DNA of 43,561 nucleotides from a virus, in IMG/VR virus record IMGVR_UViG_3300028844_002678, positions 1 to 43,561 of that record; one strand, given 5' to 3'. The stretch's first letter is position 1, and the number at the start of each line of letters is the position of its first letter. The notes under the pieces were generated by a model. It searched no databases, was not told where the DNA came from, and saw nothing but the letters and a program-made list of their open reading frames with translations. Made by a program: the position numbers and the translations under genes. Shown here piece after piece: positions 1 through 43,561 of the stretch.

Positions 1-135
1 GTTCTTAAAGTTAAGTTTCAAAACCTAGGTGAAAACGGTGCTGAGTCACATTTTAAATGGGAACCTCGATCAGGTAGTTTTATACCTGAGATAACTGAAG
101 GAGTCGAAGATGAAGCTATGCCATGGGAAAGTTAA
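1..135 (+). CDS. C-terminal end of an unidentified protein (partial)
   Basis: The window opens inside a reading frame that gives 44 residues before a TAA at 133-135. The visible tail is acidic and ends in DEAMPWES. Acidic tails with a terminal aromatic residue are common on phage single-stranded DNA-binding proteins, where they contact polymerase and helicase partners, so an SSB-like role is possible. The fragment is too short to establish this. It overlaps the next gene by 13 bases, which fits the tightly packed + strand operon. The frame has no stop before the window edge, so the start lies outside. Confidence 0.6.
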   Translation, partial: VLKVKFQNLGENGAESHFKWEPRSGSFIPEITEGVEDEAMPWES

Positions 136-419
136 GCAAGTACACGCGACCTCATATACCTTACAAACCCAGTAAAGGCGGTAGAAGCTGTGGATATCTA
201 TCGCACACGCCAGAAGACATAAAAAGAGTCGCTTGGTGCATGGATAACGGAATATCTATAGCCATAATGCCTAACTGGGATACAGGTAATAAATGGCTGG
301 TGTCTATAACAACACGAGGTGTTACAAACACTGACCCTTTAAATTACTCTGATGAGAATGCTTTGAGAAAAATGTACGAATATTATAAATACTATTATGA
401 CAAATACAATGAAAACTAG
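123..419 (+). CDS. Small hypothetical protein, 98 aa
   Basis: I do not recognise a function. The protein has a basic N-terminus with Lys, Arg and Pro, a central segment that looks like a small alpha/beta domain (residues about 28-68), and a Tyr/Lys-rich C-terminal helix (YYKYYYDKY). No signal peptide, membrane segment or catalytic motif is visible. It overlaps the preceding frame by 13 bases, and its stop overlaps the start of the ThyA-family gene. Translational coupling in a nucleotide-metabolism operon is therefore likely. Its position among dNTP enzymes suggests an early or middle gene, but the role is unknown. Confidence 0.7.
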   Translation: MGKLSKYTRPHIPYKPSKGGRSCGYLSHTPEDIKRVAWCMDNGISIAIMPNWDTGNKWLVSITTRGVTNTDPLNYSDENALRKMYEYYKYYYDKYNEN

Positions 420-1056
420 ATTTTACAATGCAGACTCAGCTTTTAGTTATTTTCTAAATGAAATCAGATGTAACGGCGTAGAGTTTGGTGATACTAAAGC
501 TTTGTTTAACGTAGGTTTTACTATGGAACATCCTACTGATATGGTAATACTAAACGTAGAGCGCAACTGGAATAGAGAGTACGCTGATGCTGAATGGAAA
601 TGGTATTTATCAGGCGATCGTAACATAAGTAAGCTAGGCGACCTCTATGGTAAAATACCTCCTATATGGAAACGTATGGCAGATAAAGACGGTAACGTTA
701 ATTCTAACTACGGTTGGCAATGGAAGAGAAACGAACAGCTAGACAATGTTATAGCTATGCTTGAATCAAACCCTGATACCCGACAAGCTGCCATTAGTAT
801 ATACGATGCTAAAGAAATAAACGATGGGCATTATCAAAATGATACACCGTGTACTTACGCTGTGCAGTTCACAATACTTAACAACAAGCTTAACATGGCT
901 GTAGTTATGAGGTCAAACGATTTATGGTTTGGCTTCTGTAACGATCAGTATTGTTTCGCTAGTTTGCAAATGTTAGTTGCGTATGAACTCGGTATTCAAT
1001 GCGGTGAGTATTACCATTACGCACATAATTTACACTTATATAATAACAAACTATGA
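409..1056 (+). CDS. ThyA-family pyrimidine (hydroxy)methylase, probably dCMP hydroxymethylase-like
   Basis: The 215-aa product belongs to the thymidylate synthase fold family, which transfers a one-carbon unit from a folate to C5 of a pyrimidine nucleotide. Visible family features are IWKRMADKDG and YGWQWKR (residues 86-107), the nucleophile Cys148 in DTPCTYAVQF, the phosphate/base loop MRSNDLWFGF (Arg168, Asp171) and HLY (His209, Tyr211). The position equivalent to E. coli ThyA Asn177, which selects dUMP, is Asp179 here. In T4 dCMP hydroxymethylase the equivalent residue is also an Asp, so dCMP is the likelier substrate. The protein stops soon after HLY and is about 50 residues shorter than ThyA. 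ATG 409 is preferred; an in-frame ATG at 397 would add four residues. Hydroxymethylase versus methylase activity cannot be decided from sequence alone. Confidence 0.8.
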   Translation: MKTRFYNADSAFSYFLNEIRCNGVEFGDTKALFNVGFTMEHPTDMVILNVERNWNREYADAEWKWYLSGDRNISKLGDLYGKIPPIWKRMADKDGNVNSNYGWQWKRNEQLDNVIAMLESNPDTRQAAISIYDAKEINDGHYQNDTPCTYAVQFTILNNKLNMAVVMRSNDLWFGFCNDQYCFASLQMLVAYELGIQCGEYYHYAHNLHLYNNKL

Positions 1057-1883
1057 TGTACTGCATATACCACATACCAGGTAAAAAAATTGGTGTAACA
1101 AACGACATACAAAATAGAGTCGTACAACAACAGGGTTACTCTGAAGACGAGTTTGAGATACTAGAGATGTCTGAAGACATTAGCTACATCTCTGACAGAG
1201 AAATTGAGCTACAAAAATTATTTGGCTACAGAGTAGATCAAAGACTATACAAAGATTTAAAACCAAAAAATGAAGAATTAAACCACATGAAAATAAACAT
1301 AACAGAACAAACAACAACTTTTCCGTGCCCAGTAAATAAACTCAAAGGCAGGTTAATGGATGAATTAGGAATGAGCTGGGACACAGAGCATGGTAGATGC
1401 TGTATTGACCCTGATTCGATACGATGGATTATGAGCAATGTTAAACCATCGATGTACAACATTGAAAGGTGTTATGTATACAATAAGGCGTTTGCTAGGT
1501 ACTTTGACAACAATGGTTGCTGTAGAACAAACACAGGAGCGTTAAACATGAGTGGTCATAAAGGTTTAAATCTCAATGTTGGATCTTTGAACCGTTTTGA
1601 TTTAATTAGAACGTGGGCAGATGAAAGAGGTTTATATGACAAAGGTGATACCAAAACTCAATACCTAAAGCTTATGGAAGAGGCTGGAGAACTTGGTAGA
1701 GCAATACTTAAAGACGATCAACTCGAGGTTGTAGATGCTATAGGCGATATGGTTGTTGTGCTGACTAATTTATCTGAATTAGCTGGCTACAAGATTGAGC
1801 ATTGTATTGATCAAGCGTATAACGTTATAAGCAAGCGCACAGGTAAAATGGTTAACGGAACATTTGTAAAAGACACACTATGA
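1053..1883 (+). CDS. GIY-YIG-like N-terminus fused to MazG-like nucleotide pyrophosphohydrolase
   Basis: This 276-aa protein has three parts. Residues 1-70 (YCIYHIPGKKIGVT, then Asn21-Arg22, then Glu50/Glu52) resemble a reduced GIY-YIG nuclease domain with a plausible Arg and Glu. Residues about 75-180 are unrecognised and cysteine-rich (Cys116/117, 140, 156/157). Residues about 182-272 are a clear MazG-like all-alpha NTP pyrophosphatase with LMEEAGEL (Glu209, Glu210, Glu213) and EVVDAIGD (Glu225, Asp228, Asp232), the metal-binding EExxE and ExxD motifs. MazG enzymes hydrolyse (d)NTPs to monophosphates. The ATGA overlap with the ThyA-family gene and with the next gene implies coupled translation. 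The MazG call is strong; the GIY-YIG call is tentative. Confidence 0.75.
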   Translation: MMYCIYHIPGKKIGVTNDIQNRVVQQQGYSEDEFEILEMSEDISYISDREIELQKLFGYRVDQRLYKDLKPKNEELNHMKINITEQTTTFPCPVNKLKGRLMDELGMSWDTEHGRCCIDPDSIRWIMSNVKPSMYNIERCYVYNKAFARYFDNNGCCRTNTGALNMSGHKGLNLNVGSLNRFDLIRTWADERGLYDKGDTKTQYLKLMEEAGELGRAILKDDQLEVVDAIGDMVVVLTNLSELAGYKIEHCIDQAYNVISKRTGKMVNGTFVKDTL

Positions 1884-2164
1884 GCGATAGAGAAATAATG
1901 AATGCAAAAACCGCATCTAATAAAAAGTCAATTATTTTCCGCGACCCAGTTGTAGAGCGTGTAGTAGATAAGTTTGTAGAAAGATCTGATTTAGGTTTTA
2001 AAAAATATGGTAGAACTCTACACGGCGAAAGAACTGGAGGTCACAAAGACTTAGCTGGTTATCTTAACGATGTGCAAGAAGAGCTTATGGATGCAATATT
2101 GTATATCCAAGCTGCTAGAGAAGAGTTGTCTGACAATGATGACAACTACTGCGCACCAATTTAA
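1880..2164 (+). CDS. Small phage MazG-like dNTP pyrophosphohydrolase
   Basis: The 94-aa protein has the KKYGRTL segment (residues 41-47), then a helix with NDVQEELMDAILYIQ (Glu67, Glu68, Asp71). This pattern is typical of short phage proteins related to MazG and dATP/dGTP-type diphosphohydrolases. It would remove a particular dNTP or supply a dNMP. It starts at an ATG overlapping the stop of the preceding gene by four bases, so two MazG-like genes lie side by side directly after the ThyA-family gene. The substrate cannot be read from the sequence. The C-terminal tail is acidic and probably disordered. Confidence 0.65.
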   Translation: MSDREIMNAKTASNKKSIIFRDPVVERVVDKFVERSDLGFKKYGRTLHGERTGGHKDLAGYLNDVQEELMDAILYIQAAREELSDNDDNYCAPI

Positions 2165-2168
2165 AACT

Positions 2169-2645
2169 ATGGGTAGAAAAACAACTCAGAAAACTAAGAG
2201 TAGAAAACGAGGTCCAGTAAGGTCTAAGAAGGTGGTGTATGACGGCATCACCTTCGCCTCTGGCCTTGAGAGATATATGTGGCAGGCTATGAAAAAGTCT
2301 AAGATCAAAGCTACATACGAAAGCGAAAGCTTTATACTACAAGAAGGTTTTATGTGCGACCTGTTGTGCTACGAAAGACAAGGCAACGGCAAAGGTGATA
2401 TGGTAAACCGAGGGCAAAAGAAAATACTACCTATAAAATACACCCCTGATTTTTTTGGTGATGGTTTTATAATAGAGACAAAAGGTCGAGCTAACGAAAG
2501 TTTTCCTATGAGATGGAAAATGTTTAAAAAACTCATTAACTCTGAACGACCACATGTAACTTTATATAAACCTCAAAATCAAAAGGAATGTGATAAGGTA
2601 GTTGAATTAATATTAAATAAAAGAAAATGCGAAAATGGGAATTAA
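2169..2645 (+). CDS. T7 endonuclease I-like PD-(D/E)XK nuclease
   Basis: This 158-aa protein matches the layout of phage T7 endonuclease I, a Holliday-junction and branched-DNA resolvase. The basic N-terminus is followed by FASGLERYMW (Glu34), then YTPDFF (Asp94) and IIETKG (Glu103, Lys105), the PD...ExK metal-binding core. In T7 the enzyme resolves branches before packaging and degrades host DNA. An insertion with two cysteines (about residues 56-90) separates the first Glu from the core and is longer than in T7. ATG 2169 is chosen because it lies just after the previous stop; the open frame extends to 2070 but overlaps the preceding gene deeply. The C-terminus overlaps the next small ORF by 19 bases. 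Confidence 0.8.
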   Translation: MGRKTTQKTKSRKRGPVRSKKVVYDGITFASGLERYMWQAMKKSKIKATYESESFILQEGFMCDLLCYERQGNGKGDMVNRGQKKILPIKYTPDFFGDGFIIETKGRANESFPMRWKMFKKLINSERPHVTLYKPQNQKECDKVVELILNKRKCENGN

Positions 2646-2779
2646 GCTTTGGGTTTTACCCGGGTATATTAATAGGTTTCAGAACCTATGAACAAGAGGA
2701 TAGGAATAGCCATGTGTTTTACCTACCTTTTATGGATATGTGTTTAACAATTTTAAAAAATATAAATGAGTCAAATTGA
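2627..2779 (+). CDS. Small conserved-looking phage protein, 50 aa
   Basis: A complete 50-codon frame fills the apparent gap between the nuclease and ribonucleotide reductase genes. It starts at ATG 2627 inside the nuclease tail and stops at TGA 2777-2779, 14 bases into the reductase gene. The protein reads MRKWELSFGFYPG then ILIGFRTYEQED and HVFYLPFMDMCL. The hydrophobic/aromatic pattern and FYPG..GFRTY motif resemble tiny proteins I recall from many marine phages; their function is unknown to me. Overlaps at both ends match the operon style and support it being real. Without it, the 120-base interval would be the only sizeable gap in the block. Confidence 0.7.
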   Translation: MRKWELSFGFYPGILIGFRTYEQEDRNSHVFYLPFMDMCLTILKNINESN

Positions 2780-4631
2780 TAAGGATATACTCTCGGATAT
2801 AACAGTGCATATGAAATATGCTAAGTATATACCAGAACTAAATAGAAGAGAGACGTGGAAAGAATTAGTCACGCGAAACGAGGAGATGCACGTTAAAAAA
2901 TATCCTCAGTTAAAAGACGAAATAAACAAAGCGTATGAACTCGTATACAATAAAAAAGTTTTACCGTCAATGCGATCTTTACAGTTCAGCGGTAAGCCTA
3001 TTGAGATATCTCCGAACCGGCTGTATAATTGTAGTTATCTACCCATTGATCATATTGACAGCTTCAGTGAGACTATGTTCTTATTGCTTTCAGGCTGCGG
3101 GGTGGGTTATTCTGTCCAACAACATCACGTTAGAAAACTACCTCACGTCACTAAACCCTTTGACAAAAGATACAGGAGGTTTGTAATAGGTGACTCTATA
3201 GAAGGTTGGGCGGATGCGGTTAAGGTTCTTATGGAGTCTTATCTTGGTGGTAGGAAGAAGTCAGCTGTAAAGTTTGATTACTCAGACATACGACCTAAAG
3301 GCGCTAGGCTTGTAACATCAGGTGGTAAAGCACCTGGTCCTCAACCTCTTAAAGAATGTTTAATCAAGGTTCAAGGTATATTAGATGACAAGAATGACGG
3401 AGATAATCTTACGTCCCTTAACGTACACGATATCGTTTGCCACATTGCTGACGCTGTCCTTGCTGGGGGTATCCGGCGCGCTGCCCTTATATCATTATTT
3501 AGTGCATACGATGAGGAGATGATCTCGTGCAAGTCTGGAGACTGGTGGGAGTTAAACCCTCAGCGAGGTAGATCAAATAATTCAGCTGTTCTTATGAGAC
3601 ATAAAATAACTAAAAAGTTTTTTATGGACTTATGGAAACGTGTTGAAGCCTCAGGTGCTGGTGAACCAGGTATATACTTTAATAATGATAAAGACTGGGG
3701 AACTAATCCATGTTGCGAGATAGCTCTTCGCCCGTATCAGTTCTGCAACCTATGTGAAGTTAATGTATCAGATATAGAATCACAAAGTGATTACGAGGAT
3801 AGAGTTAGAGTAGCATCTTTTATAGGTACGTTACAAGCTGGATATACTGACTTCCATTACTTAAGAGAGATATGGAAAGAAACAACAGAGCGAGATGCTT
3901 TGATAGGTGTGTCTATGACAGGTATAGGTAGTGGAACTGTTTTGAATTACGATATGTCTGTTGGAGCTGAAATCGTTAAAAACGAAAACGCTAGAGTAGC
4001 CAAGATTATAGGTGTTAGAAAAGCTGCGCGTACAACATGCGTTAAACCTGCAGGGACGACATCTCTGGTACTAGGAACATCTTCGGGTATTCATGCATGG
4101 CATCACAAACAATACATCCGTAGATTGCGCGTAGGGAAGAACGAGGCTATATATGAGTACTTAAAAGCTAACCATCCTGAGATCGTTGAAGACGATTACT
4201 TCAGGGCACACGACACAGCTGTAATAAGTATACCACAACAGGCTCCAAAAGGTTCTATCCTAAGAACTGAATCTCCTATGGATCTACTGGAGAGAGTTAA
4301 GAAGGTTGCTACAGAGTGGGTTAGCAATGGACACAGGAAGGGCTCTAACTCTCATAACGTTTCAGCTACAATATCTATCAAAGATGACATGTGGGATGAA
4401 GTTGGAGAGTGGATGTGGAAAAACAAAGATCACTACAATGGTCTGTCTGTTTTACCTCACAATGGTGGTACGTACAAACAAGCTCCGTTTGAGGATATCA
4501 CGAAAGTTAAATACGATGAGTTGTTAAAATCTCTAAACGAAATAGATCTGACTAAGGTTATAGAGCTAGATGACAACACGGATCTTTCTGGTGAGTTAGC
4601 TTGCGCAGGCGGTTCATGTGAGGTTACATAA
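2766..4631 (+). CDS. nrdJ: Adenosylcobalamin-dependent (class II) ribonucleotide reductase
   Basis: The 621-aa enzyme reduces ribonucleotides to deoxyribonucleotides using adenosylcobalamin as radical source. Features in order: LYNCSYLPI with Cys89 (partner of the active-site disulfide), a glycine-rich SGCGVGYSV loop, FDYSDIRPKGARL, the radical loop TNPCCEIALRPYQFCNL with thiyl Cys316, Glu318 and second disulfide Cys327, KPAGTTSLVLGTSSGIHAW (phosphate loop), and a C-terminal CAGGSC pair (Cys613, Cys618) that shuttles electrons from thioredoxin. The pattern fits monomeric RTPR-type phage enzymes. The usual NPCGEI is NPCCEI here, placing an extra cysteine beside the thiyl residue. The host must supply B12. 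The gene ends at an intrinsic terminator. Confidence 0.92.
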   Translation: MSQIDKDILSDITVHMKYAKYIPELNRRETWKELVTRNEEMHVKKYPQLKDEINKAYELVYNKKVLPSMRSLQFSGKPIEISPNRLYNCSYLPIDHIDSFSETMFLLLSGCGVGYSVQQHHVRKLPHVTKPFDKRYRRFVIGDSIEGWADAVKVLMESYLGGRKKSAVKFDYSDIRPKGARLVTSGGKAPGPQPLKECLIKVQGILDDKNDGDNLTSLNVHDIVCHIADAVLAGGIRRAALISLFSAYDEEMISCKSGDWWELNPQRGRSNNSAVLMRHKITKKFFMDLWKRVEASGAGEPGIYFNNDKDWGTNPCCEIALRPYQFCNLCEVNVSDIESQSDYEDRVRVASFIGTLQAGYTDFHYLREIWKETTERDALIGVSMTGIGSGTVLNYDMSVGAEIVKNENARVAKIIGVRKAARTTCVKPAGTTSLVLGTSSGIHAWHHKQYIRRLRVGKNEAIYEYLKANHPEIVEDDYFRAHDTAVISIPQQAPKGSILRTESPMDLLERVKKVATEWVSNGHRKGSNSHNVSATISIKDDMWDEVGEWMWKNKDHYNGLSVLPHNGGTYKQAPFEDITKVKYDELLKSLNEIDLTKVIELDDNTDLSGELACAGGSCEVT

Positions 4632-4652
4632 CCGAAACCACCGGAAACAAAG

Positions 4653-4688
4653 AAGGGGATAGCCACAGCGGTTATCCCCTTTTTTTTA
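4653..4688 (+). terminator. Intrinsic terminator between convergent operons
   Basis: AAGGGGATA at 4653-4661 pairs perfectly with TATCCCCTT at 4673-4681. The stem can extend three more pairs through GCC/GGT to a five-base loop. It is followed by a run of T to about 4687. It lies 21 bases after the ribonucleotide reductase stop. Read on the other strand the stem is followed by a moderately U-rich CTTCTTTG stretch, so it may also stop the late operon, whose last gene ends at 4705. Confidence 0.9.
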
Positions 4689-4704
4689 CTTGTTATGCTA
4701 TACA

Positions 4705-5250
4705 CTACGTTAGTGTTAGCGTTGCTGTTTTAGTTAAAGTAGTAGTACCACCTCCTTTACCGGTAACTACAGATGTTTCTGTTACGGTTATAGGTAAAGT
4801 ATATGTAGTACCTTTACCACCTGCTGTTGCTGTGAAATTACCAAACGTGATAGCCGTAGACTTAGTGGTGTTAGCCACACTTGTATCATCAGCTGTAAAC
4901 GCTGGTACTCTAGTATCACCCGCCAAAGCTGTAGACCCGCTAGTACCCAAAGCTAGCAAAGCTGTGTTACCAACCAAAGCGGTGCTTCCAGATGTGCCAA
5001 ACCCTGGAAAAGTAGTCTTGTCTTTATTAGCGCTAATCTCTGTCCTAAGATAATCAAGTTCGTCTTGCATTTGCTGTAACTGAAATACTATTGGACCTAA
5101 TATAGGATCTCCTATGTACTTCGAGCAACCTTCTGCTTTTTCAACAGCCCAAGCCGCGGTAGCATCTGTTAAATCTTTAGTTGCAACTTTATCCGCACCA
5201 CTTCCTGATGTTTCATAAAATTTCTCGTGTTTTGATGATGATAATGCCAT
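4705..5250 (-). CDS. Small tail-fibre/appendage-type structural protein
   Basis: The 181-aa product starts MALSSSKHEKFYE. It has a short helical coiled-coil segment (FQLQQMQDELDYLRTEI, about residues 68-84), then two near-repeats of GTSGSTAL, and a Thr/Gly/Ser-rich beta C-terminus. This build (short coiled coil plus low-complexity beta repeats) is common in trimeric phage tail appendages. The start at 5250 overlaps the stop of the upstream gene by one base (TAATG). A longer open frame to 5304 runs into that gene and is rejected. It is the last gene of the late operon. Function is inferred only from composition and position. Confidence 0.6.
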   Translation of the reverse strand: MALSSSKHEKFYETSGSGADKVATKDLTDATAAWAVEKAEGCSKYIGDPILGPIVFQLQQMQDELDYLRTEISANKDKTTFPGFGTSGSTALVGNTALLALGTSGSTALAGDTRVPAFTADDTSVANTTKSTAITFGNFTATAGGKGTTYTLPITVTETSVVTGKGGGTTTLTKTATLTLT

Positions 5251-6899
5251 TATGATATGTCTATTACGTAGTAAGTCATAAAAATGTCTATACTGGTAAA
5301 ACAATCTGTTGTTGCTGCAGAATCAAAACTTAATTCAATTCCTTTGTTCACAGATTCTGTTAAAGTAACTCCAGATGTTGCTCCAGTGGTGCCTCTCATT
5401 TCACTATGATCTGTTGTTTCTCCAAACATAAACCTTCTCCAGTGGAAAAGAGAGGCTGTGTTATACACTCCAGGTTCTTTATCGGCGTAGTGAGCGTTCA
5501 TGTCACACGCACTTTCGGTTTGATTTGCAGCTCTGTCTACCCTGGTTAAACAGTTGATAGGTACAATTATTGTATTTACGCCTTGCGCTGGCACCACCTC
5601 TATAGGTGTAGAGTGCATTGCGTTAGCTTCAGCCGTAGTTATAGTGCGCCTAGCTATTTGCATGCCTATAGGAGCTTGAGCCTCACTTGCAACATTAACT
5701 TTACCACCTGTTACAATATATTCACCATTCAAAGCTCCTACCCCCGCTTCTGTAACAGAAAACACCGTTCCGCTAGCGCTATTTAATATTTTAAACAGAG
5801 AAGACTCGTCATTATCGCCGTCAAGAAATAAAGCTATATTACCGTCAGACCTTAAATTCATATCACCGTCTGTCGGGCCGTAGATATCGGTACCATTGAC
5901 TTTCAAATCACCAGCTGTTACCACATCACCGTCTGTATTTACCGTTAACGCTACCGCGTTATTTTGCCCAAACAGTATATTGTGATCTCCGGTAGAATTA
6001 ATAACAAAGTCACCATCTGCGCTTCCAGTTATTAAATTATCAGCCGAATCAGCTATGCCAACTGTTACGGTGTTTTCGTCGTTTTGAAAACGGATTTGAG
6101 GTGTAATTTCATCATCAGCCCCTATGTGTAGCCGATCCACACCAAACGTAAAATTAGCTTCAGATGTTAAAGCACCCGTCGCGTTTCCTGTTAATATCTG
6201 GTTAGCGCCAACCGTTGTCAACCCTGTGCCTCCGTTAGCTACGGTTACCGTGTCTGATAAAGTAGACCCTGCCGCTGGCACTGTTATAGGTCCTGACCCA
6301 TCAAAATTAACTCCGTTTATAGTTCTTGGCGTAGTAAGAGTTGCAGCGCTTCCCGTAGTGTTTTGATTTAAAGTAGGTATGTTACTAGAGTGTATGGTGC
6401 CAGCGCTTGCCCCAGCCCAATCAACATGCTCTGCTGATACAAAACCCGCTAGGCTGTCATGGTTTGGAGCTACTGCTGTTGTGCCGTCGTAGTTAAACGT
6501 TCCGTCTGCCTTAGATGTTATTTTAGAGTTCAACCAAGTCGTACTACTCGTTACACCCGTGCCGCCTTTAGCTATAGGTATAGTACCACCATCCCACAAC
6601 CCAGTGAAAGAAGTAGCTTCAGCGTCTCCATCTACAACTAACGTTGATCCATCCCAGGTTAAACCTGACTCAGCGTTAAGAGCATCCGCTCCCGTAGCTG
6701 TAACAACCCTATTATCAACACCGTTAGTCATAAAGTCAGACACATCAACTGTTATAGCGTCAATGGCTCTTTTGCTGACTTTATTATTAGAGTCAACAAC
6801 TAGCATATCTGTTTCAGTTGATGTTGTTATCCCTTCTAAATAAACATCACTTCGGAATCTTGCTATAAAATCTACTATATGTTGACCAATCCACTTCAT
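5250..6899 (-). CDS. Tail fibre protein
   Basis: The 549-aa protein opens with KWIGQHIVDFIARFRSDVYL, a probable particle-attachment segment. It continues with repeated Gly/Thr/Ser/Asp-rich beta units, including the fibre motif IAKGGTGVTS and a second VANGGTGLTTVGANQ. These AxGGTG motifs and units such as GDLKVNGTDIYGPT are characteristic of trimeric beta-structured tail fibres and baseplate-associated fibres of marine phages. The C-terminal 130 residues (from about residue 410) have a more mixed composition with several His, Cys and Met and may be the receptor-binding head. It would bind the host envelope. It overlaps the following gene by one base. Confidence 0.75.
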   Translation of the reverse strand: MKWIGQHIVDFIARFRSDVYLEGITTSTETDMLVVDSNNKVSKRAIDAITVDVSDFMTNGVDNRVVTATGADALNAESGLTWDGSTLVVDGDAEATSFTGLWDGGTIPIAKGGTGVTSSTTWLNSKITSKADGTFNYDGTTAVAPNHDSLAGFVSAEHVDWAGASAGTIHSSNIPTLNQNTTGSAATLTTPRTINGVNFDGSGPITVPAAGSTLSDTVTVANGGTGLTTVGANQILTGNATGALTSEANFTFGVDRLHIGADDEITPQIRFQNDENTVTVGIADSADNLITGSADGDFVINSTGDHNILFGQNNAVALTVNTDGDVVTAGDLKVNGTDIYGPTDGDMNLRSDGNIALFLDGDNDESSLFKILNSASGTVFSVTEAGVGALNGEYIVTGGKVNVASEAQAPIGMQIARRTITTAEANAMHSTPIEVVPAQGVNTIIVPINCLTRVDRAANQTESACDMNAHYADKEPGVYNTASLFHWRRFMFGETTDHSEMRGTTGATSGVTLTESVNKGIELSFDSAATTDCFTSIDIFMTYYVIDIS

Positions 6900-7222
6900 T
6901 AAGTATTTATCATAACATCTAGAGTATCAGAGCTACCTACAGTCATATATAGACCATATTTAATTTTGTTAAAACTAAGTATACTAACGTCGTCAACAAC
7001 TAGAGTAACACCTGAGGGTATAGATACAGTTTTCATAATATAATAAGTACTAGGCGCTGTGCTGCTAGAGTTATCCTGTATAAATAGGTTTACAGTACCG
7101 GCGTTTGCGGCGTGTACATTAGCTATAGATATAGAACGTATGCCACCAACCCCAGAATTTGGGGCTAGTAGCTCTACGTCTATACCTGTAGATCCAGTAA
7201 CGTTGTAATACCTAGTAGCCAT
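6899..7222 (-). CDS. Small structural protein, 107 aa
   Basis: A 107-aa, beta-rich, cysteine-free protein starting MATRYYNVTGSTGIDVEL. It lies in the same tandem run as three larger MAT-start proteins and shares their general composition (Thr/Ser/Val, few charged residues). It lacks the clear YVKN and GGDWM motifs, so common ancestry is only possible. The location between those proteins and the tail fibre points to a virion decoration or tail appendage role. No enzymatic motif is visible. Confidence 0.6.
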   Translation of the reverse strand: MATRYYNVTGSTGIDVELLAPNSGVGGIRSISIANVHAANAGTVNLFIQDNSSSTAPSTYYIMKTVSIPSGVTLVVDDVSILSFNKIKYGLYMTVGSSDTLDVMINT

Positions 7223-7223
7223 A

Positions 7224-7649
7224 CTATGCCTCTTCGTAGAACATTACAAACTCTAAAACCACAGTATCATCTGTAGCTGGAGTTGCTGTAACATCGTCAG
7301 CGTCGATGCATGTTAAAGGCATCATCATCCAATCGCCTCCGTATAGTTTACCAATAGGCTCAGCGTTAACACCTATTGTAACTCCTACTGTTTTGTCTAC
7401 ATTACCTTTACCATCTCCGATATTTCTAATGTATACCTTTGAAGCCACGCTATCTTTAGGCTCTATATTCTCGCTAGCCATAGTAATTAAATCTACTGCA
7501 GCTGTAGCTGATAGTTTTCTCCTTTGAAAACCCGTTGTGCTATCTATATCAGTCAAAGAACCAGCTTGCGTTAACGTCATTGACTCGTTAATACCACCAA
7601 AGCCCGGTGCTGCGTCCGAAGATATATCTATTGTGCATATTGTTGCCAT
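7224..7649 (-). CDS. Small virion/appendage protein, paralogue 3
   Basis: This 141-aa protein starts MATICTIDISSDAAPG and includes SKVYIRNIGDG and IGKLYGGDWMMMPL. The latter aligns with IGRLYGGDWMFIPA in the neighbouring gene upstream in the operon. A Thr-rich N-terminal strand and a C-terminal strand ending in FVMFYEEA complete a small beta-sandwich-like layout. The shared motifs show that it arose by duplication with its neighbours. Small proteins of this kind, in tandem before a tail fibre, are plausibly capsid or tail decorations. The function is unproven. Confidence 0.65.
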   Translation of the reverse strand: MATICTIDISSDAAPGFGGINESMTLTQAGSLTDIDSTTGFQRRKLSATAAVDLITMASENIEPKDSVASKVYIRNIGDGKGNVDKTVGVTIGVNAEPIGKLYGGDWMMMPLTCIDADDVTATPATDDTVVLEFVMFYEEA

Positions 7650-7672
7650 AATTATTTCTTTTTAAATCGTTA

Positions 7673-8086
7673 TTAAGTAGTAGTTAAAGCTGTTCCTTCA
7701 TGGAAAAGAGCATACTCTATTTTATTTGTCCCACCATTAGATGTAATTGCAATGTCTCCCGCTGCATCGTGGAAGTCTGCTGGAATAAACATCCAATCTC
7801 CACCGTACAGTCTACCTATAGCCTGTGCGTTTTGCGTGATTGCTACAAAATAAGTTTCATCTATTGCGTGATTCTTTACGTAAAGCTTACTTGCCTTACT
7901 CGCTGTAGGAGTAGAGCAAATTAAATCATACTCATTTCCAGTAGGTATTTCTACCACTGCGTACTCTAGTTGATCCAAACCATCAGCTGTAGTTCCCGCC
8001 TTCATACAAGTTGTACTCGCGTTTACTGACATCGCATCTGATAGCAAATCACTTGTTAGCGTTACCGCTGCTGTTGTTGTTGCCAT
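7673..8086 (-). CDS. Small virion/appendage protein, paralogue 2
   Basis: The 137-aa product starts MATTTAAVTLTSDLLSDAM, almost the same opening as the next gene upstream (MATTTATITLSSADLLSDEL). Its second half contains SKLYVKNHAID and IGRLYGGDWMFIPA, shared with the gene downstream. It is the bridging member of the tandem family: N-terminus like paralogue 1, C-terminal half like paralogue 3. It is beta-rich and has no catalytic motif. A structural role is inferred from location and composition. Confidence 0.65.
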   Translation of the reverse strand: MATTTAAVTLTSDLLSDAMSVNASTTCMKAGTTADGLDQLEYAVVEIPTGNEYDLICSTPTASKASKLYVKNHAIDETYFVAITQNAQAIGRLYGGDWMFIPADFHDAAGDIAITSNGGTNKIEYALFHEGTALTTT

Positions 8087-8111
8087 AATTATTTATTTAG
8101 TTATTTGTTGT

Positions 8112-8531
8112 TTATTGATCTTTACCTAATACCATGAACTCCATCTTGGTAGGGTTGTTGCTAGCGTAAGCGGCATAAGTTTTATCACCGTGCATAGGTA
8201 TAAACCCAAAGTCACCAGCATCTAATTGAAACTGAAGAGGATCACCAGACGTAGTGTCATCGTATATAAATATTTTATGCCCAGCTGTAGTAGCTAAGTT
8301 TTTTACGTACAAATATGGAATAGCCGCGAAATCATCTGCCGTGTAAAGAACCACTTGCCCTGAAGCTGTGCCTTTATCTGTTGATGTAATTGTTTTCATC
8401 GCAAGACCAGTTGTATGCTCTATACCTGTTCCTGTTCCAGTTTGTGTTAATGTTGATGTTGTTGTTAAAGCTAATTCGTCTGACAACAAGTCAGCACTTG
8501 ATAGCGTAATTGTAGCTGTTGTAGTTGCCAT
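8112..8531 (-). CDS. Small virion/appendage protein, paralogue 1
   Basis: A 139-aa protein starting MATTTATITLSSADLLSDEL, with PYLYVKNLATTAGHKIFI in the middle and GDFGFIPMHGD near the C-terminus, corresponding to YVKN and GGDWMFIP in the adjacent paralogue. Composition is rich in Thr, Ala and Leu with little charge, as in beta-structured virion components. Similar short MATTTATITL-type proteins occur, as I recall them, in marine phage structural regions without known function. It follows the lysin gene directly, with an A/T-rich leader. Confidence 0.65.
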   Translation of the reverse strand: MATTTATITLSSADLLSDELALTTTSTLTQTGTGTGIEHTTGLAMKTITSTDKGTASGQVVLYTADDFAAIPYLYVKNLATTAGHKIFIYDDTTSGDPLQFQLDAGDFGFIPMHGDKTYAAYASNNPTKMEFMVLGKDQ

Positions 8532-8532
8532 T

Positions 8533-9003
8533 TTATATTACTTTATATTTTGTTTTACCGTTTTCTTTGTATGCCTTTAGGCATCTATGTCTGTTCTCAT
8601 CTTCGTTTACGTAACTTATGTGAACCCAAGCTGGATTGTCGTCATCCCCAAACTCCCATATTATTTGATCGTAATCAAGATGGTATCTTATATACTTAAA
8701 CATTTCAGCGTTTAGGTTTGTAAACTTACCACCGTAAGTATCGTCTATATCGATAGCTAATCCTTCACAGTGTTGAGATTTTTTAGACCCTCCAATAGCT
8801 ACGTTGAGCTCAGGTGATCTATAGAAGCTGTTTATTTTAATCGGACCTCCAACCCATTTTCTCAACGGTTCAAAAACTTTATTGGCTAAAACCTTCATGT
8901 TTTCTAATTGATCTATGTCAGGTATATTATTTATACCTCTACGTAGAGCCGTGTTACTTCGAGTGGCTTCTTTATAACTTATATGATCACTTATTTTGTC
9001 CAT
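8533..9003 (-). CDS. M15-family zinc D,D-peptidase (putative endolysin)
   Basis: The 156-aa protein carries the peptidase M15 signature: INSFYRSPELN, then SQHCEGLAIDID with zinc ligands His78 and Asp85, a downstream DQIIWEFGD with the probable catalytic Glu117, and WVHISY with the third ligand His128. M15A enzymes cleave D-Ala-containing peptidoglycan crosslinks or stem peptides, and many phages use them as endolysins. There is no signal peptide, so release to the periplasm would need a holin; the membrane-anchored protein at 11507-11791 is the nearest candidate. It sits between the surface-protein block and the small structural paralogues. The family call is firm; the lysin role is inferred. 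Confidence 0.88.
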   Translation of the reverse strand: MDKISDHISYKEATRSNTALRRGINNIPDIDQLENMKVLANKVFEPLRKWVGGPIKINSFYRSPELNVAIGGSKKSQHCEGLAIDIDDTYGGKFTNLNAEMFKYIRYHLDYDQIIWEFGDDDNPAWVHISYVNEDENRHRCLKAYKENGKTKYKVI

Positions 9004-9006
9004 ATT

Positions 9007-11151
9007 TTATTGTTTAATAATTCTTTTAGTTACAAAACGGTTGCTGTATGCTATACACACCGTATACATCCCTGGAGCCCATATAGACGTCTCTAAGATA
9101 TTTGTATTAACTTTAGATACAACAACGCGTCCCATTGAATCGAACACGTTTATGTCAATGTTTTTATTTATATTCAGCACATCTCCTACTGGATTGGGGT
9201 ATACCACCAAATCGTCACCAGTTAGTATCGTCTCTATACCTGTGGCTGAGCAGTAGTTAAATGTTTCTTGACAGGTGTTATCCCACTCCTCTTCACAGCA
9301 ATATGGATCAGCTTGAATAACCCAAGCGAAACACATATCGTTGAGCCAATAACCATCGCCATATGGCTCACCTAAACCAGTAACACATCCTACCGCCTCA
9401 TACAGACAGACTTCCGGATCAGGCATATTAACCGCTGCGTCATAGTTGTAAGCTTCGGGGTCCGCACATCCTTCCAAGACTTCAATACAAGAACCGTTGT
9501 CAGAGTTAGCCAGCGGATCATAATTAAAGGCATCACTATCAGTACAACCGTAAATGTAAGGAATACAGCCACCATTTTCTGTGTTAGCTTCTGGATCATA
9601 GTTATATTGTGTTGGGTCCGTACAGCCAAATATAAACGGTTCACAATCACCTGCATCAGTTGCTAGAACATTATAATTAAATGCAGTTGGATTCATACAT
9701 CCAACCACTTCGAGTTCATCACACACACCATCATTATCCACGTCGTTATTACAAGCGTTATCACAATCATAGTATTGCACGGAGTAAAAACAACCTTCGT
9801 CTACGTTAGCTTCATTATCGTAATTACAAGCTAAATTATCCACACAACCTACAACAGGTAGTATACAATAGTCAGAGCAAACGGGTGTACCGGTATATAT
9901 ATAAGGAAACTTTTTCAATGGATCAGTCCAAGGATTAGTTCCACTCTCTAGTACCACTCCATTAGGACCTTCAATTCTAAACCCACACTGAGCAGCTGTT
10001 GTTTCAGCGTTACCACTTGTGAAAAAATAAACACTTACATCTTCGTTAGAGTTTAAAGTTAAATCAAACTCTTCTTCGTACCCATCGCTAGGACCCATTT
10101 GATATGGTCCATACAAGTTATTACCTTGTTTTAAACCTAACCAACTACCAAACCAACCATCTGCTCCACCGTCGGTAATCACTAGTGAGTAATCACATGA
10201 TGGTTCAGTCTCTATAATGTTAGCTGTAGCATCATAGTTTAACGCCTCTTCTTGCGTACATCCTAAAACAACCTCAGTTAAGCAGCTATTGTCATCTATT
10301 ATAGCTTCCGAATTATACTCTAGGTAATTCGAGTCTGTACAACCTTGAGGTATTACTGGTATACAAGGTGGGACTATATAGGGTCCTGAAGACGCTGTGT
10401 CAAACAACTCAACGCCACCTATGAAAAACACGTCTTCGCCGCATAGAGTTTTAACATCGAAATACCCATCTACACCACCCCAACAAGTACCGCATAACCC
10501 GTCCCCGTAAGAATCGTACACGCTAGCAACCAAAGTATCACCTACGCTAACGCATACGTATGTTGGTATAGTAACTCCCGTGGTAGTGTAACCCCCACCT
10601 GAAGCTACAACTTCTCCATTAGCGGTTATATCCCAACTAGTTTCAGAAGGATAACTATCAGGTGTAATTAAAGCTATAATATTTATTTGACCAGACTCAC
10701 AAGGAGCAGGTGGGAACACACACGGCGCTTGATCGTTAGCCCAAGGGTTAAAGTTTAAAGCGCCTGGATCCATACACCCAGCTACAGGCGCCTCGCAATC
10801 CGAAACTTCAAAAAACGTTGTAGTTGAAGGACCCGCAAACTCGTAATCGTATATTTCTAACCCACAAGAATTAGTTAAAGAGTACCATCCAAGTCCAAAG
10901 TCGCAGCATATACCGTCACCAAAAGAGTCGTATATAACAAAGTTGTATTGCCCTGAACTAAGAGGTACTATAATCTCTTGTAAAGAGTTACTGACGTACG
11001 GAGGACTAACCGCTACAACTTCCGCGTCTTCGTATATCTCCCAAGAAGTTTCTCCTCCATAATCATCTGTCTGCACAGACACTTTAACCCAGCTACTTTG
11101 GCTAAATATTGTTAATGGTAGTAGTAGTAATGCTAATAAAAAATTTCTCAT
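9007..11151 (-). CDS. Secreted cysteine-rich surface protein with T9SS (Por) C-terminal sorting domain
   Basis: The 714-aa protein starts with a signal peptide (MRNFLLALLLLPLTIFS, probable mature start QSS). It continues with three beta modules containing YDSFGDGIC, YDSYGDGLC or GGADGWFG, at least eight repeats of the type GCTDxxAxNYDPxAxxDNGSC, and a DVDNDGVCDELE calcium-binding-like stretch. The last about 75 residues, with VVYPNPVGDVLNI, VFDSMGRVV, IWAPGMYTVCI and a final VTKRIIKQ, are a typical type A sorting domain. This domain directs cargo through the type IX system of Bacteroidota to the cell surface. Such architecture is usual for flavobacterial adhesins and odd in a phage late operon. 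Whether it acts on the host surface or becomes attached to virions is unknown. Acquisition from a host is likely. Confidence 0.85.
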   Translation of the reverse strand: MRNFLLALLLLPLTIFSQSSWVKVSVQTDDYGGETSWEIYEDAEVVAVSPPYVSNSLQEIIVPLSSGQYNFVIYDSFGDGICCDFGLGWYSLTNSCGLEIYDYEFAGPSTTTFFEVSDCEAPVAGCMDPGALNFNPWANDQAPCVFPPAPCESGQINIIALITPDSYPSETSWDITANGEVVASGGGYTTTGVTIPTYVCVSVGDTLVASVYDSYGDGLCGTCWGGVDGYFDVKTLCGEDVFFIGGVELFDTASSGPYIVPPCIPVIPQGCTDSNYLEYNSEAIIDDNSCLTEVVLGCTQEEALNYDATANIIETEPSCDYSLVITDGGADGWFGSWLGLKQGNNLYGPYQMGPSDGYEEEFDLTLNSNEDVSVYFFTSGNAETTAAQCGFRIEGPNGVVLESGTNPWTDPLKKFPYIYTGTPVCSDYCILPVVGCVDNLACNYDNEANVDEGCFYSVQYYDCDNACNNDVDNDGVCDELEVVGCMNPTAFNYNVLATDAGDCEPFIFGCTDPTQYNYDPEANTENGGCIPYIYGCTDSDAFNYDPLANSDNGSCIEVLEGCADPEAYNYDAAVNMPDPEVCLYEAVGCVTGLGEPYGDGYWLNDMCFAWVIQADPYCCEEEWDNTCQETFNYCSATGIETILTGDDLVVYPNPVGDVLNINKNIDINVFDSMGRVVVSKVNTNILETSIWAPGMYTVCIAYSNRFVTKRIIKQ

Positions 11152-11152
11152 G

Positions 11153-11500
11153 TTAAAAATCGCTATAAATTATATCGTCTATCACACCCTGCACGTCCTT
11201 TCTAGTTGCAGCTATCTTAAAACTTATATCAGCCTGAAACCTTTCTACTTCTTTCCCATTAAAAACTATAACAGTTGGCACAACCACAATACCAAAGTCT
11301 TTCTGCCATGTTCCCTCTCCTATATCAACGTTCATAACACTGCAGTCTGTAAGTTCAGTTAAATAATCCACGCTATTAGATCCGTTCCAGTTAGCGTTAA
11401 ACTGCACCACACATATATCGCTGTTGCAGGGGTTTTGCCCAAAAGCTATGTTCGTTAAAAACGTAGCCGCGGAGAGTAAAGTAATTATTTTAGATACCAT
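11153..11500 (-). CDS. Secreted thioredoxin-fold protein lacking the CxxC active site
   Basis: The 115-aa protein has a signal peptide (residues about 1-21, mature start near QNPC) and a thioredoxin-like core: VVQFNANWNGSNSV, then MNVDIGE, then VVVPTVIVFNGKEVERF with the conserved cis-proline Pro75. In active thioredoxins the first segment reads WCGPC. Here it is Trp38-Asn-Gly-Ser-Asn42, so both catalytic cysteines are asparagine. Cys25, Cys30 and Cys53 remain elsewhere. It probably works in the periplasm as a binding or chaperone-like protein rather than a disulfide oxidoreductase. It is transcribed just ahead of the cysteine-rich T9SS cargo gene, which may be its partner. The fold call rests on motif order, not on a search. 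Confidence 0.7.
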   Translation of the reverse strand: MVSKIITLLSAATFLTNIAFGQNPCNSDICVVQFNANWNGSNSVDYLTELTDCSVMNVDIGEGTWQKDFGIVVVPTVIVFNGKEVERFQADISFKIAATRKDVQGVIDDIIYSDF

Positions 11501-11506
11501 AATATT

Positions 11507-11791
11507 TTATTTTAGTTCATCGATTTTTCTTTCAATGTTCTTTAGATCATCTTTAATCTCTATAACATCCTCTTGAGTGGTCATTATAGTTTGCCTAACT
11601 AACTGATCTTTCATATCGAATTCCATTCGACTAATCTCAGGTGGTTGAGGCTCGGGTAATTCTTTAGCCAAAGCTATGTCAGCTTGTAATGTAAAGTACA
11701 TACCTATCAAAGCGGCTAATCCCGCGCCCGCTATTCCAATCGTCTTGAGGTCTAACGTTACTTTAGTATCCTCACCTATTTGCTTTGCCAT
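11507..11791 (-). CDS. Membrane-anchored coiled-coil protein (holin- or spanin-like candidate)
   Basis: The 94-aa protein has a short polar N-terminus, one hydrophobic segment (IGIAGAGLAALIGMYFTLQA, about residues 18-37), a Pro-rich linker (LPEPQPPEI), then a charged helix to the end (QEDVIEIKDDLKNIERKIDEL) that should form a coiled coil. Single-span proteins of this layout occur widely in marine phages near lysis genes. They could act as a pinholin, a membrane-anchored spanin or a virion/membrane adaptor. The M15 lysin lies two genes downstream. There is no lipobox. The lysis role is an inference from topology and neighbourhood. Confidence 0.65.
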   Translation of the reverse strand: MAKQIGEDTKVTLDLKTIGIAGAGLAALIGMYFTLQADIALAKELPEPQPPEISRMEFDMKDQLVRQTIMTTQEDVIEIKDDLKNIERKIDELK

Positions 11792-11795
11792 TATA

Positions 11796-12056
11796 TTATG
11801 TTTGAGAGTCTTTTAAGTCTTTTGCTGAAGGAGCTCCTTTGCTACCAGGTTTTCTCATCTTTTCCCCTGAACCAGCCTTAATTCTTTTTCTTTTAGCGTG
11901 TATGTTATCCCATAGCCCTCGCTTTTTCATAGGGCTATCTTCCATCTCATCGATGTGCTTGTTTATTGTTTTAGCTTGTTTACCATGAGCAACAACCGCT
12001 GAGTTAAGTTGTTTCACAACCTCTTTGAGGTTTTTGTATTTCATTTTAAATGCCAT
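11796..12056 (-). CDS. Small basic protein with IHAKRKRI-type motif
   Basis: The 86-aa protein has an N-terminal helix and a strongly basic second half containing KKRGLWDNIHAKRKRIKAG, then SGEKMRKPGSKGAPSAKDL. This second half is a recognisable short motif that recurs in many marine phage and some giant-virus proteins; the function is not known to me. The charge and Gly/Lys/Arg content suggest nucleic-acid or envelope contact, or packaging inside the particle. It is adjacent to another small basic protein of similarly repetitive composition. No membrane or signal segment is visible. Confidence 0.65.
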   Translation of the reverse strand: MAFKMKYKNLKEVVKQLNSAVVAHGKQAKTINKHIDEMEDSPMKKRGLWDNIHAKRKRIKAGSGEKMRKPGSKGAPSAKDLKDSQT

Positions 12057-12066
12057 AGCTATTTAT

Positions 12067-12441
12067 TTAACAGTTCCACCTACGTCTAGCGGCTAAACCT
12101 CTTTTACCTTTCCAACCTTTTGATCTTGCGCAAAATGATTTTCTGCGACCAGCCGCTTTACTACCTTTCTTAAGTTCTGAAGGAGGTGTAGTCACGGCTG
12201 TTTTTAACTTACTACCTGGATTATTTCTTTTGTATTCATCAACACCTTTCTGAGTCATACCACCACCAGCTGCACCACCTGTTCCAGTTGGGTTAGCTTT
12301 GTTAAAATTTTTACCCGGACCTATAGTCCTGCGTGGGTCAGCTTTTTTCAGTGGCGAATTAAACCCCTTGCCTATGCCTTCAGCTCTACGTCTACCACAT
12401 GATGTTACTGGAAAAGGGTTATTTTTTTGAGTATAAGCCAT
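12067..12441 (-). CDS. Small basic Gly/Lys/Arg-rich protein
   Basis: The 124-aa protein is very basic and low in complexity. Its N-terminus has TSCGRRRAEGIGKGF, the middle is GGAAGGGMTQKGVDEYKRNNPGSKLKTAV split by Gly runs, and the C-terminal part is RRKSFCARSKGWKGKRG ending RRRWNC. The KSFCAR...W(N/K)C pattern at the C-terminus is a motif I recall from uncharacterised marine phage proteins. A DNA-binding, capsid-internal role is plausible. The gene follows the outer-membrane protein gene with only three bases between and precedes the IHAKRKRI-type protein. Function is unknown. Confidence 0.65.
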   Translation of the reverse strand: MAYTQKNNPFPVTSCGRRRAEGIGKGFNSPLKKADPRRTIGPGKNFNKANPTGTGGAAGGGMTQKGVDEYKRNNPGSKLKTAVTTPPSELKKGSKAAGRRKSFCARSKGWKGKRGLAARRRWNC

Positions 12442-12444
12442 ATC

Positions 12445-13482
12445 TTAAAAGATTACATAGTTTACTCCACACTTAAAGTTGTACCACTCTCTATTCCAGT
12501 ACTTGTTGTACTTGCCTTCTAAGAACAAACCTAAGTGTTTGTTGAATTTATATCCAAAGATTAAACCACCTGAAACATCTGCCCACTGCCCACTGTTATA
12601 CGCGTGGTAAGAGAACTGACCTCCTCCATCAATGTGATATGGCATTAAGTTACCCCAAGAGTGTAACCAAAAGTCTTTAGTGTAGTGGTAGTAATCAAAT
12701 CCTACAACTAGTGAATACTGTAACGTTTGATCTAAAACGTTTCTCTGTTTCTCCGTGTAATCAGATAACACATCAGGTATAACAACAGCTTCCCACACCT
12801 CTGTACTCGTGGCTACAAGATCTCCATTAGGAGAGAAGTATTCCGCGTTAGGCACGTCAACCGTGTAGCCCTCCTGTAAAGCTAGATACGTATAATGTAT
12901 ATCGTTATTATCAAGCAGCCATTCAGCTAAAGGATCATAGCCATACGGCTCTGACATCCGTTGAACTGTCCCAATATTTAAGGATAGTTCTTTGCCTACG
13001 TTATACCTGTATCTCTGTGATGACTCAAAGTATTCTATATCTGCAAACCCGTCTTGTAAATACTCCACTTTACCAATCCAGTTATCTGATACATACCTTA
13101 AAAAGTGATGCTGATTAAGAAAGTTAGTTCCTTGTTGCCTCGTATAATCACCTTCAAATAGGAATTCAAATCCTTTAACTTTACCAATTGTTGCAGCGTC
13201 AGCATATGAGTTTTCTGTACCGTCGTAGAACACTTTACCACGATTTTCATATCCTAGTCTAGCGATCTTTCTTACACCAAACGTAATAGAATAGTCAAAC
13301 GGAGTTGCTATAACTTCGGTTTCTAGTCCATCTGTAATTGAAAAGACGTCTACATCCGATACAGAGTTACCTCCATTTACAGCCCCGTAAAACGTGGCAA
13401 ACTTAAAAGCTTTCTTTAGTTGTTGCGCGTTTACATTTGCTATACACAGTAGCGCTAGTAATAATATAATTACTTTTTTCAT
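12445..13482 (-). CDS. Secreted beta-barrel-like outer-membrane protein
   Basis: The 345-aa product has a clear Sec signal peptide (MKKVIILLLALLCIANVNA, predicted mature start QQLKK). Its body alternates polar and aromatic/hydrophobic residues as in transmembrane beta strands (for example LQYSLVVGFDYYHY, GGLIFGYKFNKHLGLFLEG). It ends in Phe after CGVNYVIF, like the C-terminal aromatic recognised by the outer-membrane insertion machinery. A size of about 38 kDa fits a 12-16-strand barrel. In a phage this could block or replace receptors, change permeability, or be a moron acquired from the host. It directly follows the giant virion gene (shared base 13482). It could instead be a periplasmic beta protein. 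Confidence 0.7.
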   Translation of the reverse strand: MKKVIILLLALLCIANVNAQQLKKAFKFATFYGAVNGGNSVSDVDVFSITDGLETEVIATPFDYSITFGVRKIARLGYENRGKVFYDGTENSYADAATIGKVKGFEFLFEGDYTRQQGTNFLNQHHFLRYVSDNWIGKVEYLQDGFADIEYFESSQRYRYNVGKELSLNIGTVQRMSEPYGYDPLAEWLLDNNDIHYTYLALQEGYTVDVPNAEYFSPNGDLVATSTEVWEAVVIPDVLSDYTEKQRNVLDQTLQYSLVVGFDYYHYTKDFWLHSWGNLMPYHIDGGGQFSYHAYNSGQWADVSGGLIFGYKFNKHLGLFLEGKYNKYWNREWYNFKCGVNYVIF

Positions 13483-16400
13483 TAATAGTATGATTTAGGG
13501 TGTTTTGCTTTTCCTTTTTTTTCTTTTTTCTTTTTTTCTGGTTTAGTATCTTTAGCTTTTTCTTTTGCTAAATCTGGGTTTACATCCCAATTAGTCCAAC
13601 CTAGAGCCATCAATGTTCTTTCCCAAACCGCGTAATCACTATCCGCTACATTTTTTAAATTATTCAACTTTTTAAACACGCGGTTAGCTGGTATGTTAGC
13701 TACCGCTTCAACTACCTGAGTAGTAGCCTGCAAGCCTGGGCTATCTAAGCTAAATTCTATACCCTCTTCTTCAATTTGCTCTTTATTATACTTGTACGTG
13801 TTACCAGCGGCATCCATTTTTCTAAACTTAGAACCTACTGGAGGCGATATGCTTAACAGGTCTTCTGCGATCTCGCTGTAATCCGCTCCGTATCCTTTTT
13901 CTTTTTGTTTATCAAACTCCTTAACAGCGTTTATAACCCCATTAACAACAGCGCCCTTAATACCCATACCTCTAAGACTAGAGTCTGTTATCGTTTCAAG
14001 CATTTGAGTTTTCTTCTTAGCTTTCAAGTCATCATCATCGCTGTTAGCGAATATAGCAAAACCAGCGGATTGTAATCCAGCAAATATAGCTGTTTGAATA
14101 AACCCGTAGTAACCAATTTTACCTAACTTATCAGTTAACTCAGCCGCGTTTTTATATCTACCTTTACTGATGTCTAACATCTCTTTTAAAGCTAGCCTAT
14201 TCATTTGCATAGGCGTGTTAGCAAACGGTAGTATTAATCTACCTCCAAAAGTAGTTTGTTGCTTAGATATTAAATCAGCTCTACTAGACTGTTGCGTTCT
14301 TTCTGCTATAGCTTGAAAATCTAAAAACGCTTGTTTTTCAGCTTGTGTCTTAGACATACCTTCATTGGTATACTTCCTTATAGCGTTACGGTAGTACGTC
14401 GCTCCACCAGATGCTATAGCAAAACTATCAGCTATTTTAGTAGGTAAATAACCAGCTTTTAATATTCTCGCTATTACAGCTCGAGCTGGATTCTTACTAT
14501 TTTTAGCAGCGGTAGCAATCTCAGCTTCAGTTACGTTTATCTGAAGACCGTTACGTCTTTGCTTTAGCATATCGGAATTCATAATTTTCATAAAATCTTT
14601 CCAATATTGTGGCTGGTTTGCAAAAGCTTGAGCCGCTCTAGCTGGGTTGTTAAATGAGCTATTTACAAAGTTCACGCTAGACGTCAACTGAAGCAACGCG
14701 GATCTAGTGTTAAAGTTCATTATAGTACCTACAGACCCGTTAAAGTAGTTCATCAGCTCAGCAGAAACAGGGTCAAGTTTTTCAGATCTAGACCTACCAG
14801 TTTCCATACGCTCAAACATGTCTTCTATGGTATCTCGCCAGTTTTTACCCAACTTAGACTCCATTTTATTCAAGTTCTCCTCGGAAAAGATTTCTTGTCT
14901 AGCTTCTGTAAAGTCAGCTAAGTACTCTTGTCTTCCCACTCCACGATTAACATCGGTAATCTCTGTAGCTATAGTCTCCGCCCACCAATCTACAGATGGT
15001 TCTTTTAAACCAGTTTCAATACCAGTCATGCGACCAACGTTATCTGCGTAAGCCTTGTATTTTGGATTGTTGTTCACATAATCAACTAACTGCTGCTTAG
15101 TAGTCTCAGCTAAATCAGGGATTTTAAACCCCGCTTTATCCCACAGGTAAACCCTCATAGCTTGATCGTGTGAAAAGCTTGTACCAGGCACTTCTTTTGG
15201 AATATTTTTAACCACGTCTTTATTACGCTTCCTAAGAGACATGTATTCTGTAGTTAGTCTTTGTTTAGCTGTATTAAAGTCGTTTACACCTCGTTCAAAC
15301 TTTCTATAAAAGTTTTCTTGTAACCACTTTTTATTTTCTATACCTTGCTTGCCTTTTCCATATAAAGGTTCTAGCAATAAATCAAGATCAGCAGCCGTGT
15401 CTGGTACAAATAATTTTCTACGTTTAGCGTTCATGCCTCTCATTCTGCCCTCAGCTTTAGAAAATCTTTTAACAGATTCAATACCTAGTGAGTGCTGCAT
15501 AATATCGTTAATTTTTAGATTAACGTTCATAGAGGCCATTGCTTGCTGAACTTTAGACTTAACATCTAATTGGTTAAGCACCCTCTTTACGGCCTTGACG
15601 TTAGGTAAAGCGTCATCAGCGAAATACATGTCATTATAACCTTCAGAGAACTTGCTAACCATCCACATTGCTTTAGCTTCGGGTGTACTATTACCTAAAC
15701 CCATTATGTTCTCTAAAGGTATATCTAATCCTTGTGATTTTAAAAACTCACGAATTGCAGGCGCGGATTCAGGTGCCCTAGCGGTGAGAATAAACTGATC
15801 TTTAGTTCCAAACTTTTTAGCTCGCTCTAAAGCTTTCTCCAAGAATGGACCTGGCTTACCTCCTTTAACTTTGTTAAACTCAGAGAAGTCAAACTTATAC
15901 CCTTGCTCTAAAAGCTCAGCGCCTTTTTCCGCAAACTGCTCTGCATTTAGTTTTCCTTTTTTTCCCTCTGGGGTTGTATACAACACGTCAGATTTAGTGC
16001 GAGCTAGTGTATCATCAAAATCCCACGTGCTCATACCTTTTCGCTGCTTGTTTTTTAACCTACCTTTTTTTAAAGCTTCGTTATGTATTCTCATAGCCGC
16101 CTCTACCTCAGTAGGTGACATTTTAACATCTTTAGAAGCAAGTCCTTTTTTCTCTAGCAGCTTTCTTTTTATTGCGTTAGCTTTTTTAAGAGCTCTATTA
16201 CCGCTAATTACGCCTGATAGTAGTTGATCATATGTTTTTTCAGAACTAAGATCTACTGTTGTTCTAGCCACATCAAGCTCTCGCATCCACATATACTTAC
16301 CAGACGCGGTGTCGTACAGATAATCAAACCCACTTTTACCACCGTACTCTGGAGCGTCAAACTTCTCTTGCGTGATTTTCTCAATTATACTCTGCTTGTA

Positions 16401-19400
16401 AGCCTGTATAAGCGCTTTTGAGTTTTTATTAAACTTAGTTTTGTTACCCGCATTTTTGAGGGCTTGTATTATTGTATTTCCAGTGAAATTACCAAGTTGG
16501 AAGTCGTGCTCACTGTGAGTTTTACCTTTCTTGATGCTCACCGCGTTATGCGTTGCTAAACCCCTGAACACACCACTACCAAGATTCGTTTGACTCTGAA
16601 GCATGTGAACCATGTGATTTATAGCTCTCGCTTTTGCTACTGGTCCTTTAGCGGACTTTATAAAATCAAAGATTTTCCCGTTAATATACTCGAGCATTAA
16701 CTCGTTAGCTTTAACAGTTTGTTCGTACCCCTCAACAGTTTTGTTCCACGAAAGCTTTTCCTTAAGTAACCTAGCTAGTTGCTCTGGTGAAGCGTCAGGG
16801 TTTTTCTCAAGTATTTTGTCTCGCTGAGCTTTAAACGCTTTGTTATCGTTAACTTTAACGTGTTTTATGTTTAATCCTTTTGGTAGTCCACCCTTCTCAC
16901 CTGTTAATTTGCCAAACATAGTGTCTCTCCACTTAGCGTCTAGTCTTTTTGGGCCTTTTTCTATTATTGGTTTTCCAAGAGCTTCATTAACACTTTTAAG
17001 GTAATCTCCTGTTGGAAGTTGTCTTTTTATAGCTTTGATTAAATCATTTCTCCATGCGTCTTGATATTTAGCACCCGCGGCATCCATCTCAAGGGCTATT
17101 CTCTGGACAGGTTTATAAACACCTGGGTCTTTCATTGCGTCAGCGAGTTTTAACAACTCCTGATTGCTTAGTTTTTTCAATTCCTTAGTCGAAGCGTAAT
17201 TAACTAGCTCTCTATAACCGGGGCTGTACTGACCAGCTCCAACCGTAGCTCCTAACATTTGTTTTAACCCTTTTAGTAAAGCAGGGTCAAGTGTATTTAA
17301 AAACTCCTCCATAACACCGTCTTCTCCATAGTGTTCTTCAGAAAAAACTTTATCCTTCAGTTTTGTAGAAAACTTCTCAGTTACATTAAGTAATTTAGCG
17401 AGTTTACCACCACCTTTTACACTTTTAACAAGATCAACTATAGCTTGATCAACACCTCTTCTAGCTTTTGTCCCGCTGTATCCAGCTTCAAATATCTCAG
17501 GAACAAATAACGCTTTAGTTTCAACAAGCTCTAAGTTTCTCGATGCCTCGCTATACTCTTGAAACACCTTTAAGTTAACATCTGAAAGCTTAAAGGTTGA
17601 ATCTTTTAAATACTTTTCAACACCTCCGTGTTTCTCAAACACCCTCTTCAATTCAGGGTCGTTTTCTATTTCATTTCTAGCGTAAAACCCAGGAAAAGGC
17701 TCTTTGCTATAGTCATACTCCCCTAGTTTCTCAGCGAACTTACCAAGAATTTTTATATCCTTCTTAGAAGCTAAAGCCCCAGACTTACCGGCAGAAATTT
17801 GGTTTACAAGCTGTTTATATCCCTCTAGATTTTTAAGTCGTGGATTGGAATTTATAGCCGTGGTAACAGACTGGTTATGTGCCGCGGCTATCGTCTCAGA
17901 TACTATAGCCTTTAACCTTTGATCTAAGTTCCTTCCTTTAAAAGCGTTTTCACCAATACCAAACTCAGCGAGAGCTCTCTCTTCAAATGACTTTTTAAAT
18001 TCATACTCAGGAGATGTCTCCTTTACAGTTCCTATCTTTTCATACTTTATAAACTCAGGTGTTTTAATGTACTCAGGTAGGTTCTTACCAGACCTTGATG
18101 TCTTAGTATAAAGCATTGGTATTTGCAGCAAAACTTTCTTAGTACCAGTAGACTTGTTCTTTAAAAACTCTGGAGTTATATTTTCTCCTTCTTGGTTTAT
18201 TAAATCTTGCACGCCTTTAGGTAGTAACTTAAGATGTGTTTCTATGTTTTTCTTAAGTACTTTTTGTATAGACTCTCTAGCTGGGTTATTTAGATTCTTT
18301 GAAGGGGTGGTCTTCATTATATCCCAAAGAGCTGGCTTTAACCCAAAGTAATCAATAGCTATTGGGTCAGATACTTGATCGTTAACAGCCTTTCTAAGAT
18401 TCTTGTATGAAACAGATTTCTTAGGATCAGCTTTAATCTCTAGCATTTCAGCTAAACTTGTTTCCTGTAGGTCTACTTCAGGTGCTTCAAACTTTAGATT
18501 TTTAGCTACATTAATACCTTTCCCTGTGGGCATGTATGACTCAGCTTCAGCTTCCGATAATCCGCTTTCTCTTAAGTCACTTAAATATCTTTCTTTAGCT
18601 CCCATGGATAGATCTTGATTTTCAAAATCTTTCTCAAAGTAACTTTTTTCAGCCTCTATTTCTATCTTAGAAGAACCCTCTTTAACCTCTCTATCAAGCT
18701 CTACTTTAGCACCTCTTTCCCCGCTTTCTAACTCTTTAACAAACTTTTCTCTAACTCTAGTTCCCTCAAATGGTATAGCTGTGTTTTTAAAATAACCAAA
18801 TAAACTACCACCGGCTTCTTCGATTTTAAAGTTGTTAGCTCTAACTATTAAATTATCTTTTACCGCTTCTACGTATTTACCGATTTCATTTTCGTTAACA
18901 CCTTTCTTTAAACCTTCGTTTCTTATTGTAGCATCAAATAACCCACCATCCTTTGACATCTCCATGAAGAAATTAGCAAAGTCTTCTGATCTTTGGAATC
19001 TAGCCGTTGTCTCGTACTTCCTTCTAGCTTTCGTAACACCACCCTCCTTATATGTTTCAAAGACATGCTTGTCTACTTCGTACTGTAATCTTGGCTCACC
19101 TTTATTAACGGCTTCTTTGTTTTCAATAAACTGCTCCGCGGACTTGTTAGGATCTTTAAGCGCCTCTAAATTCTTAGACGCCATTGTTTCCTCTACAGTC
19201 AAGTCGGATATTCTATTGTCAGCATGTATATCTTCAGCAAAAACTCCGCCAACTTTAACTTTCTTAAATGCGTTGACTTGCTTCCTAGTTAAGTTACCTT
19301 CTCTGACGGATACGGCAAAGTTAGCCATAAAATCTACAATGTCTTGCTTAGTTCCATTTTCAAAAACAGTGGCACCCATATGCCTTTGAGTAAACCTATT

Positions 19401-22400
19401 AAGATCGTTCTTTAGATTTTTCCAAGTACCGGCTCCAACGTGCTGCCTGTAAAACTTAGGATTAGCTAATGCCTCTGAAACGTAAGCTAGATATTCATTA
19501 GCGCTTATTTTGTCAAAATTAGCTCTCTCACCATACTCATTCTTGATCATCTCCTCAAGACCCATATCTTTCACCTCACCTGTTGGTTTACCTGAAGCAT
19601 CTTTAACTTGTACACCGCCATACTTAACGTCCTTGAAGTTTTCTTCGATAGCTGCTTTGAACTTGTTCAACACGACAGGATTGCTTTTAAATAGATGCAT
19701 CATAGCTACGTGAAACACCTCGTGAGGCATTTTACCCGCTTCTACCATACTTGTGTCTATAAGTATCTTCCCAGTTTTCGGATTCCAAGTTGCAGCCTCG
19801 TTACCGTCAAACTTAGATCTATCTCTGGTAGCTTCAAATTGTACGTCAACACCTAATGCTTTAAATGTGTTTGTAAAATTCCTACCAGCCCTTTCAACCA
19901 TTTTTTGAGCTTTAGCTGGATCCGTCCAGTCAGCTACCTTATCAATACCGTTTAATGTGTTGCTTACATCAGTAAATAACTCTTTATATTTTTCAAGCTC
20001 TTCTTGCAACTCTTTGTTTTCGGGGTCTGAAGCAAGTTTCTTCTTTAGTTCCGGAATTATTTTTACACCTAACTCGGTTTCTAACTTGTCAAGCTTTTCA
20101 GTGGTTCTAAACGATGAACCGCCTCTACCTTGAACCCCTTTGACTGCGTCTGTTATAAACCCTTTACCTCCAACTATAGCGAATACAGCAAAGTCAATTA
20201 CAGCTTCTTGACCTAAATCGCTAAGGCTAGTGTAGTTTTCATTTACAAATGTAGTTAAAGTTTCATCACCAGAAGCGTCTCGCACAGCCGCTTCAAATGC
20301 TTTAGCCACCTGCGTAGATATCATACCCGCTGTACCAGATTTACCAACCTTTATTAACTGGTTAAGTTGGTTGTACTTTGTTGTCCACGAGGGTAACATA
20401 GCTCCTACGGCGTAGAAACCAGCACCACCACCCATATGGTAATGTTCGTCAAATGCTGCTTGCATTTTAACCTCCTCTTTAAAAACCCCATACGTGTGAC
20501 CTAAAAGCCAACTTGTATTTGAAGTAACCGCTTCACCACCTTGATCTAGTATCCTTCTTTCAAATGCTGGAGATCCAATAGTTACCTTACCTCTATTTGC
20601 GGGTGTAGCAGATTTTTTACTTCCTTTAGCTATTTTTGCTAATTGGGGTTTAGTATATCTTACGCCTTTAGCATTTTTGTACGTTTTGCCTATGTTAGCT
20701 ATAAGTCCAGGTATACCCGTCACAGCACCAATCTTCTTTATAGCAACATCTAAAACTGCAAACTCCGCTATAGCCGGTACAAAACCCGTAACACCTTCAA
20801 AGGTTTTGTAGGCACCACTTCTGCTAAACTCTTCTTTTTGTATTTCCGTGGCGTCTAGCTCTGTGGAGTTTACTATAGTTTCAAGGATATCCTTCTGTCG
20901 TCTACCGCTGCCATCGTCGTGCCACATAGACTCATCCGCGCGTATATCTCTACCTAGTATACCACCAAATCCTTCATAAAGAAGTGTAGCACCTTGTTCT
21001 ACTACGTCAACTATATCACTTCCAGTTGTTACATCTTCATTATGCAGATACATTCTAGTTAAGACTCTGTCCCTTGATAAGTAGTCTCTTCTGTCATCTC
21101 TGTAGTCTTTAAGAGATCTTTTGAAAGCTTTAGACTTATCATCGTCCGCAAACTCATCTTGACCAAATATAAAGTCTTTAGCTCTTTCTAAGCGTCCAAA
21201 CTCCTGCTCTTCATCTTTCTCTAGTAGTCCGAAATATCCTCTTGGGGAATCAAAAACCTTATCTTGACCTGCGAATGACGTTCCCGATAAAGACTCTTGT
21301 AGAGATGACCCATCGCTTTTCACGATGTCTGTATAGCTCATCGCTAGATCGATTTTCTTAACATCGAAAACCCAACCGTTTTTTGTTTCACCTACAGGTT
21401 TATTGCCACTTACAAGGAGTCTTTTATAAGCAACAGGGTCGTTTATTACGACTTTAAACGTCTCTTCACCTTGCCTATCGCTAAGCCATAGATTTCTTGC
21501 GTTCCTATTAAATACGTTTTTCAACTTATCCTCATACGTCAGCTCAGGGTCTTCATTTGCTTTTAGTTTATCGTTGATAAACTCCTCTTGCTCAGCTCCG
21601 TCAGATACATCAACAGCGTATGCCCCTAATTCCTTAGCAGCCTCAGGACTTACTGAGGCACCAGTTCTAATGTCAATTTGTTGTTCTTTTTTATTAAAAA
21701 ACCCTTGATATGTTTCAAAAGCCTTATCTACAATCTCTACTTGCTCGTCTATTTCCGCTTGACTAGCCCCAGAGCCCTCCGCTTGCATTCCCCTAAGCTT
21801 TTCTCTCGCCTCATAATGAACCCTCTCGTCTCTACTCATCTGAGCTACTTTCGCTTTCACGTGTAACCCTTCAACCTCACCCCAAGATACCCCGGCTCTA
21901 TCCAAGGCTCTACCTAGATCTACCTTGTGTTGAGCGTGCTCTGTCTCTATAGCCTTATCGTATTTAGCTTGTACGATATCTTTTATAATGTAGTCTACAT
22001 CTGTCTCGCTTAAATCTTGATACCCTTCCTTCATCTCGCTAGAAAACAAACCCTGATCCATAATCAAGCTTTTCAACCCCTTGGCTAGATCTACATAGTC
22101 ATCTTCTTCTCCAACACCACCTTTACCACCTTTGTCTGTTGGTAGCACCCACTTCCAGTTTACGTCGTCTCCAAGGTTCTGCTGTAAAAAATCTCTACCA
22201 GCTTGCGTATTTATATCTACGCTTTTTTTAAACTCACTCTTAGCTTTATCTCTTGCGGTTACAAAACCCGGATCCGCCGTGATCTTCATATCCGTATCCA
22301 TCCACTCTGTTAAACCTGGTAGAAAACTAGTTTCGTAGTTATTCGCTAAGCCATAGTTTGACACGGTTGCTTTATTCCAAGCGCTTGGCAGAAGAAGTTC

Positions 22401-22817
22401 TTTTTTCTTACCGGTCTTTTTGCTAGTAACTAGTACCGCGTCAGTACCAGCTTTAGCTTCCGAGAACTCATACAAAGCGTTACCGTCGTCGTCAACAAGT
22501 GTTGAGCCGTAGTGATCATTTAACTCGCTTACAGCTTCACTCTCATGGTAAAGCGCTGATACATTATCAAAAGCTCCAACACCTATATGGTTAGTTATCT
22601 TTGGTAAATCCAAAGAACCATTTTCCGATGCTGATCCCATAGTTTCGGGTGCTATTTGAGGTGCTGCAGTCGCATCGACTCCCACAGCACCTTTTGTCTT
22701 TTCCACAAGACCCTTCTCTGTCATTTTCTGCATATACGCATCAAATTCCATTCCGTACTCTTGCGCTTTATTCTGTAGAGTTTCTAAACTGTACTCTACA
22801 CCGTCTAATTCGTACAT
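13482..22817 (-). CDS. Giant 3111-aa multidomain virion-associated protein with HExxH and HAD phosphatase domains
   Basis: One uninterrupted frame encodes a protein of the large polyvalent/ejected-protein type. A metallopeptidase-like site PHEVFHVAM lies at residues about 1031-1039 (His1032, Glu1033, His1036). A complete HAD hydrolase signature follows: DFDDT at 2266-2270, ILTAR with Thr2345, and FADD with Asp2401/Asp2402. Around residues 2560-2850 are alpha-helical, Gln/Asn-rich segments (SALLQLTSSVNFVNS), then a hydrophobic segment near 2900-2922 (YYGFIQTAIFAGLQSAGFAI) and a Lys-rich tail. Genes of this size after the tail module usually encode cargo ejected with the DNA. The enzyme domains may act on host polymers, proteins or phosphates on entry. 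No RNA-polymerase DxDxD motif was found. Domain limits are approximate. Confidence 0.85.
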   Translation of the reverse strand: MYELDGVEYSLETLQNKAQEYGMEFDAYMQKMTEKGLVEKTKGAVGVDATAAPQIAPETMGSASENGSLDLPKITNHIGVGAFDNVSALYHESEAVSELNDHYGSTLVDDDGNALYEFSEAKAGTDAVLVTSKKTGKKKELLLPSAWNKATVSNYGLANNYETSFLPGLTEWMDTDMKITADPGFVTARDKAKSEFKKSVDINTQAGRDFLQQNLGDDVNWKWVLPTDKGGKGGVGEEDDYVDLAKGLKSLIMDQGLFSSEMKEGYQDLSETDVDYIIKDIVQAKYDKAIETEHAQHKVDLGRALDRAGVSWGEVEGLHVKAKVAQMSRDERVHYEAREKLRGMQAEGSGASQAEIDEQVEIVDKAFETYQGFFNKKEQQIDIRTGASVSPEAAKELGAYAVDVSDGAEQEEFINDKLKANEDPELTYEDKLKNVFNRNARNLWLSDRQGEETFKVVINDPVAYKRLLVSGNKPVGETKNGWVFDVKKIDLAMSYTDIVKSDGSSLQESLSGTSFAGQDKVFDSPRGYFGLLEKDEEQEFGRLERAKDFIFGQDEFADDDKSKAFKRSLKDYRDDRRDYLSRDRVLTRMYLHNEDVTTGSDIVDVVEQGATLLYEGFGGILGRDIRADESMWHDDGSGRRQKDILETIVNSTELDATEIQKEEFSRSGAYKTFEGVTGFVPAIAEFAVLDVAIKKIGAVTGIPGLIANIGKTYKNAKGVRYTKPQLAKIAKGSKKSATPANRGKVTIGSPAFERRILDQGGEAVTSNTSWLLGHTYGVFKEEVKMQAAFDEHYHMGGGAGFYAVGAMLPSWTTKYNQLNQLIKVGKSGTAGMISTQVAKAFEAAVRDASGDETLTTFVNENYTSLSDLGQEAVIDFAVFAIVGGKGFITDAVKGVQGRGGSSFRTTEKLDKLETELGVKIIPELKKKLASDPENKELQEELEKYKELFTDVSNTLNGIDKVADWTDPAKAQKMVERAGRNFTNTFKALGVDVQFEATRDRSKFDGNEAATWNPKTGKILIDTSMVEAGKMPHEVFHVAMMHLFKSNPVVLNKFKAAIEENFKDVKYGGVQVKDASGKPTGEVKDMGLEEMIKNEYGERANFDKISANEYLAYVSEALANPKFYRQHVGAGTWKNLKNDLNRFTQRHMGATVFENGTKQDIVDFMANFAVSVREGNLTRKQVNAFKKVKVGGVFAEDIHADNRISDLTVEETMASKNLEALKDPNKSAEQFIENKEAVNKGEPRLQYEVDKHVFETYKEGGVTKARRKYETTARFQRSEDFANFFMEMSKDGGLFDATIRNEGLKKGVNENEIGKYVEAVKDNLIVRANNFKIEEAGGSLFGYFKNTAIPFEGTRVREKFVKELESGERGAKVELDREVKEGSSKIEIEAEKSYFEKDFENQDLSMGAKERYLSDLRESGLSEAEAESYMPTGKGINVAKNLKFEAPEVDLQETSLAEMLEIKADPKKSVSYKNLRKAVNDQVSDPIAIDYFGLKPALWDIMKTTPSKNLNNPARESIQKVLKKNIETHLKLLPKGVQDLINQEGENITPEFLKNKSTGTKKVLLQIPMLYTKTSRSGKNLPEYIKTPEFIKYEKIGTVKETSPEYEFKKSFEERALAEFGIGENAFKGRNLDQRLKAIVSETIAAAHNQSVTTAINSNPRLKNLEGYKQLVNQISAGKSGALASKKDIKILGKFAEKLGEYDYSKEPFPGFYARNEIENDPELKRVFEKHGGVEKYLKDSTFKLSDVNLKVFQEYSEASRNLELVETKALFVPEIFEAGYSGTKARRGVDQAIVDLVKSVKGGGKLAKLLNVTEKFSTKLKDKVFSEEHYGEDGVMEEFLNTLDPALLKGLKQMLGATVGAGQYSPGYRELVNYASTKELKKLSNQELLKLADAMKDPGVYKPVQRIALEMDAAGAKYQDAWRNDLIKAIKRQLPTGDYLKSVNEALGKPIIEKGPKRLDAKWRDTMFGKLTGEKGGLPKGLNIKHVKVNDNKAFKAQRDKILEKNPDASPEQLARLLKEKLSWNKTVEGYEQTVKANELMLEYINGKIFDFIKSAKGPVAKARAINHMVHMLQSQTNLGSGVFRGLATHNAVSIKKGKTHSEHDFQLGNFTGNTIIQALKNAGNKTKFNKNSKALIQAYKQSIIEKITQEKFDAPEYGGKSGFDYLYDTASGKYMWMRELDVARTTVDLSSEKTYDQLLSGVISGNRALKKANAIKRKLLEKKGLASKDVKMSPTEVEAAMRIHNEALKKGRLKNKQRKGMSTWDFDDTLARTKSDVLYTTPEGKKGKLNAEQFAEKGAELLEQGYKFDFSEFNKVKGGKPGPFLEKALERAKKFGTKDQFILTARAPESAPAIREFLKSQGLDIPLENIMGLGNSTPEAKAMWMVSKFSEGYNDMYFADDALPNVKAVKRVLNQLDVKSKVQQAMASMNVNLKINDIMQHSLGIESVKRFSKAEGRMRGMNAKRRKLFVPDTAADLDLLLEPLYGKGKQGIENKKWLQENFYRKFERGVNDFNTAKQRLTTEYMSLRKRNKDVVKNIPKEVPGTSFSHDQAMRVYLWDKAGFKIPDLAETTKQQLVDYVNNNPKYKAYADNVGRMTGIETGLKEPSVDWWAETIATEITDVNRGVGRQEYLADFTEARQEIFSEENLNKMESKLGKNWRDTIEDMFERMETGRSRSEKLDPVSAELMNYFNGSVGTIMNFNTRSALLQLTSSVNFVNSSFNNPARAAQAFANQPQYWKDFMKIMNSDMLKQRRNGLQINVTEAEIATAAKNSKNPARAVIARILKAGYLPTKIADSFAIASGGATYYRNAIRKYTNEGMSKTQAEKQAFLDFQAIAERTQQSSRADLISKQQTTFGGRLILPFANTPMQMNRLALKEMLDISKGRYKNAAELTDKLGKIGYYGFIQTAIFAGLQSAGFAIFANSDDDDLKAKKKTQMLETITDSSLRGMGIKGAVVNGVINAVKEFDKQKEKGYGADYSEIAEDLLSISPPVGSKFRKMDAAGNTYKYNKEQIEEEGIEFSLDSPGLQATTQVVEAVANIPANRVFKKLNNLKNVADSDYAVWERTLMALGWTNWDVNPDLAKEKAKDTKPEKKKKEKKGKAKHPKSYY

Positions 22818-22827
22818 ATGATTTTAT

Positions 22828-24618
22828 TTATTCTAGTGGACTAAGTGGGTCAATAATCGTTGACTCTAAGAATTCTGCTATTTTTTTAGACGCCGCGGCT
22901 TCTGGCATTCCTTTTACTGAAATTCCCATCCATTCTCCGTTTTTATTTTTATATAGCACTCTTTTCCCACCTTTAACCCAATTTCCGTCTTTATTTTTAG
23001 TGTACGAGCTCCTAGTGCCCATATTCCTTGACCCAGCACCTGTTTGGCTTTGGAAGCCAATGTCGCCGTTGCCTATATACCCAAACTGTTGATCTTCTAG
23101 GGAACCGCCTATATCCTTCATTATTTCAGGTCTACTAGTTAGATCTAAAGCGTTAAGTATTGTTTCTCGTGGTATCCGTTGTTGTATTATTTCTCCGTTA
23201 TCGTCTTGTTTTTTAACATACCACTGATTATCTTTAAACGAATAAGTTTCCTGATTCCACCCAGTGAACGAATTAGTGTTGTAATTTCCATCTTCGATGT
23301 TTTTAAGGACCGAAGCGTTGTTTTTTAGAGTACTAGGTCGAACATATACAGAAGAACCATCTATTACTCGAGTAAAAAGTACGTCATCACTTACTGTCTC
23401 ACCCTTTCCCCCAGTGGCTTTCTTACCGGCTGCTATTTTAGCGTCATAGATAGATCTTCTTTCATCATAACTCTTCTTTCCAGCCGCTACTAACCATTCT
23501 GTGAAAAGATCTCTAGCTTCTAGGTTTTCGTAGTTAAGCATCTGCTCACGCAAGATTCGCATATTTTCAATATCACTTTCGTCGAAATCACCCGCGTCAA
23601 TACCTTTAACATCGTTAGTGTCTTTTATACCATCTAAGTTTCTTATAGAATCCCACATATTTTTACTCCAAGCGTTGTTGGGGCTACTCAAATGCTCCGC
23701 GTAGGTTGACTGCTCATTACCTATAGGTGTATGGGTTAAATCGTTAAATCTATTACGGGTGTTAACCTGCTCTTTTACAACCCTGATATAATCACCTTCT
23801 CTAAAATCTAAACCAGCGGAACCAAGCTTCATTGCCGCAAGTTCCTGAGCTTGAATATTAGCTAACGCCTTTGGTTCTTTTGTGACTAACAAGTTGCTTA
23901 TATCCTTTGCGGTCATAGTTAGTGGCGCTAGCTCCATGGTCGCCGCTTTATTCATCGATCCTTTAGAGCGCTTTTGCGTGTATATTATCTCACCATTAGA
24001 ATCAAAGCCATGTATCGGTTTACCGTCTTTACTGTAAAACCTCTGTACGTATTCTCCTTCTTCGTTTGTTTCTAACCTAGCGTAAGCTCCATCAAATGAC
24101 CTACCAGGCGCGTTTAAAGGTTTACCTTTTGCTGATATAAGCCTTTGCGTAATAGCTTTATCTATACTTAAATTTTGATTGATCTGATCTTCTTTGACTA
24201 GCATTTCATTCATGAACGTACCGTTCATCATAGCCTTTAATCCTTTAGTGGATCGTCTCCATTGGTCTTTAAACTCCTCTCTAACCTTTTTTCTATCCTC
24301 ACCTTTCTTTTCTTTAAATCTTTTAAAGTATGTGTTTGCTAGTCCTTTTAAATCATTAAACACAGCGCTGGTATGCTCCTTACCATATTCATCGTCACTC
24401 TTTATAGATTTAATCTCCTCTACCATAGCAGTCGTTGCTTGAGTAGCTACTTTAGCAACTTGACCAGCCGCTGCTCCAACGTGCCTCATTCCATACATGT
24501 ATCCAGTGGCCATACCTTGAAAGGTTTTCCCAAGATCCGCGGGCTCCAAAGCCGTGCCGGCTCTACCCGCCGCCGCGGATATAGAAGGATCAGCCCCTTG
24601 ATATAAATTTACTGCCAT
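22828..24618 (-). CDS. Internal virion (cargo) protein, 596 aa
   Basis: The protein begins MAVNLYQGADPSISAAAGRAG and has an Ala/Gly-rich amphipathic helix region (residues about 45-70) followed by charged helices (KRFKEKKGEDRKKVREEFKDQW, about 97-118, in two parts). It has a long mixed alpha/beta body without cysteines and no recognisable catalytic motif. It is placed between the small Gln/Ala-rich protein and the 3111-aa giant protein. In podovirus-like phages this position is held by internal or ejected proteins that travel with the genome. The function is inferred from order and composition. Confidence 0.6.
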   Translation of the reverse strand: MAVNLYQGADPSISAAAGRAGTALEPADLGKTFQGMATGYMYGMRHVGAAAGQVAKVATQATTAMVEEIKSIKSDDEYGKEHTSAVFNDLKGLANTYFKRFKEKKGEDRKKVREEFKDQWRRSTKGLKAMMNGTFMNEMLVKEDQINQNLSIDKAITQRLISAKGKPLNAPGRSFDGAYARLETNEEGEYVQRFYSKDGKPIHGFDSNGEIIYTQKRSKGSMNKAATMELAPLTMTAKDISNLLVTKEPKALANIQAQELAAMKLGSAGLDFREGDYIRVVKEQVNTRNRFNDLTHTPIGNEQSTYAEHLSSPNNAWSKNMWDSIRNLDGIKDTNDVKGIDAGDFDESDIENMRILREQMLNYENLEARDLFTEWLVAAGKKSYDERRSIYDAKIAAGKKATGGKGETVSDDVLFTRVIDGSSVYVRPSTLKNNASVLKNIEDGNYNTNSFTGWNQETYSFKDNQWYVKKQDDNGEIIQQRIPRETILNALDLTSRPEIMKDIGGSLEDQQFGYIGNGDIGFQSQTGAGSRNMGTRSSYTKNKDGNWVKGGKRVLYKNKNGEWMGISVKGMPEAAASKKIAEFLESTIIDPLSPLE

Positions 24619-24654
24619 TTTAATTTAACTTTTTAAATTTTATATTGCTCTTTG

Positions 24655-25302
24655 TTACATTGGCGCCAATGCGTTTCCAGCACCCTGTACAACACCGCTA
24701 ATAATATCCCCATACATACCCATCCTAGCCGCGTTCATTTGTGATATAGCACCTAATCCAGCCATTTGATTTCCATACGCACCTTGCATAGCACCTCGAG
24801 TACCCGCTAATTCAGCCAACTCAGCTGCATACATAGTAGACTCTCTACCAAATTCAGCTTGCTGTACAGCCGCGGCACCTTGTCTTTCCATTTCTTGAAT
24901 TCGCGCACCACCTTTAGCCGCAAGTTGTTGATTACCAGCTTCCTGCTGAGCTATATCAGCTGAAACTTGTCTCGCTTGAAATGTACCTTGATTTGCTAAA
25001 CTTTGAGCTAAACCAGCTATTCCAGAAGATCCAGCCGCACCACTCATCCGATCCATTATATTAGCCCTCTGCTGTGTACCTTGTTCCATCTGAAACCTAG
25101 CTGCCTCTTGGCTTACCGTTAGATCTTCAAATGGATTTTCCATGTCTGAAAACGGATTAGTAAACTCAAACTCCCTATACTGCTGCTTCTGCGCGCTTAG
25201 CGTAGCTTGCTGTGAAGCTAACGCTTCTCTAGCCGCGTTTAACTGCTCGCTTGTAGCATTCCCTATATTAGTTTCGTTTTCTCTTTGTGCTGCTCTACCC
25301 AT
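24655..25302 (-). CDS. Ala/Gln-rich internal virion protein
   Basis: The 215-aa protein is dominated by Ala, Gln, Glu, Gly and Met and is predicted to be almost entirely helical (EQLNAAREALASQQATLSAQ; FQARQVSADIAQQEAGNQQL). A short FTNPFSDMENPFEDL linker carries NPF repeats. The C-terminal part is small-residue rich (MYGDIISGVVQGAGNALAPM) and may associate with membranes. Podoviral inner-core and ejection proteins often show this composition, and it sits beside the other cargo candidates. It has no cysteine and no enzymatic motif. Confidence 0.6.
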   Translation of the reverse strand: MGRAAQRENETNIGNATSEQLNAAREALASQQATLSAQKQQYREFEFTNPFSDMENPFEDLTVSQEAARFQMEQGTQQRANIMDRMSGAAGSSGIAGLAQSLANQGTFQARQVSADIAQQEAGNQQLAAKGGARIQEMERQGAAAVQQAEFGRESTMYAAELAELAGTRGAMQGAYGNQMAGLGAISQMNAARMGMYGDIISGVVQGAGNALAPM

Positions 25303-25303
25303 T

Positions 25304-25720
25304 TTATAAGTATTTAAAACATTCGTACGACGGAGCGGAGTCCTCTACGAACCAATTTAATTTTCTGTGCATTTTTTCTAAATGTTTATTACCGCATACC
25401 GTAAGTAAAAACTTTACTCCCCATACGTCTTTTGCCTCCTCCTCTATTTTTGTAATCAAAAATTCTAACAACTGTCTTCTGTCAGGATTTCTGTATTTAG
25501 GGTTTGAAACAGTCCATGTCAAATAACCCATTAACTCGTCTGTGTAGAGAAAACTAGCGGCAACAGGTATGCCGTTACTCTCTATCATAAAACACCTATT
25601 ATCTCTAGGTAGAAACGCTTTTTTAACTGGTATCTTACCCTTCCACCACCATCTCCACCAATCACAACACATTTCGTAGTCACCCTCTTTAAACGTTCTG
25701 AATGTAACTTTGTTATCCAT
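25304..25720 (-). CDS. GNAT-fold acetyltransferase-like protein
   Basis: The 138-aa protein resembles small phage GNAT proteins. It opens with VTFRTFKEGDYEMCCDWWRWW, has a beta hairpin (CFMIESNGIPVAASFLY), a strand with LTWTVSNPKYRN, then the helix RRQLLEFLITKIEEEAKD where the acetyl-CoA loop would be, and ends with KHLEKMHRKLNWFVE, like the closing GNAT helix and strand. The canonical Q/RxxGxG/A loop is not intact; the segment reads RNPDRRQLL. GNAT-like genes are frequent between tail and internal protein genes in podovirus-like phages, as in this case. The target is unknown. The substitution in the loop leaves activity uncertain. Confidence 0.65.
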   Translation of the reverse strand: MDNKVTFRTFKEGDYEMCCDWWRWWWKGKIPVKKAFLPRDNRCFMIESNGIPVAASFLYTDELMGYLTWTVSNPKYRNPDRRQLLEFLITKIEEEAKDVWGVKFLLTVCGNKHLEKMHRKLNWFVEDSAPSYECFKYL

Positions 25721-25769
25721 AATTAAATTTAACTGTATAGTACTGATATATAGTTACATTTTTTAGTGT

Positions 25770-26105
25770 TTATTTACTACTTTCAGTTACTTCGGAACTT
25801 ATAGCGAATAACTCAGCTTTTTCAGTTGTGTCATTACTCATTGTTACAGCCATGTAATGTCCTCTTAGACCAGTGTCGTTAACGATCGCTGATTTTTGAA
25901 ACAAAAGAAAAGCACCGTCCTGAATTTCAACGTTATTCTGCACCTCTATCCAATCTGGACCTATCTCAGTTATATTCCCTAATGCTACTGCATCGTCTGA
26001 GTTTATTGGCTGTGAACCGTTTAAAACTTCCACGTTGCAGTAAAATGCGTTATCCCCAATTTGCAAAGAGGGGTTAGCTATGTTTGTTGTTAAATATACT
26101 TTCAT
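25770..26105 (-). CDS. Small structural protein, 111 aa
   Basis: The product starts MKVYLTTNIANPSLQIGDNAFYC. It is a beta-rich protein with segments NITEIGPDWIEVQNN and AFLLFQKSAIVNDTGLRGHYM and an acidic, Ser-rich C-terminus. The start codon overlaps the stop of the 391-aa gene by one base (TAATG), so translation is probably coupled. The LRGHYM segment near a C-terminal strand is reminiscent of small proteins seen beside tail modules in marine phages. I cannot assign a function. Confidence 0.6.
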   Translation of the reverse strand: MKVYLTTNIANPSLQIGDNAFYCNVEVLNGSQPINSDDAVALGNITEIGPDWIEVQNNVEIQDGAFLLFQKSAIVNDTGLRGHYMAVTMSNDTTEKAELFAISSEVTESSK

Positions 26106-27280
26106 TACGATGCTGCTCCTGTTGTTATAAAATTTTCCAGTATAAAGTATATGCTTACGTTAGAACTTGGAAAACCAGTGATCTCTATAGACCCCTTTAT
26201 CTTTATTTGCCGAGCGCACCCATCGAAATATAATTTCGTACCAGCTGTTAAAGTTTGGGCTGCTTGAACGATCATACTGCCAGCTGCCTCAGAAGCGCTA
26301 ACAGAGGTAACTTTATTAGCGCTACTGTTATTAACGTTAAGACCTCTTATACCTACATGGTTGCCACCGGCTATACCATATGTTCCGTTTAAAGTTATCG
26401 TGGTGCTACTGGATACGTTCGCTCTAACTGTCTTAGTTAGTTCAACAGCTGTGGCTGTGAGTTCGTTAAATTTAACACTAATACCCGTAGCTTTACTTAT
26501 AGAGGTCATACCTATTGCATCAAAAGCCAATATGTCTCCGTCGCCAAAAGTAGAACTGGAGGATAATGTAACCGTTTTAGTTATAGTATCTATAGCTTTT
26601 ATGGAAGGCGTACCTGAAGACGCGCCTGATATTAAAGTCATACCAACTACCAAATTAGTAACCTCATCTAAAACTACTAGAGTGGAAGCGACGGCTACAG
26701 CTCCATTTACACTCTGTGTTACTCTATAGCGAAAATCATTTTCCGTAGGTTGCTTAATAAGTCTTAACCCAAACCCGTTAGCATTGTTAGCTTTATTTGT
26801 GAAAGTCCAGTCTAAATCTAACTTTCTCTTGTATGTGCCACTAGGATTACCTGTTACAGTAACCTGTGTGTCGGGTGGATTAGTTGTATATACATTTGTG
26901 TCGACGGGTTTTGCTGTGAATATTAGCGTACGGTCTACCGCTTGAACAATAGACTTACGTATTATATTCTTTGATCCACTAATAGAAGTTCCCGTAGCTG
27001 GATTAGGAAATAGCATGATATTGTATGTCTCGCCATCCGCATCTAAAGGAAATAATATACTATCGCTATACCTGCTACTTGCTAATACACCCTTTAAGTT
27101 GTTATTGTTAGTAAAACCAGCAGCGAAGGTTTTGTTTTTAAAATTATAAAAGTGACCGTCACCTAATCTAATAACTTGTAGTATGAAAGAGGCACCTCTT
27201 TCACCAATAACTGAAAAACCCCTACTTCCACCCTCTTTAGGTAGATTAGATAAAGATATATTTAATGAATTAATTAACAT
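26105..27280 (-). CDS. Beta-rich tail-associated structural protein, 391 aa
   Basis: The protein has an ordered N-terminal domain (residues 1-130, with RGFSVIGERGASFILQVI and HFYNFKNKTFAAGF). It then has a Thr/Ser/Val-rich region of short beta repeats (VTLSSSSTFGDGDILAFD, STTITLNGTYGIAG), and a final strand domain ending in FITTGAAS. The segment TYKRKLDLDWTFTNKAN resembles adhesin-like linkers. It is cotranslated with the 1829-aa protein, one base apart. A tail or muzzle accessory is the best guess from position and composition. No enzymatic motif is seen. Confidence 0.6.
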   Translation of the reverse strand: MLINSLNISLSNLPKEGGSRGFSVIGERGASFILQVIRLGDGHFYNFKNKTFAAGFTNNNNLKGVLASSRYSDSILFPLDADGETYNIMLFPNPATGTSISGSKNIIRKSIVQAVDRTLIFTAKPVDTNVYTTNPPDTQVTVTGNPSGTYKRKLDLDWTFTNKANNANGFGLRLIKQPTENDFRYRVTQSVNGAVAVASTLVVLDEVTNLVVGMTLISGASSGTPSIKAIDTITKTVTLSSSSTFGDGDILAFDAIGMTSISKATGISVKFNELTATAVELTKTVRANVSSSTTITLNGTYGIAGGNHVGIRGLNVNNSSANKVTSVSASEAAGSMIVQAAQTLTAGTKLYFDGCARQIKIKGSIEITGFPSSNVSIYFILENFITTGAAS

Positions 27281-27281
27281 A

Positions 27282-30200
27282 TTACTTTTCGTTTTTAACT
27301 ATACCTAATCCTTGAACAGAAAACTTAGATGTTTGTTGTAAAGTGTTATCCTCAATATCACCTCCTTTAATGTAGTTAAACCACTTACCTTCTTTCTCAA
27401 TAAACTCGGTGACAAAACCAGACTCATCAGAGTTGTAAATCTCAGATGCTTCCCAACCTGTTATATCACTCGCGTTATATGGAGCTAAATTTGAAACCTG
27501 TGTTTCTCCAGACATGTACGTCGTATACCCTTCAACAGAGGCTTGAGAACCTTCGTAATTCAGAGTATTGAAATTCTTTATAACCGAAGGTGAGTCGTTT
27601 AAAACCGCGGTCACATTCGATGAATACGCTACATCGTAAAATCTATTATATACATCTTTGTCAAGGTTATGCTGCCATAACTTACCTTTATTCATGGTAA
27701 AGTATTGATTTGATAAACTAACACCACTTTCAGGTATAAAAGATTTAAAACTAACCCAACCTTTAGCATCTTCGCTGAAGCTTAATGTTTCACTTGTAGC
27801 ATCTTCTGCGTGCTTAGTTAGAGTTATATTGTATTGCTTGCTATAATCGTCGTAACTACCAATAATATCGTCCGCAGGCGCTAGGTTATCTCTAAAGTAA
27901 TCACGCATTCCAGCATCTGATATAGGTGTTAAACCATCCATGGATAACCTAAGTACCGCTCCTCTCTGTTTATCTGAGAAGTAAGCTCTATAAGATTCTG
28001 ATGCGAAAGACTCTGGGTTTTTAGATATACCAAAATCCCCAACAAAAGCAACCGCTTGCCCTAACACTTGAGATGACGCTATTAACTGCGGATTACCATC
28101 AGCGTTAAATAAAGCATCTTTATTGGCCAGTATTTTCAACACTCTATCTTCACATAGAGCAATTAAGTCTGTGTTTCTGGAGAAGAGTTTTTGTATACTA
28201 CCGTACGTAGGGTTTAAATCTTTAGTGATTTTCTCAGCTTGAATAAACTGGTTTAAGTTATTCACGCCCGAGTTAGAATTGTATATACCAGAGTATATCA
28301 AACCAGACTTACGCATCTCCTCTGAATACGGCTCTTCTAAGGTAGCTGAAGCTCTAGCTCCATTTGTAATCTGCATTTTGTTGAAACCATCTCGTATTCT
28401 ATTAGATTCAATTCCATCTCCAAAAGAAAAGCAGTTGTACCAACTTAATCCAACGCGGTTTTTAGGATCTAATTCCGCTTCTACGGTGAAAGAGTCTTTG
28501 AGCCATATATTAGGTTCACCAAATCCAACAAATCCATTTATACCTTCATAAAAATCGTCAGATATCTTGCAAAGAGTGTAACTACCGTCAGTTTTTACAA
28601 ACTTAAGTATGGTATCAGTATAATCAGCTACAGGTTCGGCGCCTATGAGCTCGCTGTTATACGCTGGTAAACCTGGTTCAAGCTTTATTTTGAAATTAAC
28701 ACCATCCTCAGCGAGACTCCATTGAGCAATATGAACCGCGCCAATGGTGTTTATTTGCTCTGGGCTGATAACCGCGGTTGGCGCAATATTTTCTATAAAC
28801 ACCTTGCAACCTACAGGTGCAAATATCTCTTCCTTGTTGTCTGATATATTAGTTGGTATATTACCACTAGCTTCGTAATATATGTTTAAATCTGATACCT
28901 GATTAGGTTCTGTTTCCCATATAGCTGGGTAACTGACTAGCTGCCCGGCTACAAGTGGTGGCGTGTCAGATATAAACTCTATTTTACTAGACGTTGTCAA
29001 GCTCATAGCTGGAGCGCCGGCTTGACCCGCTGTGGGATCCCAATGCTCTCCATTAGTCGGATCCTTGTCTAATTCTATAATATAGCAAACCCTTCTATTG
29101 TGAGCTGCCCCAAAATCTTGTATTTTTTGTTTTAAATCATCGGCAAGCTGGATACTTCCACCGTCTTCCCCATAAACGGTATCAGCCCAGTCACTTGCGG
29201 CTTCTTCAACACTGTTATCACCCGCGATATATTCACCACTTTCATTCAAAATTCGCCTTGCTCTCCACGACGTGTGATTGTATAAGTGTTTTACACTAAC
29301 TGACATTATCTTATATATCTCACCATCTGGATCTCCAGAGAACCTAAAGCTTTCTAAGTTCGTTATGTTATTTACAAACTCAAGTATATCTTCATTCATA
29401 ATCCCGTTAGCTTGATACGCTGGGTTCCATTGGTTGCTATGCCTACTAAAGTGGTCATTGCTTATACTATACCCGCTACCTGCTATTCCAGGGCCAGGAG
29501 GGATTTCCTGCGGCTCGTTATCTGAGTTGTAATTACCCTCAAACTCTACTTGGTTATATATGTTTAAATCAAAAGCCGTGTAAGGGCCTTGCGCGAAGTT
29601 ATCCGCGGGCTGCGGATCAGTTCCATCTACCGTAAGATCTGTTCCAAATTTAGTGAACACACCGCCACCCCATATACCTTGGAGTTTAGAGGCAATGCTG
29701 TTATAACCCACGCGGGTAACGCCCTCTAAACCTGTTTGCACGCCAAAATTTCCATCATGAAGATCTACGCCAGGGGCTAAAAAAGATAAGTGTAGGAAAA
29801 ACTTACCAGCAGTATTAACCTCGCCATACGTTGTGTCAGTATTAGAACCTTCCAAATTAGTATCGCTGTATATAGTATCGCTTAACCATCGCTTGTAGCC
29901 AGCATAAGCTCCAGTATGCTCTAAGTTGGAAATCATAAAACCGTCTATACCGTTTACAACCGCCTCATTTCCCAATAATAGAGGGTAGGGTTGTAACCCG
30001 AACCCGCTTCCAGTGACATTTTGCGCTGCTACAGCAAACCCTTCTTGCAGCACTCCCGTCAACAGAGAACCGCTCTCTTGAGATGACGCTGATGCTGGTT
30101 CGCCAAAACGCCAACCATAATAACCGTCTGGCAAACCCGAAATTTCCGCCGCGGGTATAAAGTCTGCATCAGGAGTAGATACAGGCCTTACAAAGTTAGC

Positions 30201-32771
30201 GTTAAACCCCCAGCTATAGGACCCATATTGAGTTCGAGCTCCATACCATCCTTCCCCAGATTCTTTAGCGTAACTACTCGAAGAAGGGTTAGAAGATATA
30301 AAAGATAGGTTATCTATAAAAAACGTTCTACCTACAGAGTTATCATCTCCTGAAAGCAAAGAAGCCCACTCCTCAGCCGTATTTAACCTACCGTTTATAC
30401 CACTGATACCCGACGACGGGGTGACTGTAGGTTGCGTGCTAGTAGTACTAGAGTTTACGATACCCTCCGATTCAGGAAGAATACTTGATATATTATGAAC
30501 GTCATAAAGATAGCTTGTATCTTGAGAGCTCCAAACGTAAATTTGGTCAGGCGTAAACCCGGTTGAAACGACGTCTATTAAACTAGTGTCTATCTTAATT
30601 TTAACAAAAAACTTACCGCTAAAATCCTCTGTACTTCTTTCGTCCCTTCTTGAGATGTTAAACTTTAAATCTTCACTTAAAAAAGCACTTGAAACTCCCT
30701 CACATAAAGCAGCGTCGCTAGAAGTGATTTTTTTGCTTAATTTTAAAACATAGGTGTTAGCGTCTATCGAAACCGCGCCTAAGCTAACGCTTGAAACTCT
30801 ATATCTATCTGAGTTGTTACCATTTTTTTCCCAAGAAATAAATATGTCTTTAACAGTTTCAGCAGCTGTAGCGCCACCCGTGAGGCTAGGGGTTTCAATA
30901 ACCAATGGAGCTCCGCTGCAACTAAAGTTTAACCAAGCAAGTTTGTTGATATATATCGTGTCTGTTTCAACATCTATTCTTCTAGCCGAATCTGGAAATA
31001 TATGTTCAGCAAATCCGTCAGTATCATCACCTGCCAAAAGGTTTTCTTGATTACTCGCCGAAGAGTTACCAACTTCACCTAGATTAGAGAAAACAAATTT
31101 AACAGCATCTGGAGCTTCATTTTCTATATCCAGTACTTGAAATTTATTATCGTTAGTGACAAACTGACTATCATTTCCGTTGTATACTTTTTTAAGCATA
31201 ATAAAATCATCCTCTAAAAGCTTATTGCGATCAGAAGAGGGTAAAGACAACCATATATGCTGTTCCTTGTTGTTAAAATCAACGTGCTTAAATGGAACGT
31301 AGGCTTTATCTGCTAATAGGTTGTAATACTCACCAGATGACTGCTTAACATAAAACTTGTAGTAATCAGTCCAATCTGGAAGATCTGAATCTAGTTTGAC
31401 TTCGAACATTAAAGACGAACTACAAAGTGTTAATCCATCATCATTCCATTTTAGCTTAACGCTGCCTCCTGGTGAAGTAAACACAGGTGTTTCTCTACCG
31501 TACTTATCCCCTAAAACAACCCCAACTTGATAATCTCTTTTTGACTTTATAGACTTTAATCCTCCTTCGTTAAAATTTCCAGATTGCCTGCGATTATAAT
31601 TAGCTGTAAGTTTAGGCTCTACGTCAAGATAATAACCTTGCTTGTAGTTACCGTACACTAATCTATTACCTGTAATCTCTTGTGCTAACGCTGATCTAGG
31701 CACGTTGTCCCATGGTCTTAAAAGTTGACTTTCTGGTAAAGCAGCATGTATATTCTCTGTAGAAATGTTATACTTACCTTTATGCTTAGATACCGTGCCC
31801 TGTACTTCACCTATAAGCTGTTGAGAACCATCGGCGGTAAACTCATCGTCAGTGCTTCTTATATTAGCCACTGAATATACTACGTTAGAATTTTCTTGCT
31901 TATACAGTATATCTACTTGAACAACATCTTTAGGTATATCAGACGGTACAAAGTCATATAAATCTATTGAGTCTATAACATTTGTCATAGCTCTATTGTA
32001 AGGTTCTTCAGTTACGTAGTTATCGAACTGACCAAATCCTACTGTGTAAATTGGATTAAAAACAACGTCTGTAAAAGGTCCAAATGCAGAGTATTCCCCG
32101 CTGTCATATTTATATCTAAAACAAAACCTAGGGAATATCTTCTCAAATATAGACTCGCTCCTCACTTCTAAAACGGTATCAGACGTATTAATACTCACTG
32201 TTGGAGCTATACTTGGTTTCTTTTTTATAACCGTTATATGTTGCTCTTGCAAGTTCCCCTCACTAACACCATTAACATATAACAAAGCTGAAGGTTGATC
32301 GTCAACCGAAAGACTTGTGTCATCATGGTACTTTTTGTCTAGATCAATCTTTTTTGGCTCGGAGTTGCCGTCGGTCCAGAAAAGAAAATTATCTACTATA
32401 TTTATACCAGTAATATGATCACCTGTGAAATTTAAAAACCTCTCACTGCTTGACTCATATGCGTCAACGATAACGACAAGTGATTCTTCTTCGTTAAATC
32501 TAAGTATAGCGTCTCTATCGTCACCTTTAACAAACCAATATAAAGTGTTTGTCGTTTCATCTGAAATACTACCGACACAAGTATAGCCCTCTGGTATGAC
32601 AGCGTCTACCTGAGTGTTGCCTAATATATTTTCGATAGCACCAGCGTCTGAAGTTTCAGAAGACGTAACACCTATGTTCAAGGCATCCCTATATTGTCCG
32701 TTTGGAATTAATCTTTCATCAAGGTCTTTGTTCATCTTACCTTGAATAAAAGTATTTTTAATCTCAGGCAT
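27282..32771 (-). CDS. Large tail stabilisation/muzzle-type protein, 1829 aa
   Basis: The N-terminus (KNTFIQGKMNKDLDERLIP then NGQYRDALNI, and GAIENILGN) is a recognisable motif of the long stabilisation proteins of podovirus-like and crAss-like phages. The family relates to P22 gp10-type tail closure proteins. The C-terminal third contains the other conserved block (FSRNTDLIALCEDRVLKILA, GDFGISKNPESFA, YRAYFSDKQRGAVLRLS), which suggests a propeller-like fold. The middle, about residues 600-1300, is longer and Ser/Gly/Asp-rich and probably holds inserted beta domains exposed on the tail. It lies directly after the two connector genes. In related virions such a protein closes the tail until receptor binding. 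Confidence 0.8.
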   Translation of the reverse strand: MPEIKNTFIQGKMNKDLDERLIPNGQYRDALNIGVTSSETSDAGAIENILGNTQVDAVIPEGYTCVGSISDETTNTLYWFVKGDDRDAILRFNEEESLVVIVDAYESSSERFLNFTGDHITGINIVDNFLFWTDGNSEPKKIDLDKKYHDDTSLSVDDQPSALLYVNGVSEGNLQEQHITVIKKKPSIAPTVSINTSDTVLEVRSESIFEKIFPRFCFRYKYDSGEYSAFGPFTDVVFNPIYTVGFGQFDNYVTEEPYNRAMTNVIDSIDLYDFVPSDIPKDVVQVDILYKQENSNVVYSVANIRSTDDEFTADGSQQLIGEVQGTVSKHKGKYNISTENIHAALPESQLLRPWDNVPRSALAQEITGNRLVYGNYKQGYYLDVEPKLTANYNRRQSGNFNEGGLKSIKSKRDYQVGVVLGDKYGRETPVFTSPGGSVKLKWNDDGLTLCSSSLMFEVKLDSDLPDWTDYYKFYVKQSSGEYYNLLADKAYVPFKHVDFNNKEQHIWLSLPSSDRNKLLEDDFIMLKKVYNGNDSQFVTNDNKFQVLDIENEAPDAVKFVFSNLGEVGNSSASNQENLLAGDDTDGFAEHIFPDSARRIDVETDTIYINKLAWLNFSCSGAPLVIETPSLTGGATAAETVKDIFISWEKNGNNSDRYRVSSVSLGAVSIDANTYVLKLSKKITSSDAALCEGVSSAFLSEDLKFNISRRDERSTEDFSGKFFVKIKIDTSLIDVVSTGFTPDQIYVWSSQDTSYLYDVHNISSILPESEGIVNSSTTSTQPTVTPSSGISGINGRLNTAEEWASLLSGDDNSVGRTFFIDNLSFISSNPSSSSYAKESGEGWYGARTQYGSYSWGFNANFVRPVSTPDADFIPAAEISGLPDGYYGWRFGEPASASSQESGSLLTGVLQEGFAVAAQNVTGSGFGLQPYPLLLGNEAVVNGIDGFMISNLEHTGAYAGYKRWLSDTIYSDTNLEGSNTDTTYGEVNTAGKFFLHLSFLAPGVDLHDGNFGVQTGLEGVTRVGYNSIASKLQGIWGGGVFTKFGTDLTVDGTDPQPADNFAQGPYTAFDLNIYNQVEFEGNYNSDNEPQEIPPGPGIAGSGYSISNDHFSRHSNQWNPAYQANGIMNEDILEFVNNITNLESFRFSGDPDGEIYKIMSVSVKHLYNHTSWRARRILNESGEYIAGDNSVEEAASDWADTVYGEDGGSIQLADDLKQKIQDFGAAHNRRVCYIIELDKDPTNGEHWDPTAGQAGAPAMSLTTSSKIEFISDTPPLVAGQLVSYPAIWETEPNQVSDLNIYYEASGNIPTNISDNKEEIFAPVGCKVFIENIAPTAVISPEQINTIGAVHIAQWSLAEDGVNFKIKLEPGLPAYNSELIGAEPVADYTDTILKFVKTDGSYTLCKISDDFYEGINGFVGFGEPNIWLKDSFTVEAELDPKNRVGLSWYNCFSFGDGIESNRIRDGFNKMQITNGARASATLEEPYSEEMRKSGLIYSGIYNSNSGVNNLNQFIQAEKITKDLNPTYGSIQKLFSRNTDLIALCEDRVLKILANKDALFNADGNPQLIASSQVLGQAVAFVGDFGISKNPESFASESYRAYFSDKQRGAVLRLSMDGLTPISDAGMRDYFRDNLAPADDIIGSYDDYSKQYNITLTKHAEDATSETLSFSEDAKGWVSFKSFIPESGVSLSNQYFTMNKGKLWQHNLDKDVYNRFYDVAYSSNVTAVLNDSPSVIKNFNTLNYEGSQASVEGYTTYMSGETQVSNLAPYNASDITGWEASEIYNSDESGFVTEFIEKEGKWFNYIKGGDIEDNTLQQTSKFSVQGLGIVKNEK

Positions 32772-32774
32772 ATA

Positions 32775-34235
32775 TTAGTGTTTTATTTGTTTAGACTGAC
32801 CTCTAAGTATTTGTGTTAACTCTTCTAATTTAATATTTGATAGTCTGAGTTTGGCTTTTCTAACCGCGGCAAACTTTTCTTTTTTATGAAAGTTTAATCT
32901 ACCTCCACCGATATTCGATCTAGTAGATATCAGATCATACAGCATGTGTTTATACATGGCATCTTCAGCTAGCTTAGGTACCTGCATCTCTCCGTCTGTA
33001 CCTAAACTGTCGCTTATATAATCTAGTATAACTGTTTTTCCAGATATATTAGATGAGAAGTGAATTCTACCTAATCTTTGATCTATATAAAAGGAACCAT
33101 TTATTTGAGCGTGGCTTGGTTCAAGGCCATAACGTTCATTGGGATTTAACCAGTGTTGCTCATATCTATAATCTTGAATAGAATTTTCAGATGGTGTATT
33201 AGCTTTGTAGTTGTTCCAAGTAGAACTATTTACCTCAAATCCTTCTTCAGCCGTAAGGTCAAACGTAGCGTGAGGATTTGATACGCTAATGTTATCTATA
33301 GTATTAGTTGCAGTTAAAGCTTGAGTGGAACTAGTATCAGCGGTAACTTTTGACTTAATGACAATGTATATTTGGTCATAACTTGACACATCTACATCAA
33401 GTATCTCTTGTGTGCTGGTAACACCAGCCGTCCACTCTATAACAGTGCCTTCTATATAACTTTCATCAGAGAAGTTTTCCGATGAAAGATTACCTCCTGT
33501 TGCAAAAGGGTATGTATTATCATCACCTGGTTCTGTGCTAAGTCCTATTTTTAAATTCGCAGAGCTGTACTCCCCGCTAACGTCAGACGCGGCAACCCCG
33601 TCAGCTGATATGTTAAGAGCGTTTAATCCAGAAACATCCATCAATTGCCAAGCGGCCATACCTCTTGTATGCATTGGTTGATTACCAAGTTGATGCTGTC
33701 CATGTTTAAAAGTCAGTACCTCGCTTACAACAGAAGTAGTTGATGAAACATTACTTTTATCCGTTCCGCCGCTCGTGTAAGACCATCCGTATTCTAAAGC
33801 TGCGTTGAAATCTCCGTTGGTAATAACCGGACCATTAGCGGAAACAAATTCGTAGGCTTTATCAGCATCTTGGTTCACTTGAAATGGGTTAGACGTATGT
33901 CTAGTGGGATATATAGGGTGTTTAACACCTGCGTTATCAACCCAAGATATCTTAGTGTAATTCACGTAGTCGTGGGGCATCGGCATAACTAAACTTGGGG
34001 GCAGATCTATTTGCTGCGATTTAAAAGACTTAAACGTGTCAAATGAAAGTTCCGCTAAAGCCCTTTGAGCGTGAAACGCTATATCAGTCCTACTCGCCTT
34101 TGATATAATCTTATCCTCTCCAACATACATAACTTGGAATTGCGATATGATATTATCTAGCGGAACAAATTGGTAGTTACCAAGATCTTGACCTTGGTAA
34201 TAGTTTTTTAAAGAAACTCCGTCTAATAAACCCAT
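32775..34235 (-). CDS. Connector/tail ring-type structural protein, 486 aa
   Basis: The protein starts MGLLDGVSLKNYYQGQDLGN. It has a helical N-terminal domain with GEDKIISKASRTDIAFHAQR and ALAELSFDTFKSF, then PHDYVNYTKISWVDNAGVKHPIYP, a beta-rich middle of about 200 residues that may be an inserted lectin-like or carbohydrate-binding-like sandwich, and a C-terminal helical part (YKHMLYDLISTRSNIGGG...FHKKEKFAAVRKAKLRL). The N- and C-terminal segments match the layout of head-tail connector or ring proteins in marine Bacteroidota phages. The neighbouring genes are the other ring protein and the stabilisation protein. The role is assigned by order and motif, not by structure. Confidence 0.65.
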   Translation of the reverse strand: MGLLDGVSLKNYYQGQDLGNYQFVPLDNIISQFQVMYVGEDKIISKASRTDIAFHAQRALAELSFDTFKSFKSQQIDLPPSLVMPMPHDYVNYTKISWVDNAGVKHPIYPTRHTSNPFQVNQDADKAYEFVSANGPVITNGDFNAALEYGWSYTSGGTDKSNVSSTTSVVSEVLTFKHGQHQLGNQPMHTRGMAAWQLMDVSGLNALNISADGVAASDVSGEYSSANLKIGLSTEPGDDNTYPFATGGNLSSENFSDESYIEGTVIEWTAGVTSTQEILDVDVSSYDQIYIVIKSKVTADTSSTQALTATNTIDNISVSNPHATFDLTAEEGFEVNSSTWNNYKANTPSENSIQDYRYEQHWLNPNERYGLEPSHAQINGSFYIDQRLGRIHFSSNISGKTVILDYISDSLGTDGEMQVPKLAEDAMYKHMLYDLISTRSNIGGGRLNFHKKEKFAAVRKAKLRLSNIKLEELTQILRGQSKQIKH

Positions 34236-34238
34236 CTA

Positions 34239-34934
34239 TTATGATTTTTCTTGTTGAATACTTTTGAGCTCTTCTTGAGCAGTCACTTGCACTATGTTGT
34301 AATCCTTAATAGCTACACCAGCTAATTGAAGAATTTTTGTAACTAGGTTTTTCTCTTCCGAAGGATGTAATTCAAAGTCTTGCTTATCTTGAGCACCAGG
34401 ATTCCATAAGGCTTGGTTGTTAACTATTACATACGTCCAGTTAGGATTTTTAGGTGTTCTAATGTAGCTAACTTGGGCTTTATATGGTACAGGGTATACA
34501 GATATGCTGCCTCCAGCTAGGATATACACAGGTCTTTTAACCGAAGGTTCAGTAAGTTTCGATGAATTACGTACATAGTACTCTTCAAGCGAGCTGAGCT
34601 CTTCGGCTAACGCTGTTCGCTTGTCTTTATCTTCAGCCCACACGCTTTCTACTTTGTGCAAGTCTTTTATGTCTGGAGAATCTATAAGCTCTCCTCCCCA
34701 CATTTCCTTAAACACAGACACCTTTTCTTCTATAATATCCCTAGGGTCTGATATAACGCTGTTGTTACTTGGTATTCTGTAGAACTGGTTTAGATCATAG
34801 AAGTACTGCTCAAATATTGAATTCTGAGCGTGATTGGCGAATAAGTTAAACTCCTGCGGAGTTATGTAACCTCGTTGTTCTTTATTAGCTAACGCTAACA
34901 CTGTTTGATACACTCTATCTACACTTATTGCCAT
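34239..34934 (-). CDS. Head-tail connector/tail ring protein, 231 aa
   Basis: From ATG 34934 the protein reads MAISVDRVYQTVLALANKEQ, then GYITPQEFNLFANHAQNSIF and EQYFYDLNQF. This helical opening is widely shared by connector or tail ring proteins directly before the larger ring and stabilisation genes. A central strand region includes RPVYILAGGSISVYPVPYK, and the C-terminus is helical. The frame is open to a TTG at 34958, but that codon lies within a hairpin, so the ATG is preferred. It probably docks below the portal. It is separated from the gene before it by the UUCG hairpin at 34954-34979. Confidence 0.65.
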   Translation of the reverse strand: MAISVDRVYQTVLALANKEQRGYITPQEFNLFANHAQNSIFEQYFYDLNQFYRIPSNNSVISDPRDIIEEKVSVFKEMWGGELIDSPDIKDLHKVESVWAEDKDKRTALAEELSSLEEYYVRNSSKLTEPSVKRPVYILAGGSISVYPVPYKAQVSYIRTPKNPNWTYVIVNNQALWNPGAQDKQDFELHPSEEKNLVTKILQLAGVAIKDYNIVQVTAQEELKSIQQEKS

Positions 34935-34953
34935 AATTCTTTTTTTGTAGTTT

Positions 34954-34979
34954 TGCAACCACCCCGAAGGGCAGTTGCA
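34954..34979 (-). promoter_or_regulatory. UUCG-tetraloop mRNA hairpin upstream of connector gene
   Basis: On the transcribed (-) strand TGCAACTGCCC (34979-34969) can pair with GGGTGGTTGCA (34964-34954) around a TTCG loop at 34968-34965. That gives 11 pairs including two G-U/U-G wobbles. The wobbles exist only in the - strand transcript. No U-run follows, so it is not an intrinsic terminator. It may protect transcript ends, mark RNA processing or affect translation of the gene starting at 34934. Confidence 0.65.
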
Positions 34980-34995
34980 TCACCATTTTTGATTA

Positions 34996-35853
34996 TTAAT
35001 TTAATCGTTTTTCTATATTGGAGTATATCTCCATTCCTTCATCAGTTTTAAACCAAGCGGCTAAAGCTGAGTATGGGTGTTCATCAAAAGGAACGGTCAT
35101 TAACTTTCTGTCATTAGTTCCCCAGTTAAACGTTCTTTGATCAGAGGATAGTTTTATAATCCCTAGCTCTGTAGCTTTGATACCGAAGTTTCTAAGCATC
35201 ACATTATCATCATTAACTAATTCTAAGAACAGTTTAGGGTTTTTCTTAGCATACAGTAACAAATCACGTTTAAGCTCCTTAGAACTCATGTTAGACACTC
35301 TAGAGCCAAGTTCTACTCTCATAACTGCTTCAGCCATGTCAATGTCCATGTTAATTGCTGAGTTTAAAGCTTCTATCTCAAGTTCTATTTTGTCAACTTG
35401 GTTTTCCGCTATAACAGATGGTTTATGCTCTTCATATATAACATCTTTTAACGGGTGATACAATGAAAGAAGTTTCTGTAGTACCACTTTGTTTTTTGGA
35501 ACGGCTAAATTGCCGTTTCTAAATATAATATGCTCTAATCTTTGATCTCCTTTCATTTCATCAACAAAACAAGTTGTCTGGTTAGAGCAGTACTTAACTT
35601 CTCTTTCGTAACCTTTTTCTTGGTCAAACCAGTAAGTGTTACTACCCTTTAATAACTTTGATAAAGGTGTTTTGCCTTTTAAGTGATAGATTCTATCTTT
35701 GATTTCCCATCCATCTTCAGATCTTGGATTTCTCGGTTCTACTCGTTTTATCTTAGGCTCCACATAAATTTCTTTAGGAGCTTCTTCAACCATAACTGTT
35801 TCTTCTACGTAGGGTTCTTTAACCTCTACTTTTTTTGTTTGTTTTTTAGCCAT
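34996..35853 (-). CDS. Unknown structural-region protein downstream of capsid gene, 285 aa
   Basis: The N-terminal 45 residues are charged and low-complexity (KKQTKKVEVKEPYVEE, EAPKEIYVEPKIKRVEPRN). They are followed by a compact region with YHLKGKTPLSKLLKG and CSNQTTCFVDE (Cys pair), a helical part (KIELEIEALNSAINMDIDMA; ELKRDLLLYAKKNPKLFLEL), and a final ALAAWFKTDEGMEIYSNIEK. No catalytic motif is visible. It lies between the major capsid and connector genes and is bracketed by two mRNA hairpins. A capsid auxiliary or portal-proximal function is possible. The 14-base leader before its ATG is identical to that of the scaffold gene. Confidence 0.6.
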   Translation of the reverse strand: MAKKQTKKVEVKEPYVEETVMVEEAPKEIYVEPKIKRVEPRNPRSEDGWEIKDRIYHLKGKTPLSKLLKGSNTYWFDQEKGYEREVKYCSNQTTCFVDEMKGDQRLEHIIFRNGNLAVPKNKVVLQKLLSLYHPLKDVIYEEHKPSVIAENQVDKIELEIEALNSAINMDIDMAEAVMRVELGSRVSNMSSKELKRDLLLYAKKNPKLFLELVNDDNVMLRNFGIKATELGIIKLSSDQRTFNWGTNDRKLMTVPFDEHPYSALAAWFKTDEGMEIYSNIEKRLN

Positions 35854-35881
35854 AATATAATATAATAAAAAAATTAATATA

Positions 35882-35911
35882 AAACTACCCCTCCCGAAGG
35901 AGAGGTAGTTT
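35882..35911 (-). promoter_or_regulatory. UUCG-tetraloop hairpin after the major capsid gene
   Basis: In the - strand RNA, AAACTACCTCTCC (35911-35899) pairs with GGAGGGGTAGTTT (35894-35882) around a TTCG loop. That gives 13 pairs with one U-G wobble that only the - strand transcript can form. A seven-U run begins about ten bases after the stem, too far for a strong terminator. It lies 18 bases after the capsid stop. A leaky terminator or an RNA-end stabiliser that raises capsid mRNA relative to downstream genes is plausible. Confidence 0.7.
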
Positions 35912-35928
35912 CACCAAATATACTTATC

Positions 35929-37380
35929 TTAGTTCAACAACATAAAGTTGTTTGCTCCCTGTACAACTAAGCATCGCTCAGTTAGGAAGTTCACTGTCAT
36001 CGCGTCAAGATCAGATGTAACTGCTCCAACAGAACCAGTAGTCCAAGTCTTCATTTTACGTGACTCAGTAGCTGAAGCTCTGAAACGGGTGTGTAAGAAA
36101 GGACGCTTGAGATTTCTACCTAAAACATCGTCATACACAGAGGATACCCCAGCTGGAATAACTACACCACGAATAGCACCAGCGGTGTTTCTAGCGTTAA
36201 TACCACCACGCGTAGCTAGATCGTTCAGGTAGCGGAAGTCAGACTTGTAGAAGTCGTAAGATCCACGACGGAATCCTGAGAATCCTAAGTTAAGAGCCAT
36301 GTCTTCAGAGTTGTCAAACACTCCATAAGAAGTACCTCCAGCACCGTAGGAATTCATTGAAGCAAGCATGTCATCCATAGCTAGTGATGTAGCTCGGTTA
36401 AGGAAAAGCATGTTTTCTTCAATAGCACCGTTCTTATCAAACTCAGCTAAAATTGCGTCAAACTCAGCTAAATCAGTAGCCGCGTTGACACCGGTAATAC
36501 CAGAAGACTGGTGACCACGTGACTCAATAGCTGCAAATAAACCTTCAGTACCTTGAAGTTCATTAACGTCATTAGCACCGCCAAGAGCAATAGAAGCAAC
36601 AGCGGCTTTTTCAGACTCAATCATCGCCATTTCAACGTAGTCCATAAAGCGAGAGCGAGTATCGCCTTCAGCTTTTAAGTACCAGTAATAACCGTTTTGT
36701 CCATCTTCACCAGAAACTTCCACCCAGCCAACTTGAGAAACATCAGAACCAGAAACCTGGTACATGTCTTTCATTATAATCGGCTTGTTGGTAAATGTAG
36801 TGAAAGAAGGCTCATTAGATCCAACTTTACCAGCGGTTCCTTTTGCGTACTCTGAACCATAAACTAGTACAGTAACAGCGTCATCAGCTCCAAAACCAGC
36901 ATTGTCAAGGTGCTCATGGGAGTAGGGTACAGCTGTGATAAAGTCTGTTGACCCAGAGTTCTGCCCACCACCAGTATCTGAATTGATTTGAGAAACGTAA
37001 CACTGAACCGTGAGAGCAGAAGAAGCCACTAAAATAGTATCTCCAACGCGAACACCGTGAGTGGTTCCCACGTCTTGATCGTCAATATCAGTATCTAATT
37101 GAATAGTACTGACGGTGTTTGTGGCGATTGTTCCTTTGTATGAAAGGTGTAATCGGCCTTGTTCTGACCAAATAACTTGGTCTGCAGCCATAGCTTCTTC
37201 AGCTCCAACTTGAGCGAGAAAACCAGAGATTGTTCTTTTACCGAACACTTCAGCTTCCTTTTCCATTAGATCTGGAAGGTATTGCTGCGCCCATCCATTA
37301 TTTTGGATGTCTAAATAATTCTCAGATAGAGCTGTCTTTACAGCACCGGCTCTTGTCTGAGTTGCAGGTGTAATTGCCAT
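35929..37380 (-). CDS. Major capsid protein
   Basis: The 483-aa protein starts MAITPATQTRAGAVKTALSE, followed by NYLDIQNNGWAQQYLPDLME and a KEAEVFGKRTISGFL segment. This opening is typical of major capsid proteins of crAss-like and related marine Bacteroidota phages, which have the HK97 fold. A Thr/Ser/Asp-rich beta region (residues about 78-170) would be the surface-exposed insertion. The second half contains the expected E-loop and A-domain type segments (for example YDDVLGRNLKRPFLHTRFRA). It follows the scaffold gene and is followed by a strong RNA hairpin, fitting the need for abundant expression. Confidence 0.88.
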   Translation of the reverse strand: MAITPATQTRAGAVKTALSENYLDIQNNGWAQQYLPDLMEKEAEVFGKRTISGFLAQVGAEEAMAADQVIWSEQGRLHLSYKGTIATNTVSTIQLDTDIDDQDVGTTHGVRVGDTILVASSALTVQCYVSQINSDTGGGQNSGSTDFITAVPYSHEHLDNAGFGADDAVTVLVYGSEYAKGTAGKVGSNEPSFTTFTNKPIIMKDMYQVSGSDVSQVGWVEVSGEDGQNGYYWYLKAEGDTRSRFMDYVEMAMIESEKAAVASIALGGANDVNELQGTEGLFAAIESRGHQSSGITGVNAATDLAEFDAILAEFDKNGAIEENMLFLNRATSLAMDDMLASMNSYGAGGTSYGVFDNSEDMALNLGFSGFRRGSYDFYKSDFRYLNDLATRGGINARNTAGAIRGVVIPAGVSSVYDDVLGRNLKRPFLHTRFRASATESRKMKTWTTGSVGAVTSDLDAMTVNFLTERCLVVQGANNFMLLN

Positions 37381-37402
37381 TTTTTCTTAATTTTTTAAAT
37401 TG

Positions 37403-38566
37403 TTATTTTTTATTTTTCATTTTGAACTTAAAAGAAGCAGAATCATCACCTAACACTCGAACTTTCATGCCGCCGGTAGTCGTATCTTTGTGTGAACCTC
37501 TAGGATCCATATCAATATTTTTCGACTTCCTAACACTGTCTTTCAGCGCATCGGCTTTTCCTTGTTCATAGAAGTGTTGAGCAACTGCATCGGAATTCAT
37601 AGCTGTATATAACGCCTTGTGGTATCCTTTAGCATCCGAAAGCGATTTATTTTCATCGACAAACTTTGACATGAAATTGTTTATATCACTCTGCTTAGCT
37701 CTTGTACCATCGACATCCTTAACGTTGAATCGATATTTTTTTTCTCCGACGTTATATTCAAAACCTTTGAATTTGTCGTTAAAAAGATTATTAGTCTTTT
37801 GTTCAAAAACATCACTACTACGTTTGACAGCTTGATTAGTCTGCTCTGACTCTTTATTGTATCGGTTGAAGAAATCAATTGCTTTCTGCTGCTCACCTGT
37901 GAGCTTGCTTCCAGCTTTAATCTCTTCGTAATATTTAGACTTTTGCCCGTCTAAGTAGGTCTTGGCCTCGGCAACTTGCTCTTTGAGGGCCAATTTTTTA
38001 CGTTTAATATCTCTTTCATCATCTATATCTTCATCGTATGAAAATCCATCTTCTATAAGAAAATCAATTTCATCTGAAGCTAGATGAGGTTTAGTTCTTT
38101 GGTAGTATTCTCGTAAAGCATCTTGATCACTTAAATCACTAGTGTCTTTATTTAGCTTAACGTAGTCTTCTAGGTCTCCACCTGTTTCATCCATAAAGTC
38201 TAGCAACTTCTGAACATTTTCTGGTATAGCTTTCCCTGACTCTTCATTTGCGTCAAGAGCTTCTATTACCTCTTCTTCTGTGACAGTTTCCTCATCGGTA
38301 ATTTCCTCAAGGGTTGGTACCTCATCGCTAGCGTTCTCTTCTTGTGTAACTTCTGCAACAACTTCTTCGAGATCAGTTTGGTTCTCATCTACTGTTTCTG
38401 ATTCTGTTTCTATGGGTTTACTTAAATCTATTTTAATGACCTCGTCATCATCTTTGCTTTCAAATTTACTTAAATCTACCTCGGGTTTTTGCTCCTCAGC
38501 AACCTCTTCTTGAGGTGTTTCTTGAGTGACCTCTTCGATCACTTCTTCGTTTTTTACTTCTTCCAT
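37403..38566 (-). CDS. Capsid scaffold protein
   Basis: The 387-aa product lies between the portal and capsid genes. Its first 120 residues are extremely acidic (runs of Glu with Val/Thr, such as EEVIEEVTQETPQEEVAEEQ). The middle is highly charged and helical (KKLALKEQVAEAKTYLDG), and the C-terminus is basic (ASFKFKMKNKK). An acidic, elongated body with a basic capsid-binding tail is the usual design of scaffolding proteins, which assemble the procapsid and are then lost. There are no cysteines. The gene order and composition support the call; there is no protease motif in it. Confidence 0.78.
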   Translation of the reverse strand: MEEVKNEEVIEEVTQETPQEEVAEEQKPEVDLSKFESKDDDEVIKIDLSKPIETESETVDENQTDLEEVVAEVTQEENASDEVPTLEEITDEETVTEEEVIEALDANEESGKAIPENVQKLLDFMDETGGDLEDYVKLNKDTSDLSDQDALREYYQRTKPHLASDEIDFLIEDGFSYDEDIDDERDIKRKKLALKEQVAEAKTYLDGQKSKYYEEIKAGSKLTGEQQKAIDFFNRYNKESEQTNQAVKRSSDVFEQKTNNLFNDKFKGFEYNVGEKKYRFNVKDVDGTRAKQSDINNFMSKFVDENKSLSDAKGYHKALYTAMNSDAVAQHFYEQGKADALKDSVRKSKNIDMDPRGSHKDTTTGGMKVRVLGDDSASFKFKMKNKK

Positions 38567-38593
38567 AATATAATATAATAGTTATTTAATAAT

Positions 38594-41008
38594 TTACTGT
38601 GCCCCAAAGGCTTCTAAACCAAATCCACCACCTATAGTATCATTACCTGCGGATTCAAAGTTTTTAGGTGGTTTCTTAGAGTTTCTTTGGTCGATAAGTT
38701 CGCTTTGTTGTGATGCTTGTATTTTTGTTCTCTCATCCTTTCTATCCTCTTTACTTTTTTCTCTATCCTGCAAGCCTTTAGTTTCAATTCCCTTGAGCTG
38801 CATGTTGTATTGAAACTCCAGCGCCATAAGTTCTTTTTTAGCTGAAATCTCTTGTTGAAGTTTTTGAGTTTCAAACTGTGATTTAGCTTGCTCTAATTGT
38901 ATTTGAGACTGAGTTACAGCTTGATTTTTTTGCAATTCTATCTGCGCGGCTTGTTGAGCGGATTGAGTATTAGACTGTGTTTGAGCTTGGATATTCTCCA
39001 ATTGCATCTGGCGATCTCTTTCTAGTTTCTTTTTCCTACGTATCTTTAAAAGCTGGTTAGCTAATTTAACACTCTTTATCTCCCTTAAATCTATAGCGTC
39101 TTCTAAATCAATATTCTGCTGTTGTAAAGCCATTTGAATATTATTCTCTAGCATACCCTTCTCTTCTTCATCTGGGGCTAGCTCAATAAATATACCAAAG
39201 TCATATAAGTGTAACTCTTTGATTTCCTCTAACGTGGCTACATTGTGAGCGCCGATAGCTTGTATAAACGCGTTTTTAGTCGGAGAGTATTCTAGTATAT
39301 CAGATATCCTTAAAGATAATTTCTCAGCTGTCTCTGCGGTTAAGAATAATCCAGACTGGAGGATATGCCGTGTAGCTGTATTAGAGTTTGCTGCCGCTAA
39401 TTTTTGAACGCCAACTAAAGCGTTTTTGTCTGGCATGCTACCGTCTCTAGCTTCGTTCAACCCTGTCACATCACGGATCATTTGCAAGTAATAGTTATAC
39501 GTACCAATTAAAGATTGAAGCTTAGCGCCTTTGCTGCTAGACTGTATTTCTTGAATAGGAACTTTACCAGGGTTCATATCACCTTCAGAGGTAAAACTTC
39601 TACCGATAACACTACCAGTTTGAAAGAACATATTAAGCGCTTCCTGTGGGTTATAGTTAGTGCCATTACCCAAATCAATCTCAGCTAAACCATCCGCGTC
39701 TAAGTAAACGCCATCTGGAACCATTTTAGCCATAACTTGCTGTAGCTTAAGATGTGTCAATTGTATCATATCCGCAAACCCAGTTATTCTACCAACCAAG
39801 GACTCAATGCGACCTTCGTACATTCTAGGAGCTACAATGCTGTAGTTCATTTTAACTTTGTTAAAATCACTCTTAGAACGAATCATATTTTTAGACAACT
39901 CCCACTTTAAAATCTTATCGCAACCTAAAACCATAACACCATCATAAAGAACTTCCAGCTTCTTAGCTTCTCTAGTAAAGTTACCATCCATGGTTTCTGG
40001 TGGATTAAACTTATCGGTTTTCTTTATAGCTTTATCACCGCCGCTACCTGTTTTTTTAATTTTATACACCTCATTGTTATACGTCTTGTAGTTAAAGTAG
40101 ATAACGTGTACCATGTTATCATCTTTTAAGCTTCTACGCGAGTTATACCTGTAAGTATTGTTTTTGTTGTTTTTGCTTATTATTTCGTCAATTTGACTTT
40201 CTGTTAAATCTGGAAACTCTCGTATTAATTCGTTTATAGGTATAGCCTTAACTTCACCTACATAATAAATATCATCAAAATAAGGAGAATCAGTATGAGA
40301 ATAAACTAAGTTAGCTGGATCAACATACTTGACAACCGCCCCTTCACTTTTATTAAACTCAGTTTTAGTAGCGCCAATACCAATACTAGTTATATCATAA
40401 TAAAATCTCCTTTCTGTTAAGTCATAGTTATTACCTTGCATAACAGTCTTAATAGCTTGCTCTTCAGCTAACTCCACTGACTGTTTGTAGTTAAGCTGCA
40501 TATGTATACCCAACTCCTCAGAAGACTCAGGGAGCTCTTTTAAATCACTAGATGTAATATCCATATCAAAGTCACGCTTCGCTTCTTGAGCGAAAACAGC
40601 CATTTCCATATCTTGGAGTACATCCTCCATATACTTAGTTCTTTTTTCTACACCATTGGGTGATTGCGAGTATGCTTTTATGTCATATAATCTTTCGGAT
40701 ATTCCATTTACAACTATATCCACAAACTTAGATATAATAGGTACCGGTGTCCAATCTAAATTAAGATAAGATAAATCACCGTTAATAGATAACTCATCTT
40801 TGTATTTTTGAATAGACTGCTCACCTCTAGCATACAACCTGAGTTTATGAAAATTATTTGCATTAGTAGTATACCTACTAGCACTAGTTTCTTTGCTAAA
40901 CCATTCAGCGCTTATAGCCTTAGCGATTTTCTCTCCATACTCAATAGAGTTTTTTTCGTCATCGCTAACGTTTTGCTTTGGAAAATTAACATGTACTGAC
41001 TCAGCCAT
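38594..41008 (-). CDS. Portal protein
   Basis: The 804-aa protein fits the portal family by position and by segments such as DWTPVPIISKFVDIVVNGISE, split here as DWTPVPII and SKFVDIVVNG, then FADMIQLTHLKLQQVMAKMV, and RDVTGLNEARDGSMPDK in the crown/stem region. The ring of twelve forms the packaging channel at the capsid vertex. Residues about 650-770 are a very long Gln/Lys/Glu-rich helix (QIELQKNQAVTQSQIQLEQA), predicted to be a coiled-coil barrel reaching into the capsid. It starts four bases after the terminase gene ends and precedes the scaffold gene. Confidence 0.85.
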   Translation of the reverse strand: MAESVHVNFPKQNVSDDEKNSIEYGEKIAKAISAEWFSKETSASRYTTNANNFHKLRLYARGEQSIQKYKDELSINGDLSYLNLDWTPVPIISKFVDIVVNGISERLYDIKAYSQSPNGVEKRTKYMEDVLQDMEMAVFAQEAKRDFDMDITSSDLKELPESSEELGIHMQLNYKQSVELAEEQAIKTVMQGNNYDLTERRFYYDITSIGIGATKTEFNKSEGAVVKYVDPANLVYSHTDSPYFDDIYYVGEVKAIPINELIREFPDLTESQIDEIISKNNKNNTYRYNSRRSLKDDNMVHVIYFNYKTYNNEVYKIKKTGSGGDKAIKKTDKFNPPETMDGNFTREAKKLEVLYDGVMVLGCDKILKWELSKNMIRSKSDFNKVKMNYSIVAPRMYEGRIESLVGRITGFADMIQLTHLKLQQVMAKMVPDGVYLDADGLAEIDLGNGTNYNPQEALNMFFQTGSVIGRSFTSEGDMNPGKVPIQEIQSSSKGAKLQSLIGTYNYYLQMIRDVTGLNEARDGSMPDKNALVGVQKLAAANSNTATRHILQSGLFLTAETAEKLSLRISDILEYSPTKNAFIQAIGAHNVATLEEIKELHLYDFGIFIELAPDEEEKGMLENNIQMALQQQNIDLEDAIDLREIKSVKLANQLLKIRRKKKLERDRQMQLENIQAQTQSNTQSAQQAAQIELQKNQAVTQSQIQLEQAKSQFETQKLQQEISAKKELMALEFQYNMQLKGIETKGLQDREKSKEDRKDERTKIQASQQSELIDQRNSKKPPKNFESAGNDTIGGGFGLEAFGAQ

Positions 41009-41011
41009 ATT

Positions 41012-43228
41012 TTACTTTATTATTTCGGAATTAAATCCCTTGTTGTTGTATTTAGATATATTTAGGTCTAGCGGTTTTCTTTCTACTTTAGCATTAGGAG
41101 CGTACAAATGCCTATTACAAGCCATGATAGCTAAACCAGAACTTATAGACGCATCGTGCTTTGTTCTTTTATTTATATCAAACTTAGCCCAGTCGTTTAA
41201 CAACTCGTTAAAATACACTGTTCCATAATTACCTTCACCTAAATGTCCTACATGATCTTGTATATACATCTCTATAGCTGAGGCGTGAGCTTGTTTAATA
41301 TCTTCACTTGAGTTTGGTATACCACCCACTTCTTTTTCAGCAACTGATAACTTCTTCCAAGTTTTATCTGGTCTGTTCATGCTATACCCTCTATAACCTC
41401 TTCGGCGTAAATAGTACAGTAGTCTAGGTTTGTTATTCTCTGCTAATAAAGGCATACCGTAAAATACTAAAGCCATTAACACATCTTCAAAAAACATCTC
41501 AGCGGTCTGTGGTCTTGCTATGTACTCTAGGAAAAACGTACTCGAAGGTGCGTCTTCCATAGAAAATTTTGTTAATCCATGAAGTGATCCTTTTGAACCT
41601 TTGCCATCAACAGTACCGCTAATATCATAACTATCACAGCCAAACGCGCCAACATGATCATTCCCTGGGAACTTAACACCATTTTTTATTATTTGTTTAT
41701 TCTGCAAGTGAGATGGAGGAACCCAACTAACTTTAAATCTTCCACTTGGATCTGGGTGGAAAACCACCTTAGAATCCTTAATACCGTTTACCCAACTAAA
41801 ACTTCCAGTTGTAGTGTGAGCAGCGTGTCTACTACCTTCGTTGTAGTCTATCTGCTCGTATATCTTCATTAAATTAAAGATACTGTTTTTACTTTCATCT
41901 CTGAAAGCGTGTTCCGTAGTTCTAGGGAACTGTCGGTAGAACTCATTCAAAGCATCTTGATCATCTTTTAATCCTTCAGCTTCATTCTCCCAACTGTCTA
42001 CAACTCCAATATCTATCAGTTCACCGTCTGGTCCCAGTCGTTCTCCATCACGTGGATTATCAAAGACTGGAAATCCGAATCCATCAATAAATCCTTCATA
42101 GTTCCATTCCATTGGGATAAAGAGAGAATAAAGCCCAGACTTTGTTTGTCCATTACGGTTTCGCTTAGAAACATCTGAGTCATTGAATAATTTTTTAAAG
42201 TTACTACCTCCTTTATCTAACGCGTTTGAAGTAGATCCCATAAGGCATTTCCCTACGATTCTACTTCCAAGTCTCAAGCAAGTCTTTGTTACTCGCCAGT
42301 TGTTTAATATATTATCAGGTCTCTCCCACTTACCACTCTCATCATGTACCAGCAGACTTAGCTTTTCACCGTCATAACTGTTATCACCTGTATTCTTCCA
42401 GTCTATCGTTGTGTCAAGACCAGCAAGCAACTTCGTAGAAGGTACTCGGTATGCTAACTCAGATTTTGGACGATCCATACCATCCTGTATAGGTTTAAAG
42501 AAGAAAGGGTAATTAATTGATATAGGTACCACTTTATCTGTAAACATTTTCTTCGCATCGGCACCAGACTTAGATAAGATCCCATATCTACTATCACTCG
42601 ATATAGTGGCTAAGTTAACTGTTTCTGCAGAGGACATAAAAGAAAAACCTGAACGACGGTTCTTAAGGTAGCACATTCCATAGCATCTCTTATCTGCCTT
42701 GCAGGCTTCCCAGAATATAAAGAATAGCCGATTGGCCTCTCTAAAGTCTGGTGCACCCACGTCGATTTTACTCCATTGAAGGTACATATAGTGACTACCA
42801 GTTATGTACGTCGGTTTACCAAGGTACATATAGTGACTACCAGTTATGTACGTCGGTTTACCGTTATTAGTAAACCAGAAACCCTCGTCCCTACGCCTGA
42901 ACTCTTCGTCTATATAGTCATGCCACTTCTCTTTTTGTTCGTCTGGATAATTTCTCCAGTCGAATATAGTTTTTAAACGGCTTAACTCCTTAGGTTGCTC
43001 TATCTTACCCCACTTGTTATTTTCGTGCTTGAAAACTTTAGTAGGTTTAGGTAAAGCTATCTTAAAACCCTGTATATCATATATCTCACCTATAACACCA
43101 GTCTTAGATAAAACCACTATATCGTGATCTTTATCATAACCGTACTTCCACTTCTTACCTCTGTTTAACCTTGTAAGAGTGGTTTTCTTTATAGGCTCTA
43201 TTATTTTTAATAATGTCTGCTCGTACAT
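41012..43228 (-). CDS. Terminase large subunit with an internal 14-residue duplication
   Basis: The 738-aa packaging motor has an ATPase domain with a Walker A-like KNRRSGFSF (residues 189-197), a Walker B LLVHDESGKW (Asp296, Glu297), a coupling-type MGSTSN (330-335), and a nuclease domain opening at GAFGCDSYD (Asp532) with FLEYIARP (Glu568). It cuts concatemeric DNA and drives it through the portal. Residues 123-136 are repeated exactly as 137-150 (GKPTYITGSHYMYL twice), encoded by a perfect 42-base tandem repeat. The insert lies before the Walker A in the N-terminal part. Start 43228 directly follows the small subunit stop. Confidence 0.9.
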   Translation of the reverse strand: MYEQTLLKIIEPIKKTTLTRLNRGKKWKYGYDKDHDIVVLSKTGVIGEIYDIQGFKIALPKPTKVFKHENNKWGKIEQPKELSRLKTIFDWRNYPDEQKEKWHDYIDEEFRRRDEGFWFTNNGKPTYITGSHYMYLGKPTYITGSHYMYLQWSKIDVGAPDFREANRLFFIFWEACKADKRCYGMCYLKNRRSGFSFMSSAETVNLATISSDSRYGILSKSGADAKKMFTDKVVPISINYPFFFKPIQDGMDRPKSELAYRVPSTKLLAGLDTTIDWKNTGDNSYDGEKLSLLVHDESGKWERPDNILNNWRVTKTCLRLGSRIVGKCLMGSTSNALDKGGSNFKKLFNDSDVSKRNRNGQTKSGLYSLFIPMEWNYEGFIDGFGFPVFDNPRDGERLGPDGELIDIGVVDSWENEAEGLKDDQDALNEFYRQFPRTTEHAFRDESKNSIFNLMKIYEQIDYNEGSRHAAHTTTGSFSWVNGIKDSKVVFHPDPSGRFKVSWVPPSHLQNKQIIKNGVKFPGNDHVGAFGCDSYDISGTVDGKGSKGSLHGLTKFSMEDAPSSTFFLEYIARPQTAEMFFEDVLMALVFYGMPLLAENNKPRLLYYLRRRGYRGYSMNRPDKTWKKLSVAEKEVGGIPNSSEDIKQAHASAIEMYIQDHVGHLGEGNYGTVYFNELLNDWAKFDINKRTKHDASISSGLAIMACNRHLYAPNAKVERKPLDLNISKYNNKGFNSEIIK
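42779..42862 (+). repeat. Perfect 42-bp tandem duplication within the terminase gene
   Basis: Positions 42779-42820 and 42821-42862 are identical at every base. The unit begins AAGGTACATATAG and ends GTCGGTTTACC. The length is a multiple of three, so the large terminase frame is kept and 14 residues are doubled. Identity at synonymous sites implies a very recent event or an assembly artefact. Confidence 0.95.
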
Positions 43229-43503
43229 TACTTAGATCTTCCTTCAGCAAAACCCTTAAAGACGTTTGCTTTCTTTTCTTCAGGCTCTCGACCTTCAAGC
43301 AAGTTCTCCTCTTCTTGGATTCTGGTTAATATCTCAAAGGCGTCGAAGATAGCAAGCTTCTTTGTGGCAGCAGCGTTCTTGAGTCTGTCCGCGGTGATAT
43401 CATCACCTGAATCAACAATAGCTTCTTTAGCTACCTTGATTAACTCTTCAACGGCTATCTGCCCAGCTTGGATTATACTCTTCTTCGTCTCCTTGATATT
43501 CAT
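43228..43503 (-). CDS. Putative terminase small subunit
   Basis: From ATG 43503 the 91-aa protein starts MNIKETKKSIIQAGQIAVEE. It is helical, with a DSGDDITADRLKNAAATKKL segment and a charged C-terminus (EGREPEEKKANVFKGFAEGR). It lies immediately upstream of the large terminase, sharing one base with its start. Small terminase subunits occupy this position, bind the packaging site and regulate the motor. The open frame extends 5-prime to the window edge, but the extra residues (MWWMVRGCTEFYLILLQ) look unrelated, so 43503 is preferred. The role is assigned by position and size. Confidence 0.65.
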   Translation of the reverse strand: MNIKETKKSIIQAGQIAVEELIKVAKEAIVDSGDDITADRLKNAAATKKLAIFDAFEILTRIQEEENLLEGREPEEKKANVFKGFAEGRSK

Positions 43504-43520
43504 ATTTAATTGTAATAAAA

Positions 43521-43559
43521 TTAGATAAAACTCGGTACATCCTCTGACCATCCACCACA
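43521..43559 (-). CDS. Possible C-terminal end of an upstream gene (partial)
   Basis: On the - strand a frame entering from the right edge reads CGGWSEDVPSFI and stops at TAA (43523-43521), 18 bases before the small terminase start. The composition looks protein-like, and the spacing matches the operon. Only twelve residues are visible, so the gene cannot be identified and may not exist. Confidence 0.3.
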   Translation of the reverse strand, partial: CGGWSEDVPSFI

Positions 43560-43561
43560 AA

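Follow-up and report, generated by a model that had tools for sequence, protein, structure and literature searches.

Results

The g14 locus and its phage

We analysed an IMG/VR virus record of 43,561 nucleotides, here called the window and taken to come from a marine virus of Bacteroidota, and focused on g14, a minus-strand gene of its late operon (Table 1). A sequence-only reading of the same DNA had delimited g14 as a 714-residue open reading frame, and its coordinates, strand and length were all exact. The reading had also placed the gene between virion and lysis genes, as we found: g14 lies 3 bp upstream of the M15-family endolysin gene g13 and 1 bp after g15. We regard the contig as phage because it encodes a crAss-type muzzle protein. 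The nearest terminase records were from an uncultured podovirus (61% identity) and a Flavobacterium Elemovirus (44%); phages of Cellulophaga and of Tenacibaculum were farther away. The muzzle domains are of the crAss type, yet the closest classified relatives of the terminase and portal are Elemovirus and Pervagoviridae; no phylogeny was built.

Several other genes of the window were recorded in passing. Three small adjacent late proteins of similar size and starts, g10, g11 and g12, are encoded at 7224-8531; in contig L005, g10 picks up g11 and g11 picks up g10, which suggests a duplicated family. The plus strand encodes a thymidylate synthase-like protein (397-1056) and a protein resembling adenosylcobalamin-dependent (class II) ribonucleotide reductase (2766-4631). 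Directly upstream of the barrel gene g19 lies the gene for a 3111-aa protein (13482-22817), close relatives of which align in part, at ~43% over ~875 aa.

Table 1 Features of the window and of the g14 protein.
Feature	Position	Strand	Evidence or remark
g13, M15-family endolysin	8533..9003	-	PF08291 52.9 bits; phrog_894 endolysin E 2e-29
g14, predicted T9SS cargo, 714 aa	9007..11151	-	Orthologues in 6 contigs; dN/dS ~0.10-0.18
g14 T9SS C-terminal sorting domain (CTD), type A	9010..9204; residues 650-714	-	TIGR04183; structural and profile matches
g14 signal peptide	residues 1-18		
g14 YGDG-type beta domains (2)	residues 19-120; 150-262		
g14 Cys-pair repeats (8)	residues 124-590		Interrupted by a beta domain at 321-425
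g14 WLN-CFAW-YCC-WD helical domain	residues 591-640		
g15, periplasmic thioredoxin-fold protein with signal peptide	11153..11500	-	PDB thioredoxin profile E 6e-8
g16, inner-membrane protein with one transmembrane segment and a periplasmic coiled coil, like a spanin or holin	11507..11791	-	30-member alignment
g17, small basic protein, position variable	11796..12056	-	
g18, small basic protein, in the cassette or elsewhere	12067..12441	-	
g19, outer-membrane beta-barrel with signal peptide, linked g14 partner	12445..13482	-	AlphaFold2, Foldseek, linkage
crAss-type muzzle protein, 1829 aa	27282..32771	-	PF25731 69.2 bits; PF25729 32.8 bits
Virion structural protein, probably major capsid protein	35929..37380	-	phrog_13704 E 1e-93
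Portal protein	38594..41008	-	phrog_6547 E 1e-149
Terminase large subunit	41012..43228	-	phrog_6681 E 3e-168; 61% to MW202828, 44% to Elemovirus

Architecture of the g14 protein

The protein starts with MRNFLLALLLLPLTIFSQ, followed by SS, a typical Bacteroidota signal peptide that forms a helix at residues 2-14 in the model; we agree with the earlier assignment to the Sec type, which we judged by eye from the sequence. The proposed repeats were also recovered, as eight copies of the pattern GC..(x)A.NY..A...C (GC-D-A-NY-A-C), and the protein holds in addition two YGDG/FGDG domains that had gone unmentioned. Family members range from ~620 to 1350 aa and vary in repeat number, and close relatives contain 37-40 cysteines. 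The Cys repeat also gave a weak profile match (E 0.003) to PDB chains of macrophage-expressed gene 1 (perforin-2). An AlphaFold2 model built from 46 homologues reached a pLDDT of 76.6. When the whole protein was used in a fold search, no trustworthy match was obtained beyond the CTD, and the other top matches were multi-domain noise (TM ~0.08). Pfam returned no enzyme or catalytic domain, and the possibility that g14 is an enzyme was rejected on this basis.

A type A sorting domain at the C terminus

The sequence-only reading had proposed a T9SS sorting domain and named a profile search of the C terminus as its test. The TIGR04183 (Por secretion) profile matched residues 650-714 with 39.4 bits against a cut-off of 23, and PF18962 matched the CTD with 38.9 bits (cut-off 27). 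In a search of the whole record, TIGR04183 hit g14 with an E value of 3.6e-13; across a control panel of 14 genomes, it exceeded the cut-off in only one. The model of this domain is a beta-sandwich with the Ig-like CTD fold, and it superposes on solved T9SS signals: Foldseek aligned it to 8glk_D, the CTD of NucA bound in the T9SS translocon (TM 0.74), and to 7pq4, the CTD of RgpB (TM 0.63), with a probability of 1.00. A profile search with the CTD against PDB sequences matched 8glk, 8glj and 5hfs. A sorting-type tail was kept at every one of the 79 g14-family loci inspected, as a T9SS domain in 74 and a short alternative tail in 5.

Like the type A cargo proteins RgpB and NucA, g14 has a signal peptide, an Ig-like CTD and a basic C-terminal end; unlike them, it is encoded by a phage, has a body that does not resemble known enzymes and has some relatives with the short tail. 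We consider export by T9SS very probable, although both export itself and cleavage by PorU are inferred.

Conservation of g14 among viral contigs

Orthologues that are 69-89% identical to g14 occur in the same setting in six further viral contigs, pairwise dN/dS values indicate purifying selection (Table 1) and a profile scan found relatives encoded on at least 567 viral stretches. Because six independent contigs share the gene and purifying selection acts on it, its presence is not a matter of chance. These results bear directly on a chimeric contig, which the earlier reading had named as its refutation. The domains of g14 do resemble Flavobacteriales proteins, as would be expected if host DNA had been joined to phage DNA in assembly or if the phage had recently picked up a host gene without function. 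Against this, g14 occupies the same position between phage genes in seven contigs, its family is found on 22 contigs with terminases 79-97% identical to that of the window, and its base composition (GC 0.408, GC3 0.305) is like that of its neighbours. Together with the viral relatives and the purifying selection, this led us to reject chimerism and host contamination, to which we give virtually no credence. Neither g14 nor g19 had a match among GenBank phages.

g14 lies in an envelope cassette with a linked barrel gene

The genes beside the endolysin form a cassette with one protein for each envelope layer: g19 in the outer membrane, g16 in the inner membrane, g15 in the periplasm and g14, as predicted cargo, at the surface. 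g15 is a secreted, redox-inactive thioredoxin fold; its alignment keeps the cis-proline motif VPT, the active-site CxxC is present in 0 of 86 members and no lipobox was seen. g16 also adjoins the endolysin gene in phages that lack g14. For g19, the AlphaFold2 model (pLDDT 75) matched NanC and autotransporter barrels in Foldseek (best E 3e-6, TMq 0.37). As this TM value is low, we claim only the class of fold. Searches of Pfam and NCBIfam assigned g19 to no family, and the PorP/SprF family model was not matched.

To measure linkage, contigs were recruited through the neighbours of g14 (the endolysin and the barrel g19) and combined with the six g14 contigs, giving ~124 records. TIGR04183 matched above its cut-off in 59 of them, and almost never in contigs recruited through the endolysin for which a close g19 had not been seen. 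After removal of duplicate g19 sequences, a g14-family gene was present in 29 of 29 independent contigs that had a close g19 and at least 5 kb on both flanks; a script found 28, and the remaining one, L138, carries a g14 with the alternative tail (ORF 13910-16156). In the reciprocal set, recruited through g14, a close g19 was found at 72 of 79 loci. Gene order varies, with g14 before or after g19, and the two genes remain together; among 30 upstream cases, 9 show an overlap of 4 nt between them. Where g19 is distant (~30% identity), phages retain g19, g16, the endolysin and usually a g15-like protein, and g14 is absent. We infer from these patterns that g19 is the partner of g14. Two contigs, L389 and L396, encode two g14-family T9SS cargo genes in tandem before the barrel gene.

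The cassette seems to cross phage lineages

The sequence-only reading had called the use of host T9SS by a phage an unusual strategy. Within this group that description does not hold: almost every contig with the partner barrel gene also encodes such cargo, and the strategy is not confined to one phage lineage. Among 50 g14 contigs, the terminase was 79-97% identical to that of the window in 22, 46-50% in 14 and 23-27% in 5, and was not detected in 9. Two large contigs have terminases that differ from that of the window. One (L358; 122,293 b) has the order g14-g19-g16-g15, followed by an ORF that by eye resembles a peptidoglycan-binding endolysin; the other (L375; IMG/VR 3300027771_001853; 297,623 b) has g14, with a cargo of 1321 aa, and a distant g19. 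As the terminases are unrelated, the cassette seems to move between phage lineages, an inference made without a tree. The closest cultured relatives by terminase and portal are Elemovirus, Cellulophaga Callevirus (Pervagoviridae) and Pachyviridae, and g14, g15, g16 and g19 were not detected in the stretches of these that were examined.

A short tail replaces the sorting domain in some relatives

Some g14-family proteins end in a shorter tail, ITDLLGRP...LLFYIYSDGTVEKKLIK, that directly follows the same WLN-YCC domain, so that the protein carries either the canonical CTD or the short tail at this end. Examples of the short tail (DLLGR...LLFYIYSDGTVEKKLIK) are found in L051 (6908-7045), L064, L085 and others, and in the hosts L309-L318. 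It had no credible match in Pfam or NCBIfam. When ten mostly marine Bacteroidota metagenome-assembled genomes (MAGs) were searched, nine contained it, in 2-24 copies each, at the C termini of proteins that otherwise differ; the same ten MAGs encode 15-57 classic CTD proteins each. T9SS-type cargo is thus present in Bacteroidota of the same habitat. From the exchange of tails by the phages we infer that the short one may act as an alternative signal for sorting, and is likely to be a second sorting tail.

Cellular relatives and hosts

Large proteins encoded by uncultured marine Flavobacteriales contain the g14 repeat and YGDG-type domains, and some of these proteins have a CTD. Host surface proteins of this kind are probably where the g14 family acquired its building blocks. 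Three of the top hits in GTDB (L235, L236 and L241) were rejected as cellular homologues; they carry g19, g15 and g16, and are therefore phage contigs within MAGs. A further hit, L234, aligns well to the phage family, and its neighbours fall outside the fragment. Contigs of cassette phages have been binned into species-genome MAGs, bacterial or archaeal, of Flavobacteriales, Sphingobacteriales and even Nitrosopelagicus. The closest cultured phages infect Flavobacterium and Cellulophaga; the host of the window itself was not identified.

Discussion

The explanation that we favour, with confidence a little better than even, is that g14 is made late and sent through Sec and T9SS to the cell surface with g19, g16 and g15, the likeliest purpose being to cover or alter receptors. 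The g14 product would cross the inner membrane by Sec and then the outer membrane by the T9SS of the host, and would either stay on display at the infected cell's surface or be released from it. There it would act with the co-encoded g19, and probably with g16 and g15, so that the phage would supply one protein to each envelope layer. The cassette would be expressed along with the endolysin as infection ends, a timing inferred from operon position. A receptor surface covered or altered this late may exclude further phages, and released progeny may be spared binding to the dying cell and its debris. Both tail types are found on many proteins of marine Bacteroidota, which supports this explanation. 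Exposure of Flavobacterium columnare to phage selects mutations in gliding and T9SS genes (PMC9233685), so T9SS-dependent surface factors matter in infection. Direct evidence of export or expression is absent, and no isolate carries g14, the cassette being missing from those cultured relatives that were checked. Purpose is the weakest part of the inference, and we hold receptor masking itself only tentatively, with doubt somewhat the stronger: g14 has no sign of the diversifying selection that an exclusion factor might show, and expression late rather than early fits protection of progeny better than exclusion of a second infection.

Other phages have g19, g16, g15 and the endolysin but no g14, a pattern that may speak for lysis instead of exclusion. 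The cassette could then be a device for exit through the outer membrane, in which a spanin-like g16 works at the inner membrane, g15 is the adaptor in the periplasm, g19 makes the outer membrane open or unstable and T9SS-secreted g14 disrupts the surface layer from outside. The architecture of g16, the provision of one protein per envelope layer and the constant neighbourhood of the endolysin, maintained even in the unrelated 122-kb phage, all fit such a device. It remains unlikely, though hard to dismiss, as g14 has no enzyme domain in Pfam and instead has beta domains and Cys repeats like those of host surface proteins, g15 lacks a lipobox and g14 is missing from many phages that have to lyse similar hosts. 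That likeness to host proteins counts in favour of an adhesin, by which infected cells or their debris would stick to cells or particles and progeny would meet new hosts: the repeats and domains of g14 are of types that match those of very large surface proteins from Flavobacteriales, repeat number and length vary and no catalytic domain was found. We nevertheless think this rather improbable, given that no known adhesin domain was found, that it leaves the strict link to g19 unexplained and that late timing allows little time for action. Location within the late operon and downstream of the virion genes would also suit a fibre or decoration of the virion with the CTD as a mere assembly domain, and Ig-like domains are common on phages. 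Against this, g14 has a signal peptide plus a complete T9SS CTD, and the alternative tail is also of host type; capsids assemble in the cytoplasm, and the many cysteines of the relatives fit an oxidised extracytoplasmic protein. We therefore disfavour a virion role strongly.

Surface modification by a phage-encoded protein has a known form in T5 Llp, an outer-membrane lipoprotein that masks the receptor and protects progeny. Llp is a small lipoprotein, and we saw no indication that g14 or g19 is homologous to it. SprB/SprF and PorP/SprF are known pairs in which the gene for a type B T9SS surface protein adjoins that for an outer-membrane barrel. The pairing of g14 with g19 is analogous, but the CTD of g14 is of type A, and membership of g19 in PorP/SprF has not been shown, as a Pfam match is absent. 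Phage-encoded T9SS cargo is itself already known. Cryophage encodes proteins with type A sorting domains for which use of the host system was likewise proposed, and its authors suggested superinfection exclusion (Bellas et al. 2020, PMC7468147); there, three cargoes (an endoglucanase, a GH39 and a PA14 protein) occur in one phage and vary between strains, whereas g14 stands for a single conserved family, found close to lysis genes and with a constant barrel partner on hundreds of viral contigs. In crAss-BACON contigs (PMC6949934), again of crAss-like phages, ORFs bearing T9SS sorting domains were also reported near head genes; these are gut phages with BACON domains, whereas the g14 family has Cys repeats, lacks BACON and belongs mostly to marine phages. 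We found no report on the g14 family in the open-licence literature, and others may exist. What is new is how large and conserved the family is, the fixed barrel partner and envelope cassette, the occurrence in unrelated phages and the second tail.

Taken together, we propose, with belief just short of even, that a mobile trans-envelope cassette of four proteins, spanning the inner membrane, periplasm, outer membrane and T9SS surface, is shared by marine Bacteroidota phages that are unrelated to one another and acts late in infection to remodel the surface of the host, and that its tail swaps reveal a second T9SS-type tail that has no Pfam or NCBIfam entry and is common in uncultured marine Flavobacteriales. 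The presence of this type of gene in hundreds of related and unrelated viruses, beside a constant small set of envelope and lysis genes, suggests that remodelling of the host surface is routine in infection. If export is confirmed, phages of very common marine bacteria routinely use host surface display, and surface change through T9SS during infection had previously been noted only as isolated cases. The tail swaps within the g14 family amount to a natural experiment, pointing to a sorting tail outside the family databases, and the strict linkage of cargo and barrel provides a concrete genetic pair for exclusion, lysis or adhesion.
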